Positions 1-64,000 of a stretch of DNA of 64,000 nt are shown in pieces. The position numbers and the translations under genes are program-made. Within the stretch, counting starts at the first letter, position 1. Each line of letters starts with the position of its first letter. The stretch is from Ligustrum vulgare (lineage: Eukaryota; Streptophyta; Magnoliopsida; Lamiales; Oleaceae). Where the stretch lies: positions 20,219,491 through 20,283,490 of the forward strand of contig OY743190.1 in the NCBI GenBank assembly GCA_963555705.1, given 5' to 3'. The notes under the pieces were generated by a model that did not search any database, had not been told where the DNA came from, and saw only the letters and a program-made list of their open reading frames with translations.

Positions 1-357
1 ATTATGCTCTTCATGATTACATATAATGGAGTCTTATCAATCATTCATATACTTTTCCATATTTATACAAATATTATGCTCTTCATGATTATATATAATG
101 GAGTATATAATTCATTCATATACTTTTCCATATTTATACAAATATTATGCTCTTCATGATTACATATAATGGAGTCTTATCAATCATTCATATACTTTTC
201 CATATTTATACAAATATTATGCTCTTCATGATTATATATAATGGAGTATATAATTCATTCATATACTTTTCCATATTTATACAAATATTATGCTCTTCAT
301 GATTACATATAATGGAATCTATCAACCATTTATATATTTTTCCATATTTATTAAATT
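1..357. repeat. Tandem repeat, alternating 72- and 71-bp units
   Basis: Five head-to-tail copies start at 1, 73, 144, 216 and 287, each beginning ATTATGCTCTTCATGATTA. Copies 1 and 3 share one variant (ending GAGTCTTATCAATC in the middle), copies 2 and 4 another (GAGTATATAATTC), so the true period is a 143-bp dimer. Copy 5 is degenerate and a further decayed copy follows to about 430. It lies inside the LTR fragment, where related LTRs in this window also carry short tandem repeats. Confidence 0.9.
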
Positions 358-681
358 AAGATTCTCATAATTATTATATATAATAGAACCTCTCATGCTT
401 GCATATATTTTCTTAATTTAAATAATAAAAGTAATTTTTGTACAAATAAATATTGGGATAACATTGAATTAAGTACTTAGACTTAATATACTTTAAATCA
501 AGAGAATGGAGATATTTTTAGAAATTCGGAATTTAATTTAAAATCGAACGATCTCGATTATTTCTTGACTTGGCTATACGAATACGTCGTGTCGTTAACT
601 TAATAAAAATGGGTGAAATAGTAGCGACATGATTTTCTATTAAAATAATTATTAATCGCGTAAAAATTCTTGGTCGCTACA
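1..681 (-). mobile_element. Tekay-like LTR, 5' end fragment (minus strand)
   Basis: Read on the minus strand this begins at 681 with TGTAGCGACC and runs on like the first ~200 bases of the long LTR at 47950 (same order of blocks: an AT-rich stretch, a CGACGxATTCGTxTAGCCAAGTCAAG block, then a TTCGATTTTAAATTAAATT block). It therefore looks like the start of an LTR of a related Tekay/Del-like Ty3 family. It abuts Athila gag sequence at 682, so it probably inserted into or recombined with that element. The rest of the LTR lies off the left edge. No coding content. Confidence 0.65.
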
Positions 682-1691
682 ATAGGTATTGGAGTACGAG
701 TTGTATTGCTATTTTTGAAATGGAAACCCTCTGCATCCTTTACCTGTTTGCCATTCTCCTCTTGCAACACCGGACATGTATCCGTTGGGTGTCCAAAGTT
801 TGAACAGATTCCGCATGCTTTGACCTGATTCGAGTTCCCTATAGCAAGCTCCTTAACGAGATTGGTTAGTTCATATAATTGACCTTCGATTTTGGAACTA
901 CTTACCTCATTCACACGGCGGACTTGCGAGTCCCTACTTGAGTTGAACTGCTGAGTGTTCTCCGCCATGTTGGAGATTAAAGCTCGCGCTTGTTCCGGCG
1001 TCTTGTCCATGAGCGCTCCTCCACTCGCGGCATCTATCATGTTTCTATCCATCGGTGCTAACCCTTCGTAGAAATACTGCACCAGGAGTTGCTCACTGAT
1101 CTGATGATGGGGGCAGCTCGAAATGAGTTTCTTGAAACGCTCCCAGTACTCATATAATGTCTCGCCATTGCTTTGGCGAACCCCACAAATCTCCTTCCTG
1201 ATTGTCCCCGCCCTAGATGCAGGGAAGTACTTCTCTAGAAACAACCTCTTCATATCATTCCATGTGGTGACTGATCCAGAAGGTAGACAGTACAACCAGT
1301 CTGTAGCGGCATCCTTCAATGAGAATGGGAAAGCTTTCATTTTTATTTGTTCCTCGGTAATGCCCGTGGGTCTCATACTGTCGCAAACTACATGAAACTC
1401 CTTTAGACGTCTATATGGATCTTCACCGGCATGTCCCCGAAAAGTAGGTAGAAGGTGGATCAACCCGGATTTTATCTCAAAGGTTCTTCCTTCTTCTACC
1501 GTTGGAAACGTAATGCACAATGGCTGCTGAGCCACATCAAGAGTAGCCAGTTGTTTAAGAGTTCTGTTGTTAGCTGCCATTTGTCGCGCTGCTCTCCTTT
1601 GCTTTCGAAAAGTCCTCTCAATTTCTGGGTCATGATCAAAAAATTCACAATTAGTCGACCGAGTTTTAAGCATATAAGCAGAGGAGCACAA
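682..1691 (-). pseudogene. gag: Athila gag, 3' truncated
   Basis: Minus-strand gag of an Athila-type Ty3 retrotransposon, close in sequence to the gag at 5621. The conserved core around FRGHAGEDPYRRLKEFHVV, the CPHHQISEQLLVQYFYEG block and the nucleocapsid zinc knuckle CGICSNFGHPTDTC (C-x2-C-x4-H-x4-C) are all visible. The likely start is the methionine at 1673, matching the other copy; the frame is open to 1691. Near 730 the reading slips out of the family frame, and at 682 Athila sequence stops where another LTR begins. PR, RT and integrase are missing. In a live element Gag builds the virus-like particle; this copy cannot. Confidence 0.85.
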
Positions 1692-1813
1692 AAAACATTA
1701 TTTTTTACTTTTTTTTTTGGAAAATTATATAAATAAAGTGAAAATAAAATAAAAATAAAATAAATGCAGAAAAATAAAATTCTAATTGATTAAACACTAA
1801 ATTGGTTAACCGT

Positions 1814-1831
1814 TCCCCGGCAACGCCGCAA
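1814..1831 (-). promoter_or_regulatory. Primer binding site of minus-strand Athila
   Basis: On the minus strand, just inside the LTR end, is TTGCGGCGTTGCCGGGGA. It matches the 18-base site at 5465 apart from changes near its 5' end. This is the tRNA-Asp-type primer site usual for Athila elements, where reverse transcription starts. Confidence 0.7.
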
Positions 1832-1837
1832 AAAATT

Positions 1838-2942
1838 TGATGTGTGTCGCGATGCACCAAAATAATAAATAAATTCCTTGTTCACTATTACTAAAAATGT
1901 AGCAATGGAAGCAAGAGTCGATCCCACAAGGAACGGGAACTAACGTAGTGTCATGTCAATTAGAATCGTAAAGGGGGGTTTTGTTTTGAGTTGTTTGTAA
2001 ATGATTTAACTAATAAAATAAAATGATTAAAATGATTGAAATAAATATCAAATGTTTACGAGTCTTAGTTCTCATGTTCAGTTGTATTCTATCACAATGT
2101 TATTACTTTCCAAGTAACGCGAGTTCAATTTCTTCTTTGATTTATCACCCGTAAATAGTTAATTAAAAACGCATAAAAATCCAACAATCAAAGTCAGGAA
2201 ATTGAATCTACATTACTAGTTTGGAAAAGCAATAAACAAATTGATATGAAATACAACTTCCCCTTCGAACTAGGTATGGAAGCTTAGCCGAGCATAGTCA
2301 TGAAGAATTCCAGATTTTTTCTCTCTTGAATCACCATCTCAAGTCGCTTAATTTCTCTTCCAAGCTCTAAGCAAGCCGCTCCTCTTTTTAAAATTTTTTT
2401 TCCCTTTTCTTGTCATGAAATTCCCTTTTTATAGTCTCAAATTCGTGCCCTAACTTTTGGCTCAAGAAATCCCAAAATTATGGAAAGATTCAAAATAAGG
2501 AAATTCTTGATGGACAAGTTACGGCCGTGACTTTTCATTTACGGGCGTAACCCAGTTTCTGTTAATTTTCCATGTTTTGAAGTTACGGCCGTAACTTTTA
2601 GTTTACGGCCATAAGACAGGTTCTGCTAATTTTTGCACATTTGAAGGTTACGGCCGTAACTTTTTGTTTACGGCCGTTATATGGTTTCTGCTCCTTTTTG
2701 CATAATGATGTGAAAACGTTTACGGCCGTGAATATATGTGTTACGGCCGTAACTTATTTGCACCCAAGGTCCTCAATCTTCAGTTTTAAGTGCATTTTGG
2801 TCATTTTTTCTTCTTTTCTCTTCCTTTATGATCCTATACAACATGAAATACAAAATGGGTTAATAATACTCAGATAAGATCAAATTATGATTAGTCCATG
2901 GTTATAAGCGCACAATTTAAGTGTTAATAAAGCACTTATCAC
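1838..2942 (-). mobile_element. Athila 5' LTR (minus strand)
   Basis: Reading on the minus strand the LTR opens at 2942 with TGATAAGTGC and closes at 1838 with ...GCGACACACATCA, next to a primer site and gag. It is homologous to the LTRs at 4016 and 15152 (same opening, same GGATCxTAAA block, same GGTGCATCGCGAC end). It carries four pairs of TTACGGCCGTAA-type palindromes between 2519 and 2755. At 2943 the neighbouring sequence is the inside of a Tekay-like LTR, so this Athila copy probably inserted there. Confidence 0.75.
2519..2755. repeat. Paired TTACGGCCGTAA palindromes
   Basis: Eight exact or near copies of the 12-bp palindrome, in four pairs. Members of a pair start about 22 bp apart (for example near 2583 and 2605, 2648 and 2670) and pairs repeat about every 65 bp. 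They lie in the LTR of the minus-strand Athila copy. Confidence 0.9.
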
Positions 2943-4015
2943 TTACCTTGACCGCCAGTGAGTTCACCGGAAACCACAGCAAAAGGCCGAACCCAGCCTC
3001 GTTCTTACCCGACAACCACCATCAAAATTTATCCCTTCCACACGTCCAATACTCCCTTCCCCGTTTCCTCACGCCATCGGTTCCATCACCGGCAGAACCG
3101 CCAGTGGACTGGGAGCAGTAGGGGTGAAGCCACGTCGCCCCGTCTCTCCTCTCTTCTCTGATTGAAAACCGAATGAGAGAGAGGGGGCGTCTTATTTTGT
3201 TATATTTTGATTTTTTTTATTTTCCTTCTTAAGCCCCAAGTTTTAGAAGTAGTTATTTCAGTCCCTTGATTTTAAAAAATGTTTTTATTTGAGCCCTTGT
3301 TTTTAAAAGAGTTTTATTAATTAGCCCTCAAGTTTTCAAATCAGTTTATTTCCACCCAGGAGTTTCTGCTGAAATATAATTTGGCCAGGAACTTTCTGAG
3401 TTTGCCGAAACAATCCTCAATTTCAGTTATTTGCACGAATCAGTCCCTGATTCTTCCAATTGCACTATTGAGATCCTAAAACATCTCAAAACCTTATTTT
3501 ACACAAATTTACTTTCCAAGACTTGATTATTCAAAAAGTCTAATTTTAACTATTTATTTCATAGGGCTAGACGAAACGCGAGAACACTAGAAAGTTTCAT
3601 TCCACTTCTCTCAAAACTCCAGAAATAAGATAGACTCCTACCTACAAACTTATTTTCTAAAATGCGCATAAATAATTATTTGTATTATAGATCTTGCATG
3701 TATGATTGTGTTCATGAGAATTACTTGCTTGTTTAAGCATGATGTTACCAGAATTACTTGCTTACTTAAGTATGACGTTACGAGAATTACTTGCTTCTTT
3801 AAGCGTGATGTTACGAGAATTTACTTGCCTAAGTGCATGAGACTTGAACTTGTATTTGTTACTTGTTCATGAGATTACTTGAATATCATGATTATGTATT
3901 TTATTTTAATACTAATTATTATTTATGCGTTGAGTCTACTGAGTATTTCTATGAAATGTTCACCCTTTCTTTAAACTTACAAATTCTCAGATTTCGGAGT
4001 TGGCGATGGAGCGTG
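2943..4015 (+). mobile_element. Tekay-like LTR, left part of split copy
   Basis: Resembles the LTR at 47950-51034 from about its position 48955 onward: a Pro/Ala-rich-looking GC stretch with CCGGAAA, the GAGAGAGAG run, the long stretch of GTCCC/TTTTAAA lines, and the CAGATTTCGGAG block near its end. It breaks at 4015 and resumes at 18859, because a complete Athila element inserted with target duplication GCGTG. A short tandem repeat with the phrase GAGAATTACTTGC lies at about 3715-3830. The 5' end of the LTR is missing at 2943. Confidence 0.7.
4011..4015. repeat. Target site duplication GCGTG, left
   Basis: GCGTG directly before the LTR that opens at 4016; the same five bases follow the 3' LTR at 18859-18863. 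Confidence 0.9.
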
Positions 4016-5458
4016 TGATAAGTGTTATATTCACGTTTATTTTATGCACTTATACCCTTGAATATACCATAATGTGATTCTATCTAAGTATTATTAATAC
4101 ATTTTATGTTTTATGTTGTATAGGATCCTAAAAGAGGAGAAAAGAAGAAAAAAGGACCAAATTGCACTAAAAACTGAAGTTTGGGGACTTAGGTGCAAAT
4201 ACCTTTACGGCCGCAAGCAAATATCTTTATGGCCGTAAGTGCATGATTGAAACAGAAAAAATTAAGCAGAAAAGATGTTACGGCCGTAAGAAACATCTTT
4301 ACGGCCGTAACCTTCAAAGAGTGAAAAATGTGCAGAAACACAGTTACGGCCGTAAAGGGACATGTCACGGCCGTAACCTTCAAAAGATACAAAATCAGCA
4401 GAGACTCAATTACGGCCGTAAAAGAATTTTCACGACCGTAAATCTTCAAGTCAAAAATTTCCTTATTTCCATTCTTTCCATAATTTTGGATTTCTTGCTC
4501 CCAAAGCTAGGGCACGAAAATTGAAGTTATAAATAGGGAAGTTCATGACAAGAAAAAGAAGAATTACATTTTGAGAGCCACCAATATCAAGGTTTGAAGA
4601 GAAGAAATTCCGGGCAAAAAAAATCAAGGTGAATTAAGACAATATTTTTGGGGAGTTCTTCATGGCAATGCGTGGCTAGTCTTCTCAACCTAGTTCAAGG
4701 GGGACGTTGTGTTCATATTATTTTATTATTCATTCCTCAAACTCGTAACGTAGTTCTTGTTTTTATGTTTTATTGATTGGATTTCTCATGAACATTAATT
4801 TCGTCAAGACAATTTATTAATTGATTAAGGTCTTGTCTTTTAATTATTGTGTTGATGTTTGCTAATTTGGGTAATTGGATTCGTATTTGTCTTGTTATCC
4901 AAATCATAGTAGCAATTGGTAATTTTATATTTCCATATGAAAATCCAATCTAGATTAATCAATTTGAGCATATGTAATTGATAATTTAGTTCACCTAATT
5001 CTTCTTGTTTTCACATAGTTAATGAATTAAATCTAGGGAGCTTATTCTAGGTTGTTCATTCACTCTAAATTGATTTGAGAACTAATTCTAATTGATTATT
5101 ATTAAGGAAGAATTGGATTAATTAGAGCTTTTTGATTATTCCGGGTGATAAATAAAACAAAGGAAATAGTACATGCGTTGCTTGGGGAATGACAATATTA
5201 TGATAGGGTACAACCGAACCTGAGAACTAGGATTCTTTATTATTTGATTTTTATTCCAGCTATTTTACATCTTTATTTGATTATTTAGATTAATTGAAAT
5301 TTTCAACTCAAAACCCCCCTTATAATTCAAATTGATATGGCATTAAATTAGTTCTCGTTCCTCGTGGGATCGACCCTTGCTTCCGCTATCACATTTAAAT
5401 TTGAGTTTTGGCAAGTAAGGAAATTTAATTAATTCTTGGTGCATCGCGACGCGCACCA
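4016..5458 (+). mobile_element. Athila 5' LTR
   Basis: Opens TGATAAGTGTTATATTCACG and ends GCGACGCGCACCA, immediately before the primer site. It matches 15152-16181 plus 18515-18858. It carries four palindrome pairs at 4205-4441 and should hold the promoter and polyadenylation signal of the element. Spurious short ORFs over the palindromes are not genes. Confidence 0.92.
4205..4441. repeat. Four pairs of TTACGGCCGTAA palindromes
   Basis: Sites start at 4205/4227, 4278/4299, 4344/4365 and 4410/4430. Within-pair spacing is 22, 21, 21 and 20 bp; pair-to-pair spacing is 73, 66 and 66 bp. Three sites are exact palindromes at 12 of 12 bases in the central pairs and others have one or two changes, mostly C to T. 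This regular layout is not expected from neutral repeat growth alone. Confidence 0.92.
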
Positions 5459-5464
5459 AGTTTT

Positions 5465-5482
5465 TGGCGCCGTTGCCGGGGA
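5465..5482 (+). promoter_or_regulatory. Primer binding site (tRNA-Asp type)
   Basis: TGGCGCCGTTGCCGGGGA lies six bases after the LTR end. This is the primer site commonly reported for Athila elements, complementary to the 3' end of tRNA-Asp. Confidence 0.88.
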
Positions 5483-5620
5483 ACGGTTAACCAATTTTCT
5501 GTTTAATCAATTAGAATTTTATTTTCTGCATTTTTATTTATTTATTTTTATTTTCGGTTTATACAAAAAAAAAAAAAATTTGAAATTCCGAAAATTTTAT
5601 TTATTTATTTATTTATTTAT

Positions 5621-6754
5621 ATGCATAAAACTCGATCCACTAATCCTGAATATTTTTTATTTGATCCAGAAATCGAGCGACCTTTTCGACAGCAAAGAAG
5701 GGAAGCACTAGAACAAATGGCAGCTCATAACCTCAACAACAGGACACTTAAACAATTGGCCACTCCAGATGTCGCTCAACAACCACTCTGTATCACTTTT
5801 CCGACAGTGGAGGAGGGAAAAACTTTTGAACTCAAATCTGGACTCATTCACTTGTTGCCAACTTTTCGAGGACATGCTGGTGAAGACCCTTACAGGCATC
5901 TCAAGGAATTCCACGTGGTTTGTGACAGTATGAAACCCACTGGTATTACCGAGGAACAAATTAAAATGAGGGCCTTTCCATTCTCGTTAAAGGATGCCGC
6001 TACTGATTGGCTATACTGTTTACCATCCGGATCAGTCACCACCTGGAATGACATGAAGAGGCTATTTTTGGAAAAATATTTTCCTGCATCTCGGGCTGGA
6101 ACAATCCGGAAGGAAATTTGTGGGGTTCGTCAAAACAATGGTGAATCGCTGTATGAATATTGGGAGCGCTTCAAGAAGCTCATCTCGAGCTGCCCCCATC
6201 ATCAAATCAGCGAACAACTACTGGTACAATATTTCTACGAAGGACTGCTACCAATGGACAGAAGTATGATAGATGCCGCAAGTGGAGGTGCCTTAATGGA
6301 CAAAACACCGGAACAGGCTCGGGCTTTGATTTCCAACATGGCTGAAAACACTCAGCAATTTAACCCAACCCGAGACATGTAAGTTCATCGTGTGAACGAG
6401 GTAAGTAGTTCCAATATAGAAAGTCAACTGTTTGAACTAACAAATCTCGTTAAACAACTTGTTGTAGGAAGTGCACAACAAGTCAAAGCATGCGGGATAT
6501 GTGCTAACTTCGGACATGCAACGGATGCGTGCCCGGTGCTCCAAGAGGAAAACAGTGAACAAGTGAACGCTGCTGGAGGCTTCCCATTTCAAAAACAACA
6601 ATACAATCCGTACTCAAACACTTACAATCCTGGCTGGAGGGACCACCCGAACTTGAGCTATGGAAATAACAAACCTCCGGGTTTCGTCTCCAACAAGCCT
6701 CAAGGGAATTTTCAACAACAAGGAAATTCCCATCCACGGGGACAATATCAGTAA
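5621..6754 (+). pseudogene. gag: Athila gag (with one internal stop)
   Basis: N-terminal part of the gag-pol frame. The first methionine at 5621 opens a stretch homologous to the copy at 1673 on the minus strand. The capsid core (FRGHAGEDPYRHLKEFHVV, TTWNDMKRLFLEKYFPASR, LYEYWERFKKL) is intact to 6379. A TAA at 6380-6382 stands where the sister copy has CAA (Gln). Reading resumes in the same frame; the zinc knuckle CGICANFGHATDAC (C-x2-C-x4-H-x4-C) starts near 6491. A Gln/Asn/Pro-rich tract follows and a second TAA is at 6752-6754. Gag packages element RNA in virus-like particles. Confidence 0.9.
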
Positions 6755-6772
6755 AGGCCACAATCATCAGGT

Positions 6773-9103
6773 ATGCCTCTCGAAGAAATGATGAAAACTT
6801 TGGCCACTAAAACTCTACAATTTCAACAGGATACCAAATCCAGCATTCAAAACCTGGAAAATCAAATGAGTCAAATGGCCACAGCTATCAACAGACTGGA
6901 AGCACAAACAGGAGGAAAGTTGTCATCTCAACCCGAGGTGAATCCGAAGAATGTAAGTGCAATTACTCTTCGAAGTGGAAAAGAAATTGAGGCGCCACAA
7001 TCAAAGCCAACCGCGAGTGAAGAGGAGGAGGTTGAAGAAAATGAAGTCGAAAAGAAAAACAGCATTCCACAAAACTCTCAGGTAAAAACCGAACTTTTTG
7101 TGAATGCGAAACTAACTCCACCGCCTTTTCCGAGCAGGTTAGCGAAGGCGACTAAGGAAAGCAAGGAGAAGGAAATTCTGGAAATGTTCAGGAAAGTGGA
7201 AATCAACATTCCACTGTTGGATGCAATCAAGCAAGTGCCCCGATACGCGAAGTTCTTAAAGGAGCTGTGCACCAACAAACGGAAGTTGATGGGAAATGAA
7301 ATGGTAAGAATGGGGGAAAATGTGTCAGCACTCTTCCAAAGGAAACTGCCCCCAAAATGCAAGGATCCAGGTATGTTCACTGTACCATGCCAAATAGGTA
7401 ACACTAAACTGGATCGTGCATTAATAGATTTAGGTGCATCTATAAATGTAATGCCTAGGTCTACATACAATGCATTAAAACTTGCTAATATGACTGAAAC
7501 AAATGTGATTGTTCAACTAGCCGACCGTTCAAATGCTTATCCGGATGGGGTAGTTGAAGATGTTTTAGTGCAAGTAGGGAACCTAGTATTTCCTGCAGAC
7601 TTTTATGTCCTAGACATGAACGACGACCATTCCCCTAATTCCACCCCTATTCTGCTAGGAAGACCCTTTTTGTGGACTTCTCAAACTACTATCGATGTTA
7701 GGAAGGGGGTATTAACTATGGAATTTGATGGGGAGGTGGTGCAATTTAACATTTATGATGCAATAAAACACCCGAATGATATTTATGCTGCATATTTTAT
7801 TGACATAATTACCCCTACTGTGCAGAAAGTGTTTGAACTAAATTGCAGGGACGAACTAGAAACAGCTATTTCTGAATCATTGAGTCAAATTGATGACGAT
7901 GATATGGGGATGAGCAGGGAACTGCAAAATGAAATCATTGCACTTAACTCGTTGAAACCCGTGCCGCACAGGTACACTATTAAAACAATCCAATTGACAG
8001 ACTATCCTAACAAATTTCTACCCTCTATCTTGCAGGCACCCGTAGTGGAAATGAAAACCCTACCAGCCCATTTGAAGTATGCATTTCTTGGTGATGGAGA
8101 AACACTCCCGGTAATCGTTTCATCCAACCTCACCAAAGTGGAAGAAGATAAGCTGGTTCGGGTTCTTCGGGAGCATAAAGAAGCAATTGGATGGACAATT
8201 GCAGATATCAAAGGAATCAGTCCATCGATCTGTATGCACCGGATATTACTTGAGGAAGGAGCTCAACCATCAAGGCAAGCTCAACGAAGACTCAATCCGG
8301 CAATGATGGACGTGGTGAAAAAGGAGATCTTAAAGCTGTTGGGAGCAGGAATGATTTACCCAATTTCAGACAGCAAATGGATCAGTCCAGTGCAAGTGGT
8401 GCCCAAGAAATCTGGAGTGACAGTGGTGGAAAACAAAGATGGCGAGCTTGTACCGACTAGGGTGCAAATCGGGTATCGAGTATGCATCGACTATAGGAAG
8501 GTAAATGCCGACACTCGAAAAGATCATTTTCCCCTTCCCTTTATCGATCAAATGTTAGAAAAATTAGCGGGTCATTCCCATTATTGTTTCTTAGATGGTT
8601 TTTCTGGTTATTTTCAAATTGCCATAACACCCGAGGATCAAGAAAAAACCACATTTACTTGTCCATTTGGCACTTATGCATATAGGCGCATGCCTTTTAG
8701 TTTGTGTAATGCTCTTGCGACGTTTCAACGGTGTATGATGAGCATTTTTTCTGAATACATAGGAAAAATTATTGAAGTGTTCATGGATGACTTTAGTGTG
8801 TGGGGTGATTCATTTGATGCATGTCTAGATAATCTAACATTGATTTTAAAACGATGCATTGACACTAACTTGGTCTTAAACTGGGAAAAATGTCATTTTA
8901 TGGTGGATCAAGGGATAGTATTGGGTCATATAGTGTCCATAAAAGGAATAGAAGTCGATAAGGCTAAGGTAGACCTCATATCTGCATTACCTTACCCCGA
9001 AAATGTGCGGGATATACGATCTTTTCTTGGCCACGCAGGTTTTTATCACAGGTTCATAAAAGACTTCTCAAAAATTGCATCCCCACTGTGCAATTTGTTG
9101 TAA
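6773..9103 (+). pseudogene. pol: Athila pol: protease and reverse transcriptase
   Basis: Continues in the same frame as gag. After a linker with AITLRSGKEI, the retropepsin-like protease has its active site as DLGASINVMP (Asp codon at 7427; Athila proteases have DLG rather than DS/TG). The reverse transcriptase follows, with YRVCIDYRKVNADT, the FLDGFSGYFQI palm motif, and catalytic FMDD at about 8780. The segment ends at a TAA at 9101-9103 directly after the CNLL that normally leads into the RNase H region, again in a CAA-like context. Without read-through the protein would end before RNase H and integrase. Confidence 0.92.
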
Positions 9104-10945
9104 AACGACGTGCCATTTGAGTTCAATGATCTGTGCAAAGAGGCCTTTAGCCAATTAAAGGAGTGGTTGACTACACCACCCATTATCCAACCACCTAACT
9201 GGGATCTTCCATTCGAAATAATGTGCGATGCCAGTGACTATGCCGTGGGGGCGGTTTTAGGACAAAGGGTCGGGAGAGCACCCCATGTGATCTACTATGC
9301 TTCTCGAACATTGAATCAGGCCCAATCAAACTATACCACTACTGAAAAGGAACTTTTATCTGTGGTATTTGCTTTAGAAAAATTTCGATCATATTTATTG
9401 GGTTCTAAAGTTATTATTTTTACAGATCATGCAGCTTTGAGGCACTTATTTGTGAAAAAGGATGCAAAACCGAGAATCATCCGATGGATACTCTTACTAC
9501 AAGAATTTGACTTGGAAATAAAGGATAAAGCAGGATCGGAAAATGTAGTGGCTGACCATCTTAGCAGGGTAGTGAGAGCCGAGGACGACCTACCCCTGCG
9601 TGAAGCTTTCCCGGACGAAAGCTTATTCGCGACTGAAGCGAACCTCCCATGGTATGCTGGCCTAGTGAATTATATAACTTCTAAACTAATGCCAACCCAT
9701 TTTTCGCAGGAAAAGAAGCATAAAATGAGGAGTGACGCCAAATACTACATTTGGGATGATCCATACTTGTGGAAGAGATGCCCCGATCAAATCATTCGGA
9801 GGTGCGTGCCCGGATCAGAACACAAATCAATCCTTACCTTCTGCCATTCCTATGCATGTGGGGGCCACTTTGGACCAAGAAGGACCGCACAAAAGGTATT
9901 GGATAGTGGTTTCTTTTGGCCCACCATATTCAAAGACGCTTACATATTCTGTAAGTCTTGCGACAATTGCCAAAGAACAGGTAATCTATCCCAACGAGAT
10001 CAAATGCCCCAGAATCTCATAATTGTATGTGAAATTTTTTATGTTTGGGGCATTGACTTCTTGGGCCCCTTTCCCCCGTCTTTTGGTTGCAATTACATTT
10101 TGTTAGCTGTTGATTATGTTTCCAAATGGGTGGAAGCCAAAGCCACCCGTACTAATGACTCTAAGGTTGTTGCAGATTTTGTAAAGGCTAACATTTTTAG
10201 CAGGTTCGATATACCTCGGGCAATGATCAGTGACAGGGGAACACACTTTTGCAACCGCACCATTGAGGCACTACTAAAGAAATATGGAGTGTTGCACCGA
10301 GTATCCACCGCATATCACCCCCAAACCAGTGGGCAGGCAGAAATTTCAAACAGGGAGGTTAAGTCTATACTCGAGAAAACAGTTCGGCCAGACCGCAAGG
10401 ATTGGAGTATCAGACTGGAAGATGCATTATGGGCTTATAGAACCGCTTACAAGACGCCGATTGGTATGTCCCCATACCGATTGGTGTTTGGGAAACCGTG
10501 CCACCTACCTGTGGAACTCGAGCACAAAGCTTACTGGGCCATTAAGCAATGCAACATGGACTGGGGAGTAGCGGGAGATCATAGGAAGCTTCAATTGCAA
10601 GAACTCGACGAGATCCGAAATGAAGCCTACGAGAATACCATGATTTATAAAGATCGGACCAAAGCCTTCCATGATCAACGCATTTCTCGAAAAAGTTTTA
10701 GTGAGGGCCAGAAAGTTCTTTTGTTTCACTCTCGGCTCAAATTACACCCAGGTAAGCTTCGTTCTCGTTGGGTAGGCCCATTTGTTGTTACTAATGTATC
10801 TCCCCATGGTGCAGTCGATATTAGGAGCTTGCGCACGGATAAACAGTTCAAGGTCAATGGGCACCGCCTAAAACCATATTATGAGGGATTCCAAACTGAA
10901 AACTTGGAAGTAATTGCACTGGAAACCGCTAACAAGGAGCACTAG
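9104..10945 (+). pseudogene. pol: Athila pol: RNase H and integrase
   Basis: Same frame as the RT segment. RNase H shows [15 protein letters not shown] (first Asp at 9227), [17 protein letters not shown] and [10 protein letters not shown]. Integrase follows with the HHCC zinc domain (about 9840-9975) and the DDE catalytic core: Asp at 10055 in GIDFLGPF, Asp at 10232 in SDRGTHF, and Glu at 10340 in [10 protein letters not shown]. The C-terminal region includes the [16 protein letters not shown] beta-barrel-like block. Integrase would insert the cDNA. Nothing in this segment is broken, but it is separated from RT by the 9101 stop. Confidence 0.92.
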
Positions 10946-11130
10946 TCCCGCGCGGACTCAGTCGAGCCAAAGACAGTAAACAAAGGCGCTGCTCGGGAGG
11001 CAACCCGAGAGAGAGGTTTCTTTATCCCTTCAACTCTTTATTTTCGTATTTTCATTTTGGTTAATTTTGGTTTATTTAGTCACACCTAAAAAAAAAAAAA
11101 AATTTAATTATAAAATTTCCAGTGGCCTCG

Positions 11131-11271
11131 TTACGGCCGTAACTCCATTTCATTCTTTTTATGCAGAAGCCTTATTACGGCCGTAACAAAATTTTTACGG
11201 CCGTAATGGTCCCTTTGAATTTTTTTTCAGGATGTGACTTACGGCCGTAAGTCATACTTTTACGGCCGTAA
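11131..11271. repeat. TTACGGCCGTAA palindromes between pol and env-like gene
   Basis: Five perfect copies start at 11131, 11175, 11195, 11239 and 11260. The last four form two pairs with 20- and 21-bp spacing and a 64-bp pair period, the same arrangement as in the LTR. They sit just upstream of a CT-rich stretch and a candidate splice donor for the second gene. Confidence 0.92.
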
Positions 11272-11441
11272 GTCTTGTTTTTCAAAATTTTAAAAACAGA
11301 AAAAGAGGGGACCTCGCGCATAACTCTCCCTCTATCCATCTTCTTCGCACTCTCTTTCCATTTATACACCTCATTTTCGTTCTTAAGGAATCCCAATTGC
11401 ACTCATCCATCACTAACTTCCTTCCTCACAAGCTCCTCAAG

Positions 11442-12221
11442 GTATTTTTTTTTTCTCTTTTCCCTTTCTCTTTTTCTCTTCATGGCGTGGTCGTGTGTTT
11501 TTTTTTTTTTCCAATAGGTTCTCGATTTTTCCCTGTCCATTGAACGACTTTGCATTGTTTGGGATTGTGTTTTGTGATTTGGGGTTTAGTTTTGATTGTT
11601 TTACCAACCATGGCATCATTTTTAGTTTGCACTCCAAGTGTTTGATGTAATGCCTAGGAGGATTTCGAGTGTTTCTTTGCCTCAAGTTGCATCTCTAACC
11701 ACCCCATTATGCTCGTTTGGGTGTATTGCCGTCGTATAGGAGTATAATTGTAGGAAAGTGTGGTGCTTGGTCTTGATACTTTCATAGGGCATATTGCATA
11801 GTCCTCTTTCCCCTCTACATATCAATTTATGGTTATTTTGGTTATGAGTTCCAACTTTTATCTTCGCATTGCCTAAGTTGTGACCCCGCATCGTCATTTT
11901 GGTTTGCCATATTGGATAGTGTCTCTTGCAGTTGACAAATATAGCATGACCTTGCACTTGATGCGTGCACTCTAACGAACACATGTTAGGTTCCTTGTAC
12001 TTAGGCTATTTTCCGATGTGTGATATGGGGGTTTCTACGATTATTTATACACCTCTTCCCACGACTTGGTTCCGCCCATACCTTGCTTGTGTGTACATTA
12101 TACAGGTCGTGAAAAGCCTTGATTTTCAATTTCGGCCTTTACCATCACGCACTATTGGCTTGCGCATATTTGCTTTTCCATCCCTATCCATGCTTGACTA
12201 ATCTCCTCGCTTCTTTCACAG
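11442..12221 (+). other. Candidate intron of the Athila second gene
   Basis: CTCAAG|GTATTT at 11436-11447 is a good donor, and a pyrimidine-rich stretch ending TTTCACAG at 12214-12221 is a good acceptor, placed eight bases before the ATG of the env-like gene. Athila second genes are thought to be made from spliced RNA. The interval is non-coding and about 780 bp. The sequence gives a consistent pair of sites but no proof of use. Confidence 0.45.
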
Positions 12222-12229
12222 GATTTTCT

Positions 12230-13277
12230 ATGGCCCCACCGACTAAGAAAGGAAAGCAGGTGGCAGGGGAATCCTCGGCTGTGCCCCGCCAGGAGAAGAC
12301 CCAGTCTAAACTGTGTATTAAGGAACGCCTTTTCCTCCCAGAAGACTTTCAGGAATGGAGGAGCGCTGACACCGTCATTGCCCCGCGACAGTTTTGGGCC
12401 CGCTTCGTCGAATTTGGATGGGTCAGATTCGTGAGTGATCTACCGTTTGGGAACCCCCCCGCTGGTGTACAAATTCTACACCCAGTTCAACAAAGACATT
12501 GGTGACGAGAGCTCCCTTGACTTTCACCACACTAGAGTTGCGAGGAAGAGAATCAAATTTGATAATGAAGTCGTGGATAACTATTTGGGGTTAAATAGCA
12601 CTGGGTCGGTCCCCATGTCGTCTAATGCGGGTGTTTTCTTTCCGGACCAAGAGGTGCTCCGTTCGGCTTTGAAGCCTGAACTCCATGACTCCCTGACTGT
12701 CATCCTTCCGCACTACAAGAATCGAGATCTACAGCGGGACGCCTGGTACCTGCACCAGTGGGGGTCGGGGAGTCTCTTCCCATCCACTAGCCTCACCACA
12801 GTATCTGTTCGCTACCTCCGGGTCTACTACGCCATCACCATGGGAATCAAGTTTGACTTGGGGCAGCACATCTTTGATACGATATCCACTTACGCCAGCT
12901 TGATACCACAGAAGCGGGGCATGCCGTTCCCTTGTTTAATCACCGCCTTATGCCGGGCTCAAAGAGTTCCCGCTGCGGTAAGTGACGACACCTTGGGGCA
13001 TGGGAATCGCCTCACGAAGGCGAGTTTGGAGAATGCTCGCAGGCAGATCGTTGCGAAGCGGGGTCACGGAGATGATGAATCAGGGGACTCCGATGGTGAT
13101 CAGGGCGCCGAGGAGCCCGCAGCACGGGAAGCGCCACAACATCCTAATGCTCCTACCCCTTTTGAGCTTCAGATGCTGGGCATGATGCAAGCCTTCCAAA
13201 CCCAACTGAACGCTATGCAAGAAGATCAGCAGCTTCTACTAGAGGAGCAGCGGGCCATTCGGGATCAGATTCGGTAA
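12230..13277 (+). pseudogene. Athila env-position ORF, one frameshift
   Basis: Second ORF of the Athila element, downstream of integrase in the place where some Athila elements carry an env-like gene. It starts MAPPTKKGKQVAGE at 12230, contains LFLPEDFQEWRS and QFWARFVEFGW, then loses frame in a run of seven C (12454-12460). The protein continues in another frame as VYKFYTQFNKDI to the stop at 13277. The C-terminal end (about 13150-13270) is Gln/Glu/Leu rich and could be a coiled coil. No signal peptide or membrane span is evident, so its env character is by position. It resembles the ATHILA ORF-1 family from memory. Function unknown. Confidence 0.65.
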
Positions 13278-15151
13278 TTGCAGAGAGCTCGGGACGATCA
13301 ACCTCCACAATAGCCCGAGGGAGTGTCTTCCTTTTTTTTCGCTTTTATTGCTTTCCCTTTTATTGTTTGCCTTTTTCAATGAGGACATTGAATTGTCTAA
13401 GTGGGGGGGGGGGGAATTGACTTGATTGTAAGCTTATCTAATTCAATTTCTCTCTGTAATCGAATCTTTAAAAGGTATTTTGATCTTGTTAGCTGTTTTT
13501 GCTACCTATCTATGCTACTTAGATCCTTAACCATACTTTGATAGGAAGCAACCTCACTTTTGGTACAATTTTTTTTGAAAAATCATTGCATAATTGGATA
13601 TAAATTGAGCACATAGAGATCATCTCGTCCAATACTTCATCAATAGGTTGGAAATGAAAAGTAAAATTGTCAAATACCTATAACCGAGTTAACCCGACCT
13701 ACAATAGACAGATTACCCTTTCATATATAACCTTGAATGTCCCAAATTATTATACCTATGTGAGTAGTAATGGTTTGAATGCTTTCAACCGTTACCCTCG
13801 ACCAATGGACTTAGATTGGAATGTAGATCAAGCAATGACCTATAACTCATAATTGGATGGGAGAAACACATGAAAACCATAATTTGTGAGCTTTTGAACC
13901 TAAGAGCTATTTTCAATACTTATAAGCTCGTAATTCTTTGATGTGTGTCCTGCATGGTTGAGTTATACTTGGATGTGCTTTCTTGTGCATACCGTTGTAG
14001 CTTCTTGATTCAAGTGCAGATTATAGCAAAGGCAATAGGTTAAACCAAATTTGACTTGCTAAAAGAGCCTACCTTGCTACATGGACCAATAGAAGCCCTT
14101 TTGAGCCTTAGCCTTTATTTGAATTTTTATGCCACGCTACAAGCCATGAATACCCTTTCTTTTGCATTATCTCTGTTTTGAACCCATTGAGAAGGGATTC
14201 GCAAGCTTTTGTTGATTGAGGATTGTGCTATGGTTTAAGTCTAATTTAGTGGAGATAGTTATCTTGTGTTGGGCGATGGTTGTATAATGGACTGAAGTCA
14301 GGGGAATGTAATTCTATCTTGTGCAAATTGATGACTTCCTAAGTTGCAGTCTATACTCGAAAAAAAAAAAAAGAGAGAGAGAGAAAGAGAAAAAGCAATG
14401 AAAAGGAAGTTAGTCAAGTGTGGATAAAGTTGGATAGTGGGAAACAATAAAGTTCATAATAAGAGTGAAGGAAGTGATGTTATTTTGAATCGACTTAGTT
14501 GCGAAGTTCCTTCTCGACTCAGCCTAAATATATCCTTTTATCCTACCTGACCCGAAGCCCCGTTACAACCAAATAAAGACCTTCGCTTTGCACTTGTGTA
14601 ATTTTTGGCTCCGGTTATGACAGTTAGGCAATCTGTGGTACGGACTTATCCATGCAGAGAACTGAGCGAAAAATTCAACATCTTATACACTTTGTGCGAA
14701 GAGAGGAACATCTTGTGAGGGTGTTAACTCCCATTACATTTACTTATGAGTGGTTTGAATTGCTTGGTCTAGGGTTGGTGGTATGAATGTGGTCGGGGGT
14801 ACTGTGTTGACTGAATTCACATCATGAACAACTCGGTTTACGAAACTGATTTCTTCTAGAGTTGGGCGAAATTATTCTCCTCGTAGTCACTCATACATGG
14901 TTGGGATGTGATCAAACACGAGAGGTGCAAGGAAATAAACCATATCGAGTCATGATTGGGATGGGGAATAAAGGGTGTTGCATCTCTAGCACACACTAAC
15001 ACAATCCGATCATGCAATGGAACAAATTTTTTGTTAAGGAAAAGTGGGTTGCAACCTCAAGTCTCTAAATTGTATTATGTGGTTTGAGTCCTATTTCTTT
15101 CTTGTTGAATCTTTGTTCGAGGACGAACAATGGTTCAAGTGTGGGGGGATT
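13278..15151 (+). other. Athila 3' non-coding region and polypurine tract
   Basis: No ORF that can be supported. A G run lies at 13403-13414, preceded by a GAGGACATTGAATTGTC block. Related blocks occur in the other Athila-like elements here (GAGGACAATGTA near 43388 and its reverse near 58680). A GA-rich tract lies at 14361-14395. The tract ends with TTCGAGGACGAACAATGG and the polypurine tract GTGGGGGGAT at 15141-15150, next to the LTR. Confidence 0.8.
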
Positions 15152-16181
15152 TGATAAGTGTTATATTCACGTTTATTTTATGCACTTATACCCTTGAATA
15201 TACCATAATGTGATTCTATCTAAGTATTATTAATGCATTTTATGTTTTATGTTGTATAGGATCCTAAAAGAGGAGAAAAGAAGAAAAAAGGACCAAATTG
15301 CACTAAAAACTGAAGTTTGGGGACTTAGGTGCAAATACCTTTACGGCCGTAAGTGCATGATTGAAACAGACAAAATTAAGCAGAAAAGATGTTACGGCCG
15401 TAAGAAACATCTTTACGGCCGTAAAGGGACATGTCACGGCCGTAACCTTCAAAAGATACAAAATCAGCAGAGACTCAATTACAGCCGTAAAAGAATTTTC
15501 ACGGCCGTAAATCTTCAAGTCAAAAATTTCCTTATTTCCATTCTTTCCATAATTTTGGATTTCTTGCTCCCAAAGCTAGGGCACGAGAATTGAAGTTATA
15601 AATAGGGAAGTTCATGACAAGAAAAAGAAGAATTACATTTTGAGAGCCACCAATATCAAGGTTTGAAGAGAAGAAATTCCGGGCAAAAAAAATCAAGGTG
15701 AATCAAGACAATATTTTTGGGGAGTTCTTCATGGCAATGCGTGGCTAGTCTTCTCAACCTAGTTCAAGGGGGACGTTGTGTTCATATTATTTTATTATTC
15801 ATTCCTCAAACTCGTAACGTAGTTCTTGTTTTTATGTTTTATTGATTGGATTTCTCATGAACATTAATTTCGTCAAGACAATTTATTAATTGATTAAGGC
15901 CTTGTCTTTTAATTATTGTGTTGATGTTTGCTAATTTGGGTAATTGGATTCGTATTTGTCTTGTTATCCAAATCATAGTAGCAATTGGTAATTTTATATT
16001 TCCATATGAAAATCCAATCTAGATTAATCAATTCGAGCATATGTAATTGATAATTTAGTTCACCTAATTCTTCTTGTTTTCACATAGTTAATGAATTAAA
16101 TCTAGGGAGCTTATTCTAGGTTATTCATTCACTCTAAATTGATTGGAGAACTAATTCTAATTGATTATTATTAAGGAAGAA

Positions 16182-18514
16182 CTAGTAATCGCACCCGTGC
16201 GATGCACGGAATAAATAATATTTATTGAATAAGTTGTAAAAATACGATGTCCAATAAAAATAACACAATAAAAAAATAATAATAATAACTTGCATACACA
16301 AATTGTGAATAATTTGTAATTTCATTTCTCCCTATAAGATTTCTTACTTTAATGCATAAATTGTATATTCAATATACAATCAAAATATAAAAAAAGAAAA
16401 GAAAAGAAAAGTTATGAATTGCATTTTTTTAACAGTTAATTGTTCATTATCTAGTTTCCTTAGTTTATTTATTCATATAGAATTGATTTTTCAAAAATAA
16501 TTTTTTTTTAATGTTCATTCACAACCACATATTATTTAAAAACTATTTTTTCACAATTGCACATGCTACTTTTTAACCACACTTTTTAAAAAAAAGAAAA
16601 TCAATTTTTAACTACTCAATTGATTGATTTGACAATTATTTTATTTTTTATACTACCTTCTTTCACTTTCAATCACACATTTAACACAATTTCTATAATT
16701 TATATCAAACTTACTCATATTCAATAGTTTCAAATATAATGTGACATTTTATTTTTCACCAACTATTGAAAATGACCATGGTAACCACACACACAAAAAA
16801 CTATTTTTTGTGCATGTTAAATAAATGTATGGACTATATTTTATTTTTAAATAAAATAAGTTTGATAAAACCTTAGCCCCTGTTCTCTTTACTGTTTTGA
16901 GGTCGTTTTCTATTTTTATTTTCGAAAACGCTAAAAACGCGTTCTCTTTACCATTTTCGAAAACGCATTTTAGAAAATAAAAAAAAATTTGTACACAAAA
17001 CGGAAAACGCCAGAAACATCGTTTTGGGCGTTTTGTGTGTATTTCGACAAAAAATGTCCAAAACGCGGAAAACGAGTTTTGGAATTTTTTTTTTTTTTTT
17101 TAATAGAATTATCTTAACTTAGAACTAAACTTAATATAAAGTTTTTATTTTTTTTATTTTTTTATTATTTTTTTTAGAATTATCCTAATTTGGAACTAAG
17201 CCTAAATAAAGATTTTTTTTTTTTTTTTTTTTTTGAGAATTATCCTAACTTGGAATTTAGTTTAAATAAAGTTTTATTGAGTTCAATATCAACATTACAA
17301 AAACAAATTAAATGAGAATTTTTGTTGTTATATTTCAAAAAATGTAATGATAAATGGACTCTAATGATTTTGAAAGAACTTGCATTTTCTGTATTTTAAT
17401 AGAAGTAGATCTTTCTCAAATCCCGAACCTGACCAATCTGTGTTAATATAGACTCTTAATGCTCACATTAGTGTGTTGCATGTAACCATATTTTTAGTGT
17501 ATTGTGAAAGGAAATTTGAGTTGGAGTTAGTAGTATTCTGCAAGCAAATTAATTAAAAATACTTTAAATAGTGTTCTGCAAAATTTCAAACAGAACGTGT
17601 TTTCCAGCTTTTCATTTTCAAAAACCGTTTTCAGAAATGACAAACCAAACGCGTTTTCAGCAAATTTGAAAACAAAAATGAAAACACAAAACACAAAATA
17701 TTTTCGAAAATAAAAATACAAAATAAAATACAAACAGAACGCCACCTTATATTTTTATTTTCTATAGAATTTAATGAATTAATTGTTAAAGTCTGTAGTA
17801 TATATTTTACAAATTGAAGTTATTTTAAATTTATAAAAATTAAAAAATAGATAAATGAACAAAATGAGTAAATTTATAAAATTAATTTCAAAATTACCAA
17901 AGAGTTTATCGAAACCTGAAGTTGTAGAAATTAAAATGATTCAATTGAATTTACTTAGAAATATCGGATATCATTATTTCTTTTAATTTGATAAGAAAAA
18001 AGATTTGAAATTAATCATTTATGTCAAATTGAAGTTAGGTAAGAAATGATAAATATCATTTTATGTCTTAGATGAGATAAATTAAAAAGATTAGATATTG
18101 AAAAAAGTAAAAAGTATAAGTAAAACTTTTACCTTTATTATTTGAGACAATTTTAAGAATGATATATTTAGAGTTTGCTCTCATTTGTTAACTTGTATTG
18201 AACTTCTCGTTAAGATCATGAATTTGACACCTATATTGCATATTTTTTGACGAAAAAATATTACAATAATTATCAAAAGAATAAAAATAATATACAATTT
18301 GATCTTTTTATAGATTTTTTATTTTTTACAATCAATAAGTCATTTATTACATGTCACTTATAATTAATTTTGCATTAATTGAAGTTTCCTAATTCAATTA
18401 TTAAAATAATTAATAAAATTACAAAGTTTCCTAAAATAGCAGGGAAAAATGGCGGGAAACTATGTGTGGGTTTTTTTGACGGCTATACTATTATTATATA
18501 TATTAAGATTAAGA
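16182..18514 (-). mobile_element. Non-autonomous Helitron
   Basis: On the minus strand it starts TC (18514-18513) and ends CTAG (16185-16182). It sits exactly between A and T of the LTR: removing it joins GGAAGAA to TTGGATT as in the intact LTR. Next to the 3' end is a hairpin, CCGTGC-GAT-GCACGG, about ten bases inside CTAG. All three are Helitron hallmarks. No Rep/helicase is seen. It carries a second inserted element at 16876-17746. Confidence 0.9.
16876..17746. mobile_element. PIF/Harbinger-type non-autonomous element inside Helitron
   Basis: Flanked by TTA at 16873-16875 and 17747-17749. The ends form imperfect inverted repeats: GCCCCTGTTCTCTTT at the left and, inverted, GGTGGCGTTCTGTTTG at the right, each followed by TTTTCGAAAACGC-like blocks. 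The same ends occur at 24859-25933. A three-base TTA duplication fits PIF/Harbinger elements. The interior is AT-rich with long T runs and no transposase. Confidence 0.65.
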
Positions 18515-18858
18515 TTGGATTAATTAGAGCTTTTTGATTATTCCGGGTGATAAATAAAACAAAGGAAATAGTACATGCGTTGCTTGGGGAATGACAATAT
18601 TATGATAGGGCACAACCGAACCCGAGAACTAGGATTCTTTATTATTTGATTTTTATTCCAGCTATTTACATCTTTATTTGATTATTTAGATTAATTGAAA
18701 TTTTCAACTCAAACCCCCTTTATAATTCTAATTGATATGGCATTAAATTAGTTCCCGTTCCTCGTGGGATCGACCCTTGCTTCCGCTATCACATTTAAAT
18801 TTGAGTTTTGGCAAGTAAGGAAATTTAATTAATTCTTGGTGCATCGCGACGCGCACCA

Positions 18859-19182
18859 GCGTGCAATGGTGGCTATTGAAGAATTATAAAATATGTTTTG
18901 AGATAATTGAATAAACACATTTAATTTTGAGTTTGCAAATTTTCTTATTGGTATTTAAGTTATTTTGGACACTTGAATTATTGTTCATTGAGTTTTAAAT
19001 GAAGTTAGGTTTTTAGTTACTTCCGCTCAATTTTTATTTCAAATTTGAAGTTTTGACTATTGGAGTCAGTTTTATAAAATAACAGGATTTAATTTCAGAT
19101 ATCTTTCACTCGATTAGTATTTTGAAAATTATTTTAAAAGGATGACGTGACGTTCCAGGTGTTTAGAACTCAGGGCATTACA
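18859..19182 (+). mobile_element. Tekay-like LTR, right part of split copy
   Basis: Starts with the second copy of GCGTG and continues the LTR broken at 4015: GTGCAATGGTGGC matches GATGAATGATGGTGGC near 50716, and the end GAACTCAGGGCATTACA matches GAACTCGGGGCGCTACA at 51018-51034. Directly after it comes Copia pol, with no primer site, so this LTR sits inside an older Copia element. Confidence 0.75.
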
Positions 19183-20230
19183 GATAATGCTATGCTTTCT
19201 AATGGCTTTAGAATCAACGAGTGCGACAAGTGTGTATATGTTAAGGACACTAATGATGGATGTCATATTGTGTCTGTATGTCGATGATGACATGTTCATT
19301 GTCGACGATTCTGATAAGATTATCAAAGCCACAAAGAATATGTTAAACTCAAAGTTTGACATGAAAGACATGGGTCTCGTGGATGTCATTTTGGGAATAA
19401 AAATTACTCGGACACCGAATGGACTTGTGTTATCTCAATCTCATTTTGTTGATAAGATGCTAGACAAGTTTAACAAGTCAGATACCACTGTAGCCAGGAC
19501 TCCAGTGGATTTGAGTTTCCATTTATCTAAGAATACTAGTGACGGCGTGTCACAGTTAGAATATCCACGAATAATAAGGAGTTTAATGTATTTAATGACT
19601 TGTACGAGACCGGATATAGCATACTCAGTTAGCAGATTGAGTCGCTACACGAGTAGCCCAGGTGCTATCCACTGGAAAGCCATTTTCAGGGTGTTACATT
19701 ATTTGAGGTACACTCATGACTTTGGATTGCATTAATCTAGATACCCTGCAGTAATCGAAGGTTATGCTGATGCAAATTGGATATCAGATATGTCAGGCTC
19801 CAAATCTACAAGTGGATATGTCTTCACTCTTGGTGGTGTAGTCGTCTCTTGGAAATCGTCCAAACAAACTTGCATCGCAAGATTTATAATGGAATCAGAG
19901 TTTATTGCTTTAGACAAAGCAACTGAAGAAGCAGAGTGGCTTCGCTAATTTGTTAAGGATATTCCAAGATGGTCCAAGCTTATGCCTGCAATTTGAGTTT
20001 ATTGCGATACTCAATCAGCAATTAGCAGGGCACATAGCAATATGTATAATGGTAAGTCTCGACATATTCGAAGATGACATAATACCATTTGACAACTACT
20101 CTCACAAGATATTATCACTCTAGACTATGCGAAGTCAAAGGATAATATTACGGATGGATCCGCTAACCAAAAGATTAACTCGAGAGCTAGTTGTAAAAGC
20201 ATCGAAGGGAATAGGCCTACAGCCTAAGAG
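19183..20230 (+). pseudogene. pol: Copia pol remnant: RT end and RNase H
   Basis: The RT part shows the catalytic [11 protein letters not shown] box, FDMKDMG and VILGIKI, then the conserved [23 protein letters not shown] stretch, open to 19735. A stop follows at 19733-19735. RNase H continues in frame with [20 protein letters not shown] and SWKSSKQT, with further stops near 19948, 19996 and beyond. It begins abruptly at the LTR boundary; the 5' half of the element is not in the window. A dead Copia copy. Confidence 0.85.
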
Positions 20231-20788
20231 GTTGAAAGATATCATGGTAGAAACCTAACCTAGCTGAATTGAGATCCTAGAATCTAGATTCAAATGGACA
20301 ACTAAATCGTGTATATCTGTGTAGATCGCTGAAAAGGTTCTCCTTCTGTTGATTTCTATGGTGCTCACAGTAATTGAAAGATGCAGGTTAAGCTATGCTT
20401 TTAATGACACTTAAGCGTGGTGGTGAAATGCTGAGTTAAGAGGTCACCTATGTGAGTGTTAATTGAGGCCGCTTCTATAAGGATTGGGAAGGCTACATTC
20501 TTGAACAAACACTTGCAGAACCAGGCGACGTTTTCATGGTCAAAACGAGCACAACTTTGAAAACTACGTTATGTCTAGAATGATCCTTTGTAAGATCTAT
20601 TGTCTTGGTTTAAACAAATGGCGAAACAGTTCAAGGCATCAGATCCACTGGTTTGCTAGTAATACCCGATAGGTTTCACAAGGAAAGGTTCAAAACTAAA
20701 TACTACCTATCCTATGCAAGATTGATTCGATTTACTCTCTCCTCTCTCGACTCTCCGATTTTCGCAAATTTTCATTCATGTGGGGGAT
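20231..20788 (+). other. Copia 3' non-coding region with polypurine tract
   Basis: No supported ORF. It ends with CATGTGGGGGAT (20778-20788), a typical polypurine tract, directly before an LTR opening TGTTGGAAAAC. Confidence 0.65.
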
Positions 20789-21744
20789 TGTTGGAAAACT
20801 TCATCAACATTTTTTTTCATCAACAGCCATCAATTTCCATCATTTTTTTTATATATATAATGAATCATTTTCAAAAACTTTTAATTCTATCAGTTTTGGC
20901 TTGAATGAAAATTCTCGTCATCAAATGAAATTTATTGTTAGCTTCAATTGCAGTGAAATTTTGTATTGGGTTGGGTTGTAAAGGTGATTGAATTGGGTTG
21001 TAATTGTAAAGGTGATTTGGGGTAGGAATGGCAATGGGTCAGGTTCGGGGCGGGTCGGGGCCGACCCGCCCCAAACCCGAAATGGCCAAACCTCGCCTCG
21101 AGACTGTTCGCGGGGCGGGGCGACATCCCTCCCCGCCACGCCAAATGATCCGAAATTAAAATAATTTTTTTTTCGGTAATAAAATTTTAGGTGAAAAACT
21201 TAGGAGTCGAACTAGTTAGAGTTTTTAAGTTTGAACTTTAAACATAATATATATATTTGAAGGGGAAAAAAATCAATAAACAACATAATTGTATAATGAT
21301 TATGTATTCTCATACCCTTAAATTCCACCAAGGTTCAATTCTTGTAGACATCATTAAATTTATTTTTAGTTTCTCAAAAAAAAAAAAAAAAAAAAAATCT
21401 CCGGTCAAGGGTCGGGGCGGGGCCGCCCCGAACCCGCCCCGCAGACCCGACGGGACGAGTAACTTTCGGGACGGGACGAGTCGTTTCGAGTCCTCCGAGT
21501 TTCGAATCGTTCGGATTTCTTTGCCATCCCTAATTTGGGGGCTGCTACAAAATTGTGCTTAAAGTTGGTTCAAGAGCATGGGAGAAACGTGAGTTCAAAT
21601 TCATGTGCATTTATTCAATATTTTTACTGTTATTAATTGAATTGGGTTGTAGTCGCTGTCTATTTGTGTGTTAGATACAGAGACTCAAACATACACAGAT
21701 CTATAAGCCACGTCGAACGGCAAAATTCCTGTCATTATGTATTC
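20789..21744 (+). mobile_element. Copia 3' LTR (end not resolved)
   Basis: Opens TGTTGGAAAACTTC right after the polypurine tract. It is interrupted by a hAT-type MITE at 21023-21532. I could not fix its 3' end; it is placed just before the SINE target duplication and may be shorter. Confidence 0.45.
21023..21532. mobile_element. hAT-type MITE, 510 bp
   Basis: Flanked by a perfect 8-bp duplication ATTTGGGG (21015-21022 and 21533-21540). The ends are inverted: TAGGAATGGC at the left and GCCATCCCTA at the right. An 8-bp duplication and a TAGGGATGGC-like terminus fit hAT elements. Both subterminal regions are strikingly GC-rich (GGGGCGGG, CCGCCCCG), in contrast to the AT-rich surroundings. No transposase. 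Confidence 0.85.
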
Positions 21745-22022
21745 AGAACCTGAAAATTTCGGCTCGAGGACACATCTTCCAATGGCAAAGGAAAGGGTTG
21801 GTAAGACTCAGTGCAGCAGTGTGCAGGATTCGAATCCTGAGATATTGAATTTGTGTCTTGTCGTCAGCGGGAGTTATCCAAACTTTGGACTTACCATCAA
21901 GTCCTCTACTCTAACTCTGAGAGGTATAACTTGCGATTAACCTTCTCAATCAATAAATCAGGGTAGGGTCGGTTGGACCCCTCAAGGGCGGACTACACCT
22001 TTTTTTAGAACCTGAAAATTTC
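21745..22022 (+). mobile_element. SINE with 16-bp target duplications
   Basis: The body is 21761-22006, flanked by AGAACCTGAAAATTTC at 21745-21760 and 22007-22022. An internal Pol III promoter is visible: A-box-like TGGCAAAGG at about 21783 and B box GGATTCGAATCC at 21826-21837. It ends in a short T run (about 21999-22006), as in Au-type plant SINEs. Intact target duplications suggest a fairly recent insertion. Confidence 0.85.
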
Positions 22023-22971
22023 CATGTGTCTTCTAGTGCAAAAGGTCAACTGGATGTCAATCCATAGACGGTCATTTTTTGCCTTTGAAGTGTCTTCACT
22101 GATTACGTGATTCTTTAGATAAACTCGAGCACACTGGGCTGAAGATGAGTGCCACAAAGGTTCCATAATCACCTGTTTTGGTCAGGTAGGATTCCTCGTA
22201 ATATTGATATTCTTCTTTCTTATTGAGATATTCTTTGTGCTAGCATTTAAAGACCTGTTTCTGATCGTAATCCCACCTGCTATTTCTTCATGTACACATT
22301 GAAGATTATTCTTTAGATAAATTGGAGCACACTTCATTGATTAGAATTTCTTTGGATGTTTTGGTCTCCATGAATTTGTTAAGCGTGTGAGCTCAGCAGC
22401 GTTTCTATTTTTTCAACCTACCTCTTCGTTGGGTTCTTGTGTTCAAATTTAAATGTGATATATATAGGTAGAAAATGAAATTTAAATAATTTATTCATGG
22501 CAGAAGTGGCTTCCAAATGTAGGTGTTAGCTTCAATTTGGGCCTTTTGAGTTTTTGTTTCTTTCATTGCCAATGGTGCAATAAATGTCGAATTCCTCCTC
22601 GTTGAACTGTGAACTGTACTTGTGAACTCTTTGTGCTGTTAATTATGTATATAACCTTTTGTTGTGACTGTTATGTCTAATATGTTTGAGAGAAACCATT
22701 AGTTAATCCAGGAGTCGAATTCAAGGTTACAAGTATCATCCAAAAAATACAATTTCAGATTCAATGCCAAAATATAAAATTTTAGTTCATTAATTTTTCA
22801 TCCCAATCAAGAAATTTACATCAAAAGTTAGCAGCAATAATTTTGCATCGCAAATCTCACAAAGAAAAGGAACAAAGAGTTAAATTGTAAGCAATATATA
22901 AATAAAAACCAGAATCTACGGACCTACGGCTTCATCCTATTCAGGAGTTTCATCAAACACCTTTCCTTCAA
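22023..22971. other. Non-coding, downstream of host gene
   Basis: No ORF that can be supported. Part should be the 3' UTR of the minus-strand gene. A phrase TTCTTTAGATAAAxTxGAGCACAC occurs twice, near 22110 and 22310. Confidence 0.5.
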
Positions 22972-23646
22972 TCAATCCCGCGCTGCCAGCCGAGGCGAGC
23001 TCCTAAGCCTAGAAGCGGCGGCAGCAGCAACCACTGTAGCACCAACACTTTTCCCACCCTTTACCAATTTCCTCCCCTTCTTAGCCTTTACCACATTCAT
23101 AAGCTCCTTCTTACTCCTTGTCATTGCCGCCAAAACATCACATTCACCGACGGTAGCATTTTTCGCCGGACTTGCCTTTTTCCCTCCCATCCCACTCTCA
23201 CGCGCCACCCTCTCAAAATCATCACCCAACTTCCTCACGGCCCCTCTCTTGATTTCCCTCCCAGATCCGTAGCCTTCCTCGTCCACCAAACCGACAACCC
23301 GCCTCCTCTTATTTGCCACCGGAGCCGGGGGCTCCGAAGGCGACGGCGTTCTCGCGTTTTTACTCTTTTCAGTGTGAGACAAAGCAAAATCATGAGATTT
23401 CTTGAAACTCTTCTCACGCTGAGCACGGAGCTTGTCAACGTTACCCTCAATCCGACCCTGTAGACGGTGGCGCTTGAAGCTGAGGCCACCCATGGACCAG
23501 TGAGCTTCCTCGGCCCACGACATTAACGGATCCATGACTGAAGGCGGTGGGTCCACCCTTTCATCGTTCAGCTTTACATCTGTGTAGAAACGTGGCCTAG
23601 GAAGGCTGCTTCCGTAGAATTTTCCAGGACCCAAAGCCACAACCAT
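22972..23646 (-). CDS. Conserved plant basic nuclear-like protein, function unknown
   Basis: The only ordinary host gene seen, a single open exon ending at 22972. The best start is the methionine at 23646, opening MVVALGPGKFYGSSLPRPRF, which from memory is the conserved start of a plant-specific family; the frame is open further to an ATG at 23760. The N-terminal 80 residues look conserved (YTDVK.NDERVDPP, SWAEEAHWSMGGLSFKR, LQGRIEGNVDKLRAQREK). The rest is low-complexity and Lys/Arg rich, with NKRRR and KKGRK clusters that suggest nuclear or nucleolar targeting, and an Ala-rich C-terminus ending SRLRSSPRLAARD. No catalytic motif recognised. Upstream are an E2F-like GGCGGGAA (23776-23783) and a TATTTTATT box (about 23799). 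Confidence 0.8.
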   Translation of the reverse strand: MVVALGPGKFYGSSLPRPRFYTDVKLNDERVDPPPSVMDPLMSWAEEAHWSMGGLSFKRHRLQGRIEGNVDKLRAQREKSFKKSHDFALSHTEKSKNARTPSPSEPPAPVANKRRRVVGLVDEEGYGSGREIKRGAVRKLGDDFERVARESGMGGKKASPAKNATVGECDVLAAMTRSKKELMNVVKAKKGRKLVKGGKSVGATVVAAAAASRLRSSPRLAARD

Positions 23647-23775
23647 GGCTGCCGGCTTGGTATATACTAATATATGAGTTGGTGCAGAGCGAGTGATGTG
23701 TGTGTACACAGTGCGATGAACAAATGTGTCTTCTTCGATGTGATTTATAGCAGATTCCATGGGTGTTGAGATTTG

Positions 23776-23783
23776 GGCGGGAA
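23776..23783 (-). promoter_or_regulatory. E2F-like site upstream of host gene
   Basis: Reads TTCCCGCC on the gene strand, with TTGGCGGCAA-type sequence next to it (23787-23794). E2F sites mark S-phase genes in plants. A TATA-like TATTTTATT lies a few bases further upstream. Confidence 0.4.
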
Positions 23784-23884
23784 CGTTGCCGCCAAGAATA
23801 AAATACCGCGCTAATAATGAATTTCAAGTGAAATGGAATCTCAACATTATTAGTATGGTCCTTAATCTTTGACCCTCGAAACAA

Positions 23885-24858
23885 TCTTGTTCCAAATCTT
23901 TGTATTATAACATATATATCTCCTCAACCTTTGTATAATCACACAAAAAAGCCTTTTCATTAGCCTCCGCATTGTAAAGTGATTGTAAACTAATTTATAA
24001 TCTACACAATTTTCTAAATCACTTTTTAACAACACATATTTTCTCTCTCCAATTTTTAATCACACATCTTACCTCGAAAAACCAAATAAATTGGTTTATA
24101 ATCTCCAAACTTTATCCAAATAGAGGCTTAATTAAGAAGCTTAAATGTTAATAAAAGCACAATTATGCCACTGTCTTTAAATAAACAAAATATACAATAC
24201 AAGAATGGATAAATTAGTTTTTGTTTGATGTACATTATTTGAGAAAAAAATTGAACAGTGATTGATGTGATTTTGTATAATTAAAATTAAAGAAAAGTTT
24301 TAGGTTTATCTGTAGAATATTTTATTCTTACAATATTTAGTTAAAATTGAGTGCTGCATGAAAAATAATTATTTTAAAAAACATCAAACAAAAGCTAAAT
24401 AAAGAGAATAAAATTCATATTTCAACAACCTTACCATCCCAAACAATTACTACAATTCTACTAAAGATCCATAAGTATTTATGGCGTGGTCTTTTACGAC
24501 GTGCAATACACGTCGTAAAAGTTCACTTTTGTTGTAATACTTTCTCAAAACTTGATAATTATGGTACTCCTTGAGAATTCGTGAGACCTTCATTGTTATC
24601 CATTATTTGGTAAAAGTTTTTTTTTTTTTTTTTGTATAAATAAAGAATATGGCGTTTTCAAGGTAAAATATATGGTTGAAAAATTGGTTTGGAGAAATGT
24701 GTAGTTTATAAACCCCTTTTTAAGCAATTTATCAAATGGATACTATATTATTATTTGTTGGATATGATGGATTATCAATCATTACATGGCTGACATTCCT
24801 TGCCCATTGGAGATTTTAGAGAGGTGAGGCGGTTTCGATGAATTTGTGGGAAATTTTA
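23885..24858. other. Intergenic, AT-rich, with a hairpin and a dispersed repeat
   Basis: No gene. 24215-24415 resembles 62935-63120 (shared TTGATGTACATTATTT, AxTAGTGATTGATxTGATTTTGTAT and GTGTAGAATA-like blocks in the same order), so it is part of a dispersed repeat, probably a decayed MITE or Helitron-borne tract. A perfect inverted repeat lies at 24491-24521. Confidence 0.5.
24491..24521. repeat. Perfect 13-bp inverted repeat with 5-base loop
   Basis: Arms CTTTTACGACGTG (24491-24503) and CACGTCGTAAAAG (24509-24521) flank CAATA. The surroundings ATTACTACAATT (about 24446) and TTGTTGTAAT (about 24529) are weakly inverted too, so this may be a short foldback or CACTA-derived MITE. Confidence 0.75.
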
Positions 24859-25933
24859 GGCTGCGTTCTTTTTGGCGTTTTTCAGTCGTTTTTCGTTTTT
24901 CATTTCCGAAAACGCGGAAAATGCGTTCTCTTACGCCGTTTTCGAAAAAAAAAATTGAAAACGTTTTCAAAATTTGTAAAGGAAATTAAAAACGTGAAAA
25001 TCACGTTTTTCGCGTTTTCTGAAATTTTTGCCTTATAAGCGGAAAACGCGCGTTTTCCACTTAAAAAAAAAATTAAAATAATCAAAAAAATTTGAAATTT
25101 GTCAAAATTTATCATTTCTAATTACATTATTGGTCCCTGAGTTTCAAAACTTGTCATTTTAATCCTCAAATTTTGAAATTTCTTTCGGAAATATCCTAAT
25201 TTATTTGCAACTTAAGTCCCTCAACTTCAGATTTTGTTGCACATTAGTTCACAAATTTTACTTTTCTTTCAATTTAGTCCTTTTCGTATTTGCTTTATAG
25301 GTCATTTTCTTCAAACATGTATAACTTTTGATGTACAACTCCGAATTGCACTCTGTTTTTTGCGTAGAACTCCAAATTCAATCATCTTTCTGATGATATA
25401 TCATGTGCTTAATTATTAAACATTTCTTTTTTACTTTTGTATTGTAGATACTTATTTTATAAGGACATAATTAATTAATGTAAATTGATTTTTGCAAATT
25501 TTATTGAAACTTAAATTTTAAACGTTATGAGTGCTTACTAGAAGGATGTATCTATATAAAGTATTAAATGGAACGTACTTTAGAAGGGAAAATTACTACT
25601 CAAATGTTAAACGATTACTTTAGAAGGGCAACATGAATTTTTGAACTTTTTTGGTATAACTAAATTGTGTGATAGGGGTTATTTCATTTATTTTTGTTGT
25701 GTAACTCAAAATATGATATCTTTATTTCATTTATATTCACAAACAATATGAAATAATTTTCTTCAAAATTTTAAACAGAACGCGTTTTTCAGCTTTTCAT
25801 TTTCGAAAACAGTTTTCAGAAATAACAAACCAAACGCGTTTTCAGCAATTTCGAAAAAAGTCACAGAAAATGGAAAACATAAAACATTTTCGAAAATGAA
25901 AACAGGAAACTGAAACACAAAGAGAACGCAGCC
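24859..25933. mobile_element. PIF/Harbinger-type non-autonomous element
   Basis: Inverted ends GGCTGCGTTCT at the left and AGAACGCAGCC at the right, flanked by TTA at 24856-24858 and 25934-25936. Subterminal regions repeat TTTTCGAAAACG and GAAAACGCG phrases, as in the copy at 16876-17746. The interior is AT-rich with no transposase. Short ORFs inside are not genes. Confidence 0.8.
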
Positions 25934-25936
25934 TTA

Positions 25937-27010
25937 TCATCCCTAGAGTTAGTGAAAGACTAATTTCTCTTTCCTTTATTTTTCTATGCTTGTGTTGTAA
26001 TTTTTTTGCTACCCTCATGAAAGAGTCCTACCTTTTTATGTTCATTTTGCGTCCCTATTAAGATGACATCGTGTGGTCTATTTACAATGTAAAACGATGT
26101 CATATTGTGTTTGTTGAAGACGATGTCGTTTCGTTTGAAATGACATTACATGGATGCTTACACTATTGAAAAGATGTTGTTTCAAGTAACATTTATATAC
26201 AAAAATGTAGGGTTTCTTCAAACTGCATTTGTGCTGCTAACCCTGACCCTGATACCTTAGTCATCCCTTTCGACCGATGGTCTCATCTTCTCGCCCGTCT
26301 TTGGTGGTCGTTTCCAGATCTCCCACATTCTGTCACTACACTGTAGATTCGTTGAAGGGGTGGGACATGGTGTGTGACCTGAAATCATAGTTTAATTTTC
26401 TCTTTCTTCGGAGTTCCTCCTCTCTCTAGATTGAAATCATTCCACAGCTTTCACAGAATGCTTGCATTGATACCTTCGCTTTCCCTTTCGTGTAGACGTC
26501 TCAGCCTCTCACTCATCATTAGCCTTTTCTAGAATCTCTCATTTCTATCACGATACTGTAAATTCGTCGAATGTATCGTGATTTTTGGGGTTTAAAACAT
26601 TATGTTTGACTTGAAAAATGTGTTTTTGCTTTTTCTTTTGACAGTTTGTACCATTGAAGCATCTGATCTTCTTAGTTGTGTTTAAGGTTTACCATATTTC
26701 TCTGATTCTTTGATAACTTATTGGCATGAAACATTTGATTTTTGTGTATCCTTTAGCCAACATATCTTGTGTTATTTGTCTTCTAAAAAGTGTATTTGGA
26801 GACATAAACATGTAAGTATGTTGGATTTCATCTTTCACTTCTTCTTTTTTTTTTTTTTTTTTTTTGTTATTTTCCCCATTTGTTGTTTGAAATTTACATC
26901 TCATTTGTTTTGTCTATTTTTTGAGGTATCGTAGATCTTGGGATACCTGTGGGATGTGGTGTTATTGAATTTGTTACCAGGCAATTCTTCTAATATTCTC
27001 CAATTTTTGT
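25937..27010. other. Non-coding, unassigned
   Basis: No supported gene. Two stretches share a phrase like CACTGTAGATTCGTTGAA (about 26339) and ATACTGTAAATTCGTCGAA (about 26563), suggesting an old local duplication. A T run lies at 26845-26864. Confidence 0.35.
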
Positions 27011-27499
27011 ATTGTTAGTTGACTCGACTGATTAATCTAATGATTCTGAAGTAGAGAAAGAAATGGCCAATGAAGAAATAAGTTTAAGGTAATTAGCTAC
27101 ACTAAAATTACAGCCAGTTTGCATTAAATATCCAGTCTTAGAGGTGAATTTTTGTGTTGAAATCTAGATTAATCCACTTGCTCCCCAAATTCCATGGTCT
27201 TGAAAACGAAGACCCCCACAAGCACTTAAATGAATTCAACGTGGTGTGTTTAAGCATAAAACCACAAGGAGTGATCGGGTATTCTATCTTCCCTCAGGTT
27301 CTATAACTACATGGATAGAGATGGCCAGGTTGTTTCTTGATAAGTTTTTCTCAGCTTTACGAGTTGCAAATATCAAAAGGGAGATATGGGGAATAAAAAA
27401 AAGATACAGAGACCCTTCATGAATATTGGGAAAGATTCAAGCAACTATGTGCAAGTTGTCCTCCACATGATATTTCAAAACAACTGCTCATTCAAAACT
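27011..27499 (+). pseudogene. gag: Decayed Athila-like gag
   Basis: Translation in shifting frames shows LATLKLQPVCIKYP, then a lost piece after the VVC-like block, then ETLHEYWERFKQLCASCPPH and ISKQLLIQN, which match the Athila gag blocks in order. Many stops and frameshifts. It ends at 27499 where a TRIM-family LTR begins. Confidence 0.8.
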
Positions 27500-28297
27500 T
27501 GATGTGATCCCGTTCAAGATGCACGATGAAAGCGCGAAAGAAATGCTAAAAAGTTCAAATTCAGGTTGGGGATGGACGATCACATGAAGACCCAAGCCTC
27601 ACAACTCAAGAACCTAAGGTATATCAAACCTTAGACCTATTGAAATGCAGAAACAAGAACTGACGAACGCCACAAGGTTGTCCAAATCCTTTGATAAGTT
27701 TGTGTGTTGAACGCCACAAAGATTGTTAATTTTTGATAAGTTCAGATTGAACTCCACAAGATAATTAAATTCTAATAAGTTCAATTTGTAAAGTGAATCC
27801 TCACCTTTACTATTGAATCACTAAAAAAATGTTTATTAAAAATCCAATCACTTGTTACAATGAAGAAATAACATATAAATAAGTAAAAATGACCTAACAA
27901 CTAGGGTAACCTCTATAGAGACACAAAACACTAAATAAATAATCAAAAATAGAAAATAACATAAAAACGTAGTAAAACCCTACAAAATTATACCATGCGA
28001 TTGCATGGTTCTTGGTGTTGCGGTCGCATGGTGGGGGCAAATTCTCTTTTGTTTATTTAACTGTTGACGTTGCAATCTCTTTTCCCAAGTGCGATCGCAT
28101 ATAGTAATTATCTGCAATCCTTCTTCATTTCATCTCCAACTTGATCTTTGACTCATTTCTTAGCTTGTTCACTTGTTTTAGCCTTGAATCTTCTTCAACA
28201 GTCCATACTTGATAATTGAAGCCTCCAAACATGTACTTGGACTTTTGCTTGGCTCAAATTGTAGATTTTTCCGTCAAGCCTACTATGATTCGTATCA
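27500..28297 (-). mobile_element. TRIM-family LTR, diverged copy (minus strand)
   Basis: On the minus strand it opens at 28297 with TGATACGAATCATAGTAGG and includes TTTGTGGCGTTCAA and AACTTATCAAAGG, matching the order of blocks in the LTRs at 35390-39425. It ends CATCA at 27500, abutting gag. Upstream on the minus strand is ATCATCCTGAAGGAGGAAA, the family polypurine tract, so this was not a solo LTR. The internal stretch is cut at 28346 by a solo LTR insertion. Overall clearly older than the array at 35390. Confidence 0.7.
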
Positions 28298-28341
28298 TTT
28301 CCTCCTTCAGGATGATTTGTCCAGAATGAAAATCGAGTTTT

Positions 28342-29371
28342 GAAATTGTAATACCGTTTTTCATTGTTACGTGCATCTTTAAATTCCACGTGGCATTTAT
28401 ATTAATTTTATTATAAATTTTAAATTTGATGAATTTTATGTCAATGATTTGAATTATTTTACAGTGGAAGGACTTGAATGCCGTCTCGATCAATGTACCA
28501 ATTAGAAAATTCATATATTGTTAAGAGTAATTCTATGTGATTAATTGTCTTATTGTCTAAGCATGCTATTTTTCTAATTTTATTATGTAAAGTTGAGGGT
28601 AGTTTGGTGATGATTGGAGAGTAAATAGAACTTAGGGACTTAATTATGTGCATAGAGAGAAATGGGGGCCCAAATCGCAAATTCCAAAAGGTTAAATTTA
28701 AACCTAACCTAATCTAATCCCTCATCCCTCACGCTCGCTCTCTCGCGATCTCTCGCGATCTCTCACTCTCACACTCGATCTCTCTCTACCGCTTGTCTCT
28801 CTTGCCTCACTCTCAGTCGGACCCAACTCCTCCGACGACCACCGCCACCACGACGCCTGCAACGCCCACCACCAGCCACCATCCCCACGGTAACACTCCT
28901 CCCTTTTCCCTCGGGGCGCGCTCACGGATTGTACGCGCGCACACACTCGCACTCATACACACTCAACCGAGCCCACACACAAGCATGTATATATATTGAA
29001 TGTATGTATTGATATGTGTATATATGTTGAGTGTATTTATTATAAAGATTTCAGATTTTTTCATTTTTGGGTTTTAGGTAAATTTCAAAATTTTAAACTG
29101 CTAAAATTCAGATTTGGGGGTAACGTTTATATGTGTGTGTATATATTTATACATACATATTTATATATTTCATATTTGAAGTTTTTAAGAATTTATGATT
29201 TCAATTGGGTTAGCTTACTGTTTGAACTTAATTGTTAATCTGTAAAAGTGAAATTTGGGTAATGTATATTTATGTATGCGTTGTGTGTATTTACAGTTCA
29301 GAATTTTAATTTAGTAATATAAATTTCAGAAATTTTAAATCTAGGAAATTAGTGCTATATATATATATATA

Positions 29372-29424
<53 letters not shown>

Positions 29425-31361
29425 GGCAGATTTTGAATCTTGGGAAATTAGTTTGAAAGTTTAGTCTTAGATGATTAATTATAGATTAAGTCGGTTTAGT
29501 GGACGAGCATTTTGAGAAGTTTCAATTTTTTTTTAAAAGATGAAGTTGTTTAATGGATTCTTTGTTGGTTTAATGTTGTTTTAAATTGAAATTCTCAAAT
29601 TTAGAATTTCATGTAATGAGGTGGTTTTAATTTAATTTTTATGTATATTTTTAATTAGAGTTGCTATTTTCAGACTCTAGAAATTTATGGAAATTGTAGT
29701 TAGTTAACTGTTCGAGTAAAGTTTGAATAAATGGTTATTTTCAAATTTATGAATAGTTAGAATGCAAATTGGATTTGTCTTGTGAAATTTAATTTTCGAA
29801 GAATATTCTATAGCTTTGACCTTTGTGTAAATTGATAAGTTAGATTTCAATTATTGCTATTGAAGTTAATCTCTTATTCTGAATGTAGTATGGTTTGTAT
29901 TTGACATGGCTTAAGATTCCATTTGGTTTGAATTGTAAATCACCTGAGAGGCTCGATCTCATTTAGGAGTTTCAAATGTAATTTTGAACTAAAATTTTAT
30001 TTCACTTAATGAATGGGTACAACTAGGATTTTGGTACATTGACATCACGGGCAGCCGATGCTCCTCCACTTGCAAATCCAGATAACGGCAAATACTAAGG
30101 ACGTTAAGTAAGTAAACTTCCCCCTATTTTTATAGAAGTTGAATGTAAATGTGAAATGTGTAAATGATTGTCTTGCAACTTACTTGCTTTGATGGATTTT
30201 ATTCACTTTATGAAAGTATATGTTATTGAGAAGAATGTTCAAGCATGCACATTATCATGTCATTGCATCATCAAGCATGCATTGGCATCGAAATTGGGAA
30301 GTCAAATGTTTTTAACTGAAAGAAATGTGTCAAGGTGCCAGTTTGTTCAAAGGTTATGTATCCCAATTTTTTAAGAAATGAAGGGTGTACTTCTAGTTCA
30401 TGAAAGATGCGAGTGGGAAATGGGGCGCTGGGGACCGGCGTACTCGAATTAAGTCGCTTTGTGACGGAATGTTCAACCGTCTTACGGTGGACTGTTAAAC
30501 CGCTTTGCGGTGGGAAAGTGAATGTTAAACCGCTTTGCGGTGGAAATGTGAATGTTAATCTGGTTCCAAATAAGAAATTGTCCACTATTATCTGATTGAC
30601 TAGAAGATACACCAAGTGAGCTCACGATGGAAATGAAGTGAAAGTTTTGAAATGAAGTGAAAGTTTAAAAAGTTTGAAAGTTTTGGAAAGTAAAGTAAAT
30701 GGGGATACAAATATGAAATTTTTTAAAGCATTCATGTCATAAGCATGCATTTCATGCATAAAGTTTACTTACTGAGCTTTAGCTCACCCCAATCCCTCCC
30801 CAACATTTCAGGTGATGAAAGTTAAGTGATCCGAGGAGAGCACTTGACAGCTGACTCAGACAGTACTCGCTGCCATTCTTTTTAAATAAAGTAAATTTGG
30901 GATTTAGTTAAGTTTTTCATTAATCGTTCCTTATTCTTTCATTTTTAAAATTATTTGATTGGATTAGTTTTGAATAAGTAATGGCATCGCATTAGCGATT
31001 AAACTATCTCTTATTTTATTTGTTAAAGTTTGTTGGTTTGGAATTTTGTATTGAGGAGTTTGGGATTTATTTTTAGGATAATGTGGTGATGTGAGAGTTG
31101 ATATTGAATTGTGACTGAATGTTGAATATTGATTTTTGAATGAGTTGAGATGTGCACTTTTAAATTGTTAGGTTGGGTATGATGTCCCTCTACAGGTTGG
31201 TTAAATCCAAATTACAAAGGAGACTCTGCCGAAATTTCTGTAAAATTTTATAATAGATGAATGAAAATTTTAATGTTTAAACGATTTATTTCCGCATATA
31301 ATGTGAATGGAAGTTAACACGCCTAGGTTTTAGATTTTTAAACTTAGGGTGTTACAGAAAT
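28342..31361 (+). mobile_element. Solo LTR of a Tekay/Del-type element with GAAAT duplications
   Basis: The LTR is 28347-31356, opening TGTAATACC and ending GGGTGTTACA, with GAAAT on both sides (28342-28346 and 31357-31361). There is no primer site or polypurine tract next to it. At 3010 bp it is in the range of Tekay/Del LTRs. It contains a CT/GA-rich stretch (28725-28800), a TA/CA microsatellite, and a doubled TTAAACCGCTTTGCGGTGG phrase at about 30494-30542. Short ORFs inside are not supported as genes. Confidence 0.88.
29357..29424. repeat. (TA)n(CA)n microsatellite
   Basis: TA repeats pass into about 23 CA repeats and back to TA. Inside the solo LTR. Confidence 0.95.
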
Positions 31362-31815
31362 ATTTTAGGAACGCGTTTTCCATGATAACACAAATAGGCA
31401 TTTTATTAGTCATACTAGGCTCATCAATAATCATTTGATGTCTTCCAACTCAATTCAGCACAAACTTATCAAGAGCATGAACTATAGAAGACATATGCTA
31501 AATTGTGCAACAAATTTCATGTGAAGATGACTGAAAAACCTTAATTTTTTTTATTTTTTTGAACTGACATGTAGAAAAAATCATTAAGGAATGTAATTTT
31601 TCTTAAGTTATGAAATTCAAACCCATGCTACATGACATAAGTCGAAGTTGCAAGTTTTTCCACATCTTTTATGCAGGCTTATCTTCATTAAGCTTTCTAA
31701 ATGACCTCTATAATGAGTTTTGGCGGATGACTCCCAGATCAGACAACCATAGGGCACCAAGTTTAAGAGATCGACATGCTTAAATGTGATCTGGTTCCAA
31801 ATAAGAATTGCCCAT
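31362..31815. other. Unassigned sequence between two LTRs
   Basis: Originally continuous with 28346 before the solo LTR inserted. A minus-strand open stretch (about 31617-31838) crosses into the Athila LTR and I do not recognise it. The phrase CTGGTTCCAAATAAGAA (31786) also occurs in the solo LTR at 30557. Confidence 0.3.
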
Positions 31816-33134
31816 TGATGCGTGTCTTGATGCACCAAAAAATAATTAATTCCTTACTTACCAAATATTAGTTAATAATGTAGTAATGAGAGTAAGGGTC
31901 ACGAGAAACAATGAACCTAATTAGTTGCTTGATGAATTAGAATAGAAGGGGGGTTTGTTGTTAGAAATTGTTTAAATGAAAACTATGCTTAAAAATAACA
32001 AGTAAACGTGTTTAAAGAATTTATATGGGAGAAGACCTTGTTCTCGGGTTCGGTTGTACCCTCAATTATTGTTATACTTTTCCTTACAATGCATTTCTAT
32101 CCATAATTCAAACTATCAATCTTAAATAATCAACAAGCTCTGATTACCTCAATTATTCCTTATGTAAATTAATTCAAAACAAGATCTTTGATTCAATTCT
32201 AGCCAATGGGTAATCCTAAACAAGTTCTTAGGATTTAACGCAAGGCTAGTGTGAAAAGTGAGAAGAAATAGATTGAATTGGATAATCAATTTCACAAGAT
32301 CGAATTACTTAATCCAAATTGAGTTATTACTAAATCTACGCGAGATTTATTTGCTACTATGAGTCAAGATCTAATGACAATTACAGATCAAAGATCTAAC
32401 ATAGCACATACGTGAGTTTAATGACTAAACAATTCAATTGGCCAAATCAAATATATTAATCAAATAAACTTAATTAAACATTCAAAACGTAATAATTCAA
32501 CAACTGAAAGGGAAGGGATAGATGTTATGTTACTAGTTTGTAGGAAAAGAAAATAACATAATCGAATTGACACAACTTTCCCCTTGAACAGGACAAGGAA
32601 TTTAGCCTAGCATGGTCATGGTGGGTTCTTCAAGTTGATCCATGAATTCTCCTTGTTGTTGATGTTCTTGTACTTGAAAATCTCCCAAGAGTTCTTTACT
32701 TTTTTCCCTATCTTTTCCAGCCTCCTCTTGTGCTTGGTTTTCTCCTTTTATATCTCCCAAAAATGTGCCCTAGAGACCCCAAGAATATATGCCAAAGATA
32801 GACTTCAAAACCAATAAGTAAAGTTTATGCGGGAAAGTTACGGCCGTAACTCTACAATTTACAGTTGTAAGTGAACTTCTGTTGATTTTGTTATTTGAAC
32901 CCGATAGAGACTTACAACCGTAAGTCTTGTACTTATGGCCGTAACTAATTTGCAACCTTGGTCCCCAATTTTCGCTTTTCAGCATTTTTTTGGTCATTTT
33001 TCCTTTCTTTTCGTTCTTTGTGATCCTACACAATACAATACATAATGGTGCATTAAACGATACTTTAATAGAATTAAACCAACAACAAAATACTACAATA
33101 GGTGAACTAAATAAGTGCTACTAACGCACTTATC
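31816..33134 (-). mobile_element. Athila 3' LTR (minus strand)
   Basis: On the minus strand it opens at 33134 with TGATAAGTGCG, directly after a GGTGTGGGAGGTT polypurine tract, and ends GGTGCATCAAGACACGCATCA at 31816. Homologous to the LTRs at 4016 and 1838 but diverged. Palindrome sites are fewer (about 32836-32945) and several have decayed. Confidence 0.82.
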
Positions 33135-34982
33135 AAACCTCCCACACCTAAACCATTGGTCGTCCTTGAACAATATCATAAGAAGAAAAGAAACATCACT
33201 TGAGCCAACAAATAGATCCATACATCGGAAAGTCAAAGTCACAGCCCACTTCTTTTAAGCATGAAAATCAAACCACATAACCGGAGTGTGTTAGTATGTG
33301 TAAGAGATGTATCATCCAATATCCTCTGAACATAAATGAAAAACATTACCCCAGGCCCAACAATACCCAATGTGGTTTGTATCTTCCCACCTCTCGTGAG
33401 TTCTCTCTTAACGTCTATCAATGAATTACTACAAGGGTGTTAGTTTCGACCAACTCAAGAAAATGCCACCAGGTTAGTGTGAGTTATCACATGGTGAAAA
33501 TTTAGTCGACCTAATGTCTCTAGACCCATATCAACAACATAGAACACGGATTGAGCCATTCAAACCACCCATAAGTATATAATGGGAGGCTACACCCTCA
33601 CCAAATGTTTTCTCTATCTGTACAACAGTGTTTAAGGGTAAGAATTTCACTCAACTCACTCTATAGAAAATTCATTATCACTGACTGCCCAAATATCAAA
33701 ACTGGAGCCAACAATACACAAGTGTAAAGTAAAGGTTTTTATAGGGTTGTAATGGGGCTTCGGGCTTAGGTGGGATAAAGGAAACACTTAGGCTGAGTTG
33801 AGAAGAAATTTCACAAGCTAAGTCGATTCAACATAAGCATTTCTTCCTTCACTTTCAATATGAGTTTTATTGACTCCTGCTACCCAACTGAGCCGACACT
33901 TGATTTTTTTTTTTTTTTTCAATTGGCCAACTCACTACACAGTTATCAATTGGCATAAGACAGAATTGCAACTTTTTGGAACTTAGTTCACCACACAACC
34001 ATCAACCAACACAAGCTTGTGAATCCCTTCTCTATAGGTTCAAGATAGAGAAGCATGAAAGAAGAGGTATTCATGGTTTCTAACATGGCATTCAAATTTC
34101 AATGAAAGGCTAAGGCTCAAAGGGGCTTCTATTGGTAAATTCATTATGGTGGGCCCGTTTGGACAATCAAATTTAGTTTAACCTAATGCCTTTACCATAT
34201 TTTGCACTTGAGACAAGAATCTTAGTCCATTGATGAAGTATAGATCATTTGCTCAATCTTAGTCCCGAACTCAAAATCTTGGGTCACTTGGACTGGTAAT
34301 TAATCAAATTAATTTCAGTTTGCTCGATTAGGCTGCAAAAATTTGTCAATTTACCCCCATTTTCAAACTCATTCAGAAATTATTGAAAAACTTATGTCTA
34401 TGTACTCATTCTTTGTCCGATATGTAATTTAGATGGTTAGTGGTTCAAAAATTATCATAAGTGAGGCTGTTTCCTATTAAACCGAAATGTGAGTCTAAAT
34501 ACAACAAAACCTAAATAAAAAGAACAAAAGCTGAATAAATAGAACAGAAAGAAATATAGCAAAAGACAGAGGACAATCACCCCCCCAACATTTGAATTTC
34601 ACATTATCCTCAATGTGGGACTTGACAATACAAAACAGACGAGGGTTGTGAATGAAATCGGAAGAGGGAGGTGTGATTTTTAAAAGTGCACGATAATAAA
34701 TTCACTTACGGTCGTAAGTGTTGCGTTGATCACCAAAAAAATTCTGAATTAGTTACGGCCGTGATAGAGAAAGTTGGGGCCGTAACTTAAGTTCTGACTC
34801 AAATTTGTGATCACTGAGTTACGGCCGTGAGTTACATGGTCACGGCCGTAATTTAACTTCTGTCCCAATTTATTTATTTTTGAAATTCAATCAGGAAAAA
34901 GCAATAAAATGAACAAATAACAAAGAATGGGAAAGTAAAGAAATCCCCTCTCGGGTTGCCTCCCGAGCAGCGCCTTTGTTTA
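33135..34982 (-). other. Non-coding 3' internal region of minus-strand Athila
   Basis: Corresponds on the minus strand to the 3' region of the element at 4016, but with no env-like gene. It contains paired TTACGGCCGTAA-type sites at about 34704-34850 and, at about 34950-34980, the inverted GCTGCTCGGGAGGCAACCCGAG block that also follows pol at 10987. No supported ORF. Confidence 0.7.
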
Positions 34983-35389
34983 CTATCTTTGGCTAGACTT
35001 ATTACTTCCTCCTTCAACCGGGATTAACTGGATTCCCAAGCTCAATTTTTTCACGTTCTTCATTAGGAGACTTTCATAGAAAGGTTTAGGTCTAAGGACA
35101 TCCACTTTGCGATCTAGCTTAACTAGAAGTTGGGTAAGAGGAAGCTTCAAATAGGACTTAGGGGCCTGCAAAACAGGGGGCAGAAGCCTCTCATTAGAAA
35201 CTGGTAATGTGATATAAGAGACGTTACCTGATTGTTGTAACTTTGGACAGTTATTAAACACTGCAACATTTTCTAGCAAGTCAATACTCAAGGTTAGCGC
35301 ATCATTCTCTTCCTCAAGTTGCTTGCTATTGGAAAAGTTTAGACCATCCTTTTCACTAAATTCGAAAACTTCCTGTATTGAAGAATCAA
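34983..35389 (-). pseudogene. pol: Internally deleted Athila pol remnant
   Basis: The frame is open from the TRIM boundary to the stop at 34983 and starts within the TRIM LTR (35423), so its beginning is chimeric. Reading minus: EVFEFSEKDGLNFS and LLPPVLQAPKSYLKLPL match the segment between protease and RT at about 7830-8080. It then jumps to LRPKPFYESLL, matching the last residues of pol near 10870. RT, RNase H and integrase are gone, so this was a non-autonomous deletion derivative. Confidence 0.65.
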
Positions 35390-35507
35390 TGATACGATCC
35401 GGAACCCCGATGATAGGAATCATAGCAGGCTTGACAGAAAAATCTACAATTCAAGCCAAATTGGAGCAAAAACGAGGAAAAAAAGGATCAGTTTAGTTTT
35501 TATTGCC

Positions 35508-35660
35508 GTAATGCCAAGATTATCATGGTCGTAATCAGGTCGCTGATCAAAATGAAGAATTTCAGGTTTTCAAAGTTACGGCCGTAAGTATTATGGTCAC
35601 GGCTGTTATCCTTAAGCAGAAGTATAGTTACGGCCGTAAGTGATGTTGTCACGGCCATAA
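35508..35660. repeat. TTACGGCCGTAA-type palindromes in TRIM LTRs
   Basis: Exact and mutated copies occur in each TRIM LTR: about 35508-35660, 36613-36750, 37706-37846, 38800-38940 and 39893-39996. Within pairs the spacing is about 22-24 bp. The arrangement recalls the Athila LTRs although the LTR sequences are otherwise unrelated. Confidence 0.85.
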
Positions 35661-36149
35661 ATCCAGTTTCACGCAAATTATGCGGATTTTTAATTCCTTT
35701 TTCGTATTTTTTATTCCTTTTCCAGTTTTAGCTATTTTAGGTTAGTTAGAACTCTATTTTGAGTCCATTAGCGACTAGGGTTTTATTTTGCTTATTTATA
35801 TTCTATTTTCCATTCATTTCTGAACAGATTTTGATTATTGAATAAACATTTTGAGTGTTTTACTCGTCAAAAGGTGGATACCTTTTATTCTCCAAGAACT
35901 TATCATAATTTCAATTCTTGTGGCGTTCAAAACCCGAACTTATCAAAGATTAACTATCTTTGTGGCGTTCAAAACCAGAAACTTATCAGGGAGATTGGAA
36001 AAATCCTTGTGGCGTTTCGAAAGTCGTGGTTCTTTATTCCGCATCGTTGAGCCATCGCGTCGTGAATATCGGGTCATGATTCATCCGTCCAAGCACAACC
36101 TGAGTTCGGAACTTTCCGGCGTTTCTTTCGTGCTTCGAATCTTATCATT

Positions 36150-36161
36150 TGGTATCAGAGC
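36150..36161 (+). promoter_or_regulatory. Primer binding site (initiator Met tRNA)
   Basis: TGGTATCAGAGC two bases after the LTR end, complementary to the 3' end of plant initiator methionine tRNA. The same site recurs at about 37240 (last base changed), 38334 and 39428. Confidence 0.88.
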
Positions 36162-39100
36162 TGGACTCTGAATTCAAGTTTTTATTATATCTAGTTTAAT
36201 TCTTATGTTTATCGTCGAGTCTGCCATAAGAATTATCCATACCTTGTACCTCATGAAACTAACATTCCCCTCCCCATTCTATTTAATTCTTTCTTGCAGG
36301 TTAATGTTACGTGAAGATTTGGGAACCACTAATGTCCAAAGGTGTTTCAACTTCACGTCATTTATGTGACCCCCATTGCAAAATATTTTTGGTTGATCAT
36401 GTGAAATGGCAGGAGAAATTTTCCGTTTGATCCAGGAGGTGAAGTGAAACAACAAAAAACAAAGCTATGATTCGGGACGAATCATCCTAAAGAAGGAGGG
36501 TATGATACGATCCGGAACCCCGATGATAGGAATCATAGCAGGCTTGACAGAAAATCTACAATTCAAGCCAAATTGGAGCAAAAATGAGGCAAAAAGGATC
36601 AGTTTGGTTCTTACGGCCGTAATGTCAAGATTATCACGGCCGTAATCAAGTCGCTGATCAAAATGAAGAATTCCAGGTTTTCAAAGTTACGGCCGTAAAT
36701 ATTGTGGTCACGGCGATAATACTTAAGTAGAAGTATAGTTACGGCCGTAAATCCAGTTTCACGCAAATAATGCGGATTTTTAATTCCTTTTTCGTATTTT
36801 TTAGTCCTTTTCCAGTTTTAGCTATTTTAGGTTAGTTAGAACTCTATTTTGAGTCCATTAGCGACTAGGGTTTTATTTTGCTTATTTATATTCTATTTTC
36901 CATTCATTTCTGAACAGATTTTGATTATTGAATAAACATTTTGAGTGTTTTACTCGTCAAAAGGTGGATACCTTTTATTCTCCAAGAACTTATCATGATT
37001 TCAATTCTTGTGGCGTTCAAAACCCGAACTTATCAAAGATTAACTATCTTTATGGCGTTCAAAACCAGAAACTTATCAGGGAGATTGGACAAATCCTTGT
37101 GGGGTTTCGAAAGTCGTGGTTCTTTATTCCGCATCGTTGAGCCATCGCGTCGTGAATATCGGGTCATGATTCATCCGTCCAGCCACAACCTGAGTTCGGA
37201 ACTTTCCGGCGTTTCTTTCGTGCTTCGAATCTTATCATTTGGTATCAGAACTGGACTCTGAATTCAGGTTTTTATTCTATCTAGTTTAATTCTTATGTTT
37301 ATCATCGAGTCTGCCATAAGAATTATCCATACCTTGTACCTCATGAAACTAACATTCCCCTCCCCATTCTATTTAATTCTTTCTTGCAGGTTAATGTTAC
37401 GTGAAAATTTGGGCAACACCACTAATGTCCAAAGGTGTTTCAACTTCACGTCATTTATGTGACCCCCATTGCAGAATATTTTTGGTTGATCATGTGAAAT
37501 GGCAGGAGAAATTTTCCGTTTGATCCAGGAGGTGAAGTGAAACAACAAAACAACAAAGCTATGATTCGGGACGAATCATCCTAATGAAGGAGGGTATGAT
37601 ACGATCCGGAACCCCGATGATATGAATCATAGCAGGCTTGACAGAAAATCTACAATTCAAGCCAAATTGGAGCAAAAATGAGGCAAAAAGGATCAGTTTG
37701 GTTCTTACGGCCGTAATGTCAAGATTATCACGACCGTAATCAGGTCGTTGATCAAAATGAAGAATTTCAGGTTTTCAAAGTTACAGCCGTAAATATTATA
37801 GTCACGGCCGTAATCCTTAAGTAGAAGTATAGTTACGGCCGTAAATCCAGTTTCACGCAAATAATGCGGATTTTTAATTCCTTTTTTGTATTTTTTATTC
37901 CTTTTCCAGTTTTAGCTATTTTAGGTTAGTTAGAACTCTATTTTGAGTCGATTAGTGACTAGGGTTTTATTTTGCTTATTTATATTCTATTTTCCATTCA
38001 TTTGTGAACAGATTTTGATTATTGAATAAACATTTTGAATGTTTTACTCGTCAAAATGTGGATACCTTTTATTCTCCAAGAACTTATCATGATTTCAATT
38101 CTTGTGGCGTTCAAAACCCGAACTTATCAAAGATTAACTATCTTTGTGGCATCCAAAACCAGAAACTTATCAGGGAGATTGGAAAACTCCTTGTGGCGTT
38201 TCGAAAGTCGTGGTTCTTTATCCCGCATCGTTGAGCCATCGCGTCGTGAATATCGGATCATGATTCATCCGTCCAACCACAACCTGAGTTCGGAACTTTC
38301 CGGCGTTTCTTCCGTGCTTCGAATCTTATCATTTGGTATCAGAGCTGGACTCTGAATTCAGGTTTTTATTCTATCTAGTTTAATTCTTATATTTATCATC
38401 GAGTCTGCCATAAGAATTATCCATACCTTGTACCTCATGAAACTAACATTCCCCTCCCCATTCTATTTAATTCTTTCTTGCAGGTTAATGTTACGTGAAA
38501 ATTTGGGCAACACCACTAATGTCCAAAGGTGTTTCAACTTCACGTCATTTATGTGACCCCCATTGCAGAATATTTTTGGTTGATCATGTGAAATGGCAGG
38601 AGAAATTTTCCGTTTGATCCAGGAGGTGAAGTGAAACAACAAAACAACAAAGCTATGATTCGGGACGAATCATCCTAATGAAGGAGGGTATGATACGATC
38701 CGGAACCCCGATGATATGAATCATAGCAGGCTTGACAGAAAATCTACAATTCAAGCCAAATTGGAGCAAAAATGAGGCAAAAAGGATCAGTTTGGTTCTT
38801 ACGGCCGTAATGTCAAGATTATCACGACCGTAATCAGGTCGTTGATCAAAATGAAGAATTTCAGGTTTTCAAAGTTACGGCCGTAAATATTATAGTCACG
38901 GCCGTAATCCTTAAGTAGAAGTATAGTTACGGCCGTAAATCCAGTTTCACGCAAATAATGCGGATTTTTAATTCCTTTTTTGTATTTTTTATTCCTTTTC
39001 CAGTTTTAGCTATTTTAGGTTAGTTAGAACTCTATTTTGAGTCTATTAGAGACTAGGGTTTTATTTTGCTTATTTATATTCTATTTTCCATTCATTTGTG

Positions 39101-39996
39101 AACAGATTTTGATTATTGAATAAACATTTTGAATGTTTTACTCGTCAAAATGTGGATACCTTTTATTCTCCAAGAACTTATCATGATTTCAATTCTTGTG
39201 GCGTTCAAAACCCGAACTTATAAAAGATTAACTATCTTTGTGGCGTCCAAAACCAGAAACTTATCAGGGAGTTTGGAAAACTCCTTGTGGCGTTTCGAAA
39301 GTCGTGGTTCTTTATCCCGCATCGTTGAGCCATCGCGTCGTGAATATCGGATCATGATTCATCCGTCCAACCACAACCTGAGTTCGGAACTTTCCGGTGT
39401 TTCTTCCGTGCTTCGAATCTTATCATTTGGTATCAGAGCTGGACTCTGAATTCAGGTTTTTATTCTATCTAGTTTAATTCTTATATTTATCATCGAGTCT
39501 GCCATAAGAATTATCCATACCTTGTACCTCATGAAACTAACATTCCCCTCCCCATTCTATTTAATTCTTTCTTGCAGGTTAATGTTACGTGAAAATTTGG
39601 GCAACACCACTAATGTCCAAAGGTGTTTCAACTTCACGTCATTTATGTGACCCCCATTGCAGAATATTTTTGGTTGATCATGTGAAATGGCAGGAGAAAT
39701 TTTCCGTTTGATCCAGGAGGTGAAGTGAAACAACAAAACAACAAAGCTATGATTCGGGACGAATCATCCTAATGAAGGAGGGTATGATACGATCCGGAAC
39801 CCCGATGATATGAATCATAGCAGGCTTGACAGAAAATCTACAATTCAAGCCAAATTGGAGCAAAAATGAGGCAAAAAGGATCAGCTTGGTTCTTACGGCC
39901 GTAATGTCAAGATTATCACGGCCGTAATCAAGTCGCTGATCAAAATGAAGAATTCCAGGTTTTCAAAGTTACGGCCGTAAGTATTATGGTCACGGC

Positions 39997-40020
39997 CATG
40001 AAATGTTCAATTTTCTCAAT
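39997..40020 (-). pseudogene. gag: Athila/Tat-like gag fragment (short piece)
   Basis: On the minus strand, joined across the element at 40026-46170, the reading GKF-IEKIEHFM is continuous and matches the EKTEQFMGKTEQF repeats of the sister gag at about 61350. It ends at the truncated TRIM LTR. Confidence 0.6.
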
Positions 40021-40025
40021 GAACT

Positions 40026-41002
40026 AGATAAGTGTATTTTATACACTTATTTACGTGCCAAAAGTAGGATTTTATATGTTCCTTAGAGAATATTCACTAT
40101 TCATTTGGTTCATATTTGTTTATATTTTAGAAAAACAACCCAAAGTTAAGGAAGTGATGCAAATGAAGAAAATATAGAAGAATTGGATGAGTTATGGAGC
40201 TAAATTGTGGACATGAAGAAGTGCAAAGAGCTAATTGAGGAGAACAAGGATGAAAAGAAAAGAAAAGAGAAGAAATCAAAAGTGTAGGAATTGAAATGTC
40301 ACAATTCGAAGTTGGAGGACTTGGATGCAAATAAAGAAGAAGGACCAACTTAAACAAGAACGAAAAGTGAAAATTGAACATTTTCTGGCGAACTGCGCTA
40401 ACACGTGACGTCAAGTGTAATCAATAGATTCGAAAATTGCTTAACTGAGTGGCCATGTGAAGTCCTGTTCCGCGGTCGTGTGCCTTTTCAAATGGGCCAA
40501 CCTCTGGGCTTTTGTCACGAAATTCGACAACTTTCACCCTAAATCACCTAGGTTTTACCTAAACCTATATATACATGTTGTCTTGCACGAATTAGGGGTT
40601 CCCAACTTGTGAGTGTTCATGCCAAATTGTTGTTCAATTGTCGAGAGATCTATGCAAAGCCAAAAGCAAGATTGAAGATACAGGAGCAAGGAGATGAACG
40701 AAGTGACCTCTTTTCATTTATCTTGTAATTTATTTTCATTCATGTATTTAGGCTAAACATTAGATCTTGGAATTTTGATGAAAATTTAATTTATTGACTC
40801 TGTGTTTTGACTGTTTGTTTAGTTTATATAATTCATGGGTCTGAGTTATTAAATCGTTCTTTAGTCTTATGCAAATTTCTAGCCAACTTTTGTATAACCG
40901 TGTGGCATTTTCTTATATCGAGAGAGTAAGAGAATGTTAGATATATTTAATTACCACAAGGTCAAATAGGGGGATAGAGATATAGCGCATATGCCTTGAG
41001 GT
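40026..41002 (+). mobile_element. 5' LTR, truncated
   Basis: Matches 44812-45790 closely (shared TTTGGTTCATATTTGTTTATAT, GACTTTCACCCTAA-like, and GTATAACCGTGTGG blocks). Similarity stops after ATATGCCTT at about 41002. The last 380 bases are missing, replaced by an unrelated LTR fragment. Confidence 0.8.
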
Positions 41003-41801
41003 TTGGGGCCGTAATAGTGGTGGTCTGATTTTGATGTTTTGATTGGTGGTTTCGGCGTTGAGGGTCGTTTACAGACAGTGAAGATTTGGCTATGTGTTGA
41101 ATTGAATGTACGCATTAAGTGTTGGTGGTTCTACATTGCCATGATGATTGGATGCCAGCAGTTGTGGGTGGATTGTTTGTGTGACGATAACCAGAAATTT
41201 AGGACTAGCGTCGGGTGTGATAGATCAAGGTTGTGAGAGGGAAGATGGTATACCTTGCTGGGGTTTTGGGTATGTCGTGAATGACATTGGGAAGGGGTAA
41301 GATTTTTTTTTTTTTTTTTGAAAGGAAAAAGGAAGGGGTAAGATTTTATGCGTTGGTTTTAAGTTAAACATGGTAGATTAGGTAAATCTTGATTTATGGA
41401 AATAGTGAGAATCATGGAAGTGAGTATTTGTTGTGTAAGGAAAGACTTGGGGAGGAAGAAGTTGTTGAATTGGTTGGGTCAAGAAATAATTGATTGGGTT
41501 TTAAATGTGCTTAGATGATTGGTAATTACATTTGGGCTTATGGAGTTGGACCTAAAATAAATAAAAACTTGGACTCAAAATAATTTGAATTTTCATAATT
41601 AAAGTTTGGACTTCAAATAAATTGTGACATTGGAATACTTTTGATAAAAATTGGAATTTGACGAAGATTTTAAATAAATTTAATTTCGCTTACTTGGCTA
41701 GACGAACACGTGTTTAAAAGAAAATAGGCAAAGTCGTAATGACATGTTTTTAAAATAAAAATATTTATTTAAATAAGTCACGAAAATTCTCGGTCGCTAC
41801 A
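41003..41801 (-). mobile_element. Tekay-like LTR fragment (minus strand)
   Basis: On the minus strand it opens at 41801 with TGTAGCGACCGAGAATTTTCGTG and includes the CGTGTTCGTCTAGCCAAG block seen in the LTRs at 681 and 47950. The LTR end is missing. A 24-bp insert with 17-bp direct repeats lies at 41290-41347. Confidence 0.65.
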
Positions 41802-44800
41802 CAATTTCTCAAACAATTTTGCTTAGTTTGATTTATATATTGTGTTTTATTTACATCAATTCTTAATATTGCATTTTTTCCTATTAGCATGCTTAGAATT
41901 TATACAATTGGTGTTATATACCATATTATGTGTTTCAAATTATGTTTATGGTCTCATTTTGCATGTTAAGGCATTAGGTGCATTTTGTTAGATTCAATGC
42001 TTTTAAGTTATTCATTGATTGGCATTGCATTTGTTGAGTACTAGTATGTATGTTTAGGGTGCATGCATGAATATATTTTGTGTCTTGAGTATTACTTGTA
42101 CTTTCATTTTGCATGCTTTGGCTTTATTAGTATTTTTAGTTTTCATTACATTTTTGCTTGTTTTATAGCTCATCATCACAATCATCAACATAATACATTA
42201 ACTTAGGACATAATTATGGTGTTTTGAAGTTGGTTGCATGCATAAAAAGGAATTTAGGGGTTGAAAACAAAGTAGGAAAAAGCACATGCAAAATATGGGC
42301 ATTCAAGCATGCAGCCGCAGGCCTATAATCTGGGTAGAATGCCCGGATTATAAATGTATATGGGGTTTTCAATATTTTATAACTTTTAACTCTTTTTCTC
42401 TCCCTCCACCCCCCCCCCCCCAAATCACCTTTAAATGTATCCCCAAAATTACAAATCACATTGGGTCAAATTCATCTTCATCAACACTTGCTAATCACAT
42501 CAAAGGTATGAATTTCCTACAATTTTTGGTTTTACCTAAATTTTGGTATTCTTCATGTTTGATATGAAAGTTGAAGTTGTGTATGGTTGGTGCTTGGATT
42601 AGGATAGAAACTGGATAATTGAATTGTGGTTATATAGGAGAATTTTTTTTTTTTTTTTTTTAATCCATATATCCAAATCTATGTTTTGCATTGATTTCCT
42701 TACATGCACACTAAGTGTTTACTTAATTGCCATAATGAAATTTTCGTTGAGTTTTTGCAAATCATTTTGAATGATCACCTTCACCACATGTTATACATTT
42801 GTATGTACATCATTCATTCATAGTTTACACTGATTTAAGGCACTAAACTCAAATGGAACACCAACTCAAATGGAACACCATTGCACCCATTGAAAAGTAA
42901 CTATAGGCACAATGCACCTGATTTTCAGCTTCTTGTCACAATTTCACCATATGATTTCATGACCTATATGAACCTCAAACGTGTTGAATTTTCGATATGT
43001 TGTAGAAAAGGTTATATACTTTTATATGCCCAGGGGTTGATTGGGAAAATTTCTATTTTTCTAGGTGATGTCAGGGCTTAAACATCAGTGGTCGACCCAC
43101 TTTTTAAAAAAATTTAGAATTTTTCTAAATCCTAGTTTGGGGGTGTTAGTTGATTTATTTCATTCCCTATGCAATATTTATGCGTTCTAATGTTTTTTAT
43201 ATATTTTTTTGAATGGGACACTATGAATACACTTTGGTCAACACATGGAAAAGTTAGAAATAGGTCGAATCATCTAAGTACAACACAAATCAAAGCTTCA
43301 AAATGGGGAACCACCTCTCCAAACCCGGGAAGTACCTAACCCTCTTTATTGTCATGAGTTTATTTGATTTATGTATTTGAAATACATTGAGGACAATGTA
43401 AAGTTCTAGTTTGGGATGGAAATCTCATTCTTGTCCTACTTTCTATGCATTCACTCGATTTTTGGGAGTATAAAAAAAATGGAAAATTTCAGTTTTTTTT
43501 GTTGATTTGTTTATTGCCAGGACATAGTTCGGATCATTTTTATTCTTTAGCTAGAGTAATAAACAACATTAAAATTTGTTTTCTTTTTACTATTTATCCA
43601 TGTTAGACTTTTATCACTTGAGCACATAGCCACTGTCAAATAATTACTTGTATAGGAATATGTTTGATATTTGTGGGCATATATGATGCAATTTGAACAT
43701 TAGATGGACCATAAAATCTCAAACCATAAGTTTTTAGATCCCGGCCTTAATTTTAGAAATTTGAGGGTTGAAAGGTTAGTGCATGTGTGAATTAATGAGT
43801 TGAGGGTCTAAAGTTCTTGATTTTTGCACTTTTGGTTGAAAAAGTTTTGGTCAACAAGTATAAACTAGCTCTAGCATAATAAATAGTCTTATTCTTCTCT
43901 TCGTGGCCTTTTTGAGTTGAACAAGTAAGTTTTAAGGGTCTTTCAAATCTTGTACCCTAAATTCATCTGAATTGGGAGTTATCAGCTCAAAGCTCGTTAC
44001 ATGAGCCAATTAGAAAATTTAATGAAAAGAGGACTTAAACATAAGACGCTAAAATATCTTTAATTTTTCTTTGTCACATTTATGACCTGGGTAATTAAGT
44101 CTAAGGGATTCTGTACATGGTGCCCTAAAGTCATCTGGTTTGGGAATCACTTGTCTAAAACTCACTACAACAGTCCTATAGAATGCAAATAAGAAAAGTA
44201 TTGTACAAAGATGGTTAAAGACAAGGACAATAAAAGAAAAATTCATCCATAAAAAAATTAAAAAATAAGTGCATGGTTAGTTTATTAGAACTTTGGAAAT
44301 TGGAGAGATGAGATCCGGGAACTACTTACCATCAATTTGTTGTTTATGCATGTATCTAATTTTGATTATCTATTGTGGAAAAATGCATTATAAATCTTTT
44401 AGAAACCACAATAGATGAAACCTGGGGATTATGAGAGAAAAGAAAAAAGTATGATCATTCATGAGAGATGAAAGGAAAATCATTAAAAATATAGTTTGAC
44501 CACATGAGATTCGGGCTTACTCTTGCATAATAAGTCACAACAATGGTTAAGTTTACTTTTGCATAAGTTTGCATTTGATTTTTGGCCACACACACACACA
44601 CACACACATTAAAGTAGAGCATTGGATAGATAGAAATAATTTTTATAGCATTTTTCAAAGTTTTATGCTAAAGTGTGATGATGATCTGGGTTGTTGGGGC
44701 ATATGGTAAAAAAATTTACAAAACCAAAATATTTGTTATTTTTACATTTTTGACTTTGTTGTTTAGATTTATTTTGTTCGAGGATGAACAAAAGTTCTAG

Positions 44801-44811
44801 TATGGGGGTGT
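41802..44811 (+). other. 3' non-coding region of the decayed element
   Basis: No supported ORF. It contains the block ACATTGAGGACAATGTAAAG at about 43384, shared in inverted form with 58676-58700, a C run at 42410-42421, a CA microsatellite at 44586-44608, and TTCGAGGATGAACAA before the polypurine tract. Confidence 0.7.
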
Positions 44812-46170
44812 TGATGAGTATATTTTATATACTTATTTATGTGCCAAAAATAGCCTTTTATATGTTCGTTTGAAAATATTTGCTATTCATTTGGTTCATA
44901 TTTGTTTATATTTCAGAAAACAACCCAAAGTTGAGGAAGTGATGCAGATGTAGAAAATAAGGAAGAATTTGATGAGTTGTGGAGCTAAATTGTAGACACG
45001 AAGAAGTGCACAGAGCCAATTGAGGAGAACAAGGAAGAAAAGAGAAGACATCAAAAGTATAGAGACCAAAATATCACAATTGAAAGTTGGAGGACATGGA
45101 TGCAAATAAAGAAGGAGGACCAACTTAAACAAGAACGAAAAGTGAAAATTTCACATTACACGGTGAACTGGACGGCCACACAGGTTCCTACCGCCTAATC
45201 ATGCGGCGTCAAGTGTAATCAACAAATTCGAAAATTGCTTAACTAAGCGGACATGTGAATTCTTACTGCACAGCCGCACAACTTTCCGAATGGGCCAACT
45301 GCTGGGCTTTTAAATTCAACAACTTTCACCCTAATTCGCCTAGGTTTTACCTAAACCTATATATACCTGTTGTCTTGCACGAATTAGGGGTTCCCAACTT
45401 GTGAGTTTTCATGCCAAATTTTTGTTCAATTGTCGAGTGATCCCCGCAAAGCCAAAAGCTAGATTAAAGATACAAGAGCAAGGAAATGAACCGGGTGCCC
45501 TCTTTTTATTTATCTTGTAATTTATTTTCATTCTTGTATTTAGGCTAAGCGTTAGGTGTTGGAATTGTGATGAAATTTTAATTTATTGACTCTATGTTTT
45601 AACCGTTTGTTTAATTTATATAATTCATGGGTTTGAGTAATTAAATTGTTCTTTTAATTTTATACAAAATTATGGCCAACTTTTGTATAACCGTGTGGTG
45701 CTTTCTTATATCGATAGAGTAGGAGAATGTTAGAAATATTTAATTACCACAAGGTCTAATAAGGGATAGAGATGTACCACTTATGCCTTATGTTATCCGT
45801 TAAAAGTGTTCTCAACTAAATTGCTTTTCTAGTGTTCAATTTGTCATAGAGATATAGTCGAGTTACATTTTTGAAAAAAAGGCTTTTAATGCATCCTAGA
45901 GAGAGGACTTAAATAATATTAGGAACATGGATTTTCAAAACCTCATGAATTGTTGTTAAACAACTAAGTCAAAATATAGAGGATAGAGTTAAAGTTGATT
46001 CTCAATTTCCAACACACTTGCTTTCATTTATCTAATAAAATCAAATCTTTATTTTTTCTTAGTTTATTTCTTAGTTTAGATTCATTCAAACAAATCTCAA
46101 TGGGTACGATATCCTAATTCAAAAGTTCAATTTATTACTTGTGTAATCCGTACACTTGCGATTAGAAACA
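44812..46170 (+). mobile_element. 3' LTR of the decayed element
   Basis: 1359 bp, from TGATGAGTAT after the polypurine tract to ...CGTACACTTGCGATTAGAAACA, followed by the GAACT duplication. The end matches the minus-strand LTR end at 47431 (GTACACTTGCGGTTAGCAACA). Confidence 0.82.
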
Positions 46171-47220
46171 GAACTTACCAAACGTCTCTTCCAGCATGGC
46201 CTTCTTTTCTTCATTGTGATATTGAGGCACCAAGGGTCCATTACTGTGGTCTTTTCAAGCAAATTTAGGATTATTGCGCTAATCTGGGTTGTAAATTTTA
46301 GAATATGAATTATTCTAGCTGACCCCCATGCTCAAAATCAACCTGCTCTAATGGACATGCCAGAATGGGAAAATCTATAGTAGCATGATTTGCACCACAT
46401 TCTTTACAACTAACTCTCGCAACTTTCAACGAATGGGTCACGAATGCTATGCCTTCTAGCTTTGCGGCCAAGGAGTCAATTTTTGTTGATATTGCAATGT
46501 AGGCATCAACTTCATATACCATTGCTAATTTCTTTTGAACCATCCTATCAAAACCCCACATGACATTTGCATTAGCAATCCTTACAAACAGCTATAGTGT
46601 GTAGCCAATGGTTTCGGTAGTTAAAGCTCCATTTGATGAAGAGTCAACCTTGTTCTTGAAGTAGGGAAGTAGACCTTCATAGAAAAATTTCACCTGATCA
46701 CCCCTATTGATCCTATGATTTGGACACTTCAAAAGATTCTTCATCTCGTTGCTGGAATACTATAATTGCATTTCTAAGCATGGCAACCTTTGTTGGAGAC
46801 ATAAATTTAGTACGAAATTTCTGTACCAAGCTATTCCAAGTAGTGATACTTTCAGCAAGATGAGAGTCCATCCAATCAACTGTCATCTCCCATAGAGTGT
46901 AAGGAAATAACATGAGTCTAATCGAGTCATCAGACACACCCTGGTATTTGAAGTGCTAACATATTTCCAAAAAATTAGAAACATGTGTATGTGGGTTTTC
47001 ATCAAGTCTTCCATGAAATTGCTACTCATTCTGAAACATGTTTATGACATTGGTCTTCAATTGGAAGTTTGTAAGCCCAAAAGATAGGTATACGATACTG
47101 ATTGGCTTTAAACCACCTGAGGAGTCATAAAACCTTCAACAAGCATGTCATCCTCATCAACTAGATCAACATCAGGCAACACCTGATTGTTATTCTCCAT
47201 TACTTCCTGTTTTTTATTTT
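46171..47220 (-). pseudogene. gag: Athila/Tat-like gag, decayed
   Basis: Minus-strand fragments in order: MSDDSIRLMLFPYTLWEM, WMDSHLAESITTWNSLVQKFRTKFMSP, then CKECGANHATIDFPILAC (a zinc-knuckle relic, C-x2-C-x4-H) and LEQVDFEHG. Several stops and frameshifts. The 3' end is displaced to 40020 by insertion of the element at 40026-46170. Confidence 0.75.
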
Positions 47221-47430
47221 TCGGTTGATCTAATTCCTTTGCTTCTCATAATCTACAATGTAAAGTACGTTCAATTTTCAGGCCAACTTCTAAAGATTTT
47301 CATGTTTCGAACGTTTCATACACAAGTGTGTGAAAAACAAAACAACTAGTGAATGAACTAAAACTAAAAATTACTATAATATGAAAGTAAAGCGGTAAAA
47401 AGTCTGAATTAGTGAAAGTAATCTAAAACT
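47221..47430 (-). other. Leader between LTR and decayed gag
   Basis: Between the LTR end at 47431 and gag on the minus strand. No clear primer site is left: the sequence after the LTR end reads AGTTTTAGATTAC where other copies have a GGCGCC-type site. Confidence 0.5.
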
Positions 47431-47949
47431 TGTTGCTAACCGCAAGTGTACGGGTCGCACAAGTAATATAGTGGACTTTGAGTCCAGATATCGTACCAAC
47501 AGGGATTGTGTAAGTTATATTTTAGATCAAAATCCTTAATTGGAACTAAAGAAACTTGATTTGAGAATATTTATAGACCAAAACTAAATTACAAATTTAA
47601 ACTAAGAAAACAAAAAGAACTGATTTAAATAAACTTTCGAAACAAACATGTAAGAATTATGAATCCACTTAATCTCCATCATCCATGTATTTATTTAAAT
47701 ATTTAACAACAATTCATGGGGTTATGAAAATTCACTTTATTTCTTCTACTTTTGCTCCACTTTAATCATCGATTGACCTCTTCAAACACTAGTATGCACA
47801 ATTTAGCAACAGTTATCATCCAATTACTATTTATTTGCTTCATTCTCTCGACTTTGGTATTATTTATGAGATGAAAACAAAATACAACGAAATGAATAGC
47901 TTTTATTAGAAAACGGCAACAATATATCCTATTTTTTAGCGTGTAAATA
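47431..47949 (-). mobile_element. Shared central LTR, main part (minus strand)
   Basis: With 57478-57500 this forms one LTR of about 542 bp, opening TGGATAAGTGTATTTTATATGC at 57500 and ending GCGGTTAGCAACA at 47431. It is split by the 9.5-kb element at 47950-57472, with AAATA duplicated. On one side is a polypurine tract and 3' region, on the other a leader and gag, so it serves as the 3' LTR of one element and the 5' LTR of the next. Confidence 0.7.
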
Positions 47950-50900
47950 TATAGCAACCCAGAATTTTTATGCAATAAATAATTATTTTAATATTTAGAA
48001 AATTGAGTCGCTATTGTTTTGAAATTAATGCCGCGACGGATTCGTCTAGCCAAGTCAAGAAATATCGAATTTGTTCGATTTTAAATTAAATTTCCGAATT
48101 TCTAAAATTATGTTATTTTAATTGTTTATTCAAAGTATTATTTCAAAATCATTTTAAATTCCAAATTATTAAAGATATCTAATTAATTATCTTAAATTAA
48201 ACATTAGCCTAATTATGCTAGTATCCCATTAATTATTTTTATTCTTTCTTTTTCTTTTTAAATTATTTTCCTTTTCCATTCATCATCACTACCATCTCGG
48301 TTGAACACCACCACAATTCTCTCTTTATACCATTAGAATCTTCATCATTCATCACACACATGACAACCCACATTTTATTCCACCTTTACATCTAATATTC
48401 TCCAACATCATCATTTTCATCATCTTAATCGCCGAAAGCGTACATCTTCATCACCATCACAGGAATCAAAAACCACCAACACTGCCTACTTCACAACGCT
48501 GCCTAACAGTCACTGCCAATGCCAAACCTGCAAAACCACCAACCTCCAACTCACCACTTCCATCACGCCACTAATTCACCATTTTTGAAACCAATTCAAA
48601 CTCCCAATTTTTCCTCAACTCCAACCACTATCTCCATTCACAATAGCCTGCAATCTCCACCAACCTCACGACTGCCATTAACCTTGCCACTCCAAATCAA
48701 GCCACAACCACAACACAAATGAACCAACCACCAATCATCAGAATCAAACACCACCACTGCAACCCCTGTTTCCAGGCCACAGTCCAACACCACCACATTC
48801 TGATCCTTATCATCACCAATCCACCATCACAGCACAATCCTACAATCCAGTCAAACCACCCTGCCACTCGAATCGTAAATCACAACTGCCACCACCACCG
48901 CACGCAGTTAACCCAAAAATCAACCCAAACCCAAGAAACAGAGTAACCAGAAAATCACCTACCTCAAATGCCGGATTTTCGCCGGAAAAACCCCGACCTA
49001 GAATCTCGGATTTCAGCCCCAAATCGCACCAATCTCCGCCTTTCTTGCTACCACACCTTCCTCTTTGTTATCACCATTCAACGGCGGTGATACCGCCGTG
49101 GAATCACCTACGATTTTGCGCAGTACACGCCGGAGTTCCTTGCTTCCCTATCACCGTTCTGAAATCGCGAGAATGAGAGAGAGAGTGCTGAATGAGAGAG
49201 AGAGATGAAATCTAAGGATATTAATATTAATTTTCAGAATTTGCACTTTAAGCCCCCAAGTTTTGAAATGTTTCAAATCAACCCCTATGATTTTAAAACA
49301 ATCCAATTCAGTCCCTTTTAGTTTCAAAGGTTTTCAAATCAGTCCTTTCAGCTTTTAAACTTATCAATTTCAACCCTTAAGTTTTAAATGAGTTTTAATC
49401 AGTCCTATTGTTTTAAAATATATTATTTCAACCCTATTGTTTTGAGTTTCCGACTCAACTTTCAAAGTAATCATTTTAGTCCTTCAACTTTCAAAAGTAT
49501 TCATTTTAGTCCCTCAACTTTCAAAACATCAATTTTAGTCCTCAAATTATAATTTATCATTTTGAACTATATATTCGATAGAATAAAGTGACTTATTGGC
49601 TAAGACGAAGCGTACGGAGAATTTAACGAAATTGAAGTCATTCCCGCTCAACTTTGCACTCGTCGGATTTGAGGTAGACTCGCACTTATTAATTGATTTA
49701 AATTATGATTTCATATGAATGTCATGTGACTTGTGAAAGTCAATTTTTAAGAAAAACAAGTATGTTTTTATGAAAGGTAAATATACCTTATGTTGTTATG
49801 AAAAGTAAGTATGTTTTTATGAAAAGAAAATATACTTTATGTTTTACGAAAAGTAAGTATACCCTATGCTTCACGAAAATGTTTTTTTGGATCATTGCTA
49901 TGAAATCAATCTACCAAGATTGTTTTGGGTCCCATATGATAAGTTATGATATGTTAAGGGGACCGGAGTTTTAGTAGCGCTACACATAAGAATTCTTGCC
50001 ACCTAAGTTCGGTAACATTCTTGTGTCTCCTATGTTTATGAGGATTTGCCACGAAGTTCGGTAAAATTCCTATCTTTCCATATGTTTATGAGGATTTACC
50101 ACCTAAGTTCGGTAAAATTCCTGTCGCATATGTTTATGAGGATTTTGATCCTATCTTATGTTATGATGCAATTGATCCCTATGAATTTCAGAAAATTATG
50201 CTTGGTATACTTACTACATAAGAATTCTTACCACCTAAGTTCGGTAAAATTCTTATGTTTATGAGGATTTCGATTTTATCCTATGTTATGATGAAAACTT
50301 ACTGTTATTATGATTTTACTACATAAGAATTCTTACCACCTAAGTTCGGTAAAATTCTTATGTTTATGAGGATTTCAATCCTATCTTATGTTATGCTTTC
50401 AAAAGAAATTATGCTTGGCATAATTAAAATGTTTTATAAGTGTATGGTTTTCAAAGAACTGTTTTCAAAGAGATGTTTTCAAAGAGCATATGATTTGCAA
50501 AATATGTCCCGTGCTGTAATGCACAATATGAGTTTTATCAAGAGCCGTTTTATAAAGAAGCTCTATCAATGCCCGTTTTATAAAGAGCCGGGATTTATGT
50601 GTTTAATCATCTTATAAATTAAATTAATTTGCGATGAGTCTACTGAGTATTTCCCCCATGAAATACTCACCCTACTTTTTAACAGTTTTGCAGATTTCGG
50701 AGACGGTGGCGAGCGATGAATGATGGTGGCAATAATCGTTGAACGGTTGAAAGTTTGACGTTAATGATTTCCGTATTTTCCAAACAATCGAATAATTTAG
50801 AGAAGTTCATTTATTTGAGAAATTATGATATTGGCAATTTCTTTACAATATTAATGGTTCTATTTACTATTTCAAATGGTTTCATAAATGTTTTCAATTT

Positions 50901-51034
50901 TAGCGGCCATTACAGTTTATTTAATGTTGCCAAAAATGAATTTCAATTATTTCTTCCGCAAAAAAAATATTATTCGAAAAATTTAGACAGAAAATGACGT
51001 AGTGAATCGGGTATACGGAACTCGGGGCGCTACA
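47950..51034 (+). mobile_element. Left LTR, 3085 bp
   Basis: Repeated at 54388-57472 with a constant offset of 6438. No difference was found in the stretches compared, and every ORF translation within the two is the same. It contains CCACCA-rich sequence (48500-48900), a GA run near 49180, a stretch of many GTCCC...TTTCAAA lines (49250-49560), and a minisatellite at about 49998-50360. ORFs in it are compositional, not genes. Confidence 0.93.
49998..50360. repeat. LTR minisatellite with phrase CCACCTAAGTTCGGTAAAATTC
   Basis: Five copies of a phrase containing AAGTTCGGTAAAATTC, each followed by a TATGTTTATGAGGATTT phrase. The same array is in the right LTR at about 56436-56798. Confidence 0.88.
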
Positions 51035-51037
51035 AGT

Positions 51038-51050
51038 TGGTATCAGAGAT
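51038..51050 (+). promoter_or_regulatory. Primer binding site (initiator Met tRNA)
   Basis: TGGTATCAGAGAT begins three bases after the LTR end at 51034. It sets the sense direction of the element as plus, opposite to the two ORFs inside. Confidence 0.88.
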
Positions 51051-52002
51051 AGTCTGCGTTTCTGTAGACTGGAAAAATTTTCAAAAAGAATTTTCAAGAA
51101 ACATTTTCCATTATAAAATTTTATTGATGAAGATTGCCACTGCCATCATTCGTTCCACCAACTCCGAGGTAAAGAAGTTTATGATGTTTAAAGTTATTTC
51201 AGTATTTCGAATACTCATTTTATTGATTTATGAGAAAGAATGAAGAGTATTTCGGATACTTATGATTTATGAGAAATAAGAATGTATTTCTTCGAAAATA
51301 ATGATGTTGTTATGCTTTGTCATAACTTATATGCTTTAATGTATGATTATGAGAAATTTTTTTTAAAGAAAACGAGTGTTGAGCATAATGGGAATAATAT
51401 GATTTTATTGAGAATTAAGTAATGGATATTATGTTGAGTTAATTTATATTGCCTCTATGTTGAAGAGAAATTTATTATGAAGTTTGGCTTTGTGAATAAA
51501 TTTTGGGAATATGATTTATGGCATATATTTATAAGTATGAGTAACTTTTGAGCCAATTAAGGTATGAAAGGAAGTAATATTGTGATATTGAAAAATATGA
51601 TTTGAAATTTCTATGTTGAGGAATTATGAATTGAATTATGGGATATTTTGATGATATTGAAGTGTTGGAATCGTTTTCAATATTTTTAGATCGTTGTGAT
51701 CAAATGTGGAGTTATTTATTATTGTGAGTTATGAAGTATGCTTATGGTTTGGATAAGTCCAAATTACAAGGGAGACTCTATCCAGAATTTTATCATTTGG
51801 AATTAAGAGCATAATATGATAAGCATCTACTAAAGGAATTAAGTTTAGACATGCAAGTTCATTTACATCAAACGAGATTTAGTAGATGATAACAGAGATT
51901 TTATTATTTTCTCATAAGGAGAACACACAAGAGTCACACTGGAAAGGAAATACATGAAACACATGAAAGCATAAGAGAAAAACATGGAAGGATCCTCAGA
52001 AT
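51051..52002 (+). other. 5' internal region, non-coding
   Basis: AT-rich with no supported ORF. It starts with a short open stretch around MKIATAIIRSTNSEV at 51127, followed by GAGGTAAAG, a possible splice donor or gag relic. The phrase AAGTCCAAATTACAAGGGAGACTCT at about 51757 also occurs in the solo LTR near 31206, so element sequence reaches at least to 51785; the captured piece probably starts after that. Confidence 0.55.
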
Positions 52003-52215
52003 GAGAGATGTGTTTCCGGAGTAGCCGTATCCTACCACCTCTGATCTTTTGAGGAAATAAAGAAACCTTCAAAGAGGTGTGTTTCGAGAGTAAGAATACT
52101 CCGTAATCTACCACCTGGAATCTTTGAAGTACACACAAGATTTAAACATTAAGGAAATCCTAGTAAATGGAGGGGTGTCTCGAGAGTGAGAATACTCCGT
52201 ACTCTACCCCCACCT
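52003..52215. repeat. Three imperfect repeats beyond the LOG stop codon
   Basis: A phrase like GTGTxTCGAGAGTxAGAATACTCCGTA followed by CTACC(A)CC occurs at about 52010 (degenerate), 52077 and 52170, each with an ATTCTAAGA/ATCTTTGA-type tail. They lie just downstream of the LOG ORF on its strand. Confidence 0.7.
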
Positions 52216-52225
52216 ATTCTAAGAT

Positions 52226-52879
52226 TCAAAGAGTTAAGTTTACATTAACCGGACTCCATTTTCGCTTGATTCCCCTTCCTTGCGACCAATCTATCTTAAC
52301 CCCTGCTGGATCTTGTATTGAGATATATGACTGCAGCTTATCCAGTAGTTCATCAATAGTAGGAGCAGAAATAAGAAGCCTTCTGGAAAATGGAGAGATG
52401 AATCCCTGTTCCACAGCATAATCAAGAAAGGTTAACAAACCATCAAAGAAATTGTTAACATTCAGAAGCCCAATAGGTTTAGTATGGAGATCTAGTTGAG
52501 CCCACGAGGTAATGTTAAAAATTTCTTCTAAGGTACCAAAACCTCCGGGCAGGGCAATAAAGGCATCAGAACCATATAGCATACAAGTTATGCGTTCATG
52601 GATGGATAAAGTTTGAACTTCATGCCCTCGTGTTTTGCCTGCAACATCTACCAAAGGGACAGGTATAACACCGATTACTTTTGATTTCTCTGCAAGAGCA
52701 GATTGGGAAACACAACCCATTAGACCACTGCTACCACCCCCATACACAAGAGTGATACCTTTTTCCCCCAGTTTCTTTCCAAGATCTACAGCCGCTTCTA
52801 GATAACCGAAGCCTTTCCCTACTTTTGATCCACAAAATACACAAATAGTTTTGATCTGTCGAAGTTTTGGTGCTTCCAT
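52226..52879 (-). CDS. LOG: LOG-type cytokinin riboside 5'-monophosphate phosphoribohydrolase, intronless
   Basis: 217 residues, intact, the usual length of plant LOG enzymes, which release active cytokinin bases from nucleotide precursors in one step. Visible are a Rossmann-like start (TICVFCGS, residues 11-18), GGGSSGLMG (47-55), the catalytic Arg in SIHERITCM (R96) and the family signature PGGFGTLEE (111-119) with its Glu. The Lys after that Arg, usual in LOG, is replaced. The body continues SWAQLDLHTKPIGLLN and EQGFISP; the basic tail GRGIKRKW is unusual. Host LOG genes have several introns; this has none and lies antisense in an LTR retrotransposon, so it looks like a captured processed copy. 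A TATTTAAA box (52955-52962) is 76 bases upstream of the ATG. Whether it is expressed is unknown. Confidence 0.88.
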   Translation of the reverse strand: MEAPKLRQIKTICVFCGSKVGKGFGYLEAAVDLGKKLGEKGITLVYGGGSSGLMGCVSQSALAEKSKVIGVIPVPLVDVAGKTRGHEVQTLSIHERITCMLYGSDAFIALPGGFGTLEEIFNITSWAQLDLHTKPIGLLNVNNFFDGLLTFLDYAVEQGFISPFSRRLLISAPTIDELLDKLQSYISIQDPAGVKIDWSQGRGIKRKWSPVNVNLTL

Positions 52880-52954
52880 CTTTGATAGTAAAGAAGGGAA
52901 AACTTACGAAGAAGATGTGATTTTGGGATGCCTGAACTATGAAATATGTTTGGC

Positions 52955-52962
52955 TATTTAAA
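52955..52962 (-). promoter_or_regulatory. TATA-like box upstream of LOG ORF
   Basis: On the gene strand GGCTTTAAATAGCC, about 76 bases before the ATG, followed by a plausible leader with CATCTTCTTCG and a CAAAG-ATGG start context. A similar box lies before the other ORF. Confidence 0.45.
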
Positions 52963-52967
52963 GCCGG

Positions 52968-53000
<33 letters not shown>
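52968..53000. repeat. A run of 33
   Basis: Poly(A) on the plus strand, hence poly(T) on the ORF strand, between the two ORFs. It is in the wrong orientation to be the tail of either ORF's mRNA. It could be the tail of a plus-strand transcript or a simple slippage tract. Confidence 0.95.
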
Positions 53001-53003
<3 letters not shown>

Positions 53004-53110
53004 ACTGTTTTTGATTGATTCTGAAAAAGTAAAGATTTACTTTTGACAAAATCAGCCCACTTTTGAATATTTTTATCGTATCGAGGCTGTCACCTTTCGG
53101 CGATTTAATA

Positions 53111-53200
53111 TTTATTTCCAGCTTTATCAAACCTCGAGAAAGGAAAATATATTTATTTCCAGCTTTATCAAACCTCGAGAAAAGAAATATATATTTTATT
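53111..53200. repeat. Two direct copies of a 41-bp unit
   Basis: TTTATTTCCAGCTTTATCAA followed by ACCTCGAGAAA occurs at 53111 and 53152. It lies downstream of the cysteine-rich ORF stop on its strand. Confidence 0.88.
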
Positions 53201-53251
53201 TCCAAAACGCGTGAAAGAAAGCAGCAAAATATTTTAAAAAAAAGATTTACC

Positions 53252-53818
53252 TTATATCATTGCTGAACTGCCAGAAGCCTCATTTTGTAAAACAGACTGG
53301 CAAACAGGATCTTTCAATATTATATTTTGGAGACTATAACGATTTTTGTCCTCGTTAAACTGAGCGTATAAGGAGAGAAGTTCACGTTGTACATAACCAC
53401 TTGGGTGCGTCTCAAGAGTCAGTCGAATATCATCCAAAGACTCCTTACTCAGTCCACCCTTTATGAATTCGATTTTATCATCCCGATTAGTAGAAGAATA
53501 TCCTACTGATTTGCAACGTGTATTACAGTTCCAACGAGCACATTTGTAGCAACCACCCAGTCTTTTTGCTCTTCGTTTCTTTGCGAACGTGCTTTTGCCT
53601 AAACCAGGCATATGTTTTGGAAATGTTGATGGTAATTCACCAGATAGTCGAACCTTTGCTTCTATCAACCAGCGAACATCTTCTGGAATATCATGAGCCA
53701 TTAGCAACCTCAATCTTTCGAGCCTTATTTTATAGATCTTTCTCAGATCATTCATAGGAAGACTGGAATAATACTTGCGAATGTTAGAAAGAATGATATC
53801 CATTGTTTGATGATTCAA
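53252..53818 (-). CDS. Basic cysteine-rich protein resembling betaflexivirus nucleic-acid-binding proteins
   Basis: 188 residues, intact; a second start at residue 6 (53803) may be the real one. Residues 1-60 are predicted helical and charged. Then come STFAKKRRAKR (76-86), a basic run directly before a cysteine cluster C90-x2-C93-x4-C98-x3-C102, and a KIEFIKGG block (115-122). A basic stretch, a four-Cys finger and a hydrophobic follow-on in that order recall the nucleic-acid-binding proteins encoded at the 3' end of Betaflexiviridae such as vitiviruses and carlaviruses, several of which suppress silencing. The C-terminal 60 residues (ending NEASGSSAMI) are unfamiliar. The likeness is from memory of motif order, not a search. 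It sits 372 bases upstream of the LOG ORF on the same strand. Confidence 0.5.
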   Translation of the reverse strand: MNHQTMDIILSNIRKYYSSLPMNDLRKIYKIRLERLRLLMAHDIPEDVRWLIEAKVRLSGELPSTFPKHMPGLGKSTFAKKRRAKRLGGCYKCARWNCNTRCKSVGYSSTNRDDKIEFIKGGLSKESLDDIRLTLETHPSGYVQRELLSLYAQFNEDKNRYSLQNIILKDPVCQSVLQNEASGSSAMI

Positions 53819-53835
53819 CCTCTTCTCAGCATGAA

Positions 53836-53846
53836 CTATTTAAAAG
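53836..53846 (-). promoter_or_regulatory. TATA-like box upstream of cysteine-rich ORF
   Basis: CTTTTAAATAG on the gene strand, about 20 bases before the first ATG and about 35 before the second. It resembles the box before the LOG ORF (CTTTAAATAG). The short distance favours use of the second ATG, if it is a real promoter. Confidence 0.4.
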
Positions 53847-53849
53847 CGC

Positions 53850-54387
53850 AAAGGATCTGAGTGAATCCGCGTGATGTTGTGACCAGCAAGAAAGCGCAGG
53901 ATTATTTTAATGAAAAGAGGAGACAAGAAGTAATGCGCTGTTAAATTTTATCGATAAAGGAGATTTGATTGGAGATTTGGAATATTTTCTTGGATTATGG
54001 GTACTGATATTTTGTTTTAATAATGATAATCTTGGTATAGTGTGATGATACGTGGAAAGTAAAATGAGTACCGTATTGAATCAGAATTCATACGTATATA
54101 CAAGTGAAAGAAATACTTTGCAGGAAATGTGGTGACATTTAAGTATATAATCTTAGTTTTGGGAGATATTTGTTTACTGAATTTTGGGTTACAAATATTG
54201 GAAAGATAAGTTGATGATATTATGTTGATATGTTTGGGTATTTTACGTAGAGAAAATATTCAGGAATTGTTTTGATTATTTTGAGAATATTCGATGATAA
54301 GAAGAAGAGATTCTGATTAAGTATTCAGAAATTATAAGATTAAGTAAGTTTAATTTCGAGGACGAAATTATTTTAAGGAGGTAAGAT
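53850..54387 (+). other. 3' internal region and polypurine tract
   Basis: No supported ORF. It ends TTTCGAGGACGAAATTATTT and TTAAGGAGGTAAGAT (54372-54387) directly before the right LTR; the purine-rich part is the polypurine tract. The phrase is typical of the 3' end of Tekay/Del-type internal regions. Confidence 0.75.
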
Positions 54388-57300
54388 TATAGCAACCCAG
54401 AATTTTTATGCAATAAATAATTATTTTAATATTTAGAAAATTGAGTCGCTATTGTTTTGAAATTAATGCCGCGACGGATTCGTCTAGCCAAGTCAAGAAA
54501 TATCGAATTTGTTCGATTTTAAATTAAATTTCCGAATTTCTAAAATTATGTTATTTTAATTGTTTATTCAAAGTATTATTTCAAAATCATTTTAAATTCC
54601 AAATTATTAAAGATATCTAATTAATTATCTTAAATTAAACATTAGCCTAATTATGCTAGTATCCCATTAATTATTTTTATTCTTTCTTTTTCTTTTTAAA
54701 TTATTTTCCTTTTCCATTCATCATCACTACCATCTCGGTTGAACACCACCACAATTCTCTCTTTATACCATTAGAATCTTCATCATTCATCACACACATG
54801 ACAACCCACATTTTATTCCACCTTTACATCTAATATTCTCCAACATCATCATTTTCATCATCTTAATCGCCGAAAGCGTACATCTTCATCACCATCACAG
54901 GAATCAAAAACCACCAACACTGCCTACTTCACAACGCTGCCTAACAGTCACTGCCAATGCCAAACCTGCAAAACCACCAACCTCCAACTCACCACTTCCA
55001 TCACGCCACTAATTCACCATTTTTGAAACCAATTCAAACTCCCAATTTTTCCTCAACTCCAACCACTATCTCCATTCACAATAGCCTGCAATCTCCACCA
55101 ACCTCACGACTGCCATTAACCTTGCCACTCCAAATCAAGCCACAACCACAACACAAATGAACCAACCACCAATCATCAGAATCAAACACCACCACTGCAA
55201 CCCCTGTTTCCAGGCCACAGTCCAACACCACCACATTCTGATCCTTATCATCACCAATCCACCATCACAGCACAATCCTACAATCCAGTCAAACCACCCT
55301 GCCACTCGAATCGTAAATCACAACTGCCACCACCACCGCACGCAGTTAACCCAAAAATCAACCCAAACCCAAGAAACAGAGTAACCAGAAAATCACCTAC
55401 CTCAAATGCCGGATTTTCGCCGGAAAAACCCCGACCTAGAATCTCGGATTTCAGCCCCAAATCGCACCAATCTCCGCCTTTCTTGCTACCACACCTTCCT
55501 CTTTGTTATCACCATTCAACGGCGGTGATACCGCCGTGGAATCACCTACGATTTTGCGCAGTACACGCCGGAGTTCCTTGCTTCCCTATCACCGTTCTGA
55601 AATCGCGAGAATGAGAGAGAGAGTGCTGAATGAGAGAGAGAGATGAAATCTAAGGATATTAATATTAATTTTCAGAATTTGCACTTTAAGCCCCCAAGTT
55701 TTGAAATGTTTCAAATCAACCCCTATGATTTTAAAACAATCCAATTCAGTCCCTTTTAGTTTCAAAGGTTTTCAAATCAGTCCTTTCAGCTTTTAAACTT
55801 ATCAATTTCAACCCTTAAGTTTTAAATGAGTTTTAATCAGTCCTATTGTTTTAAAATATATTATTTCAACCCTATTGTTTTGAGTTTCCGACTCAACTTT
55901 CAAAGTAATCATTTTAGTCCTTCAACTTTCAAAAGTATTCATTTTAGTCCCTCAACTTTCAAAACATCAATTTTAGTCCTCAAATTATAATTTATCATTT
56001 TGAACTATATATTCGATAGAATAAAGTGACTTATTGGCTAAGACGAAGCGTACGGAGAATTTAACGAAATTGAAGTCATTCCCGCTCAACTTTGCACTCG
56101 TCGGATTTGAGGTAGACTCGCACTTATTAATTGATTTAAATTATGATTTCATATGAATGTCATGTGACTTGTGAAAGTCAATTTTTAAGAAAAACAAGTA
56201 TGTTTTTATGAAAGGTAAATATACCTTATGTTGTTATGAAAAGTAAGTATGTTTTTATGAAAAGAAAATATACTTTATGTTTTACGAAAAGTAAGTATAC
56301 CCTATGCTTCACGAAAATGTTTTTTTGGATCATTGCTATGAAATCAATCTACCAAGATTGTTTTGGGTCCCATATGATAAGTTATGATATGTTAAGGGGA
56401 CCGGAGTTTTAGTAGCGCTACACATAAGAATTCTTGCCACCTAAGTTCGGTAACATTCTTGTGTCTCCTATGTTTATGAGGATTTGCCACGAAGTTCGGT
56501 AAAATTCCTATCTTTCCATATGTTTATGAGGATTTACCACCTAAGTTCGGTAAAATTCCTGTCGCATATGTTTATGAGGATTTTGATCCTATCTTATGTT
56601 ATGATGCAATTGATCCCTATGAATTTCAGAAAATTATGCTTGGTATACTTACTACATAAGAATTCTTACCACCTAAGTTCGGTAAAATTCTTATGTTTAT
56701 GAGGATTTCGATTTTATCCTATGTTATGATGAAAACTTACTGTTATTATGATTTTACTACATAAGAATTCTTACCACCTAAGTTCGGTAAAATTCTTATG
56801 TTTATGAGGATTTCAATCCTATCTTATGTTATGCTTTCAAAAGAAATTATGCTTGGCATAATTAAAATGTTTTATAAGTGTATGGTTTTCAAAGAACTGT
56901 TTTCAAAGAGATGTTTTCAAAGAGCATATGATTTGCAAAATATGTCCCGTGCTGTAATGCACAATATGAGTTTTATCAAGAGCCGTTTTATAAAGAAGCT
57001 CTATCAATGCCCGTTTTATAAAGAGCCGGGATTTATGTGTTTAATCATCTTATAAATTAAATTAATTTGCGATGAGTCTACTGAGTATTTCCCCCATGAA
57101 ATACTCACCCTACTTTTTAACAGTTTTGCAGATTTCGGAGACGGTGGCGAGCGATGAATGATGGTGGCAATAATCGTTGAACGGTTGAAAGTTTGACGTT
57201 AATGATTTCCGTATTTTCCAAACAATCGAATAATTTAGAGAAGTTCATTTATTTGAGAAATTATGATATTGGCAATTTCTTTACAATATTAATGGTTCTA

Positions 57301-57472
57301 TTTACTATTTCAAATGGTTTCATAAATGTTTTCAATTTTAGCGGCCATTACAGTTTATTTAATGTTGCCAAAAATGAATTTCAATTATTTCTTCCGCAAA
57401 AAAAATATTATTCGAAAAATTTAGACAGAAAATGACGTAGTGAATCGGGTATACGGAACTCGGGGCGCTACA
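54388..57472 (+). mobile_element. Right LTR, 3085 bp
   Basis: Same as 47950-51034 at an offset of 6438 throughout. Followed by AAATA at 57473-57477. Confidence 0.93.
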
Positions 57473-57477
57473 AAATA

Positions 57478-57500
57478 AGCATATAAAATACACTTATCCA
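57478..57500 (-). mobile_element. Shared central LTR, first 23 bases
   Basis: On the minus strand TGGATAAGTG from 57500, cut from the rest of the LTR at 47949 by the 9.5-kb insertion. Confidence 0.7.
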
Positions 57501-60060
57501 ACACCTCAAACTAGAATTATTGTTCATCCTCAAACAAAGTAGAACTAAACTATAAAACAAAAAATGCAAATAATCAATATTTTCCTTTATCAACTTGTTT
57601 AACAAATGCTTCAAGTTCGGATAAAAAAATATACATTAGAAAAGATAGCTGAACAACATAATAAAATATTTCTACTTATCTGATGCTCTACTTTCCGTGT
57701 GTGTGTGTGTGAATAGCTGAAAAATTTAACGTATACTCATGTAAAAAGATACTGTCACGGTGTGGCTTAAAATGCACAAACCCGAATACCATGTGGCAAA
57801 CAATGCTCTTTTTTCAATTTTTTTTTTTGTATCTCTCATATATGATCACAACCTTATGTTTTTCTCTCCAATCCCAAGGTTTCTAAATATCAATACATTG
57901 CATTTTCCCACACAAAGCAATTAGATAGACAAGTTTACATTAAAGATAAAAAGTAATCAGTTTCCAATTTCACACCCTCAATCTATAAAGCTCTAGTCTC
58001 AAAGTTTATACCAAGTACTTTATTTCTCTCTATTTTTCTTTCTTTTTCTCATATTTGTGCAGTAATTTTCTTATTTGCTTTCTAAGTGATAACTCCTCAA
58101 CTCAATTGAATTTAGGGTATCAGGTTTTAACATCCTTAAAAGCTTAATTGCTCGTGTCAAAAAGGCTACGAAGAGAAGAATAAGATGATTTTTATGAAGC
58201 TAGTGCTGGCTTATACTCGTTGACTAAAACTCATTCAACCGAATGCATATTTCAAGAACTTCAAACCATCATCCCATCAACGCATACATATACTAACATC
58301 TCCTCCCCCAAACTGCTTATTGAGTGATTTGGTTCTAAATTTAAGATTTGGGTCTGAAATCTTAATGTTTGGAATTTTATAGTCAATTATATGTTCAAAT
58401 TGCATAAAATCCCCCCATATATCAAGAATATTCCTCCACAAGGAATTATTCGATAATGGCTAAGTGCTCGTGCTCAAGTATATAAGGTCTAACATGGATA
58501 ATTAATTAAGAAAAGAAAAGTTAAAAACTAAAGAACAAAAGTTTAATCAGGACAATATCATAGGCAATAAAGAAATTCACAAATTTTTTAAAGTTTTTTT
58601 GAATTTTTATACCCCAAAAATCCGAATGTGTGTGTTATAGCAAATGAAAGAGATTCCCACCCCTGAAACTAGAAAAATACATTGTCCTCAATGTATGATA
58701 TACATATAATAATTAAGTACAAGATAATGAAGAGGGTTCAAGTATTTCCCAAGTTTAGAGGTGCACTGTCATGAGTTGACCTTCTTCCTTTTATATCTCT
58801 TAAATGATCTCACTCATCTCTTGCTTTTCCTTGTTCAATTTGAGGTGTTTAAAGTGGTGTATTCCTTGTACATGATAGATAATAAGCATTAATATAAACA
58901 CCGTACAGAACTAAATCAAAACCATATAAACACTCCCAAAATAGGATATAGCAAAATCATGAATTTTTAGACATGGTCGACCACTGATTTTCAGTCCCAG
59001 ACATTGCCTTGAAAACCTGAAAGTTTCTCGAGCCATCTTCAGGCATATGAAAGTATGAAGTGGTATGAGGCAGATTTTTGGTGTTGTGGTGCCTGAATTG
59101 TGGTACAATGATGCCCACTTCGAGTTCTATGCCTTTAAAAAGTGCAAAACATGAATGAATGGTGAAATTTAATGTATAACATGAATATAGAAGATTCATT
59201 CAAAATTATTTGCATAAACTTGAAGAAAAACCCATTGTGACATTTAATCAAACACCTTATGCATATTGGAAAAACTCAAGAGAAATCACACCATTTGGGA
59301 CATTGAATTTATCAAAAAAATTTCACCTATAATCACAATCAATTTATCCCAACATCTATCCTAGGCTCAATATTCATCAATCCACAATTCGAAAATCATA
59401 AGGATATAAAGAAAATTACACAATGTCATGCATAATTCTTTAAATAGTACAAAATCATACCTTGGAGTAGATTTAAATGTAATGCCAGCTATGACTTTAC
59501 TCCAAAGTGAGGTAAAAATGTTGGCTTGTGGATGATAATTGGATCTGGGGAGAATTGAGATTGGGGGAGTTGTATTTTAATTGTAAAAAATTTTTAACTC
59601 CCTACATAAATATGTCGATCTACCCAGAAACGTATCTCGCGACTGCATGGTTATTTTCTGCTGCATGTCTGATTTTTAATTAAAAGGGATGATCGCGCCA
59701 TAAATCAGAGTAGGGTCACACATTTGTTACAACAAAAACAAGAATTTTGCTTAGTTTTGATTTCAAATTCATTTTCAACCCATGTTGACCTCGTGATGCT
59801 TGCCACCTATCTCCCAACATTTTCTTATGTCCTAGACTCAGAATGCATGCTAGTGATCGTGATGATGCGCGATGAATTAAACAAAAAGAAACTAATACTA
59901 AAGCATGCTAAATAGGAACGAAATGACCACTAATGCAAGTAATGTGTCAAAGTATGAAACATAAGCATGCTTGCAATCCTAAAACTAAGTACAAAGCAAA
60001 TAAATAAATTAGAGTAAGTATAATAAATAAAAGAGTTTGGGAAATTGGGTTGACTCCCAA
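57501..60060 (-). other. 3' non-coding region of minus-strand Athila/Tat-like element
   Basis: On the minus strand it ends with TTTGAGGATGAACAATAATTCTAGTTTGAGGTG next to the LTR, as in the element at 40026. The inverted GAGGACAATGTA block at about 58680 and the GGGAGTCAACCCAA block at about 60043-60056 mark the two ends of the homologous 3' region. No gene. Confidence 0.7.
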
Positions 60061-60239
60061 TAAGTGCTAATTTATAGTCTAGAACTAGACTTTTTTGCAG
60101 AAATCCTCATGGTGGCATGAAAAACTATGTTGAGGCATTGTCTCTTACTTTGACCCTGTGCTCAAAATTTTCATTTTGCCTTTGGAAAAGTTGTGGTTCA
60201 ACTTCTATTTTGGAACAGTTTTTAAGAAGTGAATCGTGA

Positions 60240-60840
60240 TTTTCCAATTAAGTTATGTTGAATGTTACTTGCTCATTTTCGACTCTGGGCATTACCTCTC
60301 CCTATTCCATGTCAATCAAGGCTCATGCAGTCACAAGGAAGGGTCGACCAAAGATCAATGGAATATTGCTGTCTTCCTCCATGTTAAAGATCACGAAGTC
60401 GGCTAGGAATATGAATTTATCCACTTTAAGCAGTACATCCTCAATGAATCCATATGAATGTCGAATGGAGCGATCGGCCAATTGCAATATAATTTTGCTT
60501 CGTTTTGGATCTCCTAACTCCAGCTTCTTACAGAAGCAATAAATTGATACTTACACCAACGTCACATAAAACTTTATTAAATCTTAAATCACCAATAACA
60601 CAAGGAATGGAAAAACTTCCTGGATCTTTAAGTTTTTGCGGCATCTTCTTTTTTAAAATTGATCATTCAGGGATGCCTCCTAAAGTTTTCAAGCTCTCTC
60701 TTCTTATATATTATTTCTTTCAAGAAGTTAGCGTATCTTGGAATTCTTTTGATATCATCTATAAAAGGAATATTTATGTGCAATTTTTTGAGCATATTGA
60801 GAAATTTATTCACTGCTGATCTTCCTTAGTCTTCTTCAAC
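60240..60840 (-). pseudogene. pol: Retrotransposon protease region, decayed
   Basis: Minus-strand translation gives FLNMLKKLHINIPFIDDIKR, then KKMPQKLKDPGSFSIPCVIG, CDVGVSI (the protease active-site box with DVG), KIILQLADRSIRHSYG, IEDVLLKV and IFGRPFL. These match in order the protease and flanks at 7170-7680. Frameshifts and stops interrupt it. RT, RNase H and integrase are absent; the sequence passes almost directly into the 3' region, so the parent was a gag-protease-only derivative. Confidence 0.8.
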
Positions 60841-60899
60841 CTCTATAGGAATAGGGTAGGGGTATCATAAGGCTTAATTGTAGATTTCACATTATCTCC

Positions 60900-62540
60900 T
60901 TCATTCATTTCAGATGCCTCAACCTGTTTTTCCCCTTTTTCATCCTCTTTTTCCTGAACTGCAGTTGGCCTTTTAATATAATCTCAAGCAATCGAACACC
61001 ACTTCTTGTGGTAATGGCATTTATCTTCTCCTTCTCTATCCACTTTTGGAGTCTTTGGGAGAAAGGAGTGAGAGGCTCATACACTCTGTCACATTGAGCA
61101 AATGTAATTCTTCCCAAAACAAAGTCCACCTCTTCATCTAGAATTTCGATAGCTAATACCTGTTCTTTTGGATTAGTTTCAGTATTGTTGGGAAATGCTC
61201 CATGTGCTCTGTTTGTCAAGATGTGCTATCTGACCCACTTGTGTTTTCAAATTCCTAATTGAGGCTTGATGATTTTGCTGTGTGATTTTTGTCCTTCTCA
61301 TAAATTAATCAGTTTTACCCATGAACTGCTCTGTTTTACCCATAAACTGCTCTGTCTTCTCCAAGAGCTTAACAAACATCTCTTCAAGTGCAGACTTCTT
61401 CTCTTCATTTTGATGTTGAGGTACATGTTTACCTAAGTTATTTTGATTATCCCTCATTAAGAAGTTTGGATGATTTCGCCAACTTGGATTGTATGTATTA
61501 GAATATGGATTATTTTGTTGACCTTGTTCCCCTTGAATGAAATCGACCTACTCAGTTTGAAATGACAAAATGGGACATTCTATAGTTAGATGGTTTGCTC
61601 CACATTCTTCACAGCTCATCCTTACATTCTTTGTTGATTGGTTGGGTTGTGCAATGATCTCTGATTTGTTCACCAACGAGTCTATTTTTGCAGGTAGTAA
61701 TGTAATAGTGTTTACCTCATAGACCTCAGCAAGCTTCCTTTTAACTAATCTGTCAGATGCCTACATAGCGTTTGTATTCGCTATCCTCTCAAACAACTCT
61801 AGTGCCTCATCTATAATTTTAGTCGATAGTGAATCGTTAGATACTGAATCCACCAGACTTTTGAACTGAGGAAGTAGCCCTGCATAAAAGTACTGCACCT
61901 GAACACCCCTCTTGATCACATGATGAGGACACTTCCTAAGCATGTTTTATAACCTATTTCATGCCTCATCAAATGATTTTACATCATGTTTCTAAAGGAC
62001 CAATAAATCATACTTGAGCTTCGCAATCTTGATAGGTGGAAAGAATTTTGTGCAGGATTTTTTAGCCTGATCATTGCAAGTTGTGATGCTTGCAGGGAGA
62101 TGAGAATCCAACCAATCCACTACTCTGTCCAGCAAACTATAGGAAAATAACTGAAGTCTGATAGCATCGTCAGAGACATCCTGATAGAATTGTTGACACA
62201 TGTCCAAGTATCTAGAAATATGTGTATTCGAATTTTCATCAAGCTTTCCATAAAATAGATGTCCATTCTGAAATAATTTGATAACATTCATCTTCAACTG
62301 AAAGTTTTCCGAACCAAATGGTGGATACACAATGCTTGACTGGTTATGAACAATTTGTGGAGTCATGAAATCACCCACAAGCATGTTACCTTCATCATCA
62401 CCTTGTATTTTTTGATAATTATCTGCAATGACTTACTGTTTTTTTATTTTCTGCTTCTTTTGCTTCTCTCAATCTACGATGTAATGTGCGTTCGATTTTT
62501 GGATCAACTTTTGCATGATCACCTTGTCTCGAATGTTGCA
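60900..62540 (-). pseudogene. gag: Athila/Tat-like gag, decayed
   Basis: Minus-strand pieces in order: MTPQIVHNQSSIVYPPFG, NTHISRYLDMCQQFYQ, VSDDAIRLQLFSYSL, VVDWLDSHLPASITT, KFFPPIKIAKL (62390-62000), then CPHHVIKRGVQVQYFYAGLL (61920-61860), a knuckle relic near 61600, an EQFMGKTEQFMGKTE repeat near 61340, and AITTRSGVRL near 61010. Several frameshifts and stops. It is cut at about 62548 by a Helitron-like start. Confidence 0.8.
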
Positions 62541-62548
62541 TACACAAA

Positions 62549-64000
62549 TCTATAACTATATCTATATCTATATACTATAAAAGTAATGAAGTGGTTTGGT
62601 TTGACACATTTTCTGAACACAATGTGATTCAACTATTTGCTTAATATTTTGTTGTTCAATGTGGACACATAGTGCGAACACAATTTGGTTAACTATTTGA
62701 ATAATTAATGTTTGACTATAATATGATTAATTATTTGATAAATAATTATTTGGTTAATGAATGCTTGACTATTTAAGTTTGCATTTGGATTATTTTCAAA
62801 CAACTTCTATATTTACCTAATTTTATTAAATTTTTAAATTAAATAGTTAAAGTATTTTTTGTAGAAACACTTTTCTAGATGTATATTTTTAAGATTATTC
62901 TCCCTTTTATTTTTGTTAAGTAAAAATTAAAATTATTTTCAAACTTGATGTACATTATTTAAAAATGTTTTGAATTGAATAGTGATTGATTTGATTTTGT
63001 ATGGTTGAAAAAGAAAAAAAAAATTGGATTTATGTGTAGAATACTTTAATATTGAAATGTGTGATTAAAATTGAATACTATAATAAAAATATTATTTTTC
63101 CTTTTTAATGAATACCAAAGAGGGGCTTATTATTGAATTTTTTATGTTTATTGATTTCTTATTATTTATTTTTTAAATTAAATAGTTCATGTAATTTTTG
63201 TTGCAAAAGTTTCTCCTTTTTTGTTAATACAAAAAAAAAATATTTTCAAATTTATTATGTAATGATTATATCTTTATATTGTTGCAGAATGTTGATCACT
63301 TTATAGGGATGTATAATGGTACAATATTAATTGTTACAAAACTTGAAAATTACGTTGTTGAAGCAAAATTTCTTGATAGCAATCTTGCAAGGTACAATTT
63401 TTTTTTATTTCGAGGATGCACAACACAATTTAGGATGTGTTTGATTCACTATCATTTGCCTGTTTGACGTTTGATTGAAAAATTTACCTTGAAAAATATT
63501 TTCTAATGTACAACCAATTAAAGCACACTTAACTCATTTGTCTTGAAAATATTTTATCGCCTATTTGGTGAGAAAACATTTTCAGTAGGTGGAAAACATA
63601 TTTTTAGTCACGTTTGATTACTATTATCAAGTACAAATTAGTGAATAATAATAATAATAATAATTTTTTAATTAAAATAGCTATATTTTATTTTATTTGC
63701 AATGAGATATAATATCAATCAAACAACAAATTTAGAAAAATTTCCTACTTTTTCGCCCGACACTTCCAATTGATATTTTTCAGGAAAATAATTTTCAGGT
63801 GAATCAATTCCTAGAAAATATTTTCTTACCATCTATTTTCCATCTTTTCAATAAACACATGCAAGATTGTCTTTCAAGTTCAAGAGGCGGCAATTTCAGT
63901 TGGTATCTTCGTATGCTATGAATATCAACAAGAGTAAGAGAAGTCACTTTTCAAGGTTGGTCTTTATTTAAAGAAGTCAGTTTTTAGTTATGGACAGTTG
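62549..64000 (+). mobile_element. Helitron-like segment, 3' end outside window
   Basis: At 62549 gag sequence stops at CACAAA and TCTATAACTATATCTATATC begins, followed by ACTATAAAAG; Helitron 5' ends often open TCTATAxxATACTATAAAAG, and insertion is after A. A helicase exon relic lies at 63287-63391. The end of the element is off the right edge, and some of 63440-64000 may be other inserts; an AAT microsatellite lies at 63645-63664. Confidence 0.45.
63287..63391 (+). pseudogene. Helitron/PIF1-type helicase exon relic
   Basis: Reads NVDHFIGMYNGTILIVTKL then VEAKF in one frame, matching the segment near the C-terminus of PIF1-like Helitron helicases (a conserved Asn-Gly-Thr before a hydrophobic strand, then EAK). 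TTGTTGCAG before it and CAAGGTAC after it look like splice sites. Only this exon is recognisable. Confidence 0.5.

Follow-up and report, generated by a model that had tools for sequence, protein, structure and literature searches.

The window, a 64,000-nucleotide stretch of Ligustrum vulgare DNA, contains a very young LTR retrotransposon that, as judged from its sequence, is probably a high-copy non-autonomous element with a portable accessory cassette as its cargo, made up of a gene for a virus-type nucleic-acid-binding protein (NABP) followed by a gene of the LOG family. There is good support for selection on this portable cassette in elements that propagate. Since the pair also turns up in other plants and in a second, unrelated LTR family of the host genome, it has the look of a travelling cassette kept by selection.

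The element is structurally complete and spans window positions 47950-57472 (9,523 bp). Repeat comparison finds the target-site duplication AAATA on its left (47945-47949) and right (57473-57477), and its 3,085-bp LTRs at 47950-51034 (the 5' LTR, which starts with TATAGC and ends with GCTACA) and 54388-57472 (the 3' LTR), both on the plus strand, show 0 differences. Near the start of the interior (51035-54387) a plus-strand sequence match at 51038-51048, TGGTATCAGAG, is what we take to be a primer-binding site (PBS) of the initiator-methionine tRNA (iMet) type; it differs from the PBS of the window's own Athila-type element, a reference element whose lineage name, Athila, is our assumption. 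The polypurine tract AAGGAGGTAAGA (54375-54386, plus strand) adjoins the 3' LTR, and the paired LTRs, short target-site duplication, PBS and polypurine tract by which LTR retrotransposons are recognized are all present. The gag-pol coding region that marks an autonomous element was not found in the interior by tblastn with the window's Athila-type gag, PR-RT, RH-INT and PF20167 proteins and the integrase of another locus, L025 (best E 0.25), and these queries revealed neither RT nor INT in the element. The interior holds two intact ORFs, LOG and a four-Cys NABP, both antisense to the element; Rfam and tRNA scans of the whole window gave no matches. The original prediction of a young 9.5-kb LTR element without gag-pol, carrying a full-length intronless LOG gene and a virus-like basic four-Cys gene, both antisense, is borne out by these features and by the Pfam matches of the two ORFs (PF03641, PF05515 and PF01623).

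The four-Cys ORF (53252-53803, minus strand, 183 aa), in which CYKCARWNCNTRC follows the basic stretch KKRRAKR, is confirmed at the level of sequence family as a carlavirus-type nucleic-acid-binding protein (Viral_NABP/Carla_C4). Its Pfam matches to PF05515 (3.3e-7) and PF01623 (4.8e-6) both lie above the gathering score, and the Viral_NABP and Carla_C4 cut-offs are exceeded (30.9 bits against 23 and 26.9 against 20.9, respectively). A longer call, 53252-53818, begins with TTG and gives 188 aa; the ATG at 53803 agrees with the start of most homologues and gives the 183-aa form. Like the carlavirus, allexivirus and mandarivirus proteins of these families, the plant protein has a four-Cys motif after a basic stretch, and the pattern C-x2-C-x(3-6)-C-x(2-4)-C is found in 120 of 132 sequences; unlike the viral proteins, the plant copies, of about 182 aa, are conserved in their C-terminal part and reside in chromosomal elements. 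An AlphaFold model of NABP has low confidence (pLDDT 64.8), and a search of viral folds with this low-confidence model gave nothing significant. The sixth-ranked entry of that search was a nucleic-acid-binding fragment of Garlic virus A (E 6.8), which is non-significant and was set aside.

The LOG-family ORF (52226-52879, minus strand, 217 aa) is uninterrupted and matches PF03641 at 1.3e-33. It retains PGGFGTLEE (PGGxGTxxE) and the arginine of HERxxxM, sequence features of LOG cytokinin phosphoribohydrolases. Like the plant LOG enzymes 2a33 (At2g37210) and 1ydh (At5g11950), the window LOG belongs to this sequence family and has PGGxGTxxE; unlike those two, the cassette relatives form a separate group (support 0.934 in a tree of 132 tips), and 93 of the 120 listed relatives have LxLxL within the last 28 residues, usually after K or R. 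LxLxL is the EAR motif (PMC9956375, in its available text); the window LOG lacks it, with a tail that reads VNVNLTL, and in the second host family six LOG ORFs have LDLELRL or LDLELKL as their ending. The 15 differences between the window LOG and relative P0121 show no bias to variable columns (P=0.36), and the 24 loci found with the LOG alignment in IMG/VR were set aside as distant (24-41% identity). Just 3' of the gene lie imperfect repeats (52025-52211, minus strand), a 42-nt pair with the core GAATACTCCGTA and a 25-nt pair (D1 and D7).

Copies of the window family are numerous in the host genome. The best 150 of 8,794 first-look NABP candidates were scored, and all 150 span residues 1-188, at 99%, and are stop-free. 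All 30 host loci that were read, the window among them, have the two ORFs intact; recurrence of the open pair in 29 of 29 loci besides the window places it far beyond chance. Over these loci LOG has 26 synonymous and 22 nonsynonymous variants and 0 stops; those present in at least two copies split into 15 synonymous and 0 nonsynonymous, the singletons into 11 and 22 (Fisher 7e-6), which shows, as read from variant counts, purifying selection on LOG among copies of the window family. For NABP the corresponding figures, 15 synonymous and 2 nonsynonymous, carry a bias because the 30 loci were chosen by NABP protein identity, a choice that affects LOG only indirectly.

The same genome carries the pair in a second, Athila-type family. 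At the divergent loci L056-L065, LOG lies beside NABP on the same strand in nine of ten; the remaining one, L065, is a variant (95%) of the window family. An Athila-type PBS is present in L066, L067 and L069, each time on the strand of the cassette, and a 1,993-bp repeat pair (99.7%) flanks the cassette of L067. In L068 an Athila-type integrase piece (63% over 246 residues to the window's Athila-type element), NABP and LOG follow one another on one strand. Locus L025 has an integrase 61% identical over 484 aa to that of the same reference element, then NABP on the same strand, and a search for LOG in L025 found none (best E 0.72). L025 and L068 thus show the integrase similarity that marks the Athila lineage. 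The DNA of L066-L069 matches that of the window element in just the two genes, NABP (72% over about 390 bp) and LOG (66-68% over about 460-560 bp); the gene order NABP-LOG is the same, but the cassette is sense in the second family and antisense in the window element. Between the window and the second family, in which several ORFs are truncated and loci are non-independent, dN/dS is 0.16-0.19 (NG86) and 0.31-0.35 (LWL85) for NABP (eight loci) and 0.21-0.25 (NG86) and 0.23-0.26 (LWL85) for LOG (seven loci). These ratios, as far as substitution counts can be read, show purifying selection on both genes between two LTR families. For NABP against L025 the ratios are 0.21 and 0.34, and fourfold sites raise the value to about 0.59 (14/40 differ). 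The pair had been predicted to be kept intact for a reason, with absence of a second copy and dN/dS near 1 named beforehand as the contrary outcome; what we observe is both ORFs open in every host locus read and between-family values of 0.16-0.35.

The association extends to other plants. NABP and LOG domains occur (Pfam) in one protein model in 22 of the 120 listed, comprising 20 from three Orobanche species and two from Citrus, and a motif search found both in 19 of 295 fetched proteins, with NABP first in all. The two putatively share a contig in seven cases, against a mean of 1.14 and a maximum of 5 in 120 shifted controls. P0285, P0288 and P0293 are Citrus proteins of the same cassette.

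Could the cassette be a useless passenger, picked up by template switching and open only through the youth of the insertion? With LTRs that are identical there has been little time for decay, antisense ORFs cannot be expressed from the element's own transcript, and inside the second family dN/dS is near or above 1 (NG86 0.80-1.49 for NABP and 0.97-2.26 for LOG, four pairs per gene). However, the shared LOG variants are all synonymous, both genes are constrained between families, the pair recurs in two LTR families and other plants, and a working gene would be expected to show neutral decay after insertion combined with constraint in the lineages that give rise to new copies. We therefore regard this explanation as largely contradicted and very improbable. 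Recent copying of a carlavirus RNA and a host LOG mRNA by this very element would fit the match of NABP to a viral family, the uninterrupted LOG and the long A run between the genes (52968-53000), but it can be virtually dismissed. We reject it on the presence of the pair in a second, diverged LTR family, the NABP-LOG models of Orobanche and Citrus, and the grouping of both window proteins with Orobanche cassette proteins; the near relatives that bear a name, a minority of those listed, are also plant-genome proteins, and IMG/VR scans with the single NABP query and the NABP alignment, which had no positive control for carlaviruses, found no relative. The original prediction thus holds for the element, its ORFs and their retention, and is not supported for recent uptake from host transcripts by this element, given the linkage of the pair in another LTR family and in Orobanche and Citrus gene models.

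What a selected cassette might do is a separate matter. LOG could be enzymatically active and, by raising the level of active cytokinin in meristem-like cells, favour inheritance of new insertions, as its intact motifs, the retention of PGGxGTxxE in 103 of 116 LOG matches of at most 235 aa and the constraint on LOG in the window family would allow. However, in the Orobanche LOGs of the window's LOG clade HDN or HDS replaces HER in 9/9 and 5/9 have PGGYDT, whereas 8/9 retain a basic tail ending in LSL; since these cassette LOGs lack the motif arginine, the idea, also put forward in the original prediction, that the cassette raises cytokinin is downgraded as a general rule, and we consider this role rather doubtful. 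NABP might alternatively serve as a nucleic-acid chaperone, packaging or protecting the RNA of the non-autonomous element. Its basic stretch and four-Cys motif, and an interior in which the Athila-type queries found no gag, are compatible with such a function, but the constant LOG partner is left unexplained, NABP is antisense to the element, and the knuckle of gag is CCHC, unlike the four-Cys pattern, so that this role appears unlikely.

Returning to the selected, travelling cassette, we suppose that it passed between retrotransposon lineages, with the Athila-type side the likelier source because the cassette has the sense orientation there and, at L025 and L068, follows an Athila-type integrase. 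It would have been flipped on entry into the iMet-primed element, which may move with proteins produced elsewhere. A separate TATA-like TTTAAATAG might drive transcription of each gene, antisense to the element; this sequence match lies on the minus strand at 53836-53844 (32 bases 5' of the NABP ATG) and again at 52954-52962 (74 bases 5' of the LOG ATG), in 17-base contexts that are 82% alike (repeat D16). Silencing suppression is among the known activities of viral cysteine-rich proteins (CRPs), and CVB p12 has transcription-factor activity with hyperplasia, according to the available text of PMC12172455. By analogy with its flexivirus relatives NABP, as a basic zinc-finger protein, may weaken silencing or change host transcription. 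LOG may act beside it, releasing cytokinin in those copies that retain the active site or working through a basic, EAR-like tail, and both could make the cell more permissive to expression or inheritance of the element. These roles (silencing suppression, cytokinin release, repression) are our inference from sequence resemblance. A bolder reading, which we offer tentatively as a real possibility short of probable, is that a silencing-suppressor-like NABP and a LOG-derived protein with a nuclear/EAR-like tail form an ancient host-manipulation module of plant retrotransposons that is exchanged between lineages and drives their spread, and that the flexivirus cysteine-rich proteins and NABP have one origin, with the mobile-element version perhaps the donor.

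Steinbauerova et al. 2011 reportedly found two Athila-like elements with LOGL4 similarity. Their study is cited for LOG-bearing LTR retrotransposons in the available text of PMC9289625, which describes a LOG/YgdH domain in such elements of Citrus sinensis, C. clementina and, without filter, P. trichocarpa. Like those, the cassettes described here place a LOG-family protein within Ty3/gypsy elements, include Citrus proteins and, in the second host family, accompany an Athila-type PBS; unlike them, as far as the available text of PMC9289625 goes, which makes no mention of a NABP partner, the window family has an antisense pair, another PBS and no detected gag-pol. LOG in LTR elements was therefore already known, and a limited literature search found no report of the viral-type NABP partner. 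The aORF-3R of Grande, RIRE2 and Retand are likewise conserved antisense ORFs in LTR elements, with an own promoter for Grande gene23 (PMC7264820, available text); those ORFs are described as lacking clear similarity to other proteins or viruses, whereas each of the window ORFs falls into a family with a name, and the search for pol next to the pair found none.

Accessory ORFs in antisense, anonymous as a rule, thus receive family names here. If the proposed explanation is true, this would be a clear example from plants of high-copy retrotransposons with a virus-type counter-defence gene and a hormone-pathway gene, with selection seen in the copies. It would make it possible to ask directly if silencing is suppressed or development steered by plant retrotransposons, and would also bear on gene trade between RNA viruses and retrotransposons.

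The element at 47950-57472 has the matching LTRs, 5-bp duplications, primer site and purine tract that the original prediction described. Comparison of the window with itself by BLASTN gave a 3,094-bp repeat pair (47943-51035 and 54381-57473), and refinement of its borders defines two LTRs of 3,085 bp (47950-51034 and 54388-57472) with 0 differences; the 3 differing columns in the alignment of the pair all lie left of the LTR start. The target duplication AAATA stands on either side of the element, the primer-binding-site-like TGGTATCAGAG starts 3 bases past the 5' LTR, and the purine tract ends 1 base short of the 3' LTR. Since the LTRs do not differ, the insertion is very recent unless gene conversion has acted; at an assumed substitution rate of 1.3e-8 per site per year the 95% upper bound on its age is about 37,000 years. 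The two intact antisense ORFs predicted for the interior were also found. The carlavirus-type nucleic-acid-binding protein ORF (NABP, 183 aa) runs on the minus strand from an ATG at 53803 to a stop at 53252 and matches Pfam Viral_NABP (3.3e-7) and Carla_C4 (4.8e-6), and 3' of it the cytokinin-enzyme-like ORF (LOG, 217 aa; minus strand, 52879 to 52226) matches PF03641 (1.3e-33). LOG residues 8-202 align with Arabidopsis At2g37210 (2a33), and both PGGFGTLEE and the arginine of HERxxxM are present. The TATA-like TTTAAATAG lies 5' of NABP and LOG alike, by sequence match only, and the 17-base surroundings of its two copies are similar (repeat D16, 82%).

Other features of the window were noted in passing. 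Positions 512-683 match the LTR start of the element on the reverse strand (79%) and may be what is left of a related family. In 35389-39997 a 1.09-kb unit is repeated in tandem about 4.2 times, its copies being 93-97% alike, with an iMet-type primer-site sequence at 36150, 37240, 38334 and 39428; the region resembles a small LTR-retroelement arrayed in tandem. An Athila-type element lies at about 4016-18858; its gag, PR-RT and RH-INT share one frame with three in-frame stops, followed by a PF20167 (Transposase_32) ORF at 12435-13277. A 283-aa open frame at 22975-23823 (minus strand), for which no Pfam match was found at E 0.01, is possibly part of a host gene.

The host genome (1.385 Gb, 51 contigs; the window is C23:20219491-20283490) was searched with NABP, giving 8,794 first-look candidates, which are not equal to copies; in all of the best 150, which were scored, the match extends over residues 1-188, is 99% identical and contains no stop. 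A number of copies stand in rows, spaced mostly 6.2-7.1 kb apart, which fits tandem units with common LTRs, one LTR and the interior together measuring 6,438 bp. Rows of 4-5 NABPs about 6.6-6.7 kb apart, for example at C23:10311325-10338627 and C22:1306460-1326777, are probably such arrays of the window family. We read 30 loci of 3,564 bp each, the window's own and 29 others, and found neither NABP nor LOG shortened or interrupted in any of the 30; further copies with both ORFs thus exist. Variable sites at codon positions 1, 2 and 3 number 1, 1 and 16 in NABP and 13, 11 and 24 in LOG. The LOG alternatives are 26 synonymous, 22 nonsynonymous and 0 stop, where the possible single changes are 471, 1,399 and 83. 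Of those in at least 2 copies, 15 are synonymous and none nonsynonymous, and of the singletons 11 and 22 (Fisher 7e-6); this split is what genes would show that are kept in propagating elements and drift once inserted. For NABP, 9 shared alternatives are synonymous and 2, both in codon 163, are nonsynonymous, a count biased by the choice of loci, which were picked by NABP protein identity.

Related proteins occur in other plants. Of 400 candidates the NABP search retained 349 (E<=10), and among the 120 matches listed all carry PF01623, some PF05515 as well; most rows give no host, and those that do come from Orobanche, Striga, Populus, Acer and Xanthoceras. The LOG search retained 7,230 of 7,542, and Reevesia pubescens supplies 38 of the 120 listed, on 16 contigs by hand count. 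With a fused Orobanche model as query, 22 of the 120 matches listed (query included) have both domains; 20 of these belong to Orobanche (hederae, gracilis, minor) and the remaining 2 to Citrus x changshan-huyou. By eye, so do P0288 (Citrus) and P0291 (Acer), and a motif scan of 295 fetched proteins gives 19 with both, NABP first in 19/19. Contigs apparently common to NABP and LOG matches (same size and source) number 7, against a mean of 1.14 and a maximum of 5 in 120 shifted controls. One gene model, P0258 (Orobanche gracilis), fuses NABP with PF14223, which we take to be a Copia gag-type domain, hinting at further element contexts or a nested insertion. L025, a 3,330-bp plant-like contig inside a bacterial MAG, has on one strand a 496-aa frame with integrase domains (61% identical to the window's Athila-type RH-INT), then about 200 bases and then NABP; LOG was not found within its 3,330 bp. 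Past the NABP stop, L025:2348-2416 reads RAFKPLLDVKLEEDVSHNHNYL. P0038, P0095 and P0291 have this stretch too, with no stop before it; it could be coding sequence reached by read-through, or else a conserved RNA element.

NABP of the window and of L025 give dN/dS of 0.278/1.325 (NG86) and 0.265/0.781 (LWL85), with 83/181 third codon positions differing versus 89/362 first and second (P 8e-7); fourfold sites (14/40 differing) put the ratio near 0.59. NABP differences to P0001 steer clear of conserved columns (0/20,000 shuffles); no such avoidance was found for the 15 LOG differences to P0121 (P=0.36), many of them conservative. In the NABP tree (midpoint rooted) the window clusters with Orobanche and Striga (16 tips, 0.998). 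The LOG tree, whose tips are matches picked by similarity with fused models entered whole, separates 132 cassette-type tips from two Arabidopsis proteins (0.934), joins the window LOG to P0121 (0.999), and places it in a clade (0.983) of 15 tips, nine of them Orobanche proteins. Together the trees give a hint, no more, of a host in or near Lamiales. In the nine Orobanche proteins, HDN/HDS replaces HER (9/9), PGGYDT occurs in 5/9 and a basic tail in 8/9; both LOG motifs are retained in the second type of fused Orobanche model (P0265, P0268). LxLxL lies within the last 28 residues in 93 of the 120 LOG relatives listed, which are not independent because of common descent; strict LxLxL is absent from the window LOG tail, which ends RKWSPVNVNLTL, and Leu 215 and 217 are almost invariant (28 sequences).

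A second host family carries the same pair. When the host was searched with the L025 NABP (8,542 candidates, 150 scored), a diverged group ranked first, and LOG adjoins NABP on the same strand in 9 of 10 loci read (L056-L065), the stretch without LOG being L065, a window-family variant (95%). Second-family proteins are 62-66% (NABP) and 48-58% (LOG) identical to the window's. Among four wider stretches (L066-L069), L066, L067 and L069 have the primer site TGGCGCCGTTGCC on the cassette strand; L067 has a 1,993-bp repeat pair (99.7%), and the 5.4 kb between its copies hold the cassette in sense but gave no match to Athila-type gag-pol; L068 reads, on one strand, an Athila-type integrase piece (63%), NABP and LOG. 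Their DNA matches the whole window element only in NABP (about 390 bp, 72%) and LOG (460-560 bp, 66-68%); thus the two LTR families differ in primer site and have only these two genes in common, in opposite orientation to the element. Between the families, dN/dS, the measure proposed at the outset, is under 1 for both ORFs: NABP gives 0.16-0.19 (NG86) or 0.31-0.35 (LWL85) over 8 loci, LOG 0.21-0.25 or 0.23-0.26 over 7, loci of one family not being independent. Inside the second family NG86 values are about 1 or above in the four pairs listed for each gene (NABP 0.80-1.49, LOG 0.97-2.26), and an ORF is broken, shortened or altered in L057, L058, L060, L061, L062 and L064.

These host-genome results raise our estimate that NABP-LOG is a portable accessory cassette of LTR elements from fairly likely to quite likely. 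They lower two alternatives: that the cassette does nothing for the element, unlikely before, is now improbable, and that carlavirus RNA and a host LOG mRNA were recently copied, always very improbable, is now scarcely credible. A third proposal, that active LOG raises cytokinin and hence inheritance of insertions, gains slightly because LOG is constrained in the host copies, and moves from doubtful to a little less so. Parts of the literature already describe LOG inside LTR elements (PMC9289625), antisense accessory ORFs (PMC7264820) and endogenised RNA-virus sequences in plants (PMC3136472); in the limited literature searched we found no prior report of a plant-retrotransposon NABP or of the NABP-LOG pair.

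As to what a portable cassette might do, PMC12172455 describes viral NABP relatives as suppressors of RNA silencing and credits one of them, CVB p12, with a further role as a transcription factor that brings about hyperplasia. By homology, the retrotransposon NABP may suppress silencing or act on transcription, and with LOG would form a small host-directed module; putative expression of the cassette is the least certain step, and the window-family ORFs oppose the element transcript. Tentatively, and with slightly more confidence than before, NABP and LOG may be an ancient host-manipulation module exchanged among retrotransposon lineages, the NABP having a common origin with flexivirus cysteine-rich proteins.
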